DNA of 64,000 nucleotides from Lacunisphaera limnophila (lineage in GTDB: Bacteria; Verrucomicrobiota; Verrucomicrobiia; Opitutales; Opitutaceae). A program made the position numbers and the translations under genes. The notes under the pieces are model-generated. The model made no database searches and was not told the origin of the DNA. It was given only the letters and a program-made list of their open reading frames with translations. The stretch covers positions 1,674,001-1,738,000 of the forward strand of contig NZ_CP016094.1 of NCBI RefSeq assembly GCF_001746835.1, in the 5' to 3' direction. Positions within the stretch are counted from its first letter, which is position 1. The number at the start of each line of letters is the position of its first letter. This document shows, piece by piece, positions 1-64,000 of this stretch.

Positions 1-264
1 TGCACCTGAAGTAAAAGCGGACAGTAAGCCCGCGGTGATAAACCTGCGTGATGATTTCATGTGGGGTTAGGGGTAAGGCTCTTCACCCACTGACGGACTA
101 TCAGGTGAAGTGATGAGCTGAAGTAGCGAGCATCCCTTGCCTCGCAACCTCTCCGAAACTAATATCGATTAGCTTGTCCTCGCCCGCGCCGTGCACGGGG
201 CCCTTGTCTTGCGTCAGCGCGCATTACTGTTGCCCCAGGCCCCCACTGGGACATTCCACCTGCG
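1..264. other. no gene recognised at left edge
   Basis: I see no convincing coding frame, tRNA or terminator in this stretch. It precedes the ThuA-like gene and may hold its promoter or the end of something outside the window. Confidence 0.4.
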
Positions 265-918
265 ATGGCCATGTACCCTTCCCGCGTCTTGGTATTTTGC
301 GACGATCGGTATCACCCTGCTTCATTGGTGCGTGCAGGACTCGCTTTTCTGAATGATATCTACCGATTTGATTGGGTCGAGGATCCTAGAAATCGGGATC
401 CGGCCAGCTTAGCCAACTACGGTGTGGTCGTGCTCGCGAAATCAAATCACTGCACGAGCGCTGACCACGCTCCGTGGACTGGTCGCGGCATTGAGGAGCA
501 GTTGGATCGATATATCCAGGCAGGAGGTGGACTTGTCGCCCTCCACTCGGGCACTGCCGGATACCAAGGTGTCTCGTCCATCAGGAGTTTCCTGGGCGGA
601 GTTTTCACCGGACATCCTCCCCCGTGCGAAGTGCAATTCCAGCCCGAGGGTAGTCATGAAATCCTGAATGGAATCCACGAGGATTTCTCCATCGATGACG
701 AACACTATCAGATGGAGATGGACGATCCGGACGTTTCGGTCTTCCTGCGTTCGAAATCAGCATGCGGCACTCAACCCGCCGGCTGGACCCGTTCGCACGG
801 TCAAGGTCGCGTATGTGTTTTGACCCCGGGTCACACTGCAGCGGTTTGGCATCACCACGCCTACCGGCAACTGCTGCATAACTCCATTCGCTGGGCAGCA
901 AATGATGCGCATGACTGA
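265..918 (+). CDS. ThuA-like domain protein
   Basis: Probable ThuA-like (trehalose utilisation) domain protein of 217 aa, a class I glutamine-amidotransferase-like fold. Visible family signatures are the early strand ending FCDDRYH, a GGGLVALHSG turn around residues 87-96, DEHYQMEMDDPDV around 145-157, and a C-terminal GHTAAVWHH segment near 190-198 followed by a tryptophan-containing tail. There is no signal peptide. In Verrucomicrobia such proteins usually occur with sugar dehydrogenases, but no such neighbour is visible here; the gene stands alone at the left edge next to mobile DNA. Two in-frame ATGs (265 and 271) are possible and no clear Shine-Dalgarno decides between them. The precise substrate is unknown. 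Confidence 0.8.
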   Translation: MAMYPSRVLVFCDDRYHPASLVRAGLAFLNDIYRFDWVEDPRNRDPASLANYGVVVLAKSNHCTSADHAPWTGRGIEEQLDRYIQAGGGLVALHSGTAGYQGVSSIRSFLGGVFTGHPPPCEVQFQPEGSHEILNGIHEDFSIDDEHYQMEMDDPDVSVFLRSKSACGTQPAGWTRSHGQGRVCVLTPGHTAAVWHHHAYRQLLHNSIRWAANDAHD

Positions 919-1168
919 TCGCATATTCGATAATGGCGCCACTTCATAGCTCCGGGCAACGAGCACATACTTTGACGTTACGGCGCTACTCCAAGAGCGC
1001 GCACCCAGAAGAGCGCAAGAGAAGTTAAACGTTTGATCGGTCGCATCGAACGCAGCCGCGCGTAGATTACCTGCTCATGTCCGTTTCGCAAAAGCCCTGA
1101 ATCCTTATTTCGGAGGCCACCCCTCGACGCCCATTACCAGTGATGAGAAGGAGCTGTTTTGCAGCTGG
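919..1168. other. intergenic, partly open reading frame
   Basis: No recognised gene. The frame of the next gene stays open upstream from about position 1036 and its translation looks protein-like, but it offers no ATG, GTG or TTG before 1169. The 5' end of that gene may therefore be truncated or start at an unusual codon. Confidence 0.4.
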
Positions 1169-1684
1169 GTGCGTAATAATCCCGGGATCACGTCAGGCGA
1201 GATTTCTCACCCTGTTCCTGAGCGGCGGACCGAAATTATGCTCTTCATGCTCGCCAAAGGGGAAGTCTTTACCCCTTGGAGCGAAGCGAACGTCGATAAA
1301 CCGGAGGCTATACGGCTTTTTCCGTCCGCTCAGGACGAGGAAGCATTTCGACAATACCTTGACCGCAGCCGAAAGCGGCCAACGGATTTGTCTGAACTCG
1401 GTATTCGCTTAAAACCGGGTGTGTTGGTTGAATTCGACGGCGTCGATTATACGGTTACACGCCTATCTCCTAGCATGGTTAGCCTTCGGGCTGAGGACCA
1501 GGAGGAACGCACGCTTTCCTATCAAGCGTTACTCGATCTTAAGCCCTGTGTTGGGCGCAATTTCGGCGCCGAGAAGACATTTGAAGCCCTATACCGCGAA
1601 GCCCCGTTTAAGCATCGTGAGACCTATTTACGACCAATTGAGGCAGGAAAACGAATGATCTTCGTATTTCGAGAAGGATTGTGA
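1169..1684 (+). CDS. hypothetical protein, possibly 5'-truncated
   Basis: Unrecognised protein of 171 aa from a GTG start. The middle (about residues 83-125) alternates beta-like segments (VLVEFDGVDYTVTRL, then VSLRAEDQEERTLSY), suggesting a small beta-barrel or nucleic-acid-binding fold; this is inference only. The frame is open for about 130 nt upstream of the GTG with plausible protein sequence, and AAGGAG lies 16 nt upstream, too far to be a good ribosome site. The gene may be a remnant of a longer one. It lies at the left margin of the less GC-rich accessory segment. Confidence 0.5.
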   Translation: MRNNPGITSGEISHPVPERRTEIMLFMLAKGEVFTPWSEANVDKPEAIRLFPSAQDEEAFRQYLDRSRKRPTDLSELGIRLKPGVLVEFDGVDYTVTRLSPSMVSLRAEDQEERTLSYQALLDLKPCVGRNFGAEKTFEALYREAPFKHRETYLRPIEAGKRMIFVFREGL

Positions 1685-1875
1685 CACGGGGGCCGGACGG
1701 GACCTCGCCATTCACAACGGCCAAGGTAACGGATCTCATTTGCGACGTAGCTAGAAGTTTCTAACGCGCGACCGAAGAGATTGTTTACGTCATCATAAGC
1801 AATTTCGCACAGCCGCCAGTCGCTTTGGCTTGTAATGCGAACCCAATAGAATCCAGGAGTACGAGGAATCTTCAT
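1624..1875 (-). CDS. small phage-type hypothetical protein
   Basis: 83-aa protein on the minus strand whose N-terminal half (PGFYWVRI, then ...W..CEIAYDD..) and the later WRGPV.PP ending resemble small proteins often seen in phages and integrated elements, which begin PGxYWVR and end with a similar WxGPI-type motif. No biochemical function is known for that group. It overlaps the 3' end of the plus-strand gene at 1169-1684 by about 60 nt tail-to-tail. No Shine-Dalgarno is obvious. Recognition rests on the motif pattern only. Confidence 0.45.
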   Translation of the reverse strand: MKIPRTPGFYWVRITSQSDWRLCEIAYDDVNNLFGRALETSSYVANEIRYLGRCEWRGPVRPPCHNPSRNTKIIRFPASIGRK

Positions 1876-1902
1876 AATAGTTGGTATAACGGAGCGCAGC
1901 TA

Positions 1903-2148
1903 GTGCACACCACCCTGCTGCCGGATGCCCTCAAGGGCAAGATTCGCAAAAGCTACGAGGAGGCGGTTACGCAGCTTTCTGCGCCAGCAGACTCGTCCCA
2001 GGCCGTTAAAGTGGCCGCGTTCGTTCTTTATCCCGACTACAACGTCGATCCCATCGATGTGGAACTGAGCAGCCTATTCTTGGACTTCTGCACAGAAATC
2101 GAACTGCCTGACTACCCAATACGACTGCGGATATTGGAGAATTCTTAA
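1903..2148 (+). CDS. small hypothetical protein
   Basis: 81-aa acidic protein of unknown function. The GTG start at 1903 is chosen because GGAG at 1891-1894 sits 8 nt upstream, and because a longer ATG-initiated version would overlap the minus-strand gene ending at 1875. The protein has an alpha-helical-looking N-terminus and an acidic C-terminal half (VDPIDVELSSLFLDFC). No domain recognised. Confidence 0.45.
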   Translation: MHTTLLPDALKGKIRKSYEEAVTQLSAPADSSQAVKVAAFVLYPDYNVDPIDVELSSLFLDFCTEIELPDYPIRLRILENS

Positions 2149-2470
2149 TCGACGACCCTGGCTTGACGACCCTGAGGTCCGGGATCTGTGGACACTTTGT
2201 AGTAACTCCTCAAATAACATATATCGCCCAAAAATGTGACACTCAACCTACTGGGCTGCAGGGCTTAAAATGGAAGGATGACCGAGACGCGAACACGCGA
2301 CCTTCTACGTGACAGGCAAGACATCGAGACCAAGCGAGAGAGCATTTGGCTTGAAGCTACCGGTGCAGACGAATGCCGTAAAAATTGGCCATGGACGACA
2401 TACCGTAAAGATTGGCCAAACCCGGGCATGCTTTGTGTCGCGCTACAAGCCCCCTTTAATTTGCGGAGAA
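2149..2470. other. intergenic region with decayed tRNA
   Basis: No protein gene supported. It contains two copies of GACGACCCTG (2151-2160 and 2165-2174), the tRNA-Asp-like remnant described separately, and an imperfect repeat around CCGTAAARATTGGCCA near 2370-2415. Reading frames here are short and overlap tRNA-like sequence. Confidence 0.5.
2271..2340 (-). pseudogene. decayed tRNA-Asp(GUC)-like remnant
   Basis: On the minus strand the sequence reads CTTGCCTGTCAC (anticodon-stem 5' side plus a loop with GUC), then AAGGTCGCGTGTTCG and a CCA-like end at 2271. These match the 3' half of bacterial tRNA-Asp, but the anticodon stem no longer pairs (GTAGA instead of GCAAG) and the T stem and acceptor are degraded. 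No intact D arm or acceptor partner is seen. It is best read as a tRNA fossil, perhaps left by an earlier tRNA-targeting integration. Confidence 0.45.
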
Positions 2471-2796
2471 TGGTGGGCCCACCGGGATTCGAACCCGAAA
2501 CCAAGGGATTATGCTTACCACTTCGGCTTTCGCCGCCGGCTTGGTGCCGTGCGTGGTCTGGACCATGCCTTCACCATGTCGCGCCATCGCGACGAAGGTG
2601 GGTGATTATGGTCTCTACACCTTACCAGGCTGCCCTGGGCTTGGCTCGGCGTTGGGTCGCGGGGCTGAAAAGCATCTCATTGAAATGCTCGCCAACCCCA
2701 CAGGCCGTTCACCGAATTTACACCTGACTAGTTCGCCGTTTCCCGCGAACCGACCCATTTTTGAGTCCCCTGCTCTAACCGTTGAGCTATAGGCCC
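2471..2796 (-). tRNA. tRNA-Ile2(CAU) split by a group I intron
   Basis: The minus strand carries a complete cloverleaf in two exons: 2796-2764 and 2513-2471. Acceptor GGGCCTA pairs with TGGGCCC, the D arm is GCTC...GAGC, the anticodon stem GGGGA pairs with TCCCT around loop CTCATAA, and the T arm has loop TTCGAAT; the CCA end is encoded. Anticodon CAT could be Met or Ile2. C4-G69 and C5-G68, which are TilS lysidine-synthase determinants in E. coli Ile2, plus the TGGTT variable region favour Ile2. An elongator Met identity is not excluded. The exons are separated by a 250-nt intron after U33. Confidence 0.85.
2514..2763 (-). ncRNA. group I intron in tRNA anticodon loop
   Basis: 250-nt intervening sequence between U33 and C34 of the tRNA. 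The preceding exon ends in U and the intron ends in G, the group I rule. P1 can form between exon GACU and internal guide GGUC (2755-2752). P2 is GTTCGC/GCGAAC; P4 is TCGG/CCGA within P and Q segments, Q containing GCCGAGCCAAGCC; R contains GGTGTAGAGACC; S contains AAGGCATGGTCC; P7 is a perfect GACCAT (2613-2608) with ATGGTC (2566-2561); P8 is TCACC/GGTGA. This is the small IC3-type arrangement known from cyanobacterial tRNA-Leu and Azoarcus tRNA-Ile introns. There is no room for a homing endonuclease. Confidence 0.88.
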
Positions 2797-2868
2797 GAAT
2801 AAAAAGAACAACTGATGGCTAACGTCCTGAGCAAGGCCGGCAAGCGCAACCTCCGAAGCCGGACTCAG

Positions 2869-2883
2869 CATCTCACTGAGATG
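2869..2883. repeat. palindrome over the stop codon
   Basis: CATCTCA-C-TGAGATG, a perfect 7-1-7 inverted repeat covering the stop codon of the XRE gene. The same motif with a T centre recurs at 8008-8022 over the stop codon of the relaxase frame. Confidence 0.5.
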
Positions 2884-3868
2884 AAGTCCACCGGGCTCCT
2901 TGGGCGTGCGCGATTCGTCTGAAAAATCCGGGCATCGGAGTCCCATCAACCGGCCCGACAACACTTAGTTCTGCGCGAGCCAACTGCCGCTCGATCACGG
3001 ATACAGGGACTAGGTAAGCCTGAGCCAACGATGCGACCCCCATCCTAGACCTTTTCTCACCGCTAACCGGCAGACACTGATTAAGCCCGGCAAGGGGTGC
3101 CAAAAGTTCGTCTGCGAAAGCCTCAACCGCTGCAACACGGGAGCGGCCCTCGAATTGCCTAGGCGTCCTCAAATAGCCGGCTTCAGCCGCGAGAAAATAG
3201 TGGTGATCTGGAAGGGTAGCTTCCCCCCAGAAGACGATCACGGGCAGTTCTATTCTTGCCCCGGAATGATCGAGCAAGCTGACGACCACTTTGGTCGCCC
3301 CGCTCCCAACGACCCCCGCAGCCCGAACGCAGGGAATGCCCAACTGCTCCAGAATCTCTTCTATCCTGGCGATCGGGCTGATCCCCAAGTCTAACGTGGC
3401 GCGAAGGTCGCGGGCGTGATCAGCAGGATCTCGTTCGGCTGGAATCGGCATTCCCCGCCAGAACCGAGACAAGTATTCCGTAGGAAGGCGCAAAGCGCCG
3501 ACTTCACGTGCCGCAACGATAGCTGCACCGCGCACTAAACGTAGAGACTCGCCGTTTATCTCACGCCGACGCACCGCGACTTCCAGAATCTCCAAAGTCT
3601 GCGCCAGATGCATCAATTCCGACACTTCTGGAAAGGCATTCAGGACCCTGGCTTGCATCGCGGGCGAAGGCCCAATCCCTCTACGAGACCAGGTCAGAAC
3701 AGTCTGCTCGTGGACGCCGAGTTGCCGGGCCGCCGATCGCATTGATATACCACGGGCTTCAAGGGCTTGGAAAAATGCCCGTCGGAAACGGGGCAGCAAC
3801 TCACGCTGAATCGGTTCTGCCATACCTAGAGGTTCTTCAGTTTCGAGATGCTCACAAGCATATAGCAA
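2873..3868 (-). CDS. XRE-type HTH protein with ImmA/IrrE-like domain
   Basis: 331-aa predicted regulator. Residues about 28-65 form a Cro/C1-type helix-turn-helix (SMRSAARQLGVHEQTVLTWSRR). Residues about 155-300 follow the ImmA/IrrE layout: LGISPIARIEEILEQLGIP, a central strand region, then FADELLAPLAGLNQCLP and a C-terminal helix VPVSVIERQL. The usual HExxH zinc motif is replaced by HHYFLAAEAGYL (about 222-233), so proteolytic activity is doubtful. Known relatives derepress integrated elements or stress genes by cleaving a repressor; here both roles are fused. Translation may start at 3868 or at the methionine at 3823. A palindrome just upstream could be its own operator. Confidence 0.75.
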   Translation of the reverse strand: MLYACEHLETEEPLGMAEPIQRELLPRFRRAFFQALEARGISMRSAARQLGVHEQTVLTWSRRGIGPSPAMQARVLNAFPEVSELMHLAQTLEILEVAVRRREINGESLRLVRGAAIVAAREVGALRLPTEYLSRFWRGMPIPAERDPADHARDLRATLDLGISPIARIEEILEQLGIPCVRAAGVVGSGATKVVVSLLDHSGARIELPVIVFWGEATLPDHHYFLAAEAGYLRTPRQFEGRSRVAAVEAFADELLAPLAGLNQCLPVSGEKRSRMGVASLAQAYLVPVSVIERQLARAELSVVGPVDGTPMPGFFRRIAHAQGARWTSSQ

Positions 3869-4209
3869 GCTATCGTATTAGGTATGATATGGATGCCTAA
3901 AGTTGGGCGGTCTTGTTCAGCAATTCTTCTGCTGAGGTTCTTTGGGGTCATAGCTCAAAAAGCATCCAATCGGGTCATATAAAACCCAAATGATATATGG
4001 TTAGACTGTGCCTAGATTAGTCGAGCTAGTTAGGCAGTCGAATTAAAAGGCGGGCAAATATTTTCAATAGCACTTGGCGCAATTCTCCATAGAAATTACC
4101 TAAATCACTAAACAGTAATTTACTAGAATACATTTAGCTCTCTGGTTCGTGGTGAAAATATTTCGTTTGGGGTCTAGGAGAATACCCTTTCGTCTACAAA
4201 TAAGGGGGA
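3869..4209. promoter_or_regulatory. AT-rich divergent control region
   Basis: About 340 nt without a gene, clearly more AT-rich than either side, lying between the divergent XRE/ImmA-like gene and the plus-strand HTH/ParB/relaxase series. It should hold both promoters. No tRNA or small ORF is supported. Confidence 0.5.
3878..3900. promoter_or_regulatory. candidate operator palindrome
   Basis: TTAGGTAT, 7-nt spacer GATATGG, then ATGCCTAA: 7 of 8 positions are inverted-repeat matched. It lies 10 nt upstream of the XRE/ImmA-like start codon at 3868, where an autorepressor would bind. Confidence 0.4.
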
Positions 4210-4830
4210 GTGAAAGCTCCGAAGATCACCAACGCAAACGTACCTCAAGCCCAACATGAGCTTGGCGAGGTCCTGCGTGCACATGGGCTTTCAGCTGAAA
4301 CACCGCCTCCCGATAGCAACAATGTCTTTTTGAGCCCGAAGGAGATATCACGCGTACTCTATCGAAATCCCCAGACCATGAAGCGGTGGAGGCGCTGGGG
4401 GTGGATAACCCCGAGTCCTAAATCGAGGGCGAGAGGGCTCCAGTACGATGCCGTACAGATCGCGGCTATTGCTGCACGTACATTCCGGCATTTTCGGAAC
4501 CAAGACTTCGATCGGACAGAAGCGCAGCGTCTTGGGGTGGGGGATCTTCTGAACTGGGTCTACAATGCGGTGAAAGAGCATCAGGGGAGTATCCAAGAGT
4601 CCAGCGGTCCGGGCCTGCACCTTCTGATCCTGGCCTCCCTGTGCGACTGCTCAGAGGTGATTCCTCCGTCCTTCAACATCACGGCAGCCCAACTCAAGGA
4701 ACTTCAGTCGGAGGCAAAGCGCCAACTCCGCGACCGACTGCGCGACGTCACCGGGCGGAAGCTCATGATCCATGCGTGGGAGCAGGCCGGCATTTCCGCG
4801 GTAACCCACGCCTCCTCCACTGCCGCGTAA
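4210..4830 (+). CDS. HTH DNA-binding protein
   Basis: 206-aa protein of unknown specific role. Residues about 39-70 (FLSPKEISRVLYRNPQTMKRWRRWGWITPSP) look like a MerR/excisionase-type winged helix-turn-helix, followed by a helical, largely uncharacterised region. The GTG at 4210 is the first possible start, directly after an in-frame stop at 4201-4203; AGGGGGAG overlaps it, giving unusually tight spacing. The gene is 7 nt upstream of the ParB-like gene and heads the series leading to the relaxase, which fits a role in element transfer, excision or copy control. Confidence 0.6.
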   Translation: MKAPKITNANVPQAQHELGEVLRAHGLSAETPPPDSNNVFLSPKEISRVLYRNPQTMKRWRRWGWITPSPKSRARGLQYDAVQIAAIAARTFRHFRNQDFDRTEAQRLGVGDLLNWVYNAVKEHQGSIQESSGPGLHLLILASLCDCSEVIPPSFNITAAQLKELQSEAKRQLRDRLRDVTGRKLMIHAWEQAGISAVTHASSTAA

Positions 4831-4837
4831 ATAGCTT

Positions 4838-5956
4838 ATGAACAAAGAGAATAACGAAATCCAATGCCGGGCCCCGCTGCCCGTTTCACAATACCTCACC
4901 CTTCAGGATGCGAGTCAGTATACAGGCGTGCCCTTCGACACCTTGGTCTGGGCCCACTCAACAGGAAAGCTGGCGGTGACGCGCATCTACACAGGCGGCA
5001 CTCACGTACTGTGGGTCCACTCCGGCGCCATTTGCTACTACATGATCAACGATGCGCCTGAGAAATATCGCTGGGCGCTCAAGCCCGTCGAGATCACCAG
5101 CCTCAGACCGCATACCGCCACCCAAGTCCGCCCCATTGATCCAACTGAAGTGGAGGATTTGGCAGATGAATTCCGGTTGGGAGGGACGACGTCCCCAATC
5201 TGGACGCTCACTGAAGACGGGATGGAATACATAGTCGATGGCTATCACCGCACGGCCGGCCGGCTCTCAGCGACCCAAACCGAGATCGATGCGATCCGCG
5301 TGCGCCTGCCCATCCGATACGCCCGGGCTATAGCGATCTACGCCAATGAGCGCCACGGTAGCCGTATCAAGGACTCCGATTTGCAGGCCCTCGTGATCCA
5401 GCATCTCGACCTCAATCCCCAAGCCCGAACTGACCTCGCGGCTGGCAAACTCTCGATGGGTGAACTTGCCGAGGTGGTATGCGTATCAATTTCCACCGTA
5501 TCCCGCGCCTTGGACGACCATAATGATCGCCTAGCAATCGATCCGCAGGCCGTATTCGCAGACCTACGGGCCTTGAACAAGCATTTGACCCACCGGACTG
5601 CGGCCGCGGACGCCAAACTCCTCGCCTTTATTTTCGCAACCGCGTTGGGGCGGATCAAGGAGGACCTAACCAGGGTGGAAAAGGCCGACATCAAGCAGCG
5701 CCTCCGCCTGAATTCTACTCCGATTTGCTCCGGCATCACCCCCCTCATACGCAGCCTTATCTTCCGCCATGGTGGTGCCCGTAAACGGGGGAAAGCTATG
5801 ACGATCGGCACCGGGCATGTGGCCCCACCCGAACCGGTCCTGGAAATATCACAAGCTAAGCGCACAGGGAAAGCCGCTAAGAAGAAGTCGACCGCCACAA
5901 CCAAGGATTCACCGCGATACCATGAACAAATGACATTCGAGAGCCGGCTCATGTGA
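4838..5956 (+). CDS. ParB-like protein with extra HTH
   Basis: 372 aa. The N-terminus (about residues 19-60, YLTLQDASQYTGVPFDTLVWAHSTG) resembles an excisionase/MerR DNA-binding module. Residues about 98-165 match a ParB/Srx-like nuclease domain: VRPIDPTEVEDLADEF, SPIWTL, and DGYHRTAGR in the place of the ParB box GxxRxxA. A second HTH follows (about 205-232, LSMGELAEVVCVSISTVSRAL), as in ParB/KorB. The tail is lysine-rich. No ParA ATPase is encoded nearby, so a regulatory or plasmid-style partition-like role in the element is inferred rather than classical segregation. It is co-oriented with neighbours at 7 nt and 25 nt spacing. Confidence 0.7.
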   Translation: MNKENNEIQCRAPLPVSQYLTLQDASQYTGVPFDTLVWAHSTGKLAVTRIYTGGTHVLWVHSGAICYYMINDAPEKYRWALKPVEITSLRPHTATQVRPIDPTEVEDLADEFRLGGTTSPIWTLTEDGMEYIVDGYHRTAGRLSATQTEIDAIRVRLPIRYARAIAIYANERHGSRIKDSDLQALVIQHLDLNPQARTDLAAGKLSMGELAEVVCVSISTVSRALDDHNDRLAIDPQAVFADLRALNKHLTHRTAAADAKLLAFIFATALGRIKEDLTRVEKADIKQRLRLNSTPICSGITPLIRSLIFRHGGARKRGKAMTIGTGHVAPPEPVLEISQAKRTGKAAKKKSTATTKDSPRYHEQMTFESRLM

Positions 5957-5981
5957 ACGTGCACTACTACACTTCCACGCA

Positions 5982-6437
5982 ATGGACCCCATGAAGAGCC
6001 GCGAAACACCCTCTTTACCGCCGACTGCACATGCCGCCGGTAAAGAGGTTCGGTCAATAGTAGCAAACGTCCGGACAAGTCGCCGAAAACCTCCTAAGGA
6101 CGCCTCGATCGAAATACGGGTCGAGGCGACCTTGAAGGTCGAGGCCAGCGGCAAGGCGAAAGCAGAAAAGACAACAGTGACCAAGATCCTTACCCGAGCG
6201 CTCCGAGACTATGTGGCAGGTTCTCTTTGGGTGAGGCGACAACGCTATGGCCATGGTGCTAGACAGATGCAGGCGGCCGAACTGCGTCACGGACAGGTCA
6301 TCATCACCAACATACTTTCCGACATTCTAAACATCGCCCAGCAAGAGGTGGACAGCCCTTTAAAATCGGCGGCATGCCATGCACTGTTGAAAGAGTGCGT
6401 AGTCCAGAACCGCAGACAGCTGGAGAGGCTATTCTGA
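5982..6437 (+). CDS. putative ribbon-helix-helix relaxosome protein
   Basis: 151-aa basic protein. Residues about 41-78 (SIEIRVEATLKVE, then EKTTVTKILTRALRDYV) have the strand-helix-helix look of MobC/TraY-like DNA-binding proteins; the rest is helical. It lies directly upstream (3 nt) of the relaxase gene, where accessory nicking proteins are usually encoded. A methionine at 5991 is an alternative start. The family assignment is inferred from context and pattern. Confidence 0.5.
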   Translation: MDPMKSRETPSLPPTAHAAGKEVRSIVANVRTSRRKPPKDASIEIRVEATLKVEASGKAKAEKTTVTKILTRALRDYVAGSLWVRRQRYGHGARQMQAAELRHGQVIITNILSDILNIAQQEVDSPLKSAACHALLKECVVQNRRQLERLF

Positions 6438-6440
6438 GCT

Positions 6441-8018
6441 ATGCATCCTGTTTTTTACAAAATCTGGGCGCGTTCTGGCCCCACCTCGATCAAGGAGGCC
6501 CAAAACTATGTTTACGGGAACAAGGCTTCCACGGGGGAACTTCGTTTGGCGGACCCAGAGCACCTGGCTGGCGTTGACCGTAGAACGATGAACCTCCTAG
6601 GACATGATTGCGCAATTAAAGGCCGGTACCTGACCACTGTCGGAAGCCTCAATTTCGAAGAGAATCCTAGTCGTCAGGTTCTCGTGGAGGTATTCAATCA
6701 CTTCGTCGACTTCAGCTATGCAGGAATCGACCGTCAGAAGCGGTGCGTGGTCGGTGTAAAGCACCTGAAATTGTTAAAATACACCGGCCTAGAATCAGCG
6801 GACGTCCACTTTATTAACCTGCCAGTTCTGCTGGGGTGCGGTCGGGTGTTTCGGCCCTATTACTGGCGGGGATCCCGGTTTGGTTACGACTTGTGGGCGG
6901 AAAAGATGAACTACACCTACGGGTTCAGTTCACCCTTTGACCCTGTGCGGCGCCGGGTCACCGCTCCTCGCGCCTATGCCTCTGACACGCCTGAGATGGT
7001 TGAATTTAAGCGCGGAATCGGCGAGTTGGTTAACGCCGCTTGGGGAAGGGGAGCACTTGATTGCGGGCGGGACGTCATCGACTTGCTGCTGGCCCAACCT
7101 GGGGTAAGGCAGGCCTCGCACAGTAAATACGGCCTCACCGTGGTGGTCGCCGACATCAAGCGGCCCGTGAGCCTGACTGCGATGCTGTTCGCGGAGAGTT
7201 TCAACGCCGACTCTGTCAGGGAGAAGGTCGCTCGTTTAAAGCGGCGCACCAAAGAGGAGGTGGAGAAGGAATTCAAACGCATCGTTCAGTTGAGAGCGGA
7301 TGAGCATTTTCGAAGGTTCGGCCAACCCACCGTCCGCTGGACCCGAAATGAAATCGATAACCTGTTAATCAAAAAGGACTCCAACCATGTCATTCCCCTA
7401 TACACCAACGAAGGACGAGCTTGGGCAACCGCTGTCGCCGTTGATCGATTCGCTGCAACAGAATTTCACCGGCTTGGAGCAACGTGTGACGGCCTTGAGC
7501 GGCGCGTTGGACAAATTAATACAGAACTTGGAGAAAGCTTCGAAGTCGCGGAGCCGATTGTCACAGGAGGTGGCGGCGGTGAGGGACCAATTGAGCGTCT
7601 TCGCCGTGCAATTGGAGGGCTGGGACAGAGTCTTCGTCGAGCTGTCGAAGCGGTCCGCGGCGGAGAACGCCCGGCTACTATCTCTCGAAACCCGAATGAA
7701 ACTCCTGGAATCATCGCTTCCATCCATCAAGCAGCTCAACACATTGCTAGGCGTCGGGCTATGAATCCCCGGTCGGCAGCGGAAGTGGAAAATGCTTTGT
7801 TAAGTTTTCACCGCGGCGAACCGATCTCAGAGAGGGAATGTTGGTGGCTTACCTTTGAACCGCTTGGGGTGAAGGCCAGTGTCCTGAAGGGTTTGGATGT
7901 GATTGATCCAATGGGTTGCTACGACTTGCGGAAGACTTGCCATGTCATGACGCTACTAACTCCCGGACAAGGTCCCCGCGAACCTGGATTTGATGTTCAG
8001 CGGCATCCATCTCATTGA
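6441..8018 (+). CDS. MobA-type relaxase/mobilization nuclease
   Basis: Long frame of 525 aa. Residues about 60-175 show the MobA/relaxase pattern: YLTTVGSLNFEENP, VEVFNHFVDFSYAGID, VGVKH, ADVHFINLPVLLGCGRVFRPYY and ...YGFSSPFDPVRRR, the last corresponding to the common ADPxDPxRRR stretch after the HUH histidines. It would nick oriT and pilot single-stranded element DNA into a recipient through a helper conjugation system. The conserved part ends near residue 315. From 7387 to 7764 a different frame encodes a better coiled-coil protein, and the last 85 residues may be an independent coupled gene starting at 7761. The gene's true 3' limit is uncertain. Confidence 0.7.
   Translation: MHPVFYKIWARSGPTSIKEAQNYVYGNKASTGELRLADPEHLAGVDRRTMNLLGHDCAIKGRYLTTVGSLNFEENPSRQVLVEVFNHFVDFSYAGIDRQKRCVVGVKHLKLLKYTGLESADVHFINLPVLLGCGRVFRPYYWRGSRFGYDLWAEKMNYTYGFSSPFDPVRRRVTAPRAYASDTPEMVEFKRGIGELVNAAWGRGALDCGRDVIDLLLAQPGVRQASHSKYGLTVVVADIKRPVSLTAMLFAESFNADSVREKVARLKRRTKEEVEKEFKRIVQLRADEHFRRFGQPTVRWTRNEIDNLLIKKDSNHVIPLYTNEGRAWATAVAVDRFAATEFHRLGATCDGLERRVGQINTELGESFEVAEPIVTGGGGGEGPIERLRRAIGGLGQSLRRAVEAVRGGERPATISRNPNETPGIIASIHQAAQHIARRRAMNPRSAAEVENALLSFHRGEPISERECWWLTFEPLGVKASVLKGLDVIDPMGCYDLRKTCHVMTLLTPGQGPREPGFDVQRHPSH
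7387..7764 (+). CDS. coiled-coil protein nested in relaxase frame
   Basis: 125-aa protein read in a different frame inside the relaxase reading frame. From residue about 18 to 115 it is an almost uninterrupted heptad-rich coiled coil (LIDSLQQNFTGLEQRVTAL, LSQEVAAVRDQLSVFAVQLE, LLSLETRMKLLESSL). AAGGA at 7374-7378 lies 8 nt before the ATG. Its stop overlaps a downstream ATG (ATGA at 7761-7764). Small coiled-coil mobilization proteins next to or inside relaxase genes are known in mobilizable plasmids (for example mobB within mobA of RSF1010), so a relaxosome or secretion-coupling role is a reasonable guess. Confidence 0.6.
   Translation: MSFPYTPTKDELGQPLSPLIDSLQQNFTGLEQRVTALSGALDKLIQNLEKASKSRSRLSQEVAAVRDQLSVFAVQLEGWDRVFVELSKRSAAENARLLSLETRMKLLESSLPSIKQLNTLLGVGL
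7761..8018 (+). CDS. possible coupled 85-aa protein
   Basis: ATG at 7761 overlaps the stop codon of the nested coiled-coil gene (ATGA), the usual sign of translational coupling. It is in the same frame as, and currently continuous with, the relaxase frame, so it may be either the relaxase C-terminus or a separate 85-aa protein. The sequence (NPRSAAEVENALLSFHRGEP, ECWWLTFEPLGVK) shows no known domain. Confidence 0.35.
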   Translation: MNPRSAAEVENALLSFHRGEPISERECWWLTFEPLGVKASVLKGLDVIDPMGCYDLRKTCHVMTLLTPGQGPREPGFDVQRHPSH

Positions 8019-8022
8019 GATG
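8008..8022. repeat. palindrome over the stop codon
   Basis: CATCTCA-T-TGAGATG, a perfect 7-1-7 inverted repeat spanning the stop codon of the relaxase frame; near-identical to 2869-2883. Confidence 0.5.
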
Positions 8023-8050
8023 ACTGCGGAGTTGCGGCTTGGTATTTCTA

Positions 8051-8320
8051 TCAAGCCTCAACCTCAAACTTGGCGATGACGTTCTTCCGGTTAGTCAGGG
8101 CCACCACTTCATAACCCCACTCAGTATCCCTGATGATGGCCCACGACGTCGGATGGCGATAACCGCACATGTGACATCGGAGGCCTGGAACGTGGCCGAC
8201 GTCGTGGCATTTTGGGCATGAGGCGCCGGGGAGATGCGAGTTATATTTCTCAACGTAGGCCCCTGCCCGCAAACGGGCTGAGCCAAACATTTTCTCAAGG
8301 CTCTCTAGCGATTCGTCCAT
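8051..8320 (-). CDS. small zinc-ribbon protein
   Basis: 89-aa protein starting at the methionine at 8320 (MDESLESLEKMF), chosen because longer versions run into the upstream nuclease gene. The centre has CPKC (about residue 34) and CHMCGYRH (about 46-53), a CxxC...CxxC zinc ribbon. It lies 67 nt downstream of, and probably co-transcribed with, the PD-(D/E)XK nuclease gene. Zinc ribbons of this kind commonly mediate nucleic-acid or protein contacts; the exact role is unknown. Confidence 0.6.
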   Translation of the reverse strand: MDESLESLEKMFGSARLRAGAYVEKYNSHLPGASCPKCHDVGHVPGLRCHMCGYRHPTSWAIIRDTEWGYEVVALTNRKNVIAKFEVEA

Positions 8321-8387
8321 ACTCTCGGAGTCCGTTAAAGGGTGAGGTGCTTTCCCCGGGCACAGATGTGCCCGGAGGAAGTGTCGA

Positions 8388-8963
8388 TTAGGCCGCAAGA
8401 ATCTCCCGAGCGACAGCCTGAAGGCGGTGGGAGCCTTTGTGGAAAAAGCCCCGGACTCCCTCGCCAAACGACACGTAGATCAACGCAATCCAGACACGGC
8501 GATCGTGGAATTCGGGTTCATCGGCCACCAAGGTTGCGTAGCCAGATGCCTGAAGTAGATCTCTAGCGGCAGGCTCTTCGGGTAGCGTCGAAACCACTTT
8601 GAACTCTGCACAACCACGGTTCGCAAGGCCCCCCGACAGGAGGAGGTCGACCCGACCACTCGGAAGGCCCACACCATCCAAGCTCACTTCCGCTGTCATT
8701 TGCCGTACGCCCCTCTCCCAAAGCATACGTCTTGAGGCTTTGAGCCACGGAAGCATCATTTTCTGGCTGGTGCTTAGCAGCGCGCCAGGCGTTTTGGATG
8801 CCAACGCATGAAACTGGCAGCCGAGCTGGTATGTTGAACCATTCAGATGCTGAAGCCGTGGGAGCCTGATTGTACGAACGAAGTCATGCGCGATGGGTGT
8901 AGTCGCTAGGTGCGTCTCGAACTCGCGGGTAATGCTAGGGGTGATGTATTTGGTCATGGTCAT
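8388..8963 (-). CDS. PD-(D/E)XK nuclease-like protein
   Basis: 191-aa protein with a RecB/Cas4-like PD-(D/E)XK nuclease signature: GRVDLLL (D106), CAEFKVV (E120, K122) and LLQASGYA (Q138, Y142), the last being the QxxxY helix of the RecB-type subset. It is short and has no helicase domain or Cas4-type cysteines. It is divergently oriented from a small HTH gene, with a perfect palindrome between them, and is followed by a zinc-ribbon gene. Possible roles are phage-like DNA processing or defence. A second methionine at 8957 is an alternative start. Confidence 0.65.
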   Translation of the reverse strand: MTMTKYITPSITREFETHLATTPIAHDFVRTIRLPRLQHLNGSTYQLGCQFHALASKTPGALLSTSQKMMLPWLKASRRMLWERGVRQMTAEVSLDGVGLPSGRVDLLLSGGLANRGCAEFKVVSTLPEEPAARDLLQASGYATLVADEPEFHDRRVWIALIYVSFGEGVRGFFHKGSHRLQAVAREILAA

Positions 8964-9009
8964 GGTATCGTGTCTTAGGAATTCGCAGCAAAAGTCCGGG
9001 TTGCCAACT

Positions 9010-9030
9010 TGTCAATTATCAAGATTGACA
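9010..9030. promoter_or_regulatory. operator palindrome between divergent genes
   Basis: TGTCAAT, 7-nt spacer, ATTGACA: a perfect 7-bp inverted repeat with two-turn spacing, located between the nuclease start (8963) and the HTH gene. It is a good candidate binding site for the adjacent HTH protein, controlling both genes. Confidence 0.55.
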
Positions 9031-9059
9031 CGTTGTCATCCTTTAGATTGATCCACTAC

Positions 9060-9326
9060 GTGGATAAATTTCGTGATGTACTCGAAGAAGTTATAGCGGC
9101 CGAATTTGGCGCCAGCCATAAGGCTCTGTCCTCAGCAGCAGGCATCAGCACCTCGCTTGTCAGTCGATTGGTGAGCGCAGAACGCAAAGGCAATCCCGTG
9201 GTTATCGGCAAGATTGCCGCAGCGTGTTCACCAGCAAAGCGTCGTGCCCTGATTCAGGCATATCTCCGTGGTATAGCCACCCAGATCAGTGCCGACATCG
9301 ACGTGAAGGTCGTCGTGTCCAACTAG
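9060..9326 (+). CDS. small HTH repressor-like protein
   Basis: About 88 aa. Residues 11-45 (IAAEFGASHKALSSAAGIS, then TSLVSRLVSAER) form a Cro/C1-like helix-turn-helix. The GTG at 9060 is preferred because earlier in-frame TTG codons (9009, 9033) sit on or just beyond the operator palindrome; the Shine-Dalgarno is weak in every case. The likely role is repression of itself and the divergent nuclease/zinc-ribbon pair. Confidence 0.6.
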   Translation: MDKFRDVLEEVIAAEFGASHKALSSAAGISTSLVSRLVSAERKGNPVVIGKIAAACSPAKRRALIQAYLRGIATQISADIDVKVVVSN

Positions 9327-9432
9327 CAGTAGAGGGAAACCGTTTTGCCTGTACACGAAAAACTACTCCCTACGCATAGCCGTCGCATACTGCGCAAACC
9401 CAACCATCGATAAAAAGGAGAGGGAGCCTCAC

Positions 9433-9459
9433 ATGCGGACCAAGGAGCCGAGGACATGA
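9433..9459 (+). CDS. 8-codon leader micro-ORF
   Basis: ATG-CGG...ACA-TGA encodes the peptide MRTKEPRT. GGGAG at 9422-9426 lies 6 nt upstream, with AAGGAG at 9415-9420 further upstream, and its stop overlaps the phosphoesterase start (ATGA at 9456-9459). It could couple or tune translation of the next gene. The peptide itself need have no function. Confidence 0.4.
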   Translation: MRTKEPRT

Positions 9460-10139
9460 AAATCCTCCACGTCGCTGACCTTCACCTCGACCATGATTGG
9501 TTTCGTTGGGTCGGCTCCAACAGTTCTGACTATGACCTACTCGTCATTGCGGGTGACCTCCAGAATGCCTTTTCGCGTACTCCTCAGAACGAACAGGCCC
9601 TGGGTATCACCCAATGGCTACTCGGGCTATCAACACCGACGGTAGTATGTTCGGGGAATCATGACTATTTTCTGACTGGCTTCCGCAGGAAGGACGAGCA
9701 AGCGGAGGGCAGATGGCTAACAGACTTGCAGGGTAAGGGCTCTGTCATCGGAGTGGATGGACAGACGGTGTACTTCAACGGGGCAACGATTCATGTAAAC
9801 GGTTGGCTGCAAGTACCCCCCGAGTCGCTAGACCACGTTAGCATAATAGTCACACATGCTCCACCGATGGGATGCCCATGCGCTTTCGGCGCCGAGGGCC
9901 GGGACGTGGGCGACTGCGATCTATGGCAATCGCTGGAATACCCGCCTCGCCTGATGCTTTGCGGCCACGTACACCTGCCCAGCAAGAGAGCCTGCACCTG
10001 GCCACCACTCGATCCATCAACAACTATTCTGGTTCCAGGATGCGACGAGCTGTCGGAAGTGCCCTTGCACTGGAAAATCGATACGGGCCGCGGTACTGCC
10101 CTTCACAGTAGCGGCGAATTGGTCAGGCTATTGGACTGA
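9456..10139 (+). CDS. calcineurin-like metallophosphoesterase
   Basis: 227-aa cytosolic phosphoesterase with the complete calcineurin-like metal site: DLH (D8, H10), GD (D34), GNHD (N68-D70), H134 in VTHAPP, and GHVH (H171, H173). Family members cleave phosphodiesters in nucleotides, nucleic acids or second messengers. It has no signal peptide and no extra nuclease domains of SbcD/Mre11 type. AAGGAG within the leader ORF is 9 nt before the ATG. It precedes three unknown genes by about 125 nt on the same strand and may work with them. Substrate unknown. Confidence 0.85.
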   Translation: MKILHVADLHLDHDWFRWVGSNSSDYDLLVIAGDLQNAFSRTPQNEQALGITQWLLGLSTPTVVCSGNHDYFLTGFRRKDEQAEGRWLTDLQGKGSVIGVDGQTVYFNGATIHVNGWLQVPPESLDHVSIIVTHAPPMGCPCAFGAEGRDVGDCDLWQSLEYPPRLMLCGHVHLPSKRACTWPPLDPSTTILVPGCDELSEVPLHWKIDTGRGTALHSSGELVRLLD

Positions 10140-10264
10140 ATTTTAGGCACTGCCTGATAGGGCAAGGCTGCAAACACGAGGCGGCCAAACCTTCGGTCCG
10201 TCCACCCCGTGGCTTTGAGCGCGGGTGCGCTGGGTCTTCATACCTTTTGAGGTTCCGGCGTATT

Positions 10265-10816
10265 ATGGAAAATCAACACACGCAGATCTCACCATCTGCA
10301 ATCGTTTCGCCGAATCGCGGCGGAGCAGTAATATTCCAGGGTCATGCTTTAACGCAGGCCCTGGTCCTCACGCGGTCTGAAATAGACCGCTTTTTAGTTA
10401 TGCCGGCAGCGGCTACCCCGCTGGTTATCCCCTCGTTCGCCTCAGCCGGACTCGCATGCTATACCGCAACTGGAAAGGTCGAGTTTATCGAGGTAACTCC
10501 CAACCCGGATCATCCGCTAGAATTCAGCTTAGACATAAAGCTCAAGCAGAGCGACCACATCGCGTACTATTCGCGAGTGTTAAGTTCAGAAGGGCCTGTA
10601 GCCTTAGCCAGACGTGGCGTGACGGTTCTGATTACTCCACGGACGGTCGCCCTCGTACACAGGGATGGGCAACCGAGCCTCTCAGTCGTCGCAAGCCTTC
10701 CTAGAGCGCAGGAACCCGACCTAGCCAACATCTACGCGGTAGATCCGAATCTACTCCGTGCAGCTTTGGAAGAAGCAATAACCCAAACTCGACAAGGGAT
10801 TCACCATGACAACTGA
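10265..10816 (+). CDS. unknown protein, first of a coupled trio
   Basis: 183-aa protein, start at ATG 10265 preferred over 10247. It is mainly beta-strand in appearance (AVIFQGHALTQALVLTR, VEFIEVTPN, VTVLITPRTVALVHRDGQ, SLSVVASL) with a C-terminal helix. No signal peptide, membrane segment or known motif. It overlaps the next gene by 11 nt, implying translational coupling. Confidence 0.6.
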   Translation: MENQHTQISPSAIVSPNRGGAVIFQGHALTQALVLTRSEIDRFLVMPAAATPLVIPSFASAGLACYTATGKVEFIEVTPNPDHPLEFSLDIKLKQSDHIAYYSRVLSSEGPVALARRGVTVLITPRTVALVHRDGQPSLSVVASLPRAQEPDLANIYAVDPNLLRAALEEAITQTRQGIHHDN

Positions 10817-11360
10817 AGAACCCTTACGTTTTCCACCCGGCGTGAGCTGGGACAGTCTGAAAAAGGAAGATCTAACGCCTCCACCGCATGTAACCTTCGG
10901 AACTGAGGCCTACAATCGGATACTCAGACACTATGGTATCAGTCATACCGCCGGACTAGCTGAGCGATTAATCCGAGCCAATAGGGCCGATTTTGCTGCC
11001 GCGGCCGCATCCATCCCACCAGCTGCCTGGAGGTTTCTCTACTACCGGGGCTTCTACGTACTCGAATCACTTAGTGCGTACGGTTTCTCAGCTGAGAGCG
11101 CACTACGTGAAATGTGCTCGTTGAGCGATCCGTTGCATGTCCCACCACCGGAATGGCTGGGCCATGAGATTTCGATCGAGTCCCTAGCTTCAGATCTAGA
11201 AATCTCGTTGCGCCACCTTGGGGAAGGCCCTTCCAGTGCAGTCTGGACCGTTCTGTCGCTCGCAAAGCGGGTCGTGCTCACCCAGGCCGAAGTTGAGGCC
11301 TGTCCTTGGTGGGAACCTGAATGGGCCCTCAACCTGGCCTATCGAATCGGCGTGACATGA
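10806..11360 (+). CDS. unknown helical protein, second of trio
   Basis: 184 aa, acidic, predominantly alpha-helical and aromatic-rich (WRFLYYRGFYVLESLSAYGF; WWEPEWALNLAYRIGV). It overlaps the upstream gene by 11 nt, and its stop codon overlaps the ATG of the downstream gene. No recognised domain. Tight coupling suggests the three products form a complex or pathway. Confidence 0.6.
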   Translation: MTTEEPLRFPPGVSWDSLKKEDLTPPPHVTFGTEAYNRILRHYGISHTAGLAERLIRANRADFAAAAASIPPAAWRFLYYRGFYVLESLSAYGFSAESALREMCSLSDPLHVPPPEWLGHEISIESLASDLEISLRHLGEGPSSAVWTVLSLAKRVVLTQAEVEACPWWEPEWALNLAYRIGVT

Positions 11361-11791
11361 ATACGTCGTCCAGAACGTTTCGTTCTGCCTGTCGCCTTGC
11401 CGCAGAGTTAGAGGAAACGCCTACCTCTGTTCATGCCATCCTGAGGACCGCCCGATTTCTGTCTCAGTTTCAACCGCCTGTGACAGCTGATGAAGCCCAG
11501 ATCATTTGCTACGTTGTCTGGGATGAAGGTACTCCCATGCCCGATTCGGTTGAAGAAACCCCAGAACTTCTGGCAAGCCGCATCGGGAAAGTCCTCAGGG
11601 CTCAAAAGACCCAACCTACGTCTAAGGATATGGAGAATCGTGTTCGTGAACTCCGTCGGTTCTCAAAGAAGCTGAGGAGCCTTGAGGACATCGAGGCCTA
11701 CGCTCTCTACGTCGGGGGGTGGATATGCGCCCATGCTTCGGACGGAGCCCATCTAAAGCACTTCTTCGTGCTCACAGACAGCAAGGGATGA
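11357..11791 (+). CDS. unknown helical protein, third of trio
   Basis: 144 aa. The start at 11357 is chosen because ATGA overlaps the stop of the previous gene. Helical throughout, with a basic patch (RVRELRRFSKKLRSLEDIEAYALYVGGW). No recognised family. A TTCG-loop hairpin directly after the stop codon probably ends the transcript. Confidence 0.6.
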   Translation: MNTSSRTFRSACRLAAELEETPTSVHAILRTARFLSQFQPPVTADEAQIICYVVWDEGTPMPDSVEETPELLASRIGKVLRAQKTQPTSKDMENRVRELRRFSKKLRSLEDIEAYALYVGGWICAHASDGAHLKHFFVLTDSKG

Positions 11792-11798
11792 ATTCGCG

Positions 11799-11814
11799 TG
11801 GAGCTTCGGCTCCA
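11799..11814 (+). terminator. TTCG-loop hairpin after unknown operon
   Basis: TGGAGC-TTCG-GCTCCA, a perfect 6-bp stem with a stable tetraloop 7 nt after the stop codon of the third unknown gene. The following T tract is weak, so termination may be Rho-assisted. Confidence 0.5.
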
Positions 11815-11897
11815 TTGTCATCGGGGTGTTTGATCAGTGTGGGCTTGTCCTGAGCGCTGGTTAAACGCCCCTTCCCCCTTCCCGGGGAACTTTTGGT

Positions 11898-13226
11898 TTA
11901 GTTCAAACCCCGACCTTTCGCGACAGGTTTGGTTTGAAGACGTGCGTCATCACGCAGTGCTCTTGTCTGCTGGAACATTTCCTTTTCCCAGTAAGTGATC
12001 ATGGCCTCAGGAACGCCGGATTCCCCCGCCGCCCGTCGCCAGCCACCTAGGGTCGCGGATTCAACTTGGTCATAGATTTCCCGAGCATTTCTAGCCGGGA
12101 TTCCGCCGATTTTCGCCAGTTGCATCAGGGTTTCGTATTTAGTGGGGATAACCATGCTGCCGAGCCACGACAAACCTGCCAGTGTGTTGTAAACACTCGG
12201 GGTGACATCAAAAGCTGGCGCGAGTGACCATGACCGCGAAGTTTCATCATAACGGAACAGGTGATTGCGCCCGTGATCATCTCGATTTGTTGCTAGCAGA
12301 TTAAACACGGCCCGCCGGAAGCACTCAATCGCGTCGGGTGCACCACCAAGGCGCCGAGAGAGACGCATGAAATCCTCGTAGTCTATGGCTCCATCGGCGG
12401 CCTTACGGTGCATCATACCGCTCAGAGAGTGTACATGCCGACGGCCTATTGTATCATCAGGTCGGCGGTAACGATCAAACCGCTCGACGGCGAAATGGTG
12501 GCGCTCACCATCGTGGACGAGGCAAGCCCTTGGCAGGCGGATGCCGGCATTTCGAGCCATCAGCCAAAATGCAAACTCAACCGCGCCCTCTGCTTCGTCG
12601 GTTGCCTGGGCGAACTTCAGTACGCAAGGAGAGTAACCGGGAGGCGGCAACCCTCCGATCAAGATCTCGTGTCGCTCGATCTGTTCGCCGTCGAGACGGA
12701 GGTGGACGGATGACTTCGGTTGCGCGCCCCCAAGAGAACTACCGCCCTTGGCTAAGGCCTCATTGACGTGCTCCTCTGTGAGTGGGACGGGAGAGGCGCG
12801 CAGCTTGTCGGCGGCCTTGGCGAGTTCGGCCAAGACAGCAGGGGCAGTTTCTGCGTCAGTGCCGGCTCCCAGCACGGGTTCAAAGGTCAGAGCCCCCGGT
12901 CCACGCTGGCCGATCACGGCCAACTTTCCGATGGGTGTCCGGATTGCCGGCATTTCCAGTTGCAGCATACGGTTGCCCCAGGCGTCGGGGAGGGAATCAG
13001 CGATCAATCCAGGCAGGCCGCCAACAAACGGCGTATCGCCCAAGCGGAATAGCTTGGATCCCCCCGAGAAGGTCTCCACGGGCATGCTCAATGGCGAAAG
13101 GTCGTGTCCACTGGCTAAGAACGCCCTGTCGAGTTCGAGCAAATAAACCGCGTCATCCGGCCGGTGGGCCAGCATACCCATGGGTCCCCCCAAGAATTTA
13201 ATGTGAAGGGAAACAGGCTCAGACAT
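11898..13226 (-). CDS. hipA: HipA-family serine/threonine kinase toxin
   Basis: 442 aa, the usual HipA length. N-terminal HipA domain about 1-120, then the kinase core: nucleotide loop GGSSLGGAQPK (161-171), catalytic NRDDHGRNH (314-322), and PAFDVTPS (337-344) in the metal-binding position. HipA proteins phosphorylate targets such as glutamyl-tRNA synthetase and cause growth arrest unless bound by HipB. It is downstream of the XRE-type partner gene (9 nt gap). All key motifs look intact. Confidence 0.92.
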   Translation of the reverse strand: MSEPVSLHIKFLGGPMGMLAHRPDDAVYLLELDRAFLASGHDLSPLSMPVETFSGGSKLFRLGDTPFVGGLPGLIADSLPDAWGNRMLQLEMPAIRTPIGKLAVIGQRGPGALTFEPVLGAGTDAETAPAVLAELAKAADKLRASPVPLTEEHVNEALAKGGSSLGGAQPKSSVHLRLDGEQIERHEILIGGLPPPGYSPCVLKFAQATDEAEGAVEFAFWLMARNAGIRLPRACLVHDGERHHFAVERFDRYRRPDDTIGRRHVHSLSGMMHRKAADGAIDYEDFMRLSRRLGGAPDAIECFRRAVFNLLATNRDDHGRNHLFRYDETSRSWSLAPAFDVTPSVYNTLAGLSWLGSMVIPTKYETLMQLAKIGGIPARNAREIYDQVESATLGGWRRAAGESGVPEAMITYWEKEMFQQTRALRDDARLQTKPVAKGRGLN

Positions 13227-13235
13227 GGGAATTAC

Positions 13236-13556
13236 TCAGGCGACACCAGCCACGCGGACACGCTGGCGGGGCGGGCGAGTTTTACTCGATGCAAGAAAGG
13301 CCTCGATACTTGAAGGTGCAGTCCCCTGAGGCTTGGGCGTGGAGAGGAACCGGTCAGCCAGGCCAAGCGACACCAAGAGTTTGGCGAAGCCAAGAAATCC
13401 GATTTGTCCCGTGCGCTCGAATCGGCGCAACGTCGCGATCGAAACGCCACTGCGAGTCGCCAGATCACCCTGCCTAAGCCCCAAAGCCATGCGCTGGGTC
13501 CGCAGAGAATCTGCGGCCTCACGGAGAAGGTCAGCTTCGGTTTTAAGAGATATCAT
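13236..13556 (-). CDS. hipB: HipB-like XRE antitoxin
   Basis: 106-aa antitoxin from the methionine at 13556 (MISLKTEADLL); an upstream ATG at 13574 is also possible. Residues about 18-65 form an XRE helix-turn-helix (ALGLRQGDLATRSGVSIATLRRFE). It should bind HipA and repress the operon. The start codon lies inside the palindrome ATCATATGAT (13552-13561), and the upstream region to 13640 is AT-rich, fitting an autoregulated promoter. Confidence 0.85.
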   Translation of the reverse strand: MISLKTEADLLREAADSLRTQRMALGLRQGDLATRSGVSIATLRRFERTGQIGFLGFAKLLVSLGLADRFLSTPKPQGTAPSSIEAFLASSKTRPPRQRVRVAGVA

Positions 13557-13640
13557 ATGATCACTTAAATGCATAATTGTTATATAATCAATCAGAATTG
13601 ATATACTACAGTTCAGCACTAACAACCACCTATCGGCCAA
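13552..13640 (-). promoter_or_regulatory. hipBA promoter/operator region
   Basis: Strongly AT-rich stretch containing the perfect palindrome ATCATATGAT (13552-13561), TTATATAA (near 13580) and repeated TCAAT/ATTGA elements. It lies directly upstream of the antitoxin gene and is the likely site of HipB autoregulation. Confidence 0.4.
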
Positions 13641-13642
13641 CA

Positions 13643-14986
13643 TCATTGCGCATTTATGTGAAAGGGAACTGGATCTACGTTGGGTAGCGCAGCGTAGTGA
13701 CGCTCTGTTGTGGAAACCTTTTGGTGCCCAAGCGCTTTACAAGCGGAGTAGATACCCTGGGAGTTGCAGATAGCATCACCGAACAGTTTCCGGAGGGTAT
13801 GCAGTGCCTTAGTGTCATGAACGAGGCCCTTGCTCTTGAGCCAACCACAGAGCGCCTTGAACTGGGAGTCGCAGCGGTAGTGTCGGTAGGTAACGTTGGC
13901 ACGTGGCGCCGAATTGGACGGGAGAACAAAATCACCGTCGGCAGCGTTGCCGCGCAAGTTGTGGAGCAAGTTGTAGAACGATTGAGGAATGCGCACCTTG
14001 CGCAGGGAGGCCTTGGATTTCCCCTTTTGATACGCCGTGCGAGCAACCTCCACGATAGCGCCGTCAGCAACGGCACGCACATCCATCCAGCGCAACTTAT
14101 CAGCTTCGTTGCGCCGCAGCCCGGCACCAAGGCAAAGGAGAAAAATTGCGAACATGATTGGCTTACGGCCGGCAAGTTCCTCTAGGGCAAAGTCGATGAG
14201 CACCTGCGGTTCGATCTCCTTCACAAACCGGAATTCCGCGTCATCCTCCTTGAAGAGACGAACTCCATCGAAAGGGAGCACCGCGGGAAGCTGAATTTTC
14301 ACGTAGGGGATGATACGCCGGCGAGAGAATACGGACCGAGCGCCACGAACGAGGGCATTGATGGTGTGCTTGGCGCGGAGCTTAGCTAACGGATCATCTG
14401 ATTTACCGCGTGACTCTAAATAGCGACACATGGTCGTCGAAATGAGTTCAGGGGTAAGTTGTGACAACCGGATGGATTCGATCCGCTTCTGCCAGGGCGT
14501 GCGCCCTTCCGCACCCGGCCACTTGTCACTGCCCTTGCCCGTTATGCCCAGACATCTGGCGAAAAGCGTGCGGCACTTTGCCCGATACTCGAACAGGGTG
14601 TGCGGATCGATTAGGCTTAAGGATTCGATGTGGTTGAAGTATTCTTCCAGCGTCAGGCTCTCTATATCCTTCTTGGGGGGCGCAGGGAGGAGGCGTTTCA
14701 TGGCGGCATCCCAGCCACTGCTCTTGGCGTCCCAGTGGAACTGTTGGGCACGCCTCGCGGCTTCCGAAAGATCATTGGTCATGAGGCCCACAAATTTCCG
14801 CCGTCCCCCAATCTTGACGCGGAGCATGTAGTCCCCCGGCGAATTTTTGCCGTAGTAGGATTTGGTATTCTGCTTAACGCGCTTGGCCCAACTCTTCAGG
14901 TCAGACGGGCGCGGCTTTTTCTTGGCCACTTTTTGGCCACTTTTTTTGAGTGGGTGAACGATGGGATATTTGAGGATGTTATTCAT
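13643..14986 (-). CDS. tyrosine recombinase (integrase)
   Basis: 447 aa from the methionine at 14986. Lysine-rich N-terminus and arm-binding region, core-binding domain about 110-230, catalytic domain about 255-440. Catalytic residues are visible: Arg in GAGLRRNE (about 291), Lys in YQKGKSK, HTLRK (H396, R399), GH (H421) and the nucleophile Tyr431 in TERHY. It would integrate and excise the element at the CAU-anticodon tRNA fragment 109 nt upstream of its start codon. Complete and probably active. Confidence 0.92.
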   Translation of the reverse strand: MNNILKYPIVHPLKKSGQKVAKKKPRPSDLKSWAKRVKQNTKSYYGKNSPGDYMLRVKIGGRRKFVGLMTNDLSEAARRAQQFHWDAKSSGWDAAMKRLLPAPPKKDIESLTLEEYFNHIESLSLIDPHTLFEYRAKCRTLFARCLGITGKGSDKWPGAEGRTPWQKRIESIRLSQLTPELISTTMCRYLESRGKSDDPLAKLRAKHTINALVRGARSVFSRRRIIPYVKIQLPAVLPFDGVRLFKEDDAEFRFVKEIEPQVLIDFALEELAGRKPIMFAIFLLCLGAGLRRNEADKLRWMDVRAVADGAIVEVARTAYQKGKSKASLRKVRIPQSFYNLLHNLRGNAADGDFVLPSNSAPRANVTYRHYRCDSQFKALCGWLKSKGLVHDTKALHTLRKLFGDAICNSQGIYSACKALGHQKVSTTERHYAALPNVDPVPFHINAQ

Positions 14987-15030
14987 GGGGGGATAGCAAA
15001 ACCCCGCAAGTAACACGCCTTCAACGGCTC

Positions 15031-15063
15031 TAAGGGTGCACTAGCTACCTTTAAGGGTGCACT
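15031..15063. repeat. paired direct repeats near att
   Basis: TAAGGGTGCACT at 15031-15042 and again at 15052-15063, exactly 21 bp apart (two helical turns). They lie between the integrase start and the tRNA fragment, where integrase arm-type or excisionase binding sites occur. Confidence 0.5.
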
Positions 15064-15094
15064 TGCGGATGTTGAGACTCCTCCTTACCACAAA

Positions 15095-15139
15095 CTCATA
15101 ATCCCTTGAGTGTGGGTTCGATTCCCACCCGGCCCACCA
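15095..15139 (+). other. tRNA(CAU) 3' half, element attachment site
   Basis: From CTCATAA (anticodon loop, CAT at 15097-15099) through T arm GTGGG-TTCGATT-CCCAC, acceptor strand CCGGCCC and encoded ACCA, this is the 3' half of an elongator Met or Ile2 tRNA. Sequence upstream does not supply the anticodon-stem partner AGGGA, a D arm or the acceptor GGGCCGG, so the 5' half is absent here. With the integrase adjacent, this is the right-hand attachment site (or a disrupted tRNA); the intact copy should lie beyond the left end of the window. Confidence 0.75.
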
Positions 15140-15157
15140 GTCTTGCCCGGACCGAAA

Positions 15158-16537
15158 TTAGCGTGCGGGGGGTGCGGGGATCAGCCAAACGTCGTTGGCC
15201 AGGTCGACGGAGCCGCCGAGTTCCTCCTGCACGGCGCGGTCGACGATCCATACGCCGGTGAGGGCCATCGTCGGGAAGTCATCGAGGCCGTCGCGGAGGA
15301 AACCCGTGCGGGTGCGGTGGATGTTGAAACGGTCCGCGAATTTCCGGCCGAAGGCCTGCTCTACGCCCTCCTGGCCGAGCATGAAACCGATCAGGCCGCC
15401 CCAGGTAGCCGTCGGGTTGTCGGAATCCCAGCCCATCAGGGTCCCAAGCTTGATGGTCTCCACGAGGTCGCCGTTGCCGTAGAAAAGGCTGATCAGGCTC
15501 GAGGCGAAATTGATGCCGGCGGCGAAGCACCCGTTGCCCGGTTTGTTTTGTGCGGTCATGGCGTAGCCGTCCGCCTGCTCGACTTGGTAGCGTTGGTACA
15601 CCTCGTCACGAGCCTGCTCCCAAGGCACGCCGGCGGCATGACGCGCCGAGACGAAATCATACATCCGCGCGGTGTAGGAATCGGCCGGGATCTCGCGCCG
15701 GGCCGTGTCGGCCATCCACCGCAGGCGGGCGCCGAGCGGCAGTTGCGGGTCGGCGGCCGAGGCCAGGGCGTGCATGCGCACATAGAACTCGGCGATCCAC
15801 TGCGCGTTTTCCCGGGCGGTGGTCTGGATCGGTAGGCGGGCGATGCCCACGGCCACATCGGGCCGGCCGGGCGCGTACAGGCCGAAGATCTCCGTGGTGA
15901 GCTGGGCGTCGATCATCTCGAATTCCGGGTTGTGGGCCGGGTCGCCCGTTGCCGGTGGCACCAGGCCCGCCCGCATGAGGTCAAAGGCCTTTTGGTTCGA
16001 GACCCAGAGGAAGTTCTCCTCCTCGACGCGGATGTGCTTCAGCCAGCCGGTCCGGATCTGCTCCCCGGTGAGCCGGGTCGTCCGGTTTTCATGCAGCAGG
16101 GCCTGGTAGATGTATTCGATGTCGGTGTCGTCGTCCGCGCCCCAGACGCCGCCGGGCGATTCGAAAACGAAGTCGATGGTGGGGGACAGCGCGCTCGGTT
16201 GTCCGGGGGTCCAGATGTTGGGTTGGTCGGGCCCGCCCCAGTCGGCCCGCGTGTAGAAGGGACCGGTGCGGATGTCGCCGAGGTTGCCGATCTTGTCCAT
16301 CTCGGTGACCAGGCCGGTCCAGTTGGCGATGCATTGGCCGAGCCAGAAACCCTGGAGCTGCTCCCGGTAGGCGGCGCGGGAGATTACCCGCGCACCCGGC
16401 ACGGGCTTCACCGGCTGGTAGGTCAACCCGGGATCGGCCGGCGGGCGCGGAGCCGCCTGAGCCGCGGATGCGGTCAGCGCGACCAGCAGGAGCAGGAGAG
16501 GATACCGAAAGCAGGGCCGGGGGCCGGAGGCAGACAT
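15158..16537 (-). CDS. secreted ADP-ribosylglycohydrolase-fold protein
   Basis: 459 aa. Signal peptide at residues 1-28 (hydrophobic LLLLLVALTASAAQA). The remainder fits the all-helical ADP-ribosylglycohydrolase family: WGADDDTDIEY (the N-terminal metal-binding acid cluster) and GWDSDNPTATWGGLIGFMLG (the C-terminal GxDxDxxxA-like motif, though with an N in the series). Cytosolic members remove ADP-ribose from proteins; exported versions in Verrucomicrobia are uncharacterised and may act on nucleosides or sugars. It is transcribed after the LacI gene (17 nt gap) and is the first chromosomal gene to the right of the element. Confidence 0.75.
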   Translation of the reverse strand: MSASGPRPCFRYPLLLLLVALTASAAQAAPRPPADPGLTYQPVKPVPGARVISRAAYREQLQGFWLGQCIANWTGLVTEMDKIGNLGDIRTGPFYTRADWGGPDQPNIWTPGQPSALSPTIDFVFESPGGVWGADDDTDIEYIYQALLHENRTTRLTGEQIRTGWLKHIRVEEENFLWVSNQKAFDLMRAGLVPPATGDPAHNPEFEMIDAQLTTEIFGLYAPGRPDVAVGIARLPIQTTARENAQWIAEFYVRMHALASAADPQLPLGARLRWMADTARREIPADSYTARMYDFVSARHAAGVPWEQARDEVYQRYQVEQADGYAMTAQNKPGNGCFAAGINFASSLISLFYGNGDLVETIKLGTLMGWDSDNPTATWGGLIGFMLGQEGVEQAFGRKFADRFNIHRTRTGFLRDGLDDFPTMALTGVWIVDRAVQEELGGSVDLANDVWLIPAPPAR

Positions 16538-16554
16538 GGCGAGGGGCCGTTGGT

Positions 16555-17640
16555 TCAGGCGCGGACGGGTGGGGCGATGGTCTCGCCGGCGACGAGTTCA
16601 GCCTCGACGAGGATCTTCCGCCGGGGAGCGGTGGGGTGCTGGATGCGGTTCACGAGGCGCGTGACGGCGGCGGAGCCGATCTGCTCGTGGGGCACGCGCA
16701 TCGAGGTGATGCGTTTCTGGCCGGCGGCCGGGTCGAGGCCGTCGAAGCCGGTGATCGAGACATCCTCCGGCACGCGCAGGCCGCGCAGGGGCAGGTCGTG
16801 GACGAGCTGGTAGGCCTGGTGGTCGGCGGCGCAGACCCACGCGGTCACATGATCGTCGCGGACGCGTTTGGCCACGGCGTCGGCCACCTGGGTAGGGGAG
16901 AGGCGCGGGGAGTTCTTGTCCACGTTGAGCACCCACTCGGGCCGGAAGGGCAGGCCGCGCAGGAACAGCGCCTCGACGTAGCCGCTGAAGCGCCGCGCGA
17001 CCCAGTGCCCCCCGATGGGATAGTGCCAGGACAGAAAGCCGATGCGCTCGTGCCCGGCCTCGGCGAGGCGTTCGACGAGGGCGACCATCGCGGAGGCGTC
17101 GTCGGTGTCGATGATGTCGATGCCCGGCTGGTTGTAGCTTTCGAGCACGGCGACGGTCGAGACGCGCTGCGAGATGGCTTCCACGGCCTTTTCGGCGAAG
17201 GGATAGATGAGGATGGTCCCGCGCCAGTTGCCCTGGCGCATGTTGCGGATCACAGGTTGCCGGCCGGTCTCCGGGTGGAAGTCGGCGGGGGCCTGGTAGC
17301 AGACGTCGATCGTGACATGCTCGATCTCGGCGCGCGCCTGGATGCCGCGCAGGATGTAGGGGAAGGTGGCCATCTCGACCTTCTCCGCGGGGATGCCGAT
17401 GAGCACCCCGATGGTGAGGGCGCGCGAGTTCTTCCCGCGCCGGCCGACGCGCCCCGGCGACATTTGGTAGCCGAGTTTTTCCGCCATCTCCTGCACGCGG
17501 CGGCGCGTCTCCGCGCTGATCGCATGGTGGTTCGCCAGGCTGCGCGACACGGTGGCGCGAGAGAGATTCAGGCGCTGGGCGATCAGCTCTTGGTTGACGG
17601 CCGTCATGGGGGATTTCGCAGGGGGGGAAACTCGGGCCAT
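16555..17640 (-). CDS. LacI-family transcriptional regulator
   Basis: 361 aa. Residues about 14-60 are a LacI helix-turn-helix (LIAQRLNLSRATVSRSLANHHAIS..TRRRVQEMAEKLGY), followed by a periplasmic-binding-protein-like sensor domain from about 75 to 350 (SITGFDGLDPAAGQKRITSMRVP near the end). It is divergent from the first TonB-dependent receptor and probably senses an oligosaccharide derived from that locus's substrate, controlling the receptor, the symporter and the GH16 enzymes. Confidence 0.9.
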   Translation of the reverse strand: MARVSPPAKSPMTAVNQELIAQRLNLSRATVSRSLANHHAISAETRRRVQEMAEKLGYQMSPGRVGRRGKNSRALTIGVLIGIPAEKVEMATFPYILRGIQARAEIEHVTIDVCYQAPADFHPETGRQPVIRNMRQGNWRGTILIYPFAEKAVEAISQRVSTVAVLESYNQPGIDIIDTDDASAMVALVERLAEAGHERIGFLSWHYPIGGHWVARRFSGYVEALFLRGLPFRPEWVLNVDKNSPRLSPTQVADAVAKRVRDDHVTAWVCAADHQAYQLVHDLPLRGLRVPEDVSITGFDGLDPAAGQKRITSMRVPHEQIGSAAVTRLVNRIQHPTAPRRKILVEAELVAGETIAPPVRA

Positions 17641-17992
17641 GGCTTCAACATCTAGGCCATGGCGGCCGGCGGAGGAAGCAACAAACGGCGAAACTATTAT
17701 GCAACAAAATAAACAAACGACCGCCTGAATTCAGTGCACGCTGTGCATTAAGATATCACAAATAGCTAAACAATAATATGAAAAGAGATAATTGAAGGTC
17801 TTTTAATTCATGCAACAAGTCATGCACATCCTATTTGACTTTCGTGCACTTGAATTGCTCATTCATGGCCAGTGTCCGGTCAGTCCGGGCGCAACTATCC
17901 CCAACCCTTACCCCTCGGCAGCAGACGTCTCCCCGCGTTTCCGTCCGGAAACCGGTGCCGTCCGCCCGCCGCGAGGCCAGCACACCACCCCC
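17641..17992. promoter_or_regulatory. divergent regulator/receptor control region
   Basis: About 350 nt between the LacI gene and the receptor gene. The part around 17,690-17,860 is much more AT-rich than its surroundings and should hold both promoters. Candidate operator at 17735-17747; other TGCA-containing words (TCATGCAAC, TCATGCAC) occur at about 17808-17828. Confidence 0.5.
17735..17747. promoter_or_regulatory. candidate LacI-type operator
   Basis: TGCAC-GCT-GTGCA, a perfect odd-centred palindrome in the AT-rich divergent region next to a LacI gene. Confidence 0.4.
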
Positions 17993-20900
17993 ATGAACCA
18001 CAGACCACGTTCCGCGTCCTTCGCGGGATTCTTGATCGGCGCGGCCGCGCTTTCGCTTTGGCCGCTTGCCGCCTTGGCGCAGCAGACCACGGCCCCCAGC
18101 ACCACCGAGGACGAGACGGTCGTCCTCTCGCCCTTCACCGTCACGTCCGACAAGGATGACGGATATGGTGCGACCAACTCGATCTCCGCGTCGCGCGTGA
18201 ACACGCCGATCAAGGACATCCCGGTGCCGATCCTGGTCATCACCGACCAGTTCATCAACGACATCGGCGCCACCACGCTGCGTGATTCCCTCTCCTATGT
18301 CTCCGGCATCAGCCTGCAGACCCAGAACGACCTCGAGAACCGCGGCGGCACCTTCGGCAGCGCCTACGGTCCCGGCGGCGTCAACAACCCGGAAGGCGTC
18401 ACGTCGAACATCAACGGCGTCCAGATGAAGATCCGCGGTTTCATCACCAACAACGTCCTGCGCGACGGCTACTATCGCGGCAGCCCCAGCGACTCGATCA
18501 ACATCGAGCGCATCGAGGTGGTGCAGGGACCCAACGCCCTGCTCTACGGCACGGGCAACTTCGGCGGCGTGGTGAACTACCTCACCAAGAAGCCGCTGAA
18601 CGAGGAGCGCGCCACCGCCAGCGTGTCGTACGGCACCAACAGCTTCATGCGCGCGACGATCGACAGCACCGGCCCGATCTCCTCGACGGTGGCCTACCGC
18701 GTGGTCGGCGCCTGGGAAGACACCGAGACCAACATCGACCACCAGTCGATGAAGCACTGGTACATCTCGCCCTCGCTCTCGTGGCGCCCGACGCGCAAGA
18801 CTGAGATCCTGGCGCAGTATGAGTACAACGACGCCGAGAACCGCGGCTTTGGTTTCCGCGCCCTCCGCGCCGCCCAGGGCACCGGCGCCACCCCGATCAA
18901 CAACGACCAGCTCGAGGCCACCGGCTTCTACTGGCCCCCGGGCGCCAACAAGCGCACGCACAACCTCGGCGGCCCCGACATCTATAATCTCAACCAGCAG
19001 GACAACACCGAGGTGACCCTCACCCAGCAGATCGTGGACGAGTCCACCTGGATGCCCCGGGTTGACTTTCTGGCCGGCTACAACCGCTCGACCTTCAACA
19101 CCCAGACCCGCGACGCCAACGGCGGCATCCAGCAGGTCTCGGTCGGCAACCCGGGCTTCAATCTGTCGCAGACGATCACCCTGACCTCGATCGACAACGG
19201 TCTCGGCGGCAGCACGCCCTCCAACGGCAACCTCCAGTACGGCACCTTCGACAACGAGGTCACCCGCTTCTCCTGGAACCGCAACGACACCGGCACGACC
19301 CGCTCGCAGGTCCGGGCCGAGCTGACCGCCCGCAAAGCCCTCTTCGAGGGCCGCTGGTTCCAACTCGAGGACCAGGTCCTCGCCGGTTACACCAAGATCG
19401 CGAACAAGGTCAGCTCCGAAAACTGGGAGACCGCCCCCGGCCTCTACAGCTACAAGGGGCCGCTCGACCTCACCCCGATCCGCTTCGCCACGCAGGGTGA
19501 CGGCAGCCCCGCCCCCGGCTTGTTCCAGAACAACCGCGACAACATCAACAAGGGCTGGGACCGCGCGCTCTATCTGAACAACTACCTGAAGTTCGGCAAG
19601 CTGGGCGGCCTCTCGGACCGCATCATCCTCATGACCGGCATCCGCGAGGACAAGGCCAACAACTGGTCCACCAACACCCAGGTCACGATCGCCGGGGTGC
19701 CGACCACCAGCACCAGCCGCGCCCTCGAGTCCAAGGTCAAGTCCCGCCAGAACGGCGTGATGCTCAAGCTCACGAACTCCCTCTCCGTCTACGCCCTCAA
19801 GGCCGACGGCTTCCAGCCGAACTTCGGCGGCCTGCATGAGGCGATGACCGGCGCGCCCGTGGGCGCCGACACGGCGAAGAGCAAGGAGCTCGGCCTGAAG
19901 TTCGACTTCATGGACGGCAAGATCTCCGGCACCATCAGCCGCTACAAGATCACGAAGAACGCCTGGATCTCCAGCGGCTTCTCCACCCCGGCCCCGCTGG
20001 GCGCCCCGCGCTTCGACCCGACCAAGCCCATCATCTACAACCTCGGTGATGCCAACGGCACGGGCTTCCAGCCCTTCCCGGGCTTTGTCTCCAACGGCCA
20101 GACCTACACGCCGAACGCGGCGCAGCAGGCCGCCTGGAGCGCCGCCGTCGCGGCGGGTGCCGTCACGCTCGTCTCGCCGATCAACGGCCGGGCCGCCGAC
20201 TCCGGCAGCATCTACCTCAACGCCAGCACGCCCCAGGGCGCGGCGTGGATGGACGCCTTCTTCGCCGCCGCCGCCCCCGGCTGGGCCGGCTGGCCCTACA
20301 AGGGCAACGACATGAACGATCCCGGCATCAACAACGCCACGCTCGATGACGCCGCCTTCCAGAACGGCCCGCAGCAGGCCGCGATCCCCGCGATCTCGCA
20401 GTCCGAGGGCTGGGACGGTTCCTTCCTGTTCACGCCCACCAAGCAGCTCCAGATCGTGCTCACCGCCTCCATCGGCACGCAGGTCCAGCTGATCGACAAG
20501 GGCAAGTGGATCAAGTACCCGTACCCGCAGGACCGTTGGGCCACCTGGTACTTCCCGAACGGCGGTTTCGGCCTCAAGGGCCAGAAGCTCAACGAGGCCT
20601 ATACGGACCCGACCGACACCTCGACCCGCACGAACACCGGCACCTTCCCGGGTGATGACACCCCCGAGGACCGCTTCTCGATCTTCGCCAACTACAAGTT
20701 CGAGGGCGACCTCAAGGGCTGGATCGTCGGCGCGGGTGGCGACTGGCAGTCCAAGCGCGCCTACTTCTCCGGCGTCACGCACGGCTCCGGCCAGGTGCAG
20801 ACCGACGCTGCCGGCGAGGTCATCGTGCTCTACACTCCGAAGCAGTGGGTGCTGAATGCCTTCGTCCGCCGCGAGTGGAAGAAGGACCGTTACAACCAGT

Positions 20901-21004
20901 CCGTGCAGCTCAACATCGACAACGTCATCAACGACGAGGATCTCTACGGCACGATCTATGCCCCGGGCCTCTCCGCGCGTCTGACGTACACGATCGGTTA
21001 CTAA
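17993..21004 (+). CDS. TonB-dependent receptor
   Basis: 1003 aa from ATG 17993. Signal peptide about 1-30 (AGFLIGAAALSLWPLAALAQ), TonB-box-like ETVVLSPFTVTS soon after, plug domain about 60-190 (IPVPILVITDQFINDIG...LRDSLSYVSGI, and IERIEVVQGPNALLYGTG), then the 22-strand barrel with an aromatic C-terminal residue (YTIGY). An outer-membrane active transporter, here most likely for oligosaccharides because the next genes encode a sugar symporter and GH16 glucanases. The start is placed at the ATG giving a clean signal peptide. Confidence 0.93.
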   Translation: MNHRPRSASFAGFLIGAAALSLWPLAALAQQTTAPSTTEDETVVLSPFTVTSDKDDGYGATNSISASRVNTPIKDIPVPILVITDQFINDIGATTLRDSLSYVSGISLQTQNDLENRGGTFGSAYGPGGVNNPEGVTSNINGVQMKIRGFITNNVLRDGYYRGSPSDSINIERIEVVQGPNALLYGTGNFGGVVNYLTKKPLNEERATASVSYGTNSFMRATIDSTGPISSTVAYRVVGAWEDTETNIDHQSMKHWYISPSLSWRPTRKTEILAQYEYNDAENRGFGFRALRAAQGTGATPINNDQLEATGFYWPPGANKRTHNLGGPDIYNLNQQDNTEVTLTQQIVDESTWMPRVDFLAGYNRSTFNTQTRDANGGIQQVSVGNPGFNLSQTITLTSIDNGLGGSTPSNGNLQYGTFDNEVTRFSWNRNDTGTTRSQVRAELTARKALFEGRWFQLEDQVLAGYTKIANKVSSENWETAPGLYSYKGPLDLTPIRFATQGDGSPAPGLFQNNRDNINKGWDRALYLNNYLKFGKLGGLSDRIILMTGIREDKANNWSTNTQVTIAGVPTTSTSRALESKVKSRQNGVMLKLTNSLSVYALKADGFQPNFGGLHEAMTGAPVGADTAKSKELGLKFDFMDGKISGTISRYKITKNAWISSGFSTPAPLGAPRFDPTKPIIYNLGDANGTGFQPFPGFVSNGQTYTPNAAQQAAWSAAVAAGAVTLVSPINGRAADSGSIYLNASTPQGAAWMDAFFAAAAPGWAGWPYKGNDMNDPGINNATLDDAAFQNGPQQAAIPAISQSEGWDGSFLFTPTKQLQIVLTASIGTQVQLIDKGKWIKYPYPQDRWATWYFPNGGFGLKGQKLNEAYTDPTDTSTRTNTGTFPGDDTPEDRFSIFANYKFEGDLKGWIVGAGGDWQSKRAYFSGVTHGSGQVQTDAAGEVIVLYTPKQWVLNAFVRREWKKDRYNQSVQLNIDNVINDEDLYGTIYAPGLSARLTYTIGY

Positions 21005-21264
21005 GCTCCGCTTAAATCCAGAAACTCATTCGATCAACCCGGTGGGAGGGACTTGGCGTCCCGACCTGGTAAAGGCTGCGGCCCCGCGCCGCTCCCACCG
21101 CCGATCTCCGCTGTTAGCCAAGTTTGCTGGGGTTTAGTCGCGCGTCCCGGGTCCGCCCGGGGCGCGCCGCCCCGCCGGCTTTTTCCGCTTCCGCTGCGCC
21201 CCCCGGGGGCGCAGCGTCGGGCCGGGTCGCGACACCCCGCCGCGATCTTCAACCCCATCCCCTC
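21005..21264. other. intergenic with GC hairpin
   Basis: 260 nt between receptor and symporter genes. The only structure seen is the strong GC hairpin at 21193-21215. Confidence 0.4.
21193..21215. repeat. 11-bp GC-rich inverted repeat
   Basis: GCTGCGCCCCC, one C, then GGGGGCGCAGC: a perfect 11-bp stem. With no T tract it is not a classic terminator; it could attenuate read-through or protect mRNA between the receptor and symporter. Confidence 0.45.
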
Positions 21265-22635
21265 GTGACCCCTCCCACCACCGCCCGCCTCACCTTCCGG
21301 GAAAAGTTCGCCTACGGTCTCGGCGACACCGCCTCGAACTTCTATTTCCAGGCGTTCAACCTGTTCCTGGCGTATTACTACACCGACATCTTCGGCCTGC
21401 CGTCGGCCGCCGTCGGCACGCTGCTCTTTGTGGTGCCGATCGCCGTCGCCGCGCTCAATCCCGTGGTCGGGGCGCTCTCCGACCGCACGAACACCCGGTG
21501 GGGCAAGTTCCGTCCGTGGATCCTGTGGGGCGCGCTGCCGTACGGCGTGCTCGGCTGCGTGATGTTCGCCAACCCCGACCTCGGCGTCCACGGCAAGCTC
21601 ATCTACGCCTACCTCACCTACACCGCGGTCCTCATCGCCTACGTGGTCATCAACACGCCCTACGGCGCGCTGATGGGCGTGATGTCGCCCTCGTCCGAGG
21701 ACCGCACCTCGCTTTCCTCCTACCGCTTCGCCTGCGCCTTCCTCGGCGCGTTGCTCATCGGCTGGCTCGTGCCCGGGCTCAAGGATTTCCTCACCCCGGC
21801 CGGCGGCTCGCCGGCCGACGGTTTCCGCAACACGATGGTGATCTTCGCCGTGCTGTCCGTGGGCATGTTCATCTACACCTTCGCCAACACCAAGGAGCGC
21901 GTCGTCGCCCCGCCCCAGGAAAAGGGCTCCCTCGGCCGCGACCTGACCGACCTGAAGTCCAACGGTCCATGGCTGGTCCTGTTCTTCGTCGCCTTTCTCA
22001 ACCTGACCAACACCGGCATGCGCAACGGCGCCGGCATCTACTACTTCAAGTACGTCGTCGGGCAGGAGTCGGCCATCGGCACCTTCAACCTGGTCGGGTT
22101 TCTCTGCTTCATTGGCGGTGCGCTGGCCACGAAGCTGTTCACCGCCCGCTGGTCGCGCCGCTCGCTCATGATCTGGCTCACGATCATCAACGCCCTCGGC
22201 ATCATGGCGTGCTACTTCGTGGACCCGCAGAACCTGCCGCTGCTTTACGCGCTCAACATCATCGCCTCCTTCGCCGCCGGCCCGACCCCCGCCATCGTGT
22301 GGTCGCTCTACGCCGACACCGCCGACTACGGCGAGTGGAAGTTCGGCCGCCGCGCCACCGGGCTCATCTTCTCCGCCACGGTCTTCGTCCAGAAGGTCGG
22401 CCTCGCCATTGGCGCCGCCACCATCGGCTGGCTGCTCGGTTACCTGGGTTTCGTGGCCAACGGCGTGCAGACCCCATCGGTCCTCCACGGCATCACGCTG
22501 CTCTTCAGCCTCCTGCCCGGCCTCTTCGCCCTCGCGGCCGGTGTCGCGATCTTCTTCTACCCGCTCGACGAACCCCAGGTGAAGGAGATCGAGCGTGACC
22601 TCGCCTCCCGCAAGGGCGGCACCAACCCCGCCTAA
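21265..22635 (+). CDS. GPH-family sugar:cation symporter
   Basis: 456 aa from a GTG start giving the sequence TPPTTARLTFREKFAYGLGDTASNFYFQAFNLFLAYYYTDIFG, typical of the MelB/XynP-like glycoside-pentoside-hexuronide symporter N-terminus. About 12 membrane segments. The DRTNTRWGKFRPWILWG loop (after TM2) and DTADYGEWKFGRRATG (mid C-terminal half) are family signatures. It would carry oligosaccharides or glucosides across the inner membrane. Sequence upstream of the GTG is repeat-rich and not protein-like. Confidence 0.9.
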   Translation: MTPPTTARLTFREKFAYGLGDTASNFYFQAFNLFLAYYYTDIFGLPSAAVGTLLFVVPIAVAALNPVVGALSDRTNTRWGKFRPWILWGALPYGVLGCVMFANPDLGVHGKLIYAYLTYTAVLIAYVVINTPYGALMGVMSPSSEDRTSLSSYRFACAFLGALLIGWLVPGLKDFLTPAGGSPADGFRNTMVIFAVLSVGMFIYTFANTKERVVAPPQEKGSLGRDLTDLKSNGPWLVLFFVAFLNLTNTGMRNGAGIYYFKYVVGQESAIGTFNLVGFLCFIGGALATKLFTARWSRRSLMIWLTIINALGIMACYFVDPQNLPLLYALNIIASFAAGPTPAIVWSLYADTADYGEWKFGRRATGLIFSATVFVQKVGLAIGAATIGWLLGYLGFVANGVQTPSVLHGITLLFSLLPGLFALAAGVAIFFYPLDEPQVKEIERDLASRKGGTNPA

Positions 22636-22682
22636 AACGAGCCCCGCGTGGTCCCCTTCCGGTCCACCCGGCTCCCGCCCCC

Positions 22683-23495
22683 ATGAAATTTCTCCCTGCC
22701 CTCGCTTGTTTCCTGTCGGCGTTCGCCTGCGCAACCGCCGCCGCCCCGGCCACCCCTGCGGGCTGGAACCTCATCTGGTCCGACGAGTTCGACACCGGTA
22801 CGCAGCCCGACCCGGCCCGCTGGGATTACGACGTCGGCGGCCAGGGCTGGGGCAATAACGAGCTGCAGTTCTACACCTCGGCCCGGCCGGAAAATGCCCG
22901 CATCGAGGCTGGCCACTTGATTATCGAGGCACGCCGCGAGAAATGGGAAAGCCGGCAATACACCTCGGCCCGTCTCGTCACGAAGAATCGCGGCGACTGG
23001 AGCCACGGGCGTTTCGAGATCCGCGCCAAGCTGCCGCTTGGTCGCGGCACGTGGCCCGCCATCTGGATGCTGCCCACGGTCTGGAACCTCGGCAACGGCG
23101 GCTGGCCCGACAACGGTGAGATCGATATCATGGAGCATGTCGGCTACGACCCGGGCGTCGTCCACGCCTCCACCCACTCGCAAAAGAACCAGTGGCGGAA
23201 TAAAAACCAGCGCACGGCCACGATTCCCGTCCCCGACGCCGGCGAGGCTTTCCACACCTACACGCTTGAGTGGGATGCCGAGGAGATCCGCATCTTCCTG
23301 GACGACCACCATTATTTCACCTCCCGCAAGGAGGGCGGCGACTGGACCTCCTGGCCTTTCATGCGTCCTTTCCACCTCGTGCTCAACCTGGCGGTCGGCG
23401 GCGACTGGGGTGGGGCCAAAGGCGTGGATGAGACCATCTGGCCCCGGCGCATGGAGGTGGACTACGTCCGCGTTTACCAAAAGGCCGCGCCTTGA
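22683..23495 (+). CDS. secreted GH16 beta-glucanase (laminarinase-like)
   Basis: 270 aa; signal peptide about 1-19. GH16 jelly-roll with catalytic GEIDIMEHVG: nucleophile E146, D148 and acid/base E151. The methionine between the last two residues is the beta-bulge form typical of laminarinase-type endo-1,3-beta-glucanases. Other family marks: WSDEFD (32-37), WGNNELQFYT, GTWPAIWMLP and AVGGDWGG. Exported to the periplasm or beyond; likely cleaves beta-1,3-glucan for the upstream receptor. The start codon is 47 nt after the symporter gene. Confidence 0.93.
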   Translation: MKFLPALACFLSAFACATAAAPATPAGWNLIWSDEFDTGTQPDPARWDYDVGGQGWGNNELQFYTSARPENARIEAGHLIIEARREKWESRQYTSARLVTKNRGDWSHGRFEIRAKLPLGRGTWPAIWMLPTVWNLGNGGWPDNGEIDIMEHVGYDPGVVHASTHSQKNQWRNKNQRTATIPVPDAGEAFHTYTLEWDAEEIRIFLDDHHYFTSRKEGGDWTSWPFMRPFHLVLNLAVGGDWGGAKGVDETIWPRRMEVDYVRVYQKAAP

Positions 23496-23523
23496 TCCGT
23501 TCGACTGACCTTTACCCGTCCGC

Positions 23524-24282
23524 ATGACCCCTTTGCTCACCACCCTCCTTTGGCACGACGAGTTCGACCAGCCCGTCGGCACCGGTCCGGACCCGCGCAA
23601 ATGGGTGCATGACCTGGGGGACAACGGCTGGGGCAACAAGGAGCTGCAGACCTACACCAACGCACGGGAGAATTCCGAGGTGGTGGATGATCCCGCGGCC
23701 AGCGGTGGCCGGGCGCTGGTGCTGCGCGCCGTGCGCACGCCGGCGGGCGGCTACACCTCGGCCCGACTGAAGACCCACGGCACCTATGCCGCCACGCACG
23801 GCCGCATCGAGGCGCGGTTGAAGCTGCCGCAGGGGCAGGGGATCTGGCCCGCCTTCTGGATGCTCGGGGAAAACATCAACGAGGTCCCCTGGCCCGCGTG
23901 CGGCGAGATCGATATCATGGAACTCGTCGGGCACCTGCCGGGCACGCTGTATGGCACCTTGCACGGGCCCGGCTACTCGGGGGCCCACGGCCTGACCCAG
24001 TCGCTCGTGTTGCCGGATGGCGCCGTCTTTGCCGAGGCCTACCACGTCTTCGCGGTCGACTGGCGGCCGGGCCGCATCGACTGGTTGCTCGACGGCCAGG
24101 TCTATCGTTCGCTGACCCCGGCCGACCTGCCCGCGGGCGCGCCCTGGGTTTTTGATCACGCGCGGTTTTTCCTGCTGCTCAACCTGGCCGTCGGCGGCGC
24201 TTGGCCGGGTTACCCCGACGCCACGACGCAGCTGCCCCAGGAATACCGCGTGGATTACGTGCGCGTATACCGGCTGGACTGA
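23524..24282 (+). CDS. second GH16 beta-glucanase-like enzyme
   Basis: 252 aa, paralogous in layout to the preceding GH16: WHDEFD (10-15), WGNKELQTYTNA, catalytic GEIDIMELVG (E128, D130, E133), and AVGGAWPG near the end. No N-terminal signal peptide is visible, so it may be cytoplasmic and act on imported oligosaccharides, or its true start is different. The start is 28 nt after the first GH16 gene, suggesting an operon and an ancient duplication. Confidence 0.9.
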   Translation: MTPLLTTLLWHDEFDQPVGTGPDPRKWVHDLGDNGWGNKELQTYTNARENSEVVDDPAASGGRALVLRAVRTPAGGYTSARLKTHGTYAATHGRIEARLKLPQGQGIWPAFWMLGENINEVPWPACGEIDIMELVGHLPGTLYGTLHGPGYSGAHGLTQSLVLPDGAVFAEAYHVFAVDWRPGRIDWLLDGQVYRSLTPADLPAGAPWVFDHARFFLLLNLAVGGAWPGYPDATTQLPQEYRVDYVRVYRLD

Positions 24283-24317
24283 GTCGGGACGACTTAGGCG
24301 CGGTAACCACCACCCTG

Positions 24318-25928
24318 TCAGGTGATGGCGTCGGGCCGGCCGTCGCAGTCGTGGGCCCGCACGGTGGATCCGGGGCTGACGGTCCAGTCGCCGGCGGTGG
24401 GACCACGGATGCCGGCCAGGTCGGCCGCGGACACGTCGTCGAGCGCAATCGCGGGTCGTTCATCGGGGCCCAGCAGGTGCAGTGACAGGTCGCGCACCTG
24501 GATCCGGGCCGCATGTCGCACGTACAGGCCCCAGGCCGGCAGGGTGCCGAACAGCATCGGCTCGGGGTAGCCCGCGGGCAGTTCGGGCACCGTGCGGGCG
24601 GCATCCGCGCGGGTGCCGCCGCCCCGGCCGTGCAGCTGAATGCTGGCGAGGCGCACGTCGGTGACGGGGTGGCCGGGCAGTCCGGCGATGAAGATGCCGT
24701 GTTCCGGGGCGACGTCGTAGGCAATGACGTTGCTGATAGCGATGCGCGCGGCGGTGCCGGGCATCCGCGCCCCGGGGGCGCGCAGGCGGGCACCCACGCG
24801 GATGAAAATCGGCGCGTTCATCACCTCGCGGAGGGTGAGGTTCGAGACGACCACGTCCTCCATCGGGGCGCCGTCGACCTGCTCCAAGGCGAGCCCGCGG
24901 CAGAATTCAAAGATGCAGTTGGTGATGGCGATATTGCGGAATCCACCGCTGGCCTCGGTGCCGAGCTTGATGCGCCCGATCGGGCCGCCGCGGTGGCGGA
25001 TCACGCGCTCGCGGGTGCCGTCGTAAAGCGTGCCCTCGGTGAAGCCGCTCACGTAGCAGTCGGAGACCGTGACGTTCTCGACGGGACGCAGCCCGCCGAA
25101 GCCGCAGGATGACTTGATGCAGATGCCGTCGTCCCAGGGGGAGTTGACCGAGCAATGGGCGATACGGACATTCGCGCAGGCGTCGATGTCGATGCCGTCG
25201 CGGTTGGTGTCGATGAAGACCCCGTCGATCACGACTTGGTCGCAGGCGGCGGCGAGGATGGCAAAGTGGCCACCGTGTAGGATGGTCAGGTCACGGATCG
25301 TGACCTGGCGGCACGCGCGCAGCGCGATCGCCTTGTTGCCGACGCCGGCTGGCAGGGTGTCCTTGGCGTGCGGGTACCCGAAGGGACCGGGGTGGAGCGG
25401 GTCGGGGAAGGGCGGGAAGTCGCCGTCGGCCTCGAGCACGTCGGGCAGGTGCCCGGGCGGCTGGGGCGCGACCTGCCCCGCGGGCAGAGCGATGCGACCG
25501 TTGCCGCGGCTCAGGCCGCGGCCGTAGATGCGGCCCGGGCCGCGGATAGTCACGCCTTCCAGGTGCTCGCCCCAGATGAGGCTGTTGCGAAAGCGCGAGT
25601 GGCCGAAATCCTGGTAGTGATTGGGCGGGCCGTCCTCGGGGGCGTCGTAGCCTCCGGGCTGGCCGGCCGGGGGCGGGTCGGCGGCGATCAGGGTCGCGCC
25701 GGCCCGAAGCTCGAGCGTGATCCAGCTTTGCAGGCGGATCGAGTGGCACAGGTAATCACCCGCGGGGAGGACCACCGTGCCGCCGCCCGCGGCGTGGGCG
25801 GCGGCGATGGTGGCGTTAAGGGCGACGGTATCCAGCGTCCGCCCGTTCCCGGTGGCGCCGAAGCGGCGCACATCGAAATCGGAGGGAGCTGAGGAGCTTT
25901 CCGCCGGCGTTGTTCCCGGGTGATGCAC
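24318..25928 (-). CDS. GH28 polygalacturonase-like enzyme
   Basis: 536 aa right-handed beta-helix. N-terminal FDVRRFGATGNGRTLDT is the common pectin-lyase-fold entry strand. GH28 marks are DTNRDGIDIDAC (NxD position), PWDDGICIKS (catalytic DD), and GRIKLGTEASGGFRNI (RIK). The canonical GHG is not clearly present; GGHFAI and EHGIF are the nearest stretches. No obvious signal peptide, which is unusual for a depolymerase and suggests action on imported oligogalacturonides or another alpha-linked substrate. Follows the second TonB receptor by 12 nt on the same strand. Confidence 0.8.
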   Translation of the reverse strand: MHHPGTTPAESSSAPSDFDVRRFGATGNGRTLDTVALNATIAAAHAAGGGTVVLPAGDYLCHSIRLQSWITLELRAGATLIAADPPPAGQPGGYDAPEDGPPNHYQDFGHSRFRNSLIWGEHLEGVTIRGPGRIYGRGLSRGNGRIALPAGQVAPQPPGHLPDVLEADGDFPPFPDPLHPGPFGYPHAKDTLPAGVGNKAIALRACRQVTIRDLTILHGGHFAILAAACDQVVIDGVFIDTNRDGIDIDACANVRIAHCSVNSPWDDGICIKSSCGFGGLRPVENVTVSDCYVSGFTEGTLYDGTRERVIRHRGGPIGRIKLGTEASGGFRNIAITNCIFEFCRGLALEQVDGAPMEDVVVSNLTLREVMNAPIFIRVGARLRAPGARMPGTAARIAISNVIAYDVAPEHGIFIAGLPGHPVTDVRLASIQLHGRGGGTRADAARTVPELPAGYPEPMLFGTLPAWGLYVRHAARIQVRDLSLHLLGPDERPAIALDDVSAADLAGIRGPTAGDWTVSPGSTVRAHDCDGRPDAIT

Positions 25929-25940
25929 GTAGCCGGTGGC

Positions 25941-28280
25941 TTACCAGTTGACGGTTGTGGTGAACCGGATGTTGCGGCCAGTGGCGGTCGTTAGCCCGGT
26001 GCCCCAGAATACGCCACCCGCCACGGCCAGGTAGTTTTTCCGGTCGAACATATTGTCCACGTTCAGGCGGAAGGTGTAACGATCGTTGAGGCGGTAGGTG
26101 GCGCCGAAGGTGTCGACGGCGTGGGCCTTCAGGAAGAAGAAGGTTTTGCCGGTGACATTGAGCACGGTGTAGTTGATCGGGGCATCGCCCGCGCGCTTGC
26201 CGCTGTAGCTGACGCCGGCGTTCAGGGTGAGGCCCTTGGCCTCGCCGTCGGTGAAGCGATAGCTTAGGAGCGTCGAGGCGTTGTTGTCAGCCACGCCGCG
26301 CACCATGCGGCCGAGGGCGTCGCGCATCTTGAGGTGCGAGTAAGTGGCGATGACGGACAGGTTGTCGCTCACGCGGCCCATCAGCTCGAACTCGTAGCCC
26401 TTGTTCTTAAGGTCGGAGACCAGCTGCTCCGGTGCGGTGGGATCATTCTGGCGGGCGGGATTCGGCACGGTGACGTTCGTCTGGGCGATCTGGAAGTAGG
26501 CGCCGTTGAGCGAGAGCTTGCCGCCGGCGAATTCGGTCTTGAAGCCGATCTCGTCCTGCTCGCCGGAGCGCCAGAGGGGCTGGTTGTTGGCGATGACCGG
26601 CGAGGCGTTGATGGAGCGGCTGGCGTAGAGCGAGACGTTGTCGCGGACCTTGTAGAGGGCGCTGAGGTTCCAGAGGTTCTTGCCGTCGTCCAGCACGCTG
26701 CGCGGGTTAGCGATGCCGGTGTTGACGTTCCAGCTCCAGGACTGGGTCTTGGTCGAGTAGCGGAGCAGGCCGCCCGTCAGGTAGAGGCGGTTTTCGAAGA
26801 AACCGAGGCGCTGGTTGATGAACCCCTGCATGTTGGTGTAGGCGTTGCCGTTGTGCGCCGTGAGGTTGGCCGGGTAGACCGGATAGGCGTAGGCCGTCGG
26901 CTTGCTGAGGTCGATGGCCGGCAGCGTGCCGGGATCCTTGACGCGACTGTAGCCCTGCTGCCGGGAGTAACCGAAGCCGACGACGGTCTGGGAGCTGACT
27001 ACGCCGAGCTGGTGCGTGAGCACGGCGTCAGTTTGGAAATTGGCCGTTTCAGCCTGGGTCCACTGGATTTGGCCGCGCACCCCGATTGCGCCGGGGTTGA
27101 AGTATGCCCGGGGGGTCGCGATGTAGGGATTTGTAGTGGCGTTGTGCGCCAGCGAGGTGTTGGTGAGCGCCCAGGTCTGGTTCAGGGTCAGCTCGCCGGT
27201 GTAGGGGTTGTAACGGTTGTTTAGACCGGGCAGGCCGTTGACGAACTCCTGGTCGGAGTCCGAGTTGTAACGGCGGGCGTTGGCGGCGACGCGAACGCTG
27301 AGATTCTCGTTGATGGTGGTCGTCAGGTTGGCGAACAGATCGAGGCTATCGGTCTTCACCGCGCTCCAAGTTTGGGTGCCGTTGAGGCCGTTGTAGCCGA
27401 AGCCCGGGGCGAGCTTGGGGTCCACCGTGCCGGACTTGGTGGCGGGATCGATGATCAGGGCGGGCTCGCGGAAGATCTCGTGCTGGGCGGCGACGAGCTT
27501 GGCCGTGAACTGCGTCTGGTCCGAGATGCGCCAGGTGATCATCGGCGCGACGGCCGAGTTCTTGTTCTTGGCCGAGGAGGACCAGTAGGTGCGCGTATCC
27601 TGGTGCGAGCCGACAAGGCGGTAGGCGAGGCTTTTGCTGTCGGCGATCGGGCCGCCGACATCGAGGGTGGCCTTCTGGGCGTTGAACTGGCCGAGTTGCA
27701 ACGTCAGGGTGCGCGAGGGGCGGAAGGAGGGCGCCTTGGTGATGATGTTCACCGAGCCGCCGGGGGCGCCGGCGGGCGAGAGGATGGCGTTAGGGCCCTT
27801 GGAAACCTCGATGCGGTCGATGATGGACTCCTCGACGTTGTCGGCGTCGGCTGATTGGAGGAAGTTGTCCACGGTGCGGGCACCGTTCTGGGTCTCGAAG
27901 CCGCGGATGATCATGCGGTCCTGAAACTGGATGCCGCGGCCTTCCTGCACGCCGGCGACGTAGCGGGTGACGTCAAACACTCGGCCCGGCGCGAGGTCGT
28001 CGATCATGTCGCGCGTGATGACGGAGATCGAGCTGGCGGTGTCGAGCAACGGGGCGCGGACGCGGACGGCGGAGATGGCCTCGCCGGCGCGGTAGCGGTC
28101 GGCGGATTCCGCCGACACAGTGAACGGCGAGAGCACCACCACCTCATTTTCCGGGGCGGTGGGGGCGGTGGTCTGGGCGCCCAGGGGCGCGACCGCCAGG
28201 AGGGACAAGCAGGAAAACACCAAGGGTGCGGACGGACGGATACGGCGAGCCTGGGCTCGCGGGAGGAGCGACTGGTTCAT
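25941..28280 (-). CDS. TonB-dependent receptor
   Basis: 779 aa from the ATG at 28280. Signal peptide about 1-34 (PLVFSCLSLLAVAPLGAQ), VVVLSPFTVSAESADRY, plug domain (SSISVITRDMIDDL, VFDVTRYVAGV, IDRIEVSKGPNAILSPAGAPGGSVNIITK) and a barrel ending in the aromatic VNW. The plug resembles siderophore-type receptors, but the adjacent GH28 gene and the divergent LacI gene suggest sugar uptake; FpvA-like annotation would be misleading. Smaller than the first receptor. Confidence 0.92.
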   Translation of the reverse strand: MNQSLLPRAQARRIRPSAPLVFSCLSLLAVAPLGAQTTAPTAPENEVVVLSPFTVSAESADRYRAGEAISAVRVRAPLLDTASSISVITRDMIDDLAPGRVFDVTRYVAGVQEGRGIQFQDRMIIRGFETQNGARTVDNFLQSADADNVEESIIDRIEVSKGPNAILSPAGAPGGSVNIITKAPSFRPSRTLTLQLGQFNAQKATLDVGGPIADSKSLAYRLVGSHQDTRTYWSSSAKNKNSAVAPMITWRISDQTQFTAKLVAAQHEIFREPALIIDPATKSGTVDPKLAPGFGYNGLNGTQTWSAVKTDSLDLFANLTTTINENLSVRVAANARRYNSDSDQEFVNGLPGLNNRYNPYTGELTLNQTWALTNTSLAHNATTNPYIATPRAYFNPGAIGVRGQIQWTQAETANFQTDAVLTHQLGVVSSQTVVGFGYSRQQGYSRVKDPGTLPAIDLSKPTAYAYPVYPANLTAHNGNAYTNMQGFINQRLGFFENRLYLTGGLLRYSTKTQSWSWNVNTGIANPRSVLDDGKNLWNLSALYKVRDNVSLYASRSINASPVIANNQPLWRSGEQDEIGFKTEFAGGKLSLNGAYFQIAQTNVTVPNPARQNDPTAPEQLVSDLKNKGYEFELMGRVSDNLSVIATYSHLKMRDALGRMVRGVADNNASTLLSYRFTDGEAKGLTLNAGVSYSGKRAGDAPINYTVLNVTGKTFFFLKAHAVDTFGATYRLNDRYTFRLNVDNMFDRKNYLAVAGGVFWGTGLTTATGRNIRFTTTVNW

Positions 28281-28469
28281 GGGGTTCGTGGGGTCTGGGG
28301 GTTGTCCTGACGGACCGGCACGGCGGCGCCGCGTGGTCTGCCCGGGATAGCGGCCCGGGGTGGGGCCGATGGGCGAACATGTGGCGTGGCGGGCGGGTCC
28401 GGCCAAGCCCCCCGGTGCTTTCCACGTAAAATGAATTGCCGCAACCGGGGCTGATGGCAGCGTGCCCGC

Positions 28470-29531
28470 ATGGCCGTACCCCCGCCATCAAACAATCCGC
28501 CCACGCTGCGGGAAATCGCGCGGCGTGCCGGCGTGAGCCACACGACGGTCTCGCTGAGCCTGCGCAACCACCCGTCGATCCCCGAGGCCACGCGCGAACG
28601 CGTGCGCCAGCTCGCCGACGGGCTTGGCTACCGGTCGAACGTGTTGGTCTCCGCGCTCATGAGCCAGGTGCGGCTCAAGCAGCACAAGTCCGGTCCCGAG
28701 GTCGTGGGCTTTCTCACCGGCGGGCCGACGGCCGATGAGTGGAAACACCATTCCGCCAGCGTCGGTTTCTATGACGGCGCCCGGCGGCGCGCCCAGCAGC
28801 TGGGCATGCGCCTCGAGCCCTTTTGGCTGGGTCCGGGCGGGGTTCATTCCGCTGCTACGTGTCGCATGCTGCAGGCCCGCGCCATCCGGGGGAATCTCAT
28901 CACGCCGTTCGCCGTCCCGGTCTACGACCACGAGCTCGACTGGGCCCACCTGATTTGTGTCGGCCTGGGTTATGTGTTCAACCACCACGCCCTGCACCGC
29001 GCCACGCACAATCATTTCCGCGGGGCTTTCCTCGCTTATGAAAAGCTCTGGCAGTTGGGCTACCGGCGCATCGGCCTCATGCTGGATCGCGACGACCAGA
29101 ACCGTCGGGTGAACTACGGCTGGCTCGGGGGATATCTCGCCGGCCAGAACACGCTGGGTGAGACGCGGCTGGAGCCCCTGCTCACCACGCGCGGCGAGGA
29201 AATTCCCGCCCTGAAGGCTTGGATGCGCCAGGCCCGTCCCGACGCGGTGATCGGCTTCGGGCCGAAGCAGTTCCTCGCCCTGGAGCAGATCGGCCGGCGG
29301 ATCCCGCGCGACCTCGCGTTTGCCGCACTCGACGTGGAGCAGACCAAGCTCGACCACGTCGAGGAGGTGACCGGTATCAACCAGAACCTCACGCTGATCG
29401 GCGCCACCGCGATCGACATCCTCGCCAGCCAGCTCTACCACAACGAACTGGGCCTGCCCCATCGCCCGGTCTACAGCATGATCGAGGGTTACTGGGTGCC
29501 GGGACGCACCGCGCCGAAACGCCGGGCCTAG
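28470..29531 (+). CDS. LacI-family transcriptional regulator
   Basis: 353 aa. Helix-turn-helix at about 12-55 (LREIARRAGVSHTTVSLSLRNHPSIPEATRERVRQLADGLGY) followed by the ligand-sensing domain. Divergent from the second receptor/GH28 pair and upstream of the MFS transporter and GH65/95-like glycosidase genes, so it likely regulates both sides. The ligand-binding half is less conserved than the DNA-binding half. Confidence 0.9.
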   Translation: MAVPPPSNNPPTLREIARRAGVSHTTVSLSLRNHPSIPEATRERVRQLADGLGYRSNVLVSALMSQVRLKQHKSGPEVVGFLTGGPTADEWKHHSASVGFYDGARRRAQQLGMRLEPFWLGPGGVHSAATCRMLQARAIRGNLITPFAVPVYDHELDWAHLICVGLGYVFNHHALHRATHNHFRGAFLAYEKLWQLGYRRIGLMLDRDDQNRRVNYGWLGGYLAGQNTLGETRLEPLLTTRGEEIPALKAWMRQARPDAVIGFGPKQFLALEQIGRRIPRDLAFAALDVEQTKLDHVEEVTGINQNLTLIGATAIDILASQLYHNELGLPHRPVYSMIEGYWVPGRTAPKRRA

Positions 29532-29656
29532 GCCCGCCGGTGCGGGGCCGTCGGACCGGGTAGCTTTACGCGGAAAACGCCCGCAAGCTTGGCAATTGTC
29601 GGACTCATGCCGGACTTGCCCGGTTCGCCTCTGCGCCGGACCCTAAGCCCCACCCC

Positions 29657-31108
29657 ATGGTCACCCCTCCGTCCGCCCCCGCGGCTGCCCCGATCGTCGC
29701 CCGCGCGGGTACGCTCCAGTACACCCGCGGCAATCTGGTCGCCATCTTTGCCTGGTTGCTCGGGGCCGAGGTAGTGTTCGTGCTCATCGACATCATCGAG
29801 CCGCAGGTTTTGCCCGTCCTCCTCAAGTTCCACGGGGCCACGGACACGCAGATCGCTTTCATCATCGGCTCGGTCAACGCTGTGCTCCAGCTGCTGATCA
29901 TGCCGCCGCTGGGCTACTGGAGCGACCGGCTCCGCACCCGGTGGGGACGGCGCATCCCGGTGCTTTTCTGGGTCACGCCCTTCGTCACGTTCTTCCTCAT
30001 TCTGACCCCGTTTTCCCCGGAGATCGCCGTCTGGCTATCGGGAATCCCGGTCATCAACGGCTGGCTGCACCTCCTGCCAATCGCCCCTGTAATCCTGGTC
30101 TTCGCGACGTTGGTGATCCTCTACCGTGCCGTGCAGACCGCGACCAATGTCTGTTTCTTCGGCCTGCTGCGCGATGTGGTGCCCGATACCCACATGGGTC
30201 GTTTCCTCGCGCTGTTCCGGGTGTTCGGAGCCGCGGGCACGGCCATCGTCAGCTACTGGCTGCTCGGTCTCACCGAGACCCACAGCAAACACATCTTCAT
30301 AGGTATCGGTGTCCTCAACCTCGTGGGCTTCTCGTTGCTCTGCTGGTTCGTGCGGGAGGGGGAGTATCCGCCTGTTGCGCCCAGCACCGCCGGCGCGGGC
30401 GCCGGCCGTGCGGCGCGGTTTTGGGCGGCGACCCAGACCTTCGTCCGGGAGTCCTACCGTCATCCGGTCTACCTCTGGTTCTACTTTGTGCGGATCTGTC
30501 TCTACGGCGCGCTGCTCGGTCTGTCTCATTTCACCATCTTCTTCCCGCAGCACGAGCTTGGTCTGAACCTGATGACGGTCGGTGCCTACCGCACTTATCC
30601 GCTCCTGATCTGGGTCGTCATCGCGTTTCCCGTGGGCTGGCTGGTGGACCGCCGGGGCGCCATCGACGTATTGCGGTGGGGTCTGATCATGATCACCGCC
30701 GGCTATATCCTGACGTTCCTGTTCGCGAACGGCCCCCGAACCTTCCTCACGGGCAACCTGATCTTCGGGGTGGCGTTCTGGATCGTGATGATGGCGCAGC
30801 TCAAACTCACCGCGGAGGTTTTTCACCCTCAGCGCTACAGCCAGCTCGCGGGCGCGAACACCGTCGTGCAATCGCTCATGATTGCCGTGGTCATCAGCCC
30901 GGTGTGCGGCTGGATCCTCGATGCCCTCAAGGGCTGGTCGCACACACTGGCGATGCCCGGCGTGGGTGATGTCGTGATCGGGCCCTATCGGCTCGTGTAC
31001 CTGATGATGGGCGCCTGCTACCTGCTGGCGCTGTTCGGCCTCAACCGCGTCACCCACCACATGCGCCGGCACACCGGCGCCGACGGCAAGTATCTCGCGC
31101 CGCTCTGA
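29657..31108 (+). CDS. MFS sugar transporter
   Basis: 483 aa with about 12 membrane segments. The loop after TM2, YWSDRLRTRWGRRIPVLFW, matches the SLC45/GPH-like sugar transporter signature D-R-x-x-x-RxGRRxP. TM pairs are separated by short loops with a longer central cytoplasmic loop (about 235-260). It lies between a LacI gene and a secreted glycosidase gene, so import of the mono- or disaccharide product is inferred. Confidence 0.85.
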   Translation: MVTPPSAPAAAPIVARAGTLQYTRGNLVAIFAWLLGAEVVFVLIDIIEPQVLPVLLKFHGATDTQIAFIIGSVNAVLQLLIMPPLGYWSDRLRTRWGRRIPVLFWVTPFVTFFLILTPFSPEIAVWLSGIPVINGWLHLLPIAPVILVFATLVILYRAVQTATNVCFFGLLRDVVPDTHMGRFLALFRVFGAAGTAIVSYWLLGLTETHSKHIFIGIGVLNLVGFSLLCWFVREGEYPPVAPSTAGAGAGRAARFWAATQTFVRESYRHPVYLWFYFVRICLYGALLGLSHFTIFFPQHELGLNLMTVGAYRTYPLLIWVVIAFPVGWLVDRRGAIDVLRWGLIMITAGYILTFLFANGPRTFLTGNLIFGVAFWIVMMAQLKLTAEVFHPQRYSQLAGANTVVQSLMIAVVISPVCGWILDALKGWSHTLAMPGVGDVVIGPYRLVYLMMGACYLLALFGLNRVTHHMRRHTGADGKYLAPL

Positions 31109-31163
31109 GAGGATGCTGAAGACTTGCGAGTCCGGCAAACCGGCGTTCATCGTCCCTCACCCC

Positions 31164-33308
31164 ATGAAGCCCCCTTTCTGGCTGGTTGCCCTCGCCCTGG
31201 TGTCCACCGCTTTTGCCGCCCCCATTGACCGCGAGGCGCTGGTGCGCCGCCACAATCCCGTCGTGCGCAGCGTGGATTACGATTCCCCGCTCACGGTGGG
31301 CAACGGCGGCTTCGCCTTCACCGCCGATATCACCGGCCTCCAGACCTTCGCCTACGACTATCACCGCAATGGCGTGCCCACCGAGACGCAGGCCCGCTGG
31401 GCGTGGGTGAGCGACGAGAATGTGGCCGGCTATACTCTCGCCGATGCCAACAAGGACTTCACTCTCCCCGACGGCCGCGTGCTCGGCTTCCCCACGCGCT
31501 CGTCCGTCCCCGCGGGCGACTGGTTGCGCAAGAACCCGCGCGCCCACCCCGTCGGCCAGCTCCAGCTCGTGTGGGACAAACCAGACGGTTCGCCCCTCAC
31601 GCCCGCCGACATCGAGGAGCCGGAGCAGACGCTCGACCTCTGGACGGGAATTATCACCAGTAAATTCAAACTGGGTGGTGTGCCGGTGATGGTGACGACG
31701 GCGTGCGATCCAACGAAAGACATGGTGGCGGTGAACATTCAGTCGGAGCTCGTAGCGCAGGGAAAGGTGCGGGTTCGCTTGGCGTTTCCACGTGGTCACG
31801 ACGTTAACACCAAGAACACTCCGGCCCTCGATTGGGACCAGGCCGAAAGCCACCAATCGAAGGCAGAGGGCAAAGGTTGGGTGGAGCGTAATGTCGGCGG
31901 ATTGCGCTATTTCGTAACGTGCGAGCGCAACCTTGAATCGAACGGCGCGCACCGGTTCGTGATCAAGCCCGAGGCCGGCCAAGAGACCTTGAGCTTCACG
32001 ATGCATTTTGGCGCCGAACCTAAAAAATATGCCCCGGCAGCGGGGGAGATCTTGAAGGCCAGCGCCGACCACTGGGAAAAATTCTGGCACGAGACGGCCG
32101 CGGTGGATTTTTCCGGCAGCACCAACCCGCTGGCGCAGAAGTTCGAGCAGCGCATCGTCCTCTCGCGCTACCTGACCGCCGTGCAATGCGCGGGCGACGT
32201 GCCGCCGCAGGAGAGCGGGCTCACCTGCAACACCTGGTACGGCAAGCACCACACCGAGATGGTGTGGTGGCACACCGCGCAGTTCGCGCTCTGGGGTCAC
32301 GACGCCGCGCTGGCGCGGAACCTGGAGTGGTTCATTCGCCAGCTGCCCGCTGCCCGCGCCCTCGCGGCCAGTCGCGGCCTCCAGGGAGCGCGCTGGGCCA
32401 AGATGACGGGTCCCGAGATGCGCGAGAGCCCGGGCGGCAACCCGCTCATCATCTGGAACCAGCCGCACCCGATCTACCTCGCCGAGCTGCTCTACCGGAA
32501 TACGCCGACCGCGGAGACCCTCGCGCACTACCGCGACCTCGTCTTCGAGACGGCCGACTGTCTCGCGACCATGGTGCATTGGAACGAGGCGACGCAGCGT
32601 TACGACCTCGGCCCGCCGCTCTGGATCGCGCAGGAAATCTACGATCAGGCCACGAGCCGGAATCCGTCCTTCGAGCTGGCTTACTGGCGTTGGACGCTGG
32701 GCCTCGCCCAGCAGTGGCGCGAGCGCCTCGGTCTGCCGCGGGTGGAGAAGTGGGACCATGTGATCGCGCACTTAGCGCCGATCCCGGAGAAGGACGGCAA
32801 ATACGTCGCCCTCGGCTCGCACCCCGACACCTGGGACAACATCGACAGCCGTCACGACCACCCGACCATGCTCGCGCCCCTCGGTCTGCTGCCGCCGCAG
32901 GCGCCGTACACGGACCGTCCCACGATGGAGCGCACGCTCGATGCCGTGCTCGCGCACTGGGACTGGGCGGCAAAGATCTGGGGCTGGGACTACCCGATGA
33001 TTGCGATGACCGCCGCCCGACTCGGCCGGCCCGAGGTGGCCGTGGAGATCCTGCTGCGCGACGGGCCCAACAACGTCTACCTGCCCAACGGACACGCGCC
33101 CGTGCGCAGTGACGAGCGGGTGGATCCCAACGCCCCGTCGGGCGCCCGCAAGCGCGAGATCGCCGTCTACCTGCCCGCGAACGGCTCCTTTCTCGCCGCG
33201 GCCGCGCTCATGATCGCGGGCTGGGACGGAAACGAGGTCGAATTTCCCGGCATTCCCCAGGACGGCACCTGGCAGGTCCGGGCCGAGGGGCTGAAACCCC
33301 TGCCCTAA
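31164..33308 (+). CDS. secreted GH65/GH95-like glycosidase
   Basis: 714 aa from ATG 31164; signal peptide about 1-19. N-terminal beta-sandwich (about 20-300) then an (alpha/alpha)6-barrel with NTWYGKHHTEMVWWH (about 356-370), a motif placed like the catalytic region of GH65/GH95/GH37-type enzymes, later GPPLWIAQEIYD and WGWDYPM. Probably an exo-acting glycosidase that trims oligosaccharides. The stretch around 31,640-32,060 has visibly lower GC and different codon choice from its flanks. The family is recognised by architecture, not by a confirmed catalytic residue pair. Confidence 0.75.
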   Translation: MKPPFWLVALALVSTAFAAPIDREALVRRHNPVVRSVDYDSPLTVGNGGFAFTADITGLQTFAYDYHRNGVPTETQARWAWVSDENVAGYTLADANKDFTLPDGRVLGFPTRSSVPAGDWLRKNPRAHPVGQLQLVWDKPDGSPLTPADIEEPEQTLDLWTGIITSKFKLGGVPVMVTTACDPTKDMVAVNIQSELVAQGKVRVRLAFPRGHDVNTKNTPALDWDQAESHQSKAEGKGWVERNVGGLRYFVTCERNLESNGAHRFVIKPEAGQETLSFTMHFGAEPKKYAPAAGEILKASADHWEKFWHETAAVDFSGSTNPLAQKFEQRIVLSRYLTAVQCAGDVPPQESGLTCNTWYGKHHTEMVWWHTAQFALWGHDAALARNLEWFIRQLPAARALAASRGLQGARWAKMTGPEMRESPGGNPLIIWNQPHPIYLAELLYRNTPTAETLAHYRDLVFETADCLATMVHWNEATQRYDLGPPLWIAQEIYDQATSRNPSFELAYWRWTLGLAQQWRERLGLPRVEKWDHVIAHLAPIPEKDGKYVALGSHPDTWDNIDSRHDHPTMLAPLGLLPPQAPYTDRPTMERTLDAVLAHWDWAAKIWGWDYPMIAMTAARLGRPEVAVEILLRDGPNNVYLPNGHAPVRSDERVDPNAPSGARKREIAVYLPANGSFLAAAALMIAGWDGNEVEFPGIPQDGTWQVRAEGLKPLP

Positions 33309-33394
33309 AGGGAGACCTGCGCCCTGTGCGGACCGGTTCCGCCGAGGGGAAAACTCCGGCTGGCCTCTGGCACAGCGATGGCTACAATGCCGGT

Positions 33395-33937
33395 ATGAGA
33401 GTGGTGGCAGTGATACTCTTGCTCCTGGTGCAGCCGGCGATCGCCGGACGGGCTGACGTTTTCAAACTGCCCAAGGGACAGCTGGAGATTTTCCCCGTCG
33501 GCCGGTGGCAGGCCAGCAGCGAGGACGTGGGTGAATTGAAAATCGTCCTCGCCGCGGAGGACCCGCAGATCAACGCCCGGGCCATCTACAGCGTGGCGTC
33601 CGAGGGTTCGGATGACTTTCCGACCGAGCAACAACTGCTCGAGCACATGCACCGCGTGGCCACCCGTCTCCTCGACGGCGGCACCTTCGTGGAGCGCAAG
33701 CCGGTGGTGAAGCCGTTCTACCCCGCGCAGGGTTTCGGATTTTATGCGGTGATGACGGATCGCAAGCTCGTGGGCCGCCCGCCGGTGCCGGGTGATTTCA
33801 AGTTTTTCAGTCTGGGCATGATCCGCCTGGCGCCGGCGGTCTACCTCAAGGTGCAGATCATGGCCGACAGCGAGGAGGGCGAGCCCTACCAGCAGCTCCT
33901 CGGCATGGCGGAAGGCGTCACCTACACGCCGCGCTGA
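33395..33937 (+). CDS. small secreted hypothetical protein
   Basis: 180 aa; signal peptide about 1-19 (VVAVILLLLVQPAIAGRA). The mature part alternates strand-like segments with acidic loops and has no cysteine pairs. No family recognised. Stands alone between the glycosidase and the symporter genes. Confidence 0.65.
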   Translation: MRVVAVILLLLVQPAIAGRADVFKLPKGQLEIFPVGRWQASSEDVGELKIVLAAEDPQINARAIYSVASEGSDDFPTEQQLLEHMHRVATRLLDGGTFVERKPVVKPFYPAQGFGFYAVMTDRKLVGRPPVPGDFKFFSLGMIRLAPAVYLKVQIMADSEEGEPYQQLLGMAEGVTYTPR

Positions 33938-33945
33938 CCGCGGCT

Positions 33946-35331
33946 TCAGCCGGCGGTCCGGGACTCGGCCCGTTTGGTCAGCTCGTCCACCACGACCGCG
34001 GTGGTGATATCGCAGCCCACGTTCGTGGCGGTGCGGCACATGTCGAGGATGCGGTCGGTGCCGAGAATGATGCCGATGCCCTCGGGCGGAATGCCGAAGG
34101 TGATGAGCAGGCCGGCGATCAGTGGCAGCGAGCCGCCGGGGATGCCGGCGACGGCCACGGCGCTCAGCACCGAGAGCAGCAGCAGTGTGATCTGCTGGCC
34201 GATCGAGAGGTCGACGCCGAAGACCTGGGCGACGAAGAGCACGACACAGCCTTCGTACAGCGCGGTGCCGCTCATGTTCATCGTGGTGCCAAGCGGCAGC
34301 ACAAAGCCCGCGGTGCTCGGGGAGATATTGAGCTTGTCGGTGGCATTCTCCAAGGCCGCCGGAAGCGTGGCGTTGCTGGAGCTGGTGGAGAAGGCGGTGA
34401 CCAACACGTCCTTGATCGCGGCGAAATAGGCCCGCGGGCTCCAGCGCGTCCACACCTTGAGCCACACCGACATGGTGCCGAAGAGGTGGAGGGCCATCAC
34501 GGCGGCACACCCAAGCACGAACACCCCGAGTGCCTTGATGATGTCGAGGCCTGACTTCACCAGCACACTGTAGATCAGGCAGGGGACCGCATAGGGGGCC
34601 AGGCGCAGGGCGAAATGAACGATGCCCGTCATCAGGTCCGTGACCATCTGGAGGGAATCCATTAACCGGTGGCGCTTGTCGTCCGGGAAAGACATGCCGA
34701 CGACGCCGACCAGGATGGCGAAGAGGATGAGCGGCAGCACGTCGCCGATGCGTGCCGTGGAGGAACCGACGACGGCGGCGAACAGGTTGGCCGGCATGAA
34801 CATCTCGACGATGACGGCGAGGGAAAGGCCAGTTTGGCTGGCGGAGGCGCTGACGTGCTTTTGCGCCGCGCCCCCGAACTCGGTCATCAGCCGGGCCTTG
34901 GTGGCCTCGTCGATGTAGCTGCCCGGTTGCAGGGTGTTCATCATCACCAAGCCGAGCGCCACCCCGATGGCCATGTTCAGGAAAAACAGGGCGAAGGTGC
35001 GGCCGGCCAGCGGGCCGAGTTTATCCGGGCGACCCAGTTGGACCACACCGGTCGCAAGCGAGGCGAAGACCAGGGGGATAATGACGAAAAACAGCAGACG
35101 CAGGAAAACCCGACCAAAGGGATCCAGCAGCACCGTCGAGATCCCGCGCATGGCCTCGAGCAGCGTGGCCGAGGATTTGACGCCGACGTGTTCCAGCAGG
35201 GCCTGCAAGCCCTCAGGCAGCGGCACATGCGGGCCGGCCACCAGGGTGATCACACCCAGAATGATGCCGACGACCAATCCGCGCAGGATGCGGTTGGCTA
35301 GTTTGTCGGAGGTGGATCCGGCCATGCGCAT
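33946..35331 (-). CDS. DAACS dicarboxylate/amino-acid:cation symporter
   Basis: 461 aa, 8-10 membrane spans plus re-entrant loops. Family signatures: SSSNATLPAALE (serine-rich re-entrant loop), PLGTTMNMSGTALYEG (TM7 NMDGT-like motif, here NMSGT) and the IGIILGTDRILDMCRTATNVGCD segment near the C-terminus. Uses Na+ or H+ to import glutamate, aspartate or C4-dicarboxylates. The start is placed at the methionine at 35331 (35325 possible) to avoid overlap with the divergent CorC-like gene. Confidence 0.9.
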   Translation of the reverse strand: MRMAGSTSDKLANRILRGLVVGIILGVITLVAGPHVPLPEGLQALLEHVGVKSSATLLEAMRGISTVLLDPFGRVFLRLLFFVIIPLVFASLATGVVQLGRPDKLGPLAGRTFALFFLNMAIGVALGLVMMNTLQPGSYIDEATKARLMTEFGGAAQKHVSASASQTGLSLAVIVEMFMPANLFAAVVGSSTARIGDVLPLILFAILVGVVGMSFPDDKRHRLMDSLQMVTDLMTGIVHFALRLAPYAVPCLIYSVLVKSGLDIIKALGVFVLGCAAVMALHLFGTMSVWLKVWTRWSPRAYFAAIKDVLVTAFSTSSSNATLPAALENATDKLNISPSTAGFVLPLGTTMNMSGTALYEGCVVLFVAQVFGVDLSIGQQITLLLLSVLSAVAVAGIPGGSLPLIAGLLITFGIPPEGIGIILGTDRILDMCRTATNVGCDITTAVVVDELTKRAESRTAG

Positions 35332-35433
35332 GACCTTGGGTGGCGGCGGGGCCTTGCGCAACAGGAACTTGGGGATAAAAAATTTCCCGCTGGTTTGCTG
35401 GGCTCGACCGCCTAGGCTGCACCCTTGTCGTCC

Positions 35434-36774
35434 ATGAACTCCCTCCTCGGCTTCACCCTCGAAATCCTGATCATCCTCGGTCTGGTGGTGGCCAACGGGT
35501 TTTTCGTCGCGGCCGAGTTTGCCTTGGTGAAGGTGCGGGCCAGCCAGTTGCGGCCCCTGGCGAAGAAGGGCCGGGCCGGCTGGCGCCTGCGCATGGCGTT
35601 GAAGGCCACCCAACACCTCGACTCAGCCCTGTCCGCGACCCAACTCGGGATCACCCTCTCCAGCCTCGGCCTGGGCTGGGTGGGCGAACCCTTTCTGGCC
35701 CACCGCCTGGAGCCGATGCTGGCGAACTTCGGCGTGACGGACCCGGCGGCGGTGTCGTCCATCGCCTTCGCCATCGCCTTCGCGATCATCACCTTCCTGC
35801 ACATCGTGTTTGGTGAGCTGGCTCCGAAGTCCCTCGCCATCCAGCGGCCCAAGGGGGTGTCGCTGTGGACCGCGGGACCGCTGATGTTCTTCTATTACCT
35901 GTTCCTGCCCTTCATCTGGGTGCTGAACGGCACGGCCAACCGCTTCTTGCGCTGGGCTGGGCTCGGGCCGGCCACGGAGGGCGAGCACGCCTTCAGCGCC
36001 GAGGAACTCGAATACGTCTTCAGTCATGCCCGCCACACGCACCCCGGCGATGCAGCCATCAACAAGCTGATGGTGCAGTCCCTGCGCGCCCGTTCCACCC
36101 AGGCCCAGCAGATCATGCGGCCGCGGGATCAGGTCATCGCCCTCTGGTCGGACAAGCCGCTCGCCGAGAACCTGCGGACGGCCCAGATCAGCGGCCACAG
36201 CCGCTTTCCGGTGTGCACGGGCTCGCTCGACGAGGTGAAGGGTCTCCTCCTCATCCGCGAGTGGCTCTGGCAGATCAGCCTGCTCGGGCCGGACACGCCC
36301 TTCGAGCCGCTGGTGCGCCCGGTGGTGGAGTTCGAGCTCACGACCCCGCTGCACACCATGATCGAGCGGTTCCGCCTTTCCCGCAGCCACCTCGCGGTCG
36401 TGCTCGATCCCGAGCGCAAGCTCGCCGGCATCATCACGTTTGAGGACGTGCTGGAGGAGATCGTGGGCGACATCCGCGATGAGTTCGACATCGAGAGCGG
36501 CCCGATCTACGAGCGCACCGAACACGCCATCGTCGTCACGGGCGCCTTCACCCTGCGGGAACTGCAGGCGGAGACGGGCTGGCCGCTGGAGGGGCAGCCC
36601 CGTGAGACGGTGGCCATCTGGGTCCAGCGTCTGGCCGGGGCCGGTGTGCCGAAGCGCGGCGACCAGTTCGCCGCCGGTGAATACCGCCTGACCGTGCTGG
36701 AGGCCAACGCCGAGCGCGCGCGCCGCGTGCGCGTGGCCCGCAACGTGGGCGAGGGCACCACGCCGCCGATGTGA
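35434..36774 (+). CDS. CNNM/CorC (HlyC)-family membrane protein
   Basis: 446 aa. DUF21/CNNM membrane domain with four segments (about 1-185: VANGFFVAAEFALVKVR, ATQLGITLSSLGLGWVGEP, VFGELAPKSLAIQ), two CBS domains (about 200-330) and a CorC/HlyC domain (about 345-430: GAFTLRELQAETGWPLE). Family members are linked to Mg2+/Co2+ efflux or membrane ion homeostasis; haemolysin naming is historical. The ATG at 35434 is used rather than the TTG at 35425. Stop and next start are separated by 2 nt. Confidence 0.9.
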   Translation: MNSLLGFTLEILIILGLVVANGFFVAAEFALVKVRASQLRPLAKKGRAGWRLRMALKATQHLDSALSATQLGITLSSLGLGWVGEPFLAHRLEPMLANFGVTDPAAVSSIAFAIAFAIITFLHIVFGELAPKSLAIQRPKGVSLWTAGPLMFFYYLFLPFIWVLNGTANRFLRWAGLGPATEGEHAFSAEELEYVFSHARHTHPGDAAINKLMVQSLRARSTQAQQIMRPRDQVIALWSDKPLAENLRTAQISGHSRFPVCTGSLDEVKGLLLIREWLWQISLLGPDTPFEPLVRPVVEFELTTPLHTMIERFRLSRSHLAVVLDPERKLAGIITFEDVLEEIVGDIRDEFDIESGPIYERTEHAIVVTGAFTLRELQAETGWPLEGQPRETVAIWVQRLAGAGVPKRGDQFAAGEYRLTVLEANAERARRVRVARNVGEGTTPPM

Positions 36775-36776
36775 CC

Positions 36777-37925
36777 ATGAACGGCCCGACCTTCCTCGCG
36801 GCGTTGACGTTGCTGATCTGGCTGGGCCTCGCGTGGGACGTGGGGCGCGGCAACCGCCGGTTGCGCCGTCTGGCGAAGCTGCCGCTGCCGGAGCAGGCGG
36901 GGTGGCCCCGCGTGAGTCTCGTCATCGCCGCGCGCAACGAAGGGAAGACCCTCGGCGCCGCCGTGCCCACGATGCTGGCGCTCGACTATCCCGACCTCGA
37001 GCTCATCGCGGTCAACGACCGGTCGGAGGACGACACCGGGGCGGTCCTGGAAAAACTGGCCGCGGCCGACCCGCGGCTGCGGGTCGTGACGGTGACCGCC
37101 TTGCCCGAGGGCTGGATCGGCAAGAACCACGCGCTGCATACCGGGGCGATCGAGGCGGCCGGCGAATGGATTTTGTTCACCGACGCCGACATTCATTTTC
37201 AACCGGACACCCTGCGGCGCGCGGTGGCGTATGCCCGGATGCAGACCCTCGACCACCTCGCCGCCGTGCCCCGGCTGGTCGAGCAAGGGCATGCGCTCGG
37301 GATCTGCGTCAACGCCTTCAGCTTCGCCTTCACCGTGGGGCTGCGGCCGGCGCACATCTCCGATCCGCGCAGCCGGGCGCATGGCGGGGTGGGGGCCTTC
37401 AACCTCGTGCGTTCCTCCACCTACCGGAAGCTGGGCGGCCACGAGCCGGTGCGGATGCGGCCCGACGACGACATCAAGCTGGGCAAGTTGATGAAGGCGG
37501 GTGGATTCAGCGAACTCGTGCTGGGCGAGGGCGCGCTCGCCGTCGCGTGGTATGATTCCGTCGGCGCGATGATCCGCGGCCTGACCAAGAACGCCTACGC
37601 CGGCGCCGACTACCGGCTGTGGGTGCCGCTGGCCGCGATGCTCGCGTTTGGCGTCGGCTGGGTCTGGCCCGCGGTTGCACTGTTTCTGTATGAGGGTCCG
37701 GCGATGTGGCTGAATGCCGGCACGCTGGCGCTGATCCTGGCCTTGGGTTGCGACCAGACGCGTTTCACCGGCGGCCGGTGGTGGCACGGCCTGTTTTTGC
37801 CGCTGGGCATGGCGGTCTTCGCGTGGATCCTGCTCCGTTCACAGGCGGTCACGCTTTGGACGGGCGGCATCACGTGGCGCGGCACGCATTACCCGTTGCG
37901 CGATCTCAAGGCCAACCGGCTGTGA
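36777..37925 (+). CDS. family 2 glycosyltransferase, membrane-anchored
   Basis: 382 aa. One N-terminal membrane helix, GT-A domain (VSLVIAARNEGKTL, VNDRSEDDT, LFTDADIHF with the D-x-D metal site, RPDDDIKLGK acceptor-side acids), and two to three C-terminal membrane helices. Resembles hopanoid-associated and carotenoid-type GT2 enzymes, but no such pathway genes are near. Donor and acceptor unknown. Start at ATG 36777; a GTG at 36771 overlaps the upstream stop codon. Confidence 0.85.
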   Translation: MNGPTFLAALTLLIWLGLAWDVGRGNRRLRRLAKLPLPEQAGWPRVSLVIAARNEGKTLGAAVPTMLALDYPDLELIAVNDRSEDDTGAVLEKLAAADPRLRVVTVTALPEGWIGKNHALHTGAIEAAGEWILFTDADIHFQPDTLRRAVAYARMQTLDHLAAVPRLVEQGHALGICVNAFSFAFTVGLRPAHISDPRSRAHGGVGAFNLVRSSTYRKLGGHEPVRMRPDDDIKLGKLMKAGGFSELVLGEGALAVAWYDSVGAMIRGLTKNAYAGADYRLWVPLAAMLAFGVGWVWPAVALFLYEGPAMWLNAGTLALILALGCDQTRFTGGRWWHGLFLPLGMAVFAWILLRSQAVTLWTGGITWRGTHYPLRDLKANRL

Positions 37926-38062
37926 GCGGGGAGCTGGCGCGGCAGGAATCGTCAGTGGCGGGCCCGCGAGCCTGCTGGCACCTCCAACTGCGAACCAGAT
38001 TCGGGTGATCCGGTTTTGCGTTGGACCCCGCTTCGTCGCGTTGTTTCATTGCGCCCATTGCC

Positions 38063-38470
38063 ATGAATTCCCCCACGACCCGCCGCGCCTTCCTTGCCAC
38101 CGCCGCTACCCTCGGAGCCGCGGCCGCGGTCTCCGCCGCCCCTGCCCTGGGAGCCACGCCGCCCAAGTTGGTGCACCACGTCTTTTTCTGGCTGAAGAAC
38201 CCGGATTCGAAGGAGGATCTCGCGCAGCTCCTCGCCGGCATCCGCGGCCTCGCGGCGATCGAGACCGTGCGCGGCATCCATGTCGGCGTGCCGGCCAGCA
38301 CCGAGAAACGCGAGGTTGTGGACAACAGCTTCAGCGCCTCCGAGATCCTCTACTTCGACGACGTCGCCGGGCAGAACGCCTACCAGGTGCACCCGCTGCA
38401 CCAGAAGTTCGTGGCCGAGTGCTCGCATCTTTGGGCCAAGGTCATCGTGTACGACGCACTGGCGGTGTGA
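38063..38470 (+). CDS. Tat-exported Dabb-domain protein
   Basis: 135 aa. TTRRAFLATAATLGAAAAVSAAPALGA is a twin-arginine signal peptide (cleavage near residue 31). The rest is one stress-responsive alpha/beta-barrel (Dabb) domain: KLVHHVFFWLKNPDSKEDL, IRGLAAIETVRGIHVGVPA, DNSFSASEILYFDDVAGQNAYQVHPLHQKFV. Dabb proteins dimerise; many have no known substrate. Exported versions are common in Planctomycetes/Verrucomicrobia. Confidence 0.88.
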   Translation: MNSPTTRRAFLATAATLGAAAAVSAAPALGATPPKLVHHVFFWLKNPDSKEDLAQLLAGIRGLAAIETVRGIHVGVPASTEKREVVDNSFSASEILYFDDVAGQNAYQVHPLHQKFVAECSHLWAKVIVYDALAV

Positions 38471-38478
38471 GGGAGGTG

Positions 38479-38550
38479 GGTGGAACCTGACCTCCGGGCA
38501 GGTTTTGCGTTTGCCTATCCGATCAGCCCGCCCGGAGGTCGGGCTCCACC
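38479..38550. repeat. long inverted repeat between convergent genes
   Basis: Two 21-nt arms (38479-38499 and 38530-38550) are reverse complements at 19 of 21 positions around a 30-nt loop; inner core GACCTCCGGGC/GCCCGGAGGTC is perfect. It lies between convergent genes and can serve as a bidirectional terminator; the word GGGCTCCACCT recurs near 63845. Confidence 0.65.
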
Positions 38551-38562
38551 TTCAACAACCGC

Positions 38563-39039
38563 TCACTTCGTACGCTGCACCATCTCCGGGCTGACGGCCA
38601 GGACGGAGCCCGGGTCGGACTTGATCCAGATCAGCAGGATGCCGGCGGTCTCGTCGACGACGACGTGTTCCTGGGCGCCGCACACGAAGTCCTGGCCGCC
38701 GAAACGGTAGGCCTGGCCGGGGGGGATGGTGCGGCGGTTGGCCTCGGGGTAGCCGGCAAACTGCATGCCGATGAAGGTTTCGGCGTCCTGGGCGGTGAAG
38801 CGGGTGCGGCGGTAGGGCTTGAGGCCTTCCGCCATCGAGAGCCCCTTGTCGTTCGCGGTGACGGTGTAGTGCATCGCCCCGAAGTCGTTCTCGAACATCC
38901 AGAACATGGTCCGACCATCCGGATGGCCCTGGGGCTTGCCATAGCGCTTGCGGATCTCGGACACGGGTTCGCCCACGCGGGCCCAGGCGGGGGCAGAGGC
39001 AAGGACGGCGAGCAGAAACGTGAGCAGGACGCGGGTCAC
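38563..39039 (-). CDS. small secreted hypothetical protein
   Basis: 158 aa from a GTG at 39039, chosen so that a signal peptide (VTRVLLTFLLAVLASAPAWA) starts the protein and overlap with purC is avoided. The mature part carries GEPVSEIRKRYGKP, resembling small secreted OmlA/SmpA-like turns, and a C-terminal beta region. No firm family. It directly follows purC on the same strand. Confidence 0.65.
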   Translation of the reverse strand: MTRVLLTFLLAVLASAPAWARVGEPVSEIRKRYGKPQGHPDGRTMFWMFENDFGAMHYTVTANDKGLSMAEGLKPYRRTRFTAQDAETFIGMQFAGYPEANRRTIPPGQAYRFGGQDFVCGAQEHVVVDETAGILLIWIKSDPGSVLAVSPEMVQRTK

Positions 39040-39053
39040 GGGAGGGAGCGAAT

Positions 39054-39965
39054 TCAACCGAGCAGGTTTTTCAACGCCGCGAGGTATTTCTCCCGGGTGC
39101 GGGTGATCACCTCGGCGGGGAGGCGCGGGGCGGGCGGCTGCTGGTTCCACTTGATGGCGAGCAGGTGGTCGCGGACGAACTGCTTGTCGTAGCTCGGAGG
39201 CGAGCAGTCGGGGCGGTAGTCGGCGGCGGGCCAGTAGCGGGAAGAGTCGGGCGTGAGCACCTCGTCGATGAGGAAGAGGTTGCCGGCCTCGTCGGTGCCG
39301 AACTCGAACTTGGTGTCGGCGAGAATCATGCCGGCCTGCTGCGCGCGCTCATGACCGAAGGCGTAGAGGGCGAGGCTCATGGCCTTGACCTTCGCATAAA
39401 GCTCCGCGCCGATGGCGGCCGCACCCTGAGTGTCGTTGATCGGCTCGTCGTGCTGGCCCTTGGGGGCCTTGGTGGTGGGCGTGAAGATCGGCGTGGGGAG
39501 TTTGTCGGCCTGGCGGAGACCGGCGGGGAGCTTGATCCCGCAGACCTCGCCCGTTTCCTGGTAGGATTTCCAGCCGCTGCCGATGAGGTAGCCGCGGGCC
39601 ACGCACTCGATGGTGAGGGGCTTGAGCTTGCGGACGATCATGCTGCGGAGCTGGAGGTCGCGGCTGCCGAGCCCGCGCATGAGGAACTGGCGGGGCTGGT
39701 CGGGGAGGAGGTGGTTGGGGATGAGGTGGCTGGTCTGGCTGAACCACCAGTTGCTCATCTGGGTGAGGATGGCGCCCTTGCCCGGGATGCCATCAGGGAG
39801 GATCACGTCGAAGGCGGAGAGCCGGTCGGTGGCGCAGAGCAGCAGGGCGTCGCCGAGGTCAAAGATTTCACGGACCTTGCCGGAGGCGATCCGGGGGAAG
39901 GGTAGGCCGTCGATCGTGACGACGGCTTGCGGAGGCAGGGCGGCGCTGAGCTCGTGAAAATTCAT
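39054..39965 (-). CDS. purC: SAICAR synthase
   Basis: 303 aa phosphoribosylaminoimidazole-succinocarboxamide synthase, purine pathway step joining CAIR and aspartate with ATP. Family marks: GKVREIFDLGDALLLCATDRLSAFDVIL, IECVARGYLIGSGWKSY, GIKLPAGL, KFEFGTDEAGNLFLIDEVLTPDSSRYWP. This is the longer form common outside Enterobacteria. Sits between tRNA-Glu and a small secreted-protein gene on the minus strand. Confidence 0.96.
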   Translation of the reverse strand: MNFHELSAALPPQAVVTIDGLPFPRIASGKVREIFDLGDALLLCATDRLSAFDVILPDGIPGKGAILTQMSNWWFSQTSHLIPNHLLPDQPRQFLMRGLGSRDLQLRSMIVRKLKPLTIECVARGYLIGSGWKSYQETGEVCGIKLPAGLRQADKLPTPIFTPTTKAPKGQHDEPINDTQGAAAIGAELYAKVKAMSLALYAFGHERAQQAGMILADTKFEFGTDEAGNLFLIDEVLTPDSSRYWPAADYRPDCSPPSYDKQFVRDHLLAIKWNQQPPAPRLPAEVITRTREKYLAALKNLLG

Positions 39966-40087
39966 CCAGAAAGAGGTAACGAGAACGGCCGGCCAAAGTA
40001 AATTCCTGACTCGGACGGGTTAGCGGGTGCAAAAAATAGGCCTTGCGCGACCCCGGGCAGGCCGTAGCTTCCCCGATTCCGTGCTGG

Positions 40088-40164
40088 GTCCCCATCGTCT
40101 AGCCCGGTTAGGACACCACCCTTTCACGGTGAGAACCGGGGTTCGAATCCCCGTGGGGACGCCA
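40088..40164 (+). tRNA. tRNA-Glu(UUC)
   Basis: Complete cloverleaf: acceptor GTCCCCA/TGGGGAC, D arm TCTAGCCCGGTTAGGA, anticodon loop CTTTCAC with TTC, T arm CGGGG-TTCGAAT-CCCCG, discriminator G and encoded CCA. Followed by a strong terminator and then by the second accessory region. Confidence 0.95.
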
Positions 40165-40174
40165 TCTTTCAAAG

Positions 40175-40206
40175 GCCCGCAACTTGAATGAGTTGTGGGC
40201 TTTTTC
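40175..40206 (+). terminator. Rho-independent terminator of tRNA-Glu
   Basis: GCCCGCAACT, loop TGAATG, AGTTGTGGGC, then TTTTTCG: a 10-bp stem with one G-T pair and a T run directly after. Confidence 0.85.
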
Positions 40207-40224
40207 GTTTTTCTAGAAACGCCA

Positions 40225-40271
40225 ACTGGCAACAGGACTGGCAACAGGACTGGCAACAGGACTGGCAACAG
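40225..40271. repeat. 12-bp tandem repeat, four copies
   Basis: ACTGGCAACAGG repeated three times exactly plus a fourth copy missing the last base. A small minisatellite immediately downstream of tRNA-Glu. Confidence 0.85.
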
Positions 40272-40478
40272 CCGCAGCGCAGACAACTCAGCCTGCTCGG
40301 ACGACGAATCGGCAGAGGCGGCCGTGAGCGCGGAGCCAAGCTGTCTCTGCCCGCAATGAATGGCCGGAGCCGCAATCGGAGCGGACACCGGAGTGCTGGC
40401 CGGTCCAGTTCGTGCTAATTTCCCAGGCTGCAAACGCCCTTAACGAGGCTGTCATCTTTATGGGCGCCAACCGAAGTT

Positions 40479-40976
40479 TTATTGCTTTGGCAGTGCACTT
40501 GGATCTACCGGAGCGACTTCTTTTGGCGGCCAGGTTGTGCCGGCAAGTTCGTTGGGCAGTTGGGTGGGATTGGTCGGATAAATCAACGAAAGGTCCATCG
40601 TCGATTTCGAGCCTTGGAGGAACTCTAGCTCTTCCGGCGCGCCTAAGATTAACCATAGTACCTCCGTCTCGGTGTCGTTGAACACCTGGCGTAGCTCTTC
40701 GGGACCGACGAGCAAACCGCCATACCGCGGCACCGTTAGGGTTTTATCGCCGATCCGTACGCGGCCGGTGCCTTCCAGCACAAAATAGAATTCCTCAGCA
40801 CGGATGTGCTTATGCAGCGTGTTGGCGCTTCCAGGCGGCAACCGCCAGAGCCTCGCTCCCATGATTTCACTCGCGGTGCGCTCAAGATAGTCCGCGTTCG
40901 GGATTTTCATCAAATTGGACGGCCTCCAAACAAGATCTTCTGGCTTGATGAGATGGTATCCGTGAATGGGTTTCAT
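40479..40976 (-). CDS. cupin-domain protein
   Basis: 165 aa from ATG 40976. One cupin barrel: LPPGSANTLHKHIRAEEFYFVLEGTGRVRIGD (HxHxxxxEE-like metal motif, H64/H66/E70/E71 by rough count) and GPEELRQVFNDTETEVLWLIL. Substrate unknown. Last gene of the minus-strand operon that starts at 43475. Confidence 0.8.
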   Translation of the reverse strand: MKPIHGYHLIKPEDLVWRPSNLMKIPNADYLERTASEIMGARLWRLPPGSANTLHKHIRAEEFYFVLEGTGRVRIGDKTLTVPRYGGLLVGPEELRQVFNDTETEVLWLILGAPEELEFLQGSKSTMDLSLIYPTNPTQLPNELAGTTWPPKEVAPVDPSALPKQ

Positions 40977-41006
40977 GAGGCTTGGTTGAGGTGAAGAATG
41001 CATGCG

Positions 41007-41633
41007 CTAGGGACACTCCGGTCTCTGAGCACTCAGAGTAAGACTTGTGTGGTCGTCTGCATGAGAACCCAAAAACGTAGCCATCCGCTCGGTGATCCTG
41101 GTCATGGAGGCTTCGCTTCGCTCGATGCCGTAAACAGCAAGTGGGAAATTCAGCGGCTTCTGGATCTCCCAAATTCTCTCATGTTGGTCCGGCGGTAAGA
41201 TGGTGACGGGTGAGCCAACCGCCACCCAGCCGATCGGAACGGTGGCATCCTCAGGAAGTTCCGTCTTCAAATGCACCACGCCATTGACCCTCACCTCGCT
41301 CCTGGCCCGCAGGATCCCCGCGTGAAAGACGCACGCACCGGTAGCGATGAAAACCTCGTCCTCTAAGGTGCAACCAGCCAAGTGGGCGTTCGGACCGACA
41401 AGACAATGATTACCGATGGTCACCGAGTGCAAGGCGGTGCTTCTGATAACTGCATTCTCCAGCACGATACCATGCGAGCCGATGACAATGGAACCACCTT
41501 CGGCAATGAGGCACGCCCCAAACATTATACGACAATGTGCTCCGACCGTGACATCGCCGCAAAGAGTGGCGGTCGGCGCGATGTAAGCGCTGGGATGAAT
41601 CTGCGGGCACTTACCTTGGTGCGACAGGATCAT
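41007..41633 (-). CDS. hexapeptide-repeat gamma-carbonic-anhydrase-like protein
   Basis: 208 aa. Repeated hexapeptide turns from about 12 to 135 (PSAYIAPTATLCGDVTVGAH, GSIVIGSHGIVLENAVIR, LHSVTIGNHCLVGPNAHLAGCTL) build a left-handed beta-helix of the gamma-carbonic anhydrase/PaaY group. Metal-type histidines (GAHCRI, GSHGIV, GPNAHLAG) are roughly placed but not checked against the trimer. Its start overlaps the stop of the DUF5069 gene (ATGA). Confidence 0.8.
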   Translation of the reverse strand: MILSHQGKCPQIHPSAYIAPTATLCGDVTVGAHCRIMFGACLIAEGGSIVIGSHGIVLENAVIRSTALHSVTIGNHCLVGPNAHLAGCTLEDEVFIATGACVFHAGILRARSEVRVNGVVHLKTELPEDATVPIGWVAVGSPVTILPPDQHERIWEIQKPLNFPLAVYGIERSEASMTRITERMATFLGSHADDHTSLTLSAQRPECP

Positions 41634-42097
41634 TGCATGGATTTAAGTGAATCCCGGGGAGTCAGTTCCTCCAAATATCCTTCGTCAAAAGCGATCACCG
41701 TGAACACGCTGTCTACCCTGGGATCGGGGATATCCCCGCCGTAGTAGGTTTTCAGCAGGAACTGAAATCCACGATGCACCGGGAAGCCGGGCCGGCCCAG
41801 GTTGGGGGCGAGGGCGTTCCAAGCTTCTACATGGTTGGCAGAGCAAGCTGAACGGCCCTGAAACCATTCGCCAACCGGCGCATCACTACCGGATGAAAGC
41901 CGGATCACCTCGATGATCTCCTGCTTCTGAATTCCAAAGTGCTTCAAGAATGCCCCATCCGTGGCCACCGGATGGCAATAGGGCAGGACGAAATCAGGCT
42001 CCAGCGTGCCCGCGAGATAGTAGCGAGTCTTGTCGATGAATCGCGGCAGCCAAACGCAGCCGGCCAGTTTGTCGGAGGGACGCCGTAACTTTTGCAT
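41630..42097 (-). CDS. DUF5069-like protein
   Basis: 155 aa. KLRRPSDKLAGCVWLPRFIDKTRYYLAG, FLKHFGI and EWFQGRSACS...VEAWNALAP are the signature of DUF5069, a family of unknown function common in Planctomycetes and Verrucomicrobia. Coupled by ATGA overlap to the downstream gene. Confidence 0.8.
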   Translation of the reverse strand: MQKLRRPSDKLAGCVWLPRFIDKTRYYLAGTLEPDFVLPYCHPVATDGAFLKHFGIQKQEIIEVIRLSSGSDAPVGEWFQGRSACSANHVEAWNALAPNLGRPGFPVHRGFQFLLKTYYGGDIPDPRVDSVFTVIAFDEGYLEELTPRDSLKSMQ

Positions 42098-42182
42098 GGT
42101 GATGTGTGGGAAAGCGTGGCTGCGATGCGATTTTCAGGGAAAGGTGTCCCAGCCATGGGACACGTGCGGTTGGGGAGTCTGG

Positions 42183-43148
42183 CTAAGTTACCGTGTCGGT
42201 CCGTGGTTCCGCGGCCCGGACCAAGGCCCAAAGTGTCTGATTGACTGGAGTCGGCACCCCCAGTTCCCTTCCTCGCCGGGCGATGAAACCGTTGAGGGCA
42301 TCGATCTCGGTGCGCTTTTTTCGCCGGAGGTCCTGCGCGGTTGAGGAGTAGGCGGCCGCGATCTGACGGGTAAGTTTTCTCACCGTAGTATTGGCGGTGT
42401 CCACATCATCCATGTTTGTCGGGCTGACCCCTGCCGCACGCGCCACGGCGAGAGCCTCTGCGATGACCTTTCCCACCACCTCCCAGACGGCTTTGTCATC
42501 ACCTGCTTCTCCGTAGGTTATCTGGCAGAGCGCCGAAATCGCGTTGAGCGCGCTGTTGCAGATCAGCTTCTCCCAAAGTTGGTCCTGAATGCGGGAGGAG
42601 ACGACGCATCCAACCCCAGCGTCCCGGAAAAGATTGGCGATCTCAGCGACCCGGCTTCCGTCGGGGCCGATGATCAGATCACCTCGGCCGGTATGTTTGA
42701 CGGTTCCGGGGGCTGGCACCGCCGCCGCAAGGTAGACTACGGCTGATATAGTCTGCCGTCCGGTGATCGCGCTGATCTGGTCGGCATTTTCGACCCCGTT
42801 CTGGAGACTGAGCACAGTGCAGCCTGGGGCGAGAAACGGCACCAAGGCACGGGCCGTCGCCTCCGTGTTTGTGGTCTTAACGCAAAACAAGACGAGATCG
42901 GCATTCCGGGCCGCGGCTAGTTCGGTGGATGCGTCTACGGAAACCACTTCGTTGAACATTCGCGTATCGAGGGTGAGTCCCCTTTGCTTCACCGCAGTGA
43001 CAAAGCTCTCCCTCCCTATCATTACTGTGGGTACACCCGCTCGGGCCAGTAAACCGCCGAAAAATCCCCCGACGGCGCCGGCTCCGACGACCGCGACCTT
43101 GGGCTTGGCTGTATGGACGTTTCCTCCGCCCTGCGTTTCATTTGTCAT
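42183..43148 (-). CDS. 2-dehydropantoate 2-reductase-family oxidoreductase
   Basis: 321 aa. KVAVVGAGAVGGFFGGLLARAG is the Rossmann NADP loop of ketopantoate reductase/ApbA; VLFCVKTTNTE, VLSLQNGVENAD and QDQLWEKLICNSALNAISAL (catalytic Lys and Asn) follow the family order. Genuine pantothenate biosynthesis is possible, but the neighbours (an ABM-like gene, DUF5069, cupin, LysR) suggest a catabolic paralogue. Confidence 0.85.
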   Translation of the reverse strand: MTNETQGGGNVHTAKPKVAVVGAGAVGGFFGGLLARAGVPTVMIGRESFVTAVKQRGLTLDTRMFNEVVSVDASTELAAARNADLVLFCVKTTNTEATARALVPFLAPGCTVLSLQNGVENADQISAITGRQTISAVVYLAAAVPAPGTVKHTGRGDLIIGPDGSRVAEIANLFRDAGVGCVVSSRIQDQLWEKLICNSALNAISALCQITYGEAGDDKAVWEVVGKVIAEALAVARAAGVSPTNMDDVDTANTTVRKLTRQIAAAYSSTAQDLRRKKRTEIDALNGFIARRGRELGVPTPVNQTLWALVRAAEPRTDTVT

Positions 43149-43160
43149 GCGTGGCGCTGT

Positions 43161-43475
43161 TCAAAGTACCCCAGCCTCAAGCGGGTGCAGATAAAGAAAG
43201 CGCGGAGCCGCCACGCCTGCCTCCTGGCGGATCTGTTCAAGGCGGGGTGACTCGAAGAATCGTCTGGCGTCTGCGTGGGATGTCCAGGTGGAGAGATGTA
43301 CGATCAGGAGGACATTGGCTTCGTCGCGCAGCACTTGGTAGGAAAGTTCCCCGGCGGCCTTCCGGATGGTAGCAGCCGAATCGAAGACTCTTTTCCACGG
43401 CGCATAAGCCTGCACTTCGTGGAGAATCAGAACCTGTGGTCCAGAGGGACTGACGGCTTGGTCGCGTGGTTGCAC
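43161..43475 (-). CDS. ABM-like small monooxygenase-fold protein
   Basis: 104 aa. VLILHEVQAYAPWKRVFDSAATIRKAAGE...LIVHLSTWTSHADARRFFESPRLEQIRQEAGV fits a dimeric ferredoxin-like antibiotic-biosynthesis-monooxygenase type domain. Function unknown. First gene of the operon divergent from the LysR gene; 12 nt before the reductase gene. Confidence 0.65.
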   Translation of the reverse strand: MQPRDQAVSPSGPQVLILHEVQAYAPWKRVFDSAATIRKAAGELSYQVLRDEANVLLIVHLSTWTSHADARRFFESPRLEQIRQEAGVAAPRFLYLHPLEAGVL

Positions 43476-43545
43476 CGATCAATGCTACCAGAAAGACAAA
43501 CATGCTGGAAATACCATGATTGGCCGTTAGTGATGCTGAATAGAT

Positions 43546-44433
43546 ATGATAGATTATTCGATCCGGGAACTGGAGTGCTTTGTCGCGGTAGCCGAGGAAC
43601 TGTCCTTCACCCGGGCGGCTCGGCGCCTGCATCTGTCGCAGCCGCCATTGTCCCGGCACATTCAATCCCTGGAAGCCCGGCTAGGTATCAAGCTGTTTAC
43701 GCGCTCACCCCGCTCGGTCGCGTTGACGCCGGCGGGACGCGCCCTGCTGACCGATACTAAGGGGGCATTGGTGCAGCTCCAACGTGCGGGGGATCGGGCT
43801 CGGAGGGCCTCCCGGGGAGAAACCGCCCGGCTGGATCTTGGATTCGTCAGCGCGGTGCTAAACCCGGATTTGATCAGCATCTTTCAGCGCTATCGCACGT
43901 CTCACCCGGCTGTGGACTTGACCTTACATGACTGTCCCCCGGCCGAGCAATTACGGGCTATTGCGGAAGGGCGACTGGACGGCGGATTTGTCGGCGCCTC
44001 GCCGGCCACACTCACATCAGGTTTGGTCTTTATCCCATGGAGCAAGGAGCCCCTGATGGTCTTCCTTCCTCGCGGTCATAGGCTGCAAGACACCGCCAAG
44101 GTAAGAATGGCCGATCTGGCTGCGGAATCGTTCGTGATGGTGGCTGCGGAGTCGGCTCCTTGTTTCTCGCAGCAGATCCACGAACTGTGCCTTGAGGCGG
44201 GATTTCGCCCCAAGGTCGTCCAGGAGGCGAGCCGCGGACAAGCGGTTGCCGTTATGGTTGCCGCTGGAACGGGTATCGCGATCCTGCCGGCATCCATGTC
44301 GCGCATCGCCGGTGAGTCCTCGCTCGCAATCCCGATTACCACGAAAGGCGCAACAGTGACGTATGTCTTTGCCCATCGGCGTGGCGAACAAGAACCCCCT
44401 CTCAGAAATTTCGTGGCCGGATTGGAGGGATGA
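43546..44433 (+). CDS. LysR-family transcriptional regulator
   Basis: 295 aa. N-terminal HTH (SIRELECFVAVAEELSFTRAARRLHLSQPPLSRHIQSLEARLGIKLFTR) and a two-lobed effector domain. Divergent from the five-gene operon (43475 to 40479) with a 70-nt gap, the classic layout for a regulator of that operon. Effector unknown. Confidence 0.93.
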   Translation: MIDYSIRELECFVAVAEELSFTRAARRLHLSQPPLSRHIQSLEARLGIKLFTRSPRSVALTPAGRALLTDTKGALVQLQRAGDRARRASRGETARLDLGFVSAVLNPDLISIFQRYRTSHPAVDLTLHDCPPAEQLRAIAEGRLDGGFVGASPATLTSGLVFIPWSKEPLMVFLPRGHRLQDTAKVRMADLAAESFVMVAAESAPCFSQQIHELCLEAGFRPKVVQEASRGQAVAVMVAAGTGIAILPASMSRIAGESSLAIPITTKGATVTYVFAHRRGEQEPPLRNFVAGLEG

Positions 44434-44771
44434 GCGCTAAGGCAGCCGCTTAGTAAGATTCAGCCTCAGATTCTTGTGAAGGTATAGCGAATATCGATGC
44501 AGACTTATCTCCCAAGAAAATGCTCAGAACCCGCGATCTGATGAACGCCGCGTTGCGGCCTGCTGATATGTTTGAACTCTATGGTATCCCGTCCAGCACA
44601 CTCTGCGGTTATGTAATAATCCCGATCAAGTGCGACGCCTGCCATCGCGACTGGTGCCGGGACGGCAGGGAGGGAAGGGGCTCAGAATCATTATGCATGC
44701 TGAACTGCGGCAGAGCTCGATAAGTTGAAAGCGACTTGACTATATACGCTATTCGCGAATAGCGTATACTC
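44434..44771. other. intergenic with possible gene fragment
   Basis: About 340 nt. A 67-codon frame at 44520-44723 begins MLRTRDLMNAALRPADMFEL and looks briefly HTH-like, then loses protein character; it may be a decayed gene. The end holds the 26-bp palindrome described next. Confidence 0.4.
44743..44768. promoter_or_regulatory. perfect 26-bp palindrome operator
   Basis: Half-site TATACGCTATTCG followed directly by its reverse complement CGAATAGCGTATA, ending 3 nt before the ATG at 44772. TTGACT at 44735-44740 sits just upstream. A dimeric regulator bound here would block both transcription and initiation; the downstream HTH protein is the obvious candidate. Confidence 0.7.
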
Positions 44772-45290
44772 ATGTTTACCAAGCCACAAGACATCGTCGT
44801 GGCGCTAAAGTTGAGCTTGAGCAACTCAATCTCCAGCTACGCAGAGTTGGGGAAGAGCTTGGGCATGAGCGCTTCCGAGGTCCATGCAGCCGTGCGGCGC
44901 CTCCAAGAGGCGCGACTGCTCGACCCGGAAACCAAACAGGTGCGCTTCGAAGCGCTAAGAAACTTTTTGGTGCATGGTGTTCCCTACGCCTTCCCCGTAA
45001 GCCCCAAGGCCGTCACGCGAGGAATGCCAACCGCTTGGGCCGCACCGGCAATGTCAGACAAGATAAGCGCTGCGGACCAGATGCCACCGGTCTGGCCTGA
45101 CCCGGATGGGAAGGTGCAAGGCGCCGCTGTGCAGCCGCTCTATCCCAGTGTTCCAGGGGCCGCACGACGCGATCCGGAGCTTTACCGACTACTTGCGCTG
45201 GCAGACGCCTTGCGCATCGGTCGTGCGCGCGAACGCGCAATAGCGGAAAAGGAACTTGGTCTGCATCTGAATCGCCATGCCCACGCCTAA
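44772..45290 (+). CDS. winged-HTH antitoxin-like regulator
   Basis: 172 aa. Residues about 4-60 are a winged helix (ISSYAELGKSLGMSASEVHAAVRRLQEARLLD), then LRNFLVHGVPYAFPVSPKAVTRGMPTAWAAP and LYRLLALADALRIGRARERAIAEKEL. This second half recurs with nucleotidyltransferases in many genomes. No toxicity domain. It overlaps the next gene by 14 nt, as antitoxin genes often do. Confidence 0.7.
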   Translation: MFTKPQDIVVALKLSLSNSISSYAELGKSLGMSASEVHAAVRRLQEARLLDPETKQVRFEALRNFLVHGVPYAFPVSPKAVTRGMPTAWAAPAMSDKISAADQMPPVWPDPDGKVQGAAVQPLYPSVPGAARRDPELYRLLALADALRIGRARERAIAEKELGLHLNRHAHA

Positions 45291-45969
45291 TCTCGGTGCA
45301 TTGCGAGCGGTGGCGGACCGGCTGGATGGATTGGAGCTCAGCTATGCGTTTGTCGGTGGGTCCGTGGTAAATCTCCTGCTCGATGACCCAGCTTTTGCGC
45401 CTGCGCGCCCGACCGATGATGTGGATGTCATCGTCGAGGTCGTCGCCGACAAACGTTACTCCGAATTGGAGGCGCGCATTCGCGCACTCGGATTCAACCA
45501 TGACATGCGAGAGGGAGCGCCACTTTGTCGATGGGTCTTGGGCAACTTGACCGTGGACATCATGCCGACGGACGGCGCGGAAATTGGGCTCAATACAACA
45601 TGGTTTAAGGAAGCCTTGGCGACAGCGACTGAGCAGGAGTTCTCGCATACACGGCTGAAGCTTGTTTCACCGGCTGCATTTCTCGCGACCAAGTATGTGG
45701 CTTTTGTGGACCGCGGGTATGGCGACTATTACGCCAGCCACGATCTGGAGGACTTCATCACCGTGGTGGATGGCCGCGAAGGAATCGTCGCGGACATAGA
45801 TAGAGCGCCCGCGGAGTTGCGGAAGTATCTGGTCACTGCCGTGCGGGCGCTGCTAGCGGTGCCCGCGTTTGACGAGGCATTGCCAGGCCAAATTCCGCCT
45901 GACCAAGCCAGTCAATTGAGGTTACCAAAACTACGCGCGAAGCTGCACGCCATCGCGGGCCTCCGATAG
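45277..45969 (+). CDS. nucleotidyltransferase-fold toxin-like protein
   Basis: 230 aa. AFVGGSVVNLLLDDP (GGS, residues 27-29) followed by RPTDDVDVIVE (D48, D50) and LTVDIMP (D94) is a complete minimal DNA-polymerase-beta-type nucleotidyltransferase site, similar to AbiEii/MNT toxins. Overlaps the upstream HTH gene, so a toxin-antitoxin or abortive-infection role is likely by analogy; the modified target is unknown. Confidence 0.75.
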   Translation: MPTPNLGALRAVADRLDGLELSYAFVGGSVVNLLLDDPAFAPARPTDDVDVIVEVVADKRYSELEARIRALGFNHDMREGAPLCRWVLGNLTVDIMPTDGAEIGLNTTWFKEALATATEQEFSHTRLKLVSPAAFLATKYVAFVDRGYGDYYASHDLEDFITVVDGREGIVADIDRAPAELRKYLVTAVRALLAVPAFDEALPGQIPPDQASQLRLPKLRAKLHAIAGLR

Positions 45970-46132
45970 CGTTACATGATCGCCAGAAGGCCGATCAACC
46001 GAATGGACGGTTCAAAAAAATCATATTTGCACCCATCGGAACACTCTTTTGGTGCTCTTGTAGCACATCCTCATAGTTCCGAACCCGGACCGCGCGTTCA
46101 ATCGGAACGGATGTATGGACCATTGGCTCAGT

Positions 46133-47263
46133 TTAGGGCGCCGCTTCAGGGGTGGCGATGTCCGCGCCGGAATCCGCACCAAGTGTGATGCGTTTGCCGG
46201 TCCTCGCGGACTCTTTGGCGGCGTCCAGAATTTCAGCCACGATCAGGTTCACCTCAATGGACGAGAGGCCGGTCACTTGGATTTCACCGCGAACCACGGC
46301 GCCGAAATAGGAAAGGGTGTCGGCATAAGGTAGCGGCATCGCAGGCGCGGGCAACGGGATCTCGGCGGCATTTCCTTTTCGCAGGTACATCGATTTGCCA
46401 TCGGGCAAGCGCAGCGCCCCGGTTTCGCCGTAGAGATCCATATCTTTTCGGCCATAAGGCCAGTTCCAGGAGGCTTGGATGATCGCCTGGGCGCGGGGGT
46501 AGGTGAGAACGATCGTCGCCTCGTCATCCACCTTGGGGTAGACGTCAGGCTGCAGCTGTTGCGTGACGGCGAAAACCGAATCAGGCCGTTGCCCATCCAT
46601 CAGCCAGGTGGCCAGGTTGGCGCCATAGCAGCCGAAATCCATCAACGCCCCGCCGCCGTTCAGCACCGGGTCGGTCAACCAATCCAGAAAGTAGGATGAG
46701 CAGATGGGAGCCGGGCCGGAATGACCGTCGCGGATCACGAGTTTGCGCAAATCGCCGATCGCCCGCTGCCGGTGGACGGCATCGTAGGCGCCGTGGGTGC
46801 TCCGATACCAGGTGGTCTCGTAATTCACGACCAGCTGGATGTCGCCTTGGCGCGCGGCCTCCGCCATCTTCTGGGCGTCCGCCAGGCTCACGGCCAGGGG
46901 TTTTTCCATCATGACATGGATCCCGAGGGGAGCACACATCTCCACCACCGACAGGTGATCAAACGTCGAGGTGAAGGCCGCGACCGCCTGCACGTCATGC
47001 TTGGCGCGAAGGGCCGCCAGGCTCGGGTAAAACAGATTTGCCTCCAGGTTAAAGTCCCGGGCGATCTTGGCGGCCAGGGCCTGGTTGGGCTCCACGATGC
47101 CCACGAGCTGGACATCACGCCGGCTGAGCAGATCTGGCAGGAATCCCGTCACATGGTCGTGGACCAAACCGATGATGGCGAGCCGCACGGGTGGAGGGCT
47201 TTCCTGGGACGAAGCGCAGGCGGCAACCAGCATGAAAGCGAGCAGGGTGAGGAGTTTTTTCAT
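46133..47263 (-). CDS. Gfo/Idh/MocA-family oxidoreductase lipoprotein
   Basis: 376 aa from ATG 47263. Lipoprotein signal LLTLLAFMLVAAC (lipobox VAAC, Cys16), then a Rossmann domain (RLAIIGLVHDHVTGFLPDLL, EPNQALAAKIA) and EKPLAVSLADAQKM, the EKP motif of the family. The GxGxxG loop is atypical (GLVHDHV). Exported members occur widely in Verrucomicrobia and Planctomycetes and act on sugars or inositols, but the source of NAD(P) outside the cytoplasm is unclear. First gene after the second accessory region. Confidence 0.85.
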   Translation of the reverse strand: MKKLLTLLAFMLVAACASSQESPPPVRLAIIGLVHDHVTGFLPDLLSRRDVQLVGIVEPNQALAAKIARDFNLEANLFYPSLAALRAKHDVQAVAAFTSTFDHLSVVEMCAPLGIHVMMEKPLAVSLADAQKMAEAARQGDIQLVVNYETTWYRSTHGAYDAVHRQRAIGDLRKLVIRDGHSGPAPICSSYFLDWLTDPVLNGGGALMDFGCYGANLATWLMDGQRPDSVFAVTQQLQPDVYPKVDDEATIVLTYPRAQAIIQASWNWPYGRKDMDLYGETGALRLPDGKSMYLRKGNAAEIPLPAPAMPLPYADTLSYFGAVVRGEIQVTGLSSIEVNLIVAEILDAAKESARTGKRITLGADSGADIATPEAAP

Positions 47264-47384
47264 GGGGAGGTGGGTAAACCGCAAAGCAACGGAAAGGAGT
47301 CGGGCGCCGCGACTCGCCCCAGGCCGGCGTCTTGCGGCGGCACCGTGCGGTTCGCCTGCCGGTGGAGCGCCAACGCGCCGGAGC

Positions 47385-48584
47385 CTAGAGCTCGCGGAGG
47401 GCGGCGGCGATGGGCTGGCGGGCGGCGCGGAGGGCGGGGAGGAGGCCACCGATCAGGCCGATCAGGGTCGCCCAGATCACGCCCTGGACCACCAGTGCGG
47501 GGGTCACGGCGAAGGAGAAGGCCACTTGGCTGAAGCTCTGCCAGTTCATCGTGGCGGCATGGAAATTGTTGAAGGCGAGGTAGGCGAGAGCGGACCCGAG
47601 GGCTCCGCCACCCAGTGCCAGCAGGAGCGATTCGAGCATGAGGGCGATGACCACGGCGCCGCCGCCAAAGCCAAGCGCGCGCAGCGTCGCAATCTCGCGG
47701 GTGCGGGTCGCCACCGCGCTGTACATCGTGTTCAGCGCACCGAAGACCGCGCCGATGGCCATGAGGAAGGCAATCAGGTAGCCCAGGGTCGTGATCAGGC
47801 GGGTCATGCCCTCGGACTGCGCCGCGAAGTGCTCGGACTGGCGCAGGACCTTGACGCTGAGCTGGGGGTTGGCGGTGAGGGCGTCCTTGAATTCCTGGAA
47901 GGCCCCGGCCGAGTTCAGCCGGGCGTAGACCGACTGGAAGGAGTCGCCACGCTGGTAGGCGGCCTGCAGGACGCGGGCGTCAGTCCAGACCTCCGACTCG
48001 GCCACACCGCCACTGGCCGTGAACACGCCGACGACCGGCCAGGCGTCACGACCGACCTGTACCGTGCCGCCGACCTCGAGGCCGGCGAACTCGCGCGCGG
48101 CGCCGGCGCCGACGATGACCTCGTTCTTGCCCCACTCGAACATCCGGCCGGCGGTGATCTGCAGGTTGTCCCGCACCGCGGGCGCGGCGCTCTCGACTCC
48201 GCGCAGGGGGACGTTGGCGTCGGTGCCGGTCGAGCGCTTGGGGAGGTTTATGATGACGAAGAGCTCGGCGGAGGCGAGGGGGCCCGCCGCGTTGCGGGCG
48301 ACGCCGGGGGCGTCGGCGATGAGGCGCGTCTCGGCGCGACCGAAGCCGCTGACCATCTCGCTGTCGGAGCCGCTGCGCAGGACGATGGCGGCGTCGGCCG
48401 AGCCCGAGTTGGCCATGGCGCGGCGGAAGCCCGTGCCGATTGAGAGGACACCAATGAAAACGAGCACGACCCCCGCGATGCCGATGACCGTGGCCGCCAC
48501 CGAGCCGCGGCGCTGCGGTATGCCCATGACTCCGAAACGGAGGATGGCGGCGACCTGGGAGAACCAGTTGAGCAGGGTGGTCAT
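47385..48584 (-). CDS. ABC exporter permease (MacB/FtsX-like)
   Basis: 399 aa. N-terminal membrane helix, a large periplasmic MacB_PCD domain, and three C-terminal helices with GALNTMYSAVATRTREIATLRALGFGGG, the FtsX coupling region. Last gene of the minus-strand operon beginning at 51753; pairs with the second permease to form a heterodimer with one ATPase. Confidence 0.9.
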   Translation of the reverse strand: MTTLLNWFSQVAAILRFGVMGIPQRRGSVAATVIGIAGVVLVFIGVLSIGTGFRRAMANSGSADAAIVLRSGSDSEMVSGFGRAETRLIADAPGVARNAAGPLASAELFVIINLPKRSTGTDANVPLRGVESAAPAVRDNLQITAGRMFEWGKNEVIVGAGAAREFAGLEVGGTVQVGRDAWPVVGVFTASGGVAESEVWTDARVLQAAYQRGDSFQSVYARLNSAGAFQEFKDALTANPQLSVKVLRQSEHFAAQSEGMTRLITTLGYLIAFLMAIGAVFGALNTMYSAVATRTREIATLRALGFGGGAVVIALMLESLLLALGGGALGSALAYLAFNNFHAATMNWQSFSQVAFSFAVTPALVVQGVIWATLIGLIGGLLPALRAARQPIAAALREL

Positions 48585-48680
48585 GGCGTGAGCGTGCGGG
48601 TGCGGGAGCGGCCGGGTGAAGGTGGATTCAAGGGCGGGGAGACAGGGGTTTGATCGCTCTGATTTACAGGCTCGCTCGGT

Positions 48681-49832
48681 CTACATTCTCCGGAGGGCGT
48701 CGGCGACCTTGAGGCGCATGGCTTGCTGGGCAGGGAGGATGCCCGTGATGAGCCCGAGCCCGAGGCTGAGGGCAAGGCCGAGCAGCAGGTCGCGCACGGG
48801 GAAGAAGAACAGCGGGAGCATGCCGCCCGTGGGGTCGCCCTGGGAGGTCAGCACCCAGGCGAGCCCGAGGCCGAGTCCGCCGCCGATGCCGGTAAGCAGG
48901 CAGGACTCCGCCAGCACGAGGCCGAGTACCTGGCTATTGGTGAAGCCGATGGCCTTGAGCACCCCCAGTTCGCCGATGCGCTCGCGCACGGCCTGGGACA
49001 TGGTGCTGCCCGTCACGAGCAGGATGGTGAAGAAGACGGCGCCGAGGATGCTGGTGACGATGAGCGCGATGTTGCCGATCTGGTTGGCGAAGCCCTGGGC
49101 GAAGGCGCCCTCGGGCTCGGTCTTGGTCTCGGCAGGGGAGTTCTCGAATTCCTGGTCGACCGCGCGGGCGACCGCGGCGGCCTGGGCGGGGTCCTTGACC
49201 CGGATCGTGTACCAGCCGACCTGGCCGGTGCCCCAGTTCTGGGCCCGGCGGGCCTCGTCGAAGTAGTCGTAGCGGAAGAACAGGGCGGTCGTGTCGGTGC
49301 CCTTTTTCTCGCCGTCGAAGATGCCGACGAGCTCGAACTCCCAGGTCTGCCGCATCCAAATGGGGGACATGATCGGGATCTTGTCACCGATCTTCCAGCC
49401 GAAGCGCTGGGCGGTGTTGCGCCCGACGATGGCGCCCGTGCGGGTCGCGAGCCATGCCTGCATCTGCTCGGGTGGCAGGCGGAACTCGGGGAACATGGCC
49501 ATGAACTGCTCCGGCACCACGGGGCATTGCATGAAGAAATTCTTCGGGTCCTGGTAGATCCCGCCGAACCAGGTCTGGTGCGCCGCCGCGGCGACGCCGG
49601 GGAGGCGCTCCATGCGCGCCTGGTAGGTTTCCGGCAGCAGCTGGATGAGCGACACCTTGTGGCGCACGATCAGCCGGTCCGCCCCGGCCAGCTCGACGCC
49701 GCCGACCAGCGCCTGCTTGATGGCGCAGAGAAAGCCGAAAAGCACGAAGGCCACGAGGATCGACAGGAGCGTCAGCGCCGTCCGCAGCTTGCGGCGCCGG
49801 AGATTGCCCCAGACCAGGTGGAAGAACTTCAT
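48681..49832 (-). CDS. ABC exporter permease (MacB/FtsX-like)
   Basis: 383 aa. Same architecture as the next gene: helix at about 15-35, MacB_PCD domain, and the TGSTMSQAVRERIGELGVLKAIGFTNSQVLGL segment before the final helices. Starts inside the stop codon of the ATPase gene (4-nt overlap). Confidence 0.92.
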   Translation of the reverse strand: MKFFHLVWGNLRRRKLRTALTLLSILVAFVLFGFLCAIKQALVGGVELAGADRLIVRHKVSLIQLLPETYQARMERLPGVAAAAHQTWFGGIYQDPKNFFMQCPVVPEQFMAMFPEFRLPPEQMQAWLATRTGAIVGRNTAQRFGWKIGDKIPIMSPIWMRQTWEFELVGIFDGEKKGTDTTALFFRYDYFDEARRAQNWGTGQVGWYTIRVKDPAQAAAVARAVDQEFENSPAETKTEPEGAFAQGFANQIGNIALIVTSILGAVFFTILLVTGSTMSQAVRERIGELGVLKAIGFTNSQVLGLVLAESCLLTGIGGGLGLGLAWVLTSQGDPTGGMLPLFFFPVRDLLLGLALSLGLGLITGILPAQQAMRLKVADALRRM

Positions 49833-50536
49833 GACTGCGCCTCGCTGGTGAGCCGGCCCTTGGTGAGGTGGACAGTGCGGGCCGCGCGCGCGGAGGCGTG
49901 CGGGTCGTGGGTCACCATGACGATGGTCTTGCCGTGCTCGCGGTTGAGGGCCGTGAGCAGGTCGAGGATCTCGTCGCCCGCCTTGCGGTCGAGGTCGCCG
50001 GTCGGCTCGTCGCAGAGCAGGAGGGTCGGGTCCGTGACGATGCCGCGGGCGATGCCCACGCGCTGCTGTTCGCCGCCCGACATCGTCCGGGGATAATGCG
50101 TGGCGCGGTGGGACAGCCCGACCATGGCGAGGGCGGTGGCGACGTGCTTTTGCCGCTGGACCTTGGTCAGGGGGGTGAGCAGGAGCGGGAGCTCCACGTT
50201 GCGCTCCGCCGTCAGCACGGGCATGAGGTTGTAGAGCTGGAAGACGAAGCCGATGTGCCGCGCGCGCCAGGCGGCAAGCTGGCGGTCGGAGAGGTTGTCG
50301 AGGCGGTCGCCCGCCACGGACACGCTGCCCTTGGTCGGGCGGTCGAGGCCGCCGATGAGGTTCAGCAGCGTGCTCTTGCCCGAGCCGGAGGGGCCCATGA
50401 GGGCGACGAATTCGCCGGCGGGCACGTGCAACGTGAGGTCCGAAAGCACATGGATGTCCTCCGAACCGCGGTGGAAAATCTTTTCCACGGCGTCCACGCG
50501 GACCAGCGGTTCTTTCTGCGGGGTTGGGTCGCTCAT
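49829..50536 (-). CDS. ABC exporter ATPase (LolD/MacB-type)
   Basis: 235 aa. Walker A GPSGSGKST, signature MSGGEQQRVGIARG, Walker B LLLCDEPTGDLD and switch HDPHA. Powers the two permeases. Overlaps the adaptor gene upstream and the permease downstream by 4 nt each. Confidence 0.95.
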   Translation of the reverse strand: MSDPTPQKEPLVRVDAVEKIFHRGSEDIHVLSDLTLHVPAGEFVALMGPSGSGKSTLLNLIGGLDRPTKGSVSVAGDRLDNLSDRQLAAWRARHIGFVFQLYNLMPVLTAERNVELPLLLTPLTKVQRQKHVATALAMVGLSHRATHYPRTMSGGEQQRVGIARGIVTDPTLLLCDEPTGDLDRKAGDEILDLLTALNREHGKTIVMVTHDPHASARAARTVHLTKGRLTSEAQS

Positions 50537-51753
50537 AAGCGGGTGGGGCGCACGGAGGCGCCGTCGGTCAGCTCGGTCGGGGCGTCCAGGGCGACGGTCT
50601 CGCCGTCGGCCACGCCGGCACTGAGGGTGGTCTCGGCGTCCTGTGTGCCGACAACCGTCACGGCGCGGCGCTCGGCCCGGCCGCCCGTCACAACGAAGAC
50701 GACGTCGCGGCCGTCCCGGTTTTGCACGGCGGCCTTGGGGACGAGCACGAGGCGGGCCGGGTTGGCGGCCGGCGCGGCGCCGCTGTCGCGGAAGGCCACC
50801 TTCACCGCCATCTGCGGCAGGATGCGCGGGTCGAGCTGGTCGAAGCCGACCCGGACGCGGACGGTGGACTTCTGCCGGTCCGCGGTGGGGATGATGGCGA
50901 TGACCTTGCAGGGAATTTTCCAGCCGGCATAGGCGTCGAGCGTGGCCTCAACCCCCTGGCCGGGGGCGACGCGGTTGATGTAGCTCTCGTTGACGTCGAT
51001 CTCGATCTCGCGCGAATCCATGTCGACGACGGTGCAGATGCCGGTGCGGGTGAAGCCGCCCGAGGACATCGGGGAGATCATCTCGCCGGGCTGGGCGTTC
51101 TTGGAGGTGACGATGCCGGCGAAGGGGGCGCGGATGATGGTGTCGTCGAGTTGCTGTTGCCAGATGGCGACGGTGCGCTCGGCCACGGTCACGGTGGTTG
51201 CCTGCTGGGCCAGGCGCGCGCGGGCGGCGAGGGCTGCGGTCTCGGCGCGGTCGAAGTCGGCCTGGCTGGCGACGGTGCCCTGGAGCAGGGTGGCGAGGCG
51301 CCGGAGGTCGCGCTCGGCCTCGATGACGCGGACCTTGGTCTCCTCCAAGGCGGATTGCGCCGCGGCCAGCTGCGCCTGCGCGAGCTCGAGGTTGCCCCGG
51401 ACGTTGGTGTCATCGAGCCGGGCGAGGATCTGGCCGGCGTCGACGCGGACACCCTCCTCGATGAGAATTTCCATCACCTTGCCGGTGACCTTGGAAGAGA
51501 CGGTCGCCTCGCGGCGGGCGGTCACGTAGCCCGAGGCGTTGAGCACGGTACGTTCGGCGCCAGTGGCCGACACCGCACGGGCCACCGCGGTGCGGAGGGC
51601 CGGCGGCTGGGGCCGGGCGAACCACCAAGCCGCGGCCAGAGCCAGCAGGAGGAGGATGGCGGCCAGCACCAGCGGCAGGATCCGACGGGGGGCGGCCGGC
51701 GGTGTGCCGCGTTCGATGCGCAAGTCATCCAAGCTGGGGCGCGACGGGGTCAT
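50533..51753 (-). CDS. HlyD/MacA-type periplasmic adaptor
   Basis: 406 aa from ATG 51753. One N-terminal membrane helix (VLAAILLLLALAAAWWFA), lipoyl/barrel-sandwich halves (ATVSSKVTGKVMEILIEEGVRVDAGQILARLD, IRAPFAGIVTSKNAQPGEMIS) around a coiled-coil hairpin, then beta-barrel and C-terminal domains. It links the ABC pump to an outer-membrane channel encoded elsewhere. First gene of the operon; divergent from galK. Confidence 0.93.
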   Translation of the reverse strand: MTPSRPSLDDLRIERGTPPAAPRRILPLVLAAILLLLALAAAWWFARPQPPALRTAVARAVSATGAERTVLNASGYVTARREATVSSKVTGKVMEILIEEGVRVDAGQILARLDDTNVRGNLELAQAQLAAAQSALEETKVRVIEAERDLRRLATLLQGTVASQADFDRAETAALAARARLAQQATTVTVAERTVAIWQQQLDDTIIRAPFAGIVTSKNAQPGEMISPMSSGGFTRTGICTVVDMDSREIEIDVNESYINRVAPGQGVEATLDAYAGWKIPCKVIAIIPTADRQKSTVRVRVGFDQLDPRILPQMAVKVAFRDSGAAPAANPARLVLVPKAAVQNRDGRDVVFVVTGGRAERRAVTVVGTQDAETTLSAGVADGETVALDAPTELTDGASVRPTRL

Positions 51754-51878
51754 GCGATTGCGAGATAAACAGCCAACGCGGCGGAGGGTCAATGGCGATA
51801 GAGATACCATGACTTCCGTCATGGCCGGGTGGTGGCTTGAAGTGCCGCCGTTTTCCCGTCACTCATGGAAGGAATCGT

Positions 51879-53024
51879 ATGACCAACGTGTCCGGCTCCT
51901 CCCTTGCGCAACAGTTCCAGCAGGCCTTTGGCCGCGCGCCGGTCGTCGTCGCCCGGGCGCCCGGGCGCGTGGAGTTCATCGGGAACCACACCGACTACAA
52001 CGGCGGGGCTGTGCTGGGGGCGGCGATCAACCGGTCCGTCACGGTGGCGGCGGGGCCGAATGCGGACGGTCGTTTCCGCCTGCGCAGCACGAGCGGAACG
52101 CCGTCGCTGGACCTGGCGGCCGTGCCCGCCGGCCGGCTGACGGGGGCGGAGGCCTGGGCCAATTACCCGCTGGGGGTGTGGCGGTCGCTGGGTGACTTCA
52201 ACCTGCCGCAGCCGGCCGGTTTTGACCTGCTGGTCGATTCCGACCTGCCCCCCGGGGCCGGGCTCAGCAGCAGCGCGGCCTTGGAACTCGCGACGGCGCT
52301 GGCCCTCTTGCAGCTGGCGGGGTCCGGCCCGATCACGCCGGACCGGCTCGCCACGCTGGGTCGTCACGCGGAGAACAAGTATGTGGGCGTGCCCTGCGGC
52401 ATCCTCGACCAAGGCACGAGCGCCTTCGGGGCGGCGGGCCAGCTCGTGCATATTGATTGCCGCGGACCGGTGTTCTCCCGGGTACCGCTGCCCGGCGCCG
52501 TGCATTTGTGGATTTTCAACACCAAGGAGAAGCACGCGCTGGTGGACGGGTTGTACGCGACCCGTCACCGCGAGTGCATGGAGGCGGCCAAGACGCTCGG
52601 GGTGGCCCTCCTCGCCGATCTCACGCCGGCCCGGCTGCTACCGTTGCTGCCGAAACTGACGGCCGAACAGGCCAAGCGGGCGCAACATATCGTCGCGGAA
52701 CACGCCCGGGTGCACGCCACCGGGGAGGCCCTCGCGGCCGGCGACCTCGTCGCAGCGGGCCGTCTGCTCACGGCCTCGCACCGCAGCTCTCAGCACCTCT
52801 TTGAGAACAGCACGCCGGCGCTGGACCGCCTGGTGGACCTGCTGGAGAAACATCCGGCCGTGCTGGGCGCGCGCCTCACGGGCGGCGGTTTCGGCGGGGC
52901 GGTGATGGCGTTGACGCGCGACTCGTTCACGCCGGCCGATGCCGAGGTGATCGCGGCGCAATCCGGTTCGCACCCCGAGGTCATCCACCTGTTGACGGCC
53001 GACGGGGCGCGGGTGGTGGGATGA
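51879..53024 (+). CDS. galK: galactokinase
   Basis: 381 aa GHMP kinase. APGRVEFIGNHTDYNGG at the N-terminus and LPPGAGLSSSAALE (phosphate loop) identify galactokinase; the LTGGGFGGAVMAL motif lies near the C-terminus. Phosphorylates galactose for the Leloir pathway. Start at ATG 51879, preceded by GGAAGGA. No other gal genes are in the window. Confidence 0.95.
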   Translation: MTNVSGSSLAQQFQQAFGRAPVVVARAPGRVEFIGNHTDYNGGAVLGAAINRSVTVAAGPNADGRFRLRSTSGTPSLDLAAVPAGRLTGAEAWANYPLGVWRSLGDFNLPQPAGFDLLVDSDLPPGAGLSSSAALELATALALLQLAGSGPITPDRLATLGRHAENKYVGVPCGILDQGTSAFGAAGQLVHIDCRGPVFSRVPLPGAVHLWIFNTKEKHALVDGLYATRHRECMEAAKTLGVALLADLTPARLLPLLPKLTAEQAKRAQHIVAEHARVHATGEALAAGDLVAAGRLLTASHRSSQHLFENSTPALDRLVDLLEKHPAVLGARLTGGGFGGAVMALTRDSFTPADAEVIAAQSGSHPEVIHLLTADGARVVG

Positions 53025-53033
53025 GAATTCCGA

Positions 53034-53084
53034 TGTAGGGGCGCCTGGGGCGCGCCCTTGGGCGTGGACGAGCCACGCCCTACA
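53034..53084. terminator. nested hairpin between convergent genes
   Basis: Inner stem GGGCGTGG (53060-53067), loop ACGAG, CCACGCCC (53073-53080) is perfect; outer arms TGTAGGG(G)CG and CGCCCTACA extend it. It lies between convergent galK and a cupin gene and should terminate both. Confidence 0.65.
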
Positions 53085-53099
53085 GGGTTTGATCGCCCT

Positions 53100-53444
53100 T
53101 CAGTCGAACCACTCGTCGTGGGGGTCGAAGGCGGGGACAGGGATGTTGACGAACTTGATCTGGCCGATGAGGCGGTGGCGGCAGCCGGGCTTGATCAGGA
53201 TGGTGGACATGGGACGCACCGGGTGGAGTTCCCCGTCGAGCTCCATGTGGCCCTCGCCTTCGAGGATCAGGTAGATCTCGGTGAGTTTTTTGTGGTAGTG
53301 CGTCTGGGTGTCGACCTTGGCGTCCACGAGGTGGATGGTGGCCACGGGATTGTCGGGGGTGGCAAAGGCGCGGCGCGACTGGCCGCAGGGGCAGGGCACG
53401 GCCGGGATGTCATCGAAATGGGCGACGGTGAATTGCGGGGTCAT
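53100..53444 (-). CDS. single-cupin protein
   Basis: 114 aa. KVDTQTHYHKKLTEIYLILEGEGHMELDGE (HxH...E metal motif; the final histidine is in CRHRL) forms one small cupin barrel. CPCGQSR near the N-terminus holds two cysteines. Role unknown; may be a sugar isomerase or sensor. Confidence 0.8.
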   Translation of the reverse strand: MTPQFTVAHFDDIPAVPCPCGQSRRAFATPDNPVATIHLVDAKVDTQTHYHKKLTEIYLILEGEGHMELDGELHPVRPMSTILIKPGCRHRLIGQIKFVNIPVPAFDPHDEWFD

Positions 53445-53628
53445 GGCGGGGATCGATGGGGGTTAGGCCGACGAGGCACGAACGCTTGCGGGGGTAGGGT
53501 AGGGCGATGAGACGGAGGCTGTCCATCCGTGTTCACCGGTGTGGTGGGCTGGACGGTCCCATAGGGAAGGTTCATTTCGCTCTTGGAGGGCATCGCCCGG
53601 CCGCGTAGACAGGGCGCCGGTTGCCTTC

Positions 53629-55683
53629 ATGAAATTCCACGTCTGGCTCAAGGTCATCCTCTGGACGCTCGTCGTCGCCGCCGGCGTCACCGCGATTGGC
53701 GTGCTTGCGTGGTCGCGCGGGGAGCCGGTGAGCACGTTGTGGGTCGTGGTGGCGGCGGTGTGCGTGTTCGCCGTGTCGTACCGGTTTCACTCGGCCTGGC
53801 TGATGGCGAAGGTGCTGACGCTGGACGAGCTGCGGGCGCCGCCGGCGGTGGTGAAGGAGGACGGGAAGGATTTTGTGCAGACGAACAAGTGGATCGTCTT
53901 CGGGCACCACTTCGCGGCGATTGCCGGGCCGGGGCCGCTGGTCGGGCCGGTGCTGGCGGCGCAGTTTGGTTTTCTACCGGGCATGCTGTGGATGCTGGTC
54001 GGGGCGACGCTCGGCGGGGCGGTGCACGACTGCGTGATCTTGTTCTGCTCGGTGCGGCGCGGGGGTAAGTCGCTCGGCCAGATGGTGCGGGACGAAGTCG
54101 GGCCCTTTGCCGGCGTGGTCGCCCTGGTGAGCATCGTGGCGATCATGGTCATCTTGCTGGCGGTGCTGGGGCTGGTGGTGGTCAACGCGCTGGCGGAGAG
54201 CCCGTGGGGGTTGTTCACGATCGCGGCGACGATGCCCATTGCGGTCGTGATGGGCTGCGGCCTGCGATACGGCGGGCACAGCGGGCGGTGGTTGGTGGCG
54301 ATCAGCGCGTTCGGCGTGGTCGCGTTGCTGGCGGCGGTCTGGGGCGGCCAGTTTCTCCCCGGCACGGCGCTGGAGGGCTGGCTCACGCTGCACGGCACGA
54401 CGCTGGCGTGGTGGATCATGGGGTACGGCGTGGTGGCGTCGATATTGCCGGTCTGGCTGCTGCTGGCGCCGCGCGACTACCTGAGCACGTTCATGAAGAT
54501 CGGCACGGTGGCGGCCATGGGCCTGGCGATCGTGGCGCTGGCGCCGATGCTGAAGATGCCGGCGATCACGAAGTTCGTCGACGGCACGGGCCCGGTGGTG
54601 GCGGGGCCGTGGTTCCCGTTTGTGTTCATCACCATCGCGTGTGCGGCGGTGTCGGGTTTCCACTCGCTGATCGCCTCGGGCACGACCCCGAAGCTGCTGA
54701 TGCGCGAGAGCCACATCCGCACGGTGGGCTACGGCGCGATGGTCACGGAAATGGTGGTGGGCCTGATGGCGCTGATCGCGGCGTGCGCGATGGAGCCGGG
54801 CGAGTATTTTGCGATCAACATGAAGGGCGAGGCGGCGGTCGTGACGGCGCGGGTGACGGAGCTGGGGTTTCCGGTGACGACCGGGCAGATGGACGCGCTG
54901 GCGGCGAGCGTGGGCGAAAAGACGATGATCGGGCGCACCGGCGGGGCGCCGACCTTCGCGGTGGGCATGGCCCAGATGTTTGCGGGCGTGCTCGGTTCCC
55001 CGGGCGCGATGGCGCTATGGTACCACTTTGCGATCATGTTCGAGGCGCTTTTCATCCTGACGACGATCGACGCCGGCACGCGGGTGGGGCGGTTTGTGGT
55101 GCAGGATTTGCTCGGGCTGTTTTTCAAAAAGCTGGGCGACACGCGGTCGTTCGCGGGCAACACCGTGGCGACCCTGCTCTTTGTCGGGGCTTGGGGCTGG
55201 TTCCTTTACCAGGGCGTGGTGGATCCGTTGGGCGGGATCAATTCCCTGTGGCCGATCTTCGGCGTGGCGAACCAGCTGCTGGCGGTGATCGCGCTGGCGC
55301 TCGGTACGACCGTGCTGATCAAGATGGGCCGGGTGCGTTACCTGTGGGTGACGCTGGGGCCGCTGGCGTGGCTGCTGGCGGTGACGATGACGGCGGGCTG
55401 GATGAAGATATTCAGCCCCGCGCCCGTCGGGTTCCTGGCCATCGCCCGTGGGCTGCAGGGGAAAGTCGCCGCCGGGGGCACCCCCGCCGAGCTGGCGGTG
55501 TGGCGCGCCCAGATCCTGAACAACCACATTGATGCGGCCGTGACCGGGACCTTCCTCGTGTTGGTGTTGCTGGTGGTCGCGGCGAACGCCCGCGGGTGGT
55601 GGCTGCTGCTCTCCGGGCGCCGCCCGGTTGAACTCCGGGAAGAAACCTACGTGCCGCTGGCCGCGGCGCCGGCCGGGAAATGA
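53629..55683 (+). CDS. cstA: CstA-family pyruvate/peptide transporter
   Basis: 684 aa with about 16 membrane helices. WIVFGHHFAAIAGPGPLVGPVLAAQFGFLPGMLWMLVGATLGGAVHDCVILFCSVRRGGKSLGQM is the CstA core; TIDAGTRVGRFVVQDLLG and SLWPIFGVANQLLA follow near the C-terminus. CstA-type proteins take up pyruvate (BtsT/CstA) under carbon limitation. ATG 53629 is used; an upstream start would give an implausible N-terminus. Confidence 0.94.
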   Translation: MKFHVWLKVILWTLVVAAGVTAIGVLAWSRGEPVSTLWVVVAAVCVFAVSYRFHSAWLMAKVLTLDELRAPPAVVKEDGKDFVQTNKWIVFGHHFAAIAGPGPLVGPVLAAQFGFLPGMLWMLVGATLGGAVHDCVILFCSVRRGGKSLGQMVRDEVGPFAGVVALVSIVAIMVILLAVLGLVVVNALAESPWGLFTIAATMPIAVVMGCGLRYGGHSGRWLVAISAFGVVALLAAVWGGQFLPGTALEGWLTLHGTTLAWWIMGYGVVASILPVWLLLAPRDYLSTFMKIGTVAAMGLAIVALAPMLKMPAITKFVDGTGPVVAGPWFPFVFITIACAAVSGFHSLIASGTTPKLLMRESHIRTVGYGAMVTEMVVGLMALIAACAMEPGEYFAINMKGEAAVVTARVTELGFPVTTGQMDALAASVGEKTMIGRTGGAPTFAVGMAQMFAGVLGSPGAMALWYHFAIMFEALFILTTIDAGTRVGRFVVQDLLGLFFKKLGDTRSFAGNTVATLLFVGAWGWFLYQGVVDPLGGINSLWPIFGVANQLLAVIALALGTTVLIKMGRVRYLWVTLGPLAWLLAVTMTAGWMKIFSPAPVGFLAIARGLQGKVAAGGTPAELAVWRAQILNNHIDAAVTGTFLVLVLLVVAANARGWWLLLSGRRPVELREETYVPLAAAPAGK

Positions 55684-56123
55684 GGCGCATCGCGGTCATC
55701 GCCGACACACACGACCGGGTGCCGCCCGGGCTGCTGGCGCGTCTGGCCGGGGCCGATGAGATCTGGCATCTCGGCGACGTGTGCGAGCCGGAGGTGCTGG
55801 CGGAGTTCGAGGCCCTGGGGAAGCCGTTGCAGGTGGTGCTCGGGAACAACGAGTGGCACAACCTTTGGCCGCTGGAGCTGGAGCTGGAGCGGTCAGGGCA
55901 TCGTTTTCACCTGGTGCACATCCCGCCGCGGCACGCCCCCGCGGGGGTGGGGTTTGTGCTGCATGGTCACACCCATGTGCCGCGCGACGAGACCGATGCC
56001 GCCGGCGTGCGCTGGCTGAATCCGGGATGCATCACGCGGCCGCGCGGCGGCACGACGCACGGGTTTGCGTGGCTGATCCTGCAGGAGGGCGCCGCGCCCC
56101 GGTGGGAGCGCGTGGAGCTCTGA
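55680..56123 (+). CDS. YfcE/MJ0936-type metallophosphoesterase
   Basis: 147 aa. IADTHDR (D8, H10), LGDV, GNNEW, VHIPPRH and LHGHTHVP form a complete dinuclear metal site of the small phosphodiesterase group. Start overlaps the cstA stop codon (ATGA), so the two are translated together. Substrate unknown. Confidence 0.88.
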   Translation: MRRIAVIADTHDRVPPGLLARLAGADEIWHLGDVCEPEVLAEFEALGKPLQVVLGNNEWHNLWPLELELERSGHRFHLVHIPPRHAPAGVGFVLHGHTHVPRDETDAAGVRWLNPGCITRPRGGTTHGFAWLILQEGAAPRWERVEL

Positions 56124-56132
56124 CGCGAGGCG

Positions 56133-56963
56133 TCAGGACTGGACCGGCGGGACCGGGGCGGCCACCTGGGCGCCGAGTTCAGCGCGACGGTATTGGAAGC
56201 GGCCGACGTTGACGACCTCGGGCGGCTCGGTGCCGGCGATGATGCCGAAGGAAGTGATGACGCAGGCGATGCTGCCGCGGCGGCCGGCACGGGCCTGTTC
56301 CTGGATACGGGGCGGCGTGGGTTTGCCGTCCTTGCCGATGGTCGAAAGCAGGACGCGGCCGTCGGGCTCGATGATGACGAGGCTGTTGCCCGGCGTCTTG
56401 CCGGTGGCGTAGCTGCCCGCGACGGTGGCGAAGACCGAGGCGCGTTCGTCGGACGACTGCACGATGGTGATATCGTCCGGCACATCGCTGAGGCGTTTCT
56501 GCGGGAGGCCGAAGCGGAGGCCGACGGCGATGAGGACGACGGCGATGGCAAAGAGACCGGCGACCTCCAGGACCGAGCGAAGGGGGCTGGTCTGGCGGGC
56601 GCTGCGGGGGCGGGAGGAAGTTTTCGTCGGGACGACTGCGCCGGCGGAGAGGAACGGCGGGAGTTCGATCAGTTCCGCGGGGGTGTCGGCCGTCCAGTAG
56701 TCGTCGAAGAGGGAAACGCTCTTGTGGACACGGATGCGGCCCTGGTGGGCGGCGAGCCGGTAGCTGCGGTCGCCGCGGTGCACGATGAAACCGGGCTCGA
56801 CCTTGGCGCCGACCGCGGTCGGAGCGAGCAGGAGCAGTTTTTCCGCGAAGCGGATGATGTCCTCGATCGAATGCTGGCCGGCTTCCAGGCGTTCCGACGC
56901 CGGAGCGAGCGCCGAGGCGTCGGCGGTGAGGTAGACCAGAGTAATGCGGTAGGTCACACTCAT
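56133..56963 (-). CDS. single-pass membrane hypothetical protein
   Basis: 276 aa. Cytoplasmic N-terminal part (about 1-125), one membrane helix (about 133-153, VLEVAGLFAIAVVLIAVGLRF), then a periplasmic C-terminal half with SFGIIAGTEPPEVVNVGRFQYRR. No family recognised. Coupled by a 4-nt overlap to the prepilin-like gene upstream, so it may take part in pilus or secretion-system function. Confidence 0.6.
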   Translation of the reverse strand: MSVTYRITLVYLTADASALAPASERLEAGQHSIEDIIRFAEKLLLLAPTAVGAKVEPGFIVHRGDRSYRLAAHQGRIRVHKSVSLFDDYWTADTPAELIELPPFLSAGAVVPTKTSSRPRSARQTSPLRSVLEVAGLFAIAVVLIAVGLRFGLPQKRLSDVPDDITIVQSSDERASVFATVAGSYATGKTPGNSLVIIEPDGRVLLSTIGKDGKPTPPRIQEQARAGRRGSIACVITSFGIIAGTEPPEVVNVGRFQYRRAELGAQVAAPVPPVQS

Positions 56964-57475
56964 TTCTCGATGATGTAGACCAGCGAGTTGGTGGAGCCGA
57001 CCTGGATGAGGCCGCTTTCGAGATCACCGTTGTCCATCTGCTTGTCGATCATGCGGAACAGCGCCTCATCATCGCTGAGGGGCTGGAGGCCCGAGGCGGT
57101 TTGCACGATAATCGCGGCCTTGGCGGTGATGCCATCCGCGGGGACGTCGAAATTCCATTTATAGACCCCGCCGATGGGACTCGGAAACCGGAAGCGGGAC
57201 GGCATGCCGGTGGCCACTTCGGGTGGGATGACCTGAGGATCGCTGTTGGCCGGCCAGACGGCATTCTGCAAATTGTAGGTGATCAGCGTGGTGGAAAACT
57301 GGCGGAGGTCGTTTTCCAGCGCGGTCGTCTTGGACCGCATGGTGATATGCCGGTAGGTCGGCAGGGCCGCGGCGGCCAGCATCCCGATGATCACGACCAC
57401 GACCATGATCTCCACCAAGGTGAAGGCATGCAGCCGGCGGCTGACGATGGCGGAGTTGGGCACGCGAGGCGGCAT
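56960..57475 (-). CDS. prepilin-like (type II secretion/pilin) protein
   Basis: 171 aa. RRLHAFTLVEIMVVVVIIGMLAAAALPTY is a class III prepilin leader and N-terminal helix: cleavage before Phe, Glu5 present. The C-terminal domain is small and beta-like. It resembles Verrucomicrobia/Planctomycetes pseudopilins. No peptidase or ATPase genes nearby. Confidence 0.88.
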   Translation of the reverse strand: MPPRVPNSAIVSRRLHAFTLVEIMVVVVIIGMLAAAALPTYRHITMRSKTTALENDLRQFSTTLITYNLQNAVWPANSDPQVIPPEVATGMPSRFRFPSPIGGVYKWNFDVPADGITAKAAIIVQTASGLQPLSDDEALFRMIDKQMDNGDLESGLIQVGSTNSLVYIIEK

Positions 57476-57675
57476 TTAGGGTATTGAACCTAGAGTAGAT
57501 AGGAGAATGGAGCCGCCGCAAGCCTTCTGCGGTAAAATGGTCCTGAGAATGTCATCCTATTAACTGCGAACCATCCGGGAAAGGTTCCCGGCTACTTTTC
57601 TACGCCCGGGCCGCGGGGCCGAAGCGTGTAATAAAACTGGCGAAGGGTGCCGGGCGGAGCTACCACGGGGTCTTT

Positions 57676-58374
57676 GTGAGCGAAACTATTTCACCAGCGA
57701 ACTTTGCGGCGATGGGCCTGGTGTTGGTGCCGAGCCGGCGGGCGCGGTCCTACCGGCTGACCTTGCGCAAGGACGGAACGGCAGCGGTCACGATTCCGCC
57801 GCGGGGGTCGGAGTCCGGGGCGCGTGCGTTTGCCGAGGAGCACCAAGCCTGGCTGACGCGGGCGCGGGCGCGCCAGGCGCGGCGACCGCGTCCGGCCGCC
57901 GTCTGGACGGTGGGCACGGCGGTATTGTGGCGTGGCGAGCTGACGGAAATCCGCGAGGCGCGGGCGGGGGAGCGGCCCCAGGTTTGCCTCGCCGCGGATG
58001 TGTTCCGGGTGCCGGCGCTGGCCGGCGACCTGCGGTTGGCGCTGGAAGCGGGCTTTGCGCGCCGGGCCAAGATCGAGCTGCCGGCGCGCACCTGGGAACT
58101 CGCCGCGGAGACGGGGGCGGACGTGAAGCGGGTGACGGTGCGTAACCAGCGGTCGCGCTGGGGATCCTGCTCAGCCGGCGGCACACTCTCGCTGAACTGG
58201 CGGCTGGTACAGGCGCCCGATTTCGTGCGCGACTACATCATCTACCACGAACTCGCCCACTTGCGGGAGATGAACCATTCCGACCGGTTTTGGGCGCACG
58301 TGGAGACGCTGTGCCCGGGGTGGCGCGACGCCGAACGCTGGCTCAAGCGGAACGGGTCGCTGCTGGGGTTGTGA
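57676..58374 (+). CDS. YgjP-like zinc metallopeptidase-fold protein
   Basis: 232 aa from a GTG start. SRRARSYRLTLRKDGTAAVTIPPRGS at the N-terminus, then VTVRNQRSRWGSCSAGGTLSLNWRLVQAP and IIYHELAHLREMNHSDRFW with the HExxH zinc motif. This is the YgjP/WLM-related family; in several bacteria it sits beside HsdR or UTP-related genes. Activity unproven. Confidence 0.9.
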   Translation: MSETISPANFAAMGLVLVPSRRARSYRLTLRKDGTAAVTIPPRGSESGARAFAEEHQAWLTRARARQARRPRPAAVWTVGTAVLWRGELTEIREARAGERPQVCLAADVFRVPALAGDLRLALEAGFARRAKIELPARTWELAAETGADVKRVTVRNQRSRWGSCSAGGTLSLNWRLVQAPDFVRDYIIYHELAHLREMNHSDRFWAHVETLCPGWRDAERWLKRNGSLLGL

Positions 58375-58435
58375 GGCGGTCGTCCCAAGCTTTTGACCTA
58401 CAGGCGGAGTCTCCGAACCGCGCCTTACTTCAAGG

Positions 58436-58960
58436 CTAGTGGATATCGAGCAGCTCGACCTCGAAGCGGAGGGTGCCGCGGGGCGGGATCATGCCGCGGC
58501 CCTGCTCACCGTAGCCCAGCCACCAGGGGATGAGGAGGGTGCGTTTTTCGCCTTTCTTCATGGTGAGAAAAGCCTCGTCCCAACCCTTGATGACCGCGCC
58601 GGTGCCGACCCGGAAAACGAAGGGTTGGCCCCGGTCCACGGAGCTGTCGAATTTCCGGCCGTCGAGCAGGTAGCCCTCGTAGTGGGCGACGACCTCGGCG
58701 CCGAGGGACGGCGGCGAGCCCGCGCCCGGCGCGCGCACGAGATAGCGCAGGCCGGAGGGACTGGTGTGGGCGGTGTTGTAGTCCGTGCGCAGGACGGCGG
58801 CGTCGGCCTCGGAGAGCTGGGGATTTTCCATCATCTGCCGCGTGTACTTGTTGGCCGGCAGGTCGGTGTCGCTGTGGCGGCGGAAGATGCCGGTGCGGGC
58901 CTGCCAGGCGATGAACATGAGGAACAGGCCGAGAACGAGGAGAATACCGTAGGTGCGCAT
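58436..58960 (-). CDS. FKBP-type peptidyl-prolyl isomerase, membrane-anchored
   Basis: 174 aa. N-terminal membrane helix or signal anchor (TYGILLVLGLFLMFIAWQA); FKBP domain about 70-174 (VVAHYEGYLLDGRKFDSSVDRGQPFVFRVGTGAVIKGWDEAFLTMKKGEKR.LLIPWWLGYGEQGRG.IPP.GTL.FEVELL). Isomerises Xaa-Pro bonds in the cell envelope. Directly follows the M20 peptidase gene (6 nt). Confidence 0.93.
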   Translation of the reverse strand: MRTYGILLVLGLFLMFIAWQARTGIFRRHSDTDLPANKYTRQMMENPQLSEADAAVLRTDYNTAHTSPSGLRYLVRAPGAGSPPSLGAEVVAHYEGYLLDGRKFDSSVDRGQPFVFRVGTGAVIKGWDEAFLTMKKGEKRTLLIPWWLGYGEQGRGMIPPRGTLRFEVELLDIH

Positions 58961-58966
58961 GGGAGA

Positions 58967-60292
58967 TTATTTTTTGGCGAGCAGGTCGAGGGCGGCGGCG
59001 GTCAGGGTGGTAACGCCGGTCTTGATCGTGGGCTCGGGGAGGGGAGCGAAGTGGGGCGAATGGTTGGAGGGCAGGAGCTGGCCGCTGGCGCGGGCCGCGG
59101 TGATGACGGCCGGATCGCTGCCGCCGATCCAGAAGATGCAGGCGGGCACCTTGCGCGGGGTGCGGCTGTAGTGGGAGAAATCCTCCCCGTAGGTGGCGGC
59201 TTCACCCGCCAACACCCGTTCCGGGGGCAGCCACTCGCGGAAGACCGCGGTCAGGCGCTGCGTGAGCACGGGGTCGTTGACGGTGACGGGGGTGCGGCTG
59301 CCGAAGGCAGCGACCACCGGCAGGCGATCCTCGGGCACGCCGGCGGCGCGGGCGAGGTGCTCGCAGATGCGGCGGATCGAGCCGACGAGCTGATCGGCCA
59401 CGGCGTCGTCGTAGGAGCGGAGGGTGAGCTGCAGCTTCACCTCGTCGGGAATGATGTTGTGCTTCGTGCCGCCGTTGATGGCACCTACCGTGACAACGGC
59501 CGGCGTGCCGGGCACGAGTTCGCGGCTCACGATGGTCTGCAGCGCCAGCACGATCTGGGAGGCGAGCACCACCGGGTCGCGGGTAGAGTGAGGGCGGGCG
59601 CCGTGGCCGCCGACGCCGCGCACGGTGATATCGAGGGAGTCCACATTGGCGTAGGTGGGGCCGGAGACATAACGCACGGTGCCGGCCTCGGCATCACCGA
59701 CATGCAGCGCAAGCACGTAGTCGGGGTGGGGGAAGCGCGTATAAAGTCCATCGCGCAGCATGGCCACGGCGCCGGCGCCGATTTCCTCGGCGGGCTGACC
59801 GATGAGAACGAGCGTGCCCGACCAGCGGTCCTTGAGGGCCATGAGCATGCGGGCGGTGCCGATGAGCCCGGTGACATGCATGTCGTGGGCGCAGGCATGC
59901 ATGGCCGGCGAGTCCGTGCCGGTGAGGGTCTTGGTCGTGCCGGTCGCGGCATAGGGCAGGCCGGTCTTCTCGGTCATCGGCAGGGCGTCCATGTCGCCGC
60001 GGATCATCACGGTGGGCCCGGGGCCGTTCCGCAGGACCGCGACCACGCCTGTGTTGCCGACCTGCTCGGTGACCTCGTAGCCGGCGGTGCGCAGTTCCTG
60101 GGCGAGCAGGGCGGCGGTGCGGGTCTCCATGAAGGAGAGCTCGGGGTGAGCGTGGAGGTCCCGGTAAATGGCCTCGAGTGACGGGTAGTCGGCGGAGATT
60201 TTCCGGGCTACGACGGCTTTCACGTCCTCCGCAGCGACGGAAAGCGCAGAGGGGAGCAGCAACAGGGCGGCGAGCAGGCAGCGGTTCGTCAT
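58967..60292 (-). CDS. exported M20 amidohydrolase/peptidase
   Basis: 441 aa; signal peptide about 1-21. M20D-type metal site residues: HACAHDMH (His/Asp), GQPAEEIGAG (Glu pair), LALHVGD, GHGARPH in the dimerisation domain and GEDFSHY near the C-terminus. Related enzymes hydrolyse N-acyl amino acids such as hippurate or indole conjugates. Coupled by a 4-nt overlap to the cyclophilin gene. Confidence 0.93.
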   Translation of the reverse strand: MTNRCLLAALLLLPSALSVAAEDVKAVVARKISADYPSLEAIYRDLHAHPELSFMETRTAALLAQELRTAGYEVTEQVGNTGVVAVLRNGPGPTVMIRGDMDALPMTEKTGLPYAATGTTKTLTGTDSPAMHACAHDMHVTGLIGTARMLMALKDRWSGTLVLIGQPAEEIGAGAVAMLRDGLYTRFPHPDYVLALHVGDAEAGTVRYVSGPTYANVDSLDITVRGVGGHGARPHSTRDPVVLASQIVLALQTIVSRELVPGTPAVVTVGAINGGTKHNIIPDEVKLQLTLRSYDDAVADQLVGSIRRICEHLARAAGVPEDRLPVVAAFGSRTPVTVNDPVLTQRLTAVFREWLPPERVLAGEAATYGEDFSHYSRTPRKVPACIFWIGGSDPAVITAARASGQLLPSNHSPHFAPLPEPTIKTGVTTLTAAALDLLAKK

Positions 60293-61437
60293 TTGGGTTC
60301 GAGGTGCAGCAGGAGGGCGTCGAGCAGGGCGTCGGTCTGGAGCTTGATGCGCTGGCCAGGGGGCGGCAGGCGGTCGGCGGGTGCGCGTTGGCGCTGGGCC
60401 TCGTAGGCCTCGTCACCGGCTTTGAGGGCGGCGGTGATGAGGGCGTCTTTCACGTCGTGCAGGGCGCCACCGTCCCCGAGATCACCGGGGGCGACCGGCC
60501 GGCCGAGGAAACGCGGGACCACCTCGTCGCCAATCCAGACGCGCCAGTCATCCTCGCCGAGGTAGGCGACCAGCACACCGGTGCGGGCGACGCCTAGTTT
60601 TTCGGCGAGTGTGCGCATGTAGCGGCCGGGGATCTCGTCCTCGGCGGGCGGGGGCGGCTGGGCGGAGAGGCGGCCGACGATCTTCAGGCCGGTGACGCGC
60701 TCGTAGTTGGCCAGCTTGTAGTTGAAGTAGCGGGCGCGGGGCGGCTCGGTCGGGAGGATGCCGTCGGGATCGTCGAAGTGCGTGGTCGGGCCTGGTTCCG
60801 CGGTGCCGGGGTAGGTTTTGGCCGCGGCGGCCAGGGCGCGGAAGGTGGCCTCGTCGGCCCGGAACGCCTGGGCGGCGGCGCCACGGCGGAGGATTTTCAC
60901 GCTGAAGGGATCGTCGGGCTTGATCAACGGGAGTACCTCGAGCCCGCGCACGACGCGGCCGAAGACGCTGTGCAGGTAATTGAGGCGGGTGCAGTCGCCG
61001 AGGGTGAGAAAGAATTCGCCGCTGTTGGTGTCGGGCCCGCCATTGGCCATGGAGAGGATGCCGGCCTCGGCGTGCCGCAGGCCGGGCACGAGCTCGTCGG
61101 GGAAACTGTAGCCGGTATCGCTGTCATCGGGGGCGCGGGGGTTGCCGCTTTGGATGACGAAGCCCGGGACCACGCGGTACCATTTCAAACCGGTGTAGTA
61201 GGGTTGGCCGTCGCGGGCGGCGAGCGTGCCCTCGGTCAAGCCGACGAAGTTGGCGACGGTGAGCGGCGCCTGTTGGTAGTGTAATTCCGTCACGAACGCG
61301 CCGTGTGGCGTGGTGAACTCGGCATAGAGGCCGTCGGCCAGCTCAGGCAGGGCGTTGGCCGGCCGCGGCGCTTGGGCGGTCAGTCGGGTGGAGGCCGTGA
61401 CGAGCGCGAGCAGGGCGAAGGCGGTGAGGAAACGCAT
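60289..61437 (-). CDS. cyclophilin-type PPIase with extra C-terminal domain
   Basis: 382 aa; signal peptide about 1-22. Cyclophilin domain about 38-190 (YTGLKWYRVVPGFVIQSGNPRAPD, GILSMANGGPDTNSGEFFLTLGD, LNYLHSVFGRV). After an about 90-aa linker, RTGVLVAYLGEDDWRVWIGDEVV and ALITAALKAGDEAYEAQ resemble a TPM-type domain. First gene of the three-gene peptidase/PPIase operon. The C-terminal assignment is tentative. Confidence 0.88.
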   Translation of the reverse strand: MRFLTAFALLALVTASTRLTAQAPRPANALPELADGLYAEFTTPHGAFVTELHYQQAPLTVANFVGLTEGTLAARDGQPYYTGLKWYRVVPGFVIQSGNPRAPDDSDTGYSFPDELVPGLRHAEAGILSMANGGPDTNSGEFFLTLGDCTRLNYLHSVFGRVVRGLEVLPLIKPDDPFSVKILRRGAAAQAFRADEATFRALAAAAKTYPGTAEPGPTTHFDDPDGILPTEPPRARYFNYKLANYERVTGLKIVGRLSAQPPPPAEDEIPGRYMRTLAEKLGVARTGVLVAYLGEDDWRVWIGDEVVPRFLGRPVAPGDLGDGGALHDVKDALITAALKAGDEAYEAQRQRAPADRLPPPGQRIKLQTDALLDALLLHLEPK

Positions 61438-61555
61438 GGCGGTACCCTAGTCGGGTACGGCGGGTCTGCCAGTCCGGATTGGATCGTTCTCGTTCTCCCG
61501 GGTCCGGAGAGAAAGAGAGCGATGAGGAGAACGAACGAGAGGGAAACCTCCCAGC

Positions 61556-61879
61556 TTAGAGGAACGAGCAGATGTATTCGCAGAGGCCGGCGGGCACCTC
61601 GATGGTGAAGCCGCTCTGGCCGGGGACGTCGAAGTACGTGCCGGCGGGGTAATCCTGCGCCGCGGTCGATCCGTCGAGCGTCACGCGGCAGGTTCCGGCG
61701 ACGATCTCCATGCGCTCGGGGGCGCCGGTGCCGAAGTGGTAGCTGCCGGGATAGATGAGACCGAGGGTTTTTTTCGCGCCATCGGGCATCAGCACGGTGT
61801 GGCTGACGACCTTGCCGTCGAAATACACGTTGGCCTTGGTGTGGACGGTGACGCCGGTGAACTGGGTGGGGAGGCACAT
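61556..61879 (-). CDS. ppnP: pyrimidine/purine nucleoside phosphorylase
   Basis: 107 aa, the compact PpnP (YaiE/DUF1255) cupin-like fold: [64 protein letters not shown]. Phosphorolyses nucleosides. Monocistronic. Confidence 0.9.
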
Positions 61880-62182
61880 AAAATATTTTAAGGGGAAAGT
61901 TTAAATGAAGAGGAAGGGGGGCCCGGACGGTGAGTCAATCCAGTGATGGGGCGAGGAGTGGCATAGGAGGTGTAAGGCGGGGCATCTTGGTCGGGCGACG
62001 GTGGGAGCGCGGGTCGATCGTCCCGCGCTTGGGAAGGGGGTGTAGCGCGGGCGGGAAGGCGGCGGGGCGGCGGAACGAGGGTCCCCTGCGATTCGTCGTC
62101 GCGGGAGCGCGGCTGGTCGCAGGGGTCTGCCGGGCGGTCGCAAAACCAAAACTCCGGAGCGCCGGCTGCGTTATTTCCCGCA
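61880..62182. other. intergenic with GC hairpin
   Basis: About 300 nt between divergent ppnP and a secreted-protein gene. Contains an inverted repeat GCGCGGG...CCCGCGC near 62010-62032 and an AT-rich patch (AAAATATTTTAA) next to ppnP that probably holds its promoter. No gene seen. Confidence 0.45.
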
Positions 62183-62887
62183 ATGAAACGAATGCGCCTC
62201 CCGGTATTCCTCCTCGGTTTGCTGTTGGCCGTCTCGCTCCGGGCGGGCTCGTTGGAGTCGGCGTACCAGGCGCGGGCGATGCTCGGGGCCGACGTATGGT
62301 CGCGGGTGGTGCGGATTGAAAACGAGGCGTCAGGACGCGGCAGCCGGTATCCGGCGGAATTCCACGGCCTGGTCGTGGCGTTCGAGGGGATCCTCTGGCT
62401 CTACACTGAGTACGACGGCACGCAGTCGATCTCCCGCTATGCCGGCCGGCTGGAGCAGGACCAGGCGGATCTCGGGCCGTTGCTGCAGGCGGTCGAGCCG
62501 GGTTTGACGCGGTTCGAGGATGTGACGGCGCCGACCCCGTTCGCGATTCTAGGCCGGCCGCCGCCCTACGCGTGTTTTCCGGCGGCGGTGGCGCGTTGGC
62601 AGCAGTTGCAGCGGGAGGCGAAGCCGCCGGCGCGCGCCCGGCTGCTCGCTATTTATCCCGAGGGTCATCGGCAGGGTCACATGGTGCTGGAATACTGGCG
62701 CGAGGGGCGGCGTTATGTGTTCGACCCCGCCCGTCCCACAGTGGAACGGGAGCTTTCCCTGCGGCTGACGGAGGATCCGTTGAAGGTGGCGCGGGCGCTG
62801 TTTGCGCCGCGCGACGGGAAGCGGCCGGTGCGGGCGATGCACCTCGATCTCGAGGGACCGGGGATCGATGGATCGGGGCAGGGTTGA
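62183..62887 (+). CDS. secreted hypothetical protein
   Basis: 234 aa; signal peptide about 1-21 (FLLGLLLAVSLRAGS). The mature part has YPAEFHGLVVAFEGILWLYTEYDGTQSI and a middle Y-A-CF segment (PPPYACFPAAVARW) followed by RLLAIYPEGHRQGHMVLEYWREGRRYVFDPARP, which resembles a papain/transglutaminase-like Cys-His-Asp order (C~134, H~162 or 165, D~180). This is a guess from motif order only. Confidence 0.6.
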   Translation: MKRMRLPVFLLGLLLAVSLRAGSLESAYQARAMLGADVWSRVVRIENEASGRGSRYPAEFHGLVVAFEGILWLYTEYDGTQSISRYAGRLEQDQADLGPLLQAVEPGLTRFEDVTAPTPFAILGRPPPYACFPAAVARWQQLQREAKPPARARLLAIYPEGHRQGHMVLEYWREGRRYVFDPARPTVERELSLRLTEDPLKVARALFAPRDGKRPVRAMHLDLEGPGIDGSGQG

Positions 62888-62904
62888 TCCGTTCCGGGCA
62901 GCGC

Positions 62905-63774
62905 CTAGGCGCGCTCCGTGTAAAGCCGGAAGAGGGCCTGGGTGCCGGCATCTTCCCAGCCGCGGGCGGCGACCTGGTCGTAGAGTTTTTTGGCCTGCTT
63001 GGTGCCGGGGAGATCGAGCGACATCGCCTCGGCGGCCTCGAGGGCGAGGCGGAGATCCTTCAGGAAATGTTTCACGTAGAAACCGGGCGCGAAGTCGCCC
63101 TTGAGTGCGCGAGGGGCGAGCACGGTCATGCCGACGCTGCCCGCGGCGCCTCCGCCGATGCTCTCGAGGACACGCGCGGGATCGAGGCCGGCGGATTGCC
63201 CGAAGGCGAGGGCCTCGCACCAGGACATCATCACGGAGGCGATGCCGATCTGGTTGGCGAGTTTGCAGAGCTGGCCGCAGCCTGGGCCGCCGTGGTGGAC
63301 GATGATGCGGCCCATCAGGTCGAAAAACGGCCGGGCGTGGGCGAAGGCCGTCTCGTCGCCGCCAACCATGATCGAGAGACGGGCCTCGCGGGCGCCGACG
63401 TCACCGCCGGTCACCGGGGCATCGAGTGCGGCCAGGCCCTTGGTGGCGGCCGCCGCCGCGATGCGGCGGGCGAGGGCGGGGCTGGAGGTGGTCATGTCGA
63501 CGAGCACGGTGCCAGGTTTGGCCGCGGCGAGCACGCCGGTGGGATTGAAATAGGTTTCCTCCACATCCTGGGGGAAACCCACGATGGTGAAGACGAAGTC
63601 GGCCTTGGCCGCGGCGCTGCCGGGGGTGGCGTGCCAGTGGGCGCCGGCGTCGAGGAGCGGCTGGGCCTTGGCCGGGGTGCGGTTGTGGACGTGCAGGGTG
63701 TGTCCGGCCTTGAGCAGGTGTCCCGCCATGCTGCGGCCCATGACGCCCGTGCCGATGAATGCGATCGATGCCAT
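62905..63774 (-). CDS. 3-hydroxyisobutyrate dehydrogenase-family enzyme
   Basis: 289 aa from ATG 63774. FIGTGVMGRSMAGHLLKAGH is the NAD(P) loop, DAPVTGGDVGA the substrate-binding motif, and GCGQLCKLANQ holds the catalytic lysine. Beta-hydroxyacid dehydrogenases of this kind reduce or oxidise small 3-hydroxyacids, including tartronate semialdehyde. Substrate cannot be told. Confidence 0.92.
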   Translation of the reverse strand: MASIAFIGTGVMGRSMAGHLLKAGHTLHVHNRTPAKAQPLLDAGAHWHATPGSAAAKADFVFTIVGFPQDVEETYFNPTGVLAAAKPGTVLVDMTTSSPALARRIAAAAATKGLAALDAPVTGGDVGAREARLSIMVGGDETAFAHARPFFDLMGRIIVHHGGPGCGQLCKLANQIGIASVMMSWCEALAFGQSAGLDPARVLESIGGGAAGSVGMTVLAPRALKGDFAPGFYVKHFLKDLRLALEAAEAMSLDLPGTKQAKKLYDQVAARGWEDAGTQALFRLYTERA

Positions 63775-63913
63775 GGAGAGTGAAAGTGAGAGGGAGCGTG
63801 CAGGGGGCGAGACGAAAACCGTAGCCCAGACCGCGCGGAGCGCGGGCTCCACCTGTTTCGGTTCACCGTTTTCCGTCTAGACGGGTGGAGGCGGGGGGCG
63901 CATCGTCGGGGGC

Positions 63914-64000
63914 ATGTTGATTCTCAACACCCTGGCCCCGGTCTTCCTGCTGATCGCGGTCGGGGCGGGGTTGCAGCGGGGCGGCCTCGTGTCGGCGGGA
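63914..64000 (+). CDS. AEC-family transporter, 5' end only
   Basis: First 29 codons from ATG 63914, running off the window. NTLAPVFLLIAVGAGLQRGGLVS matches the first helix of auxin-efflux-carrier-type permeases. Identity rests on this helix alone. Confidence 0.55.
   Translation, partial: MLILNTLAPVFLLIAVGAGLQRGGLVSAG

Follow-up and report, generated by a model that had tools for sequence, protein, structure and literature searches.

Introduction

Group I introns are commonly regarded as neutral parasites. In Azoarcus, a group IC3 intron interrupts pre-tRNA-Ile(CAU) at what we take to be the 36|37 site, and in archaea the idea that tRNA introns protect attachment sites is reportedly owed to Randau and Soll in 2008. 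As set out in the available text on the archaeal case, an intron in a tRNA attachment site has been proposed to block integration, and an intron borne by an element may benefit that element (PMC3293823). In bacteria, a passage of the tRNAscan-SE 2.0 paper describes tRNA-Ile2 genes of Acidovorax and Burkholderia that hold group I introns and were missed by the tRNA finder (PMC8450103), and the available part of another source describes tmRNA genes, into which islands often integrate, with group I introns in several adjacent subsites within a single loop (PMC11915505). A further related system is tRNA-dependent lysogeny, in which integration destroys a host tRNA and a tRNA of the same isotype carried by the element rescues the loss (Guerrero-Bustamante and Hatfull 2024, PMC10865867). 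The cases in the available text of that paper include tRNA-Ile2-CAT, with cores of 10 bp in OneUp and 9 bp in Mollymur, and the word 'intron' has one match there, in a reference title (PMC10865867).

Here we describe a locus of Lacunisphaera limnophila (Opitutaceae) in which an intron-bearing tRNA-Ile2(CAU) gene stands inside an integrated element. With slightly better than even confidence, we read this gene as the replacement gene of the element, its intron masking the attachment core and the host depending on it.

The intron-bearing tRNA-Ile2(CAU) gene

The window, the whole stretch of 64,000 nt that was analysed, carries the following gene in two exons:

2471-2796, minus strand: whole tRNA-Ile2(CAU) gene with intron, complete once the exons are joined
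2764..2796, minus strand: 5' exon of tRNA-Ile2(CAU), nt 1-33, last base U33
2514..2763, minus strand: group IC3 intron (250 nt) inserted after U33 and before C34, its last base a G at 2514
2471..2513, minus strand: 3' exon of tRNA-Ile2, from C34 to the encoded CCA

The joined exons form a 76-nt cloverleaf with anticodon CAU and 21 of 21 stem pairs, which bears out the tRNA-Ile2(CAU) identity proposed in the first-pass annotation; the span and the 250-nt spacing of the two halves given in the same annotation are exact (2796-2764 / 2763-2514 / 2513-2471), and the insertion at U33/C34, with a U ending the exon and a G ending the intron, is seen in the sequence as it had claimed. Two further CAU tRNAs are on the list for the genome; they differ from this tRNA and are read as elongator and initiator tRNA-Met. 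Neither ARAGORN nor Rfam reported a tRNA at 2471-2796, as expected for an interrupted gene. A plus-strand frame at 2278-2727 overlaps the intron structure and is taken for chance.

Two motifs were observed around the gene. The heptamer GTTCTTT stands a little upstream of many intron-bearing tRNA-Ile2 genes in the family (here within window 2797-2815) and may represent a promoter or processing signal that they have in common. A repeated GGCCAATYTTTACG-like motif, perhaps an insertion-sequence end, occurs 3' of the tRNA both in the present genome (G000; window 2370-2430) and in G023 (L038:1370-1410).

Structure and class of the intron

With a wobble in P1, a P2 capped by a GAAA loop, helices P3-P9 and a terminal G, the anatomy of the insertion is that of a small IC3 intron, and its assignment to group I, subgroup IC3, is confirmed. 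Helix pairing was scored on an alignment of 26 introns, all inserted at 33|34, with the following principal features:

2752..2767, minus strand: P1, in which exon GACU and intron CA pair with the guide UGGGUC, with a U33-G wobble at the 5' splice site
2608..2613, minus strand: 5' strand of P7, within the R motif; five pairs formed in 26 of 26 rows and one in 25 of 26
2561..2566, minus strand: 3' strand of P7, within the S motif, from the alignment of 26 introns

Compensatory changes were found in P2, P5, P6, P7, P8 and P9b, the best of them in P2, P5, P7 and P9b; the fourth pair of P7, for example, is T-A in 16 rows and C-G in 10. Among the pairings that the first-pass annotation had called visible, P2, P7 and P8 covary across the 26 introns, and the U33-G pair of P1 is kept throughout, the T at the exon end being paired with the guide G in 26 of 26 rows. 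At the four exon positions of P1, pairs form in 24, 19, 19 and 26 rows, respectively, and in our reading of the alignment the exceptions are mostly rows of initiator tRNAs with the guide shifted by one base. P3 is weaker (pairs in 18, 18, 24 and 25 of the 26 rows), and P10 is poorly supported in its middle pair (6 of 26). The fold energy of 2510-2761 corresponds to z = -3.84.

The Rfam group I match suggested as a check in the first-pass annotation did not appear in the window, either at gathering or at E <= 10. This negative says little, since an Azoarcus-type intron (L061) and the tRNA-Leu intron of a cyanobacterium (L077) likewise went unreported by Rfam at gathering (0 matches, 6 sources). 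Because the Rfam scans were silent on this intron class, we built two covariance models of our own. Model R2, made from 23 introns at other sites (tRNA-CAU 36|37, tRNA-Leu 34|35 and tRNA-Arg) and containing no 33|34 intron, had its sole match in the 64-kb window, up to E 1, at 2730-2560 on the minus strand (E 9.6e-15). Model R1 includes the window copy as one of its 43 rows, and its score for the window is therefore not independent. The earlier identification as a group I intron thus stands on the P3-P8 and P4-P6 domains with their conserved core motifs, on covariation and on the R2 match.

Judging from this structure, the intron would self-splice after U33 and yield a functional tRNA. That the intron copy is instead a dead gene, with AUA read in another way, is very unlikely, the least probable of the readings weighed here. 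The rarity of AUA (14 of 434 Ile codons, counted over 18 genes) would suit such a reading, as would the fact that splicing is deduced from structure; however, the core motifs are kept, the helices are kept through compensatory change, the tRNA exons are intact, and no tRNA-Ile(UAU) is found among the 42 listed tRNAs of the genome.

A host tRNA-Ile2 gene split by an integrated element

When the genome was searched with the tRNA, a second tRNA-Ile2 gene was found, in two parts, 65 kb from each other on one strand:

genome 1623836-1623876, outside the window, same strand as the 3' part: host tRNA-Ile2 5' part, nt 1-41, holding the core ACTCATAATCC
15094..15139 (genome 1689094-1689139), plus strand: host tRNA-Ile2 3' part, nt 31-76, at the attachment junction
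15094-15104: 11-bp core ACTCATAATCC at the 3' part, with a second copy in the 5' part
1..15093: right-hand part of the integrated element, the whole of which (~65 kb) spans genome 1623877-1689093
13643..15016, minus strand: tyrosine recombinase (PF00589, 3.1e-10; PHROG 1 integrase, 4.7e-24), 77 nt inside the right junction
11898..13646, minus strand: HipA-like kinase and small HTH protein, cargo adjoining the recombinase

Rejoined, the host halves make 21 of 21 stem pairs, and within the 118 kb scanned no place other than these two junctions holds the core ACTCATAATCC at one mismatch or fewer. Neither junction of the element rebuilds the host tRNA-Ile2. The first-pass annotation was right that a mobile element is present, but the intron does not merely lie beside it: the whole intron-bearing tRNA gene lies inside the ~65-kb element that splits the host Ile2. 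A short element spanning the intron copy to 15094 was also considered and rejected, because the true halves share orientation and core while the intron copy and the part at 15094 are oppositely oriented.

The element differs in composition from its surroundings, with a GC content of 54-56% in window 1-2470 and 2797-15093 versus 66.5-67.8% in the flanks; the GC content of its left cargo is 61-64%. In the 8.3 kb next to the left end on the inner side, matches to the genus reach only 70% identity or less and are no longer than 1.1 kb; in the left flank beyond the element, genus matches are of 72-81% over up to 2.3 kb. Carbohydrate use dominates the cargo scanned (GH42, GH3, GH2, a sulfatase and a TonB receptor), and no phage structural genes were recognised among 10 element proteins compared with PHROGs and 33 compared with Pfam.

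We take the split gene as the host's own because the 46-64 nt upstream of its 5' part resemble the sequence upstream of intact Ile2 in four genus mates (G011, G014, G017 and G018), and because G011 has the order left flank, Ile2, right flank, as found around the split gene. A point against our reading is that the Ile2 genes of genus mates are closer to the exons of the element copy (97%) than to the split gene (84%). In G016 the right flank adjoins Ile2 in the other orientation, on the other side of the tRNA, and the local gene order is therefore not fixed in the genus. This variability, with G016 as its example, could favour an ordinary chromosome rearrangement, rather than an integration, as the event that parted the host tRNA halves. 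We nevertheless regard a rearrangement as very unlikely in view of the halves lying on the same strand, the duplicated core, the recombinase at the junction, the GC step and the foreign left interior, and since three more genomes show the same kind of junctions (see below). An integrated element accompanied by tRNA replacement is strongly supported.

The tRNA gene broken in the host is probably essential. No other complete Ile2 was found in the searchable genome, in which the SSU rRNA, tRNA-Ile(GAU) and tRNA-Ala(UGC) genes were likewise not found; since no other complete copy came to light, the viability of the cell after integration would depend on the tRNA-Ile2 of the element. The AUA codons fall unevenly among the genes scanned: 7 of 49 Ile codons in three element genes (window 9456-15016), 7 of 246 in ten other element genes and 0 of 139 in five chromosomal flank genes. 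As far as can be judged from this AUA use, the genes of the element appear to lean on the tRNA that it carries.

Distribution and lineage of the 33|34 introns

The motif pattern of the intron was found in at least 119 stretches in bacterial genomes and in 65 in viral contigs. A splice-and-fold test was applied to 174 distinct matches among those listed, the window and two relatives included. On splicing, 50 of these listed matches gave CAU tRNAs interrupted after nt 36, 46 gave tRNA-Leu(UAA) interrupted after nt 34, and 26 gave CAU tRNAs interrupted after nt 33; 20 received other labels (four read as tRNA-Arg(CCU) after nt 36, 16 unused), and 32, several of them at the ends of sequence pieces, gave no tRNA. 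Within the same listed matches, the 26 CAU tRNAs interrupted at 33|34 comprise 18 tRNA-Ile2 and eight initiator-like tRNAs. Thirteen of the 18 are bacterial, including that of the window, and are titled Verrucomicrobiota or come from the window's family, and five are from viral contigs; seven of the eight initiator-like tRNAs are bacterial (two titled Parcubacteria or Taylorbacteria) and one is viral. The U33|C34 site is common to other Opitutaceae and phage tRNA-Ile2 genes. Loci titled Opitutaceae and Opitutus belong to genomes of the window's family, as matched through contig number and coordinates, in agreement with the Verrucomicrobiota origin surmised from the DNA alone in the first-pass annotation.

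The 18 Ile2 33|34 introns form one group (support 99), apart from the 36|37 group, in a tree built from whole introns (128 rows). The same picture emerges from a second tree (112 rows), restricted to the central part and blind to the splice sites, in which 13 Ile2 rows and one phage tRNA-Leu intron group at 99/92; both trees call for caution, given long branches, few columns and the presence of the phage intron L171 inside the clade. The 16 of 128 rows dropped from the central-part tree comprise 14 without the anchor motif and two, G027 and G036, absent from the input. L171, from a viral contig, is a tRNA-Leu(UAA) intron at 34|35 that lies inside the Ile2 33|34 group, suggesting that in phages the site may have shifted by one position between tRNAs. 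The insertion point does differ from that of Azoarcus, as the first-pass annotation had noted, but this is not a matter of an Azoarcus-site intron moved by three bases, a possibility that we reject in view of the separate 33|34 and 36|37 lineages in the trees.

A family survey with R1 detected the intron in 41 of 252 genomes and 19 of 49 genera; within the window's genus it occurs in 1 of 21 genomes, the window's own. These frequencies, together with the phage introns that share the clade, uphold the lateral movement proposed earlier. Matching tRNA-Ile2 pieces place the intron at 33|34 in 30 of the 41 genomes, four of which (G259, G244, G177 and G175) were scored from a 3' piece starting at nt 34, and at 36|37 in 11. 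Genomes G057-G067 were paired with genomes of the family survey through equal contig numbers and coordinates. Separately, 1263 plasmid records match the tRNA-intron query; among the matches listed, most are ~62 nt long and ~82% identical to the P7-P9 part, and one in pCTX-M3 (L379:1501-1561) is unannotated.

Recurrence in other genomes

In the complete genome G068, an element of 104.5 kb with a 16-bp core shows three Ile2 pieces on one strand: nt 1-47 at 3319485, the copy interrupted at 33|34 at 3356855, and nt 32-76 at 3424005. Its recombinase frame reaches the Ile2 3' part. In the draft G102, which has a 36|37 intron, the 5' part and the intron copy share one contig, and the 3' part, with a recombinase frame at it, is on another; in the draft G170, with a 33|34 intron, the parts are spread over three contigs and a recombinase frame again lies at the 3' part. 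The PF00589-like frames of these three genomes lie ~0.1 kb or less from the 3' part and are 28-29% identical to the recombinase of the window, the Pfam PF00589 score being below the cut-off in G068 and G170. No intact Ile2 was found in G068, G102 or G170, where the other matches inspected are tRNA-Met, Lys, Arg and Phe. In G218, a 5' part (nt 1-38), the intron copy and five 3' fragments all lie on one contig.

The joined exons of the element copy hold the whole core in four of four elements (G000, G068, G102 and G170), and in each the intron interrupts that core, at 33|34 in three and at 36|37 in one; the identical run between element exons and host gene is 23, 44, 33 and 41 nt long, respectively. 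In G102 and G068, the first ~22 nt of tRNA-Ile2 also occur as an orphan copy with TTCCGAG after it (L363:3856-3885; L373:6710-6731), just upstream of the 5' part or the intron copy.

Five of the 41 intron-bearing genomes have an intact or near-intact Ile2 (G023, G027, G110, G250 and G196), nine have Ile2 5' or 3' parts (G000, G068, G102, G170, G218, G197, G125, G034 and G259), the last four of these a 3' part without a 5' part, and two have short Ile2 3' fragments (G274 and G175). The remaining 25 have neither an intact Ile2 nor a fragment, and the intron therefore also occurs outside such elements. A 5' part without a rebuilt gene was found in 5 of 41 intron-bearing genomes versus 0 of 52 other genomes (Fisher one-sided p 0.014), or 0 of 32 when the control is restricted to the family (p 0.05), a comparison that is supportive only, because sampling is uneven, some drafts lack Ile2 (e.g. 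G001, G009, G015 and G020 among the control genomes with no Ile2 at all) and one control genome, G056, has a lone 3' part (nt 33-76) with no intron by DNA search. The control is small, mostly made up of drafts and sampled differently, and in its 20 genomes from outside the family the intron was sought by DNA search alone; doubtful control matches in G022, G025 and G030 are tRNA-Met.

Of 40 doubtful tRNA matches inspected, 35 are other tRNAs or intact Ile2, one is a partial tRNA-Met (L383), one is an Ile2 cut by a contig end (L385), and three are short 3' fragments. The latter are Ile2-like, cover nt 43/45-76 with no tRNA around them (G274:C286:4158-4189, G175:C269:17362-17395 and G058:C195:377-410), and look as if other elements use the T-arm. 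In G019 and G058, related recombinases (32%) lie beside an Ile2 3' part and an intact Ile2 is also present; these elements are of the ordinary kind that rebuilds the tRNA. An intron-bearing Ile2 and an Ile2 3' part 1.9 kb off flank a broken recombinase frame at L057:242-2186, perhaps the trace of an element that became locked in place once an intron had entered its junction.

The chief rival to a masking role accepts the same element and the same replacement and holds that the intron was picked up with an Opitutaceae tRNA-Ile2 and has no role in integration. We consider this a serious possibility, although short of probable. IC3 introns are fairly common in the family, as the 41 of 252 genomes attest, and 25 of the 41 carry the intron with no intact Ile2 and no fragment; likewise, no recombinase-like frame turned up on six viral pieces that carry an intron at 33|34, and four of the six have other ordinary tRNA genes. 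Against a background of 16%, however, the intron would not be expected in four of four well-resolved elements that do not rebuild the tRNA, three of which came from the search of intron-bearing genomes, and such elements show two insertion sites, both inside the core.

Proposed mechanism and its meaning

In the mechanism that we propose for the replacement gene with its masking intron, the tyrosine recombinase of the element would insert the element into the anticodon loop of the host tRNA-Ile2(CAU) via the short core; the junctions are read directly from the sequence, and the part played by the recombinase is deduced from its position. The host would be left dependent on the tRNA-Ile2 of the element, and for a working tRNA the group IC3 intron, of which the structure is established, would have to self-splice after U33. 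Because the intron sits within the core, the spare gene would present no intact attachment site, and the recombinase would thereby be unable to cut its own rescue gene, while removal of the intron at the RNA level would restore the anticodon loop that is hidden in the DNA. For this masking of the attachment site by the intron, we judge the chances to be evenly balanced. A broader proposal, that group I introns act as DNA-level camouflage of the attachment core in replacement tRNAs and evolved as such at least twice (33|34 and 36|37), is more tentative and falls a little below an even chance.

If true, hiding a recombination target in an essential tRNA gene would be a function for group I introns, and there would be a selective reason for their presence in the anticodon loops of element-borne tRNA genes; masking would then help to explain why so many group I introns occupy anticodon loops. 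The cell would be made dependent on the element for AUA decoding, and tRNA-dependent integration would reach well beyond the actinophages where it has been shown.

Comparison with known systems

In the literature searched, which included few subscription papers, the accessible texts held nothing stating the 33|34 site or the masking of an attachment site by a bacterial group I intron, and no precedent was found there for an intron in a rescue gene at core-breaking positions. By way of betaproteobacterial relatives, the window intron resembles those of Azoarcus and the betaproteobacteria in core motifs, tRNA and small size; unlike the Azoarcus type, it is inserted at 33|34 instead of 36|37 and belongs to a separate clade in both the whole-intron and the central-part trees. 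As in Acidovorax and Burkholderia, the tRNA-Ile2 intron hides the gene from a tRNA finder, the passage on these genera giving no insertion site or element context (PMC8450103). The tmRNA case concerns the T-loop, and the part of the source available states no link between intron and integration (PMC11915505). The archaeal proposal, in the text available, deals with archaeal tRNA introns and a tRNA joined to the element, whereas the present locus has a bacterial group I intron and a separate replacement gene.

The likeness to tRNA-dependent lysogeny, as described in the available text, extends to the tyrosine integrase at the attachment site, the short core (here 11 bp), the failure to rebuild the tRNA and the element-borne tRNA of the same isotype. 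The published tRNA-dependent phages are described there without an intron, and masking would therefore not be obligatory in general. Unlike those systems, the element described here is no actinophage, none of its scanned proteins having been recognised as a phage structural protein, and it carries a group I intron inside the core of its spare tRNA.
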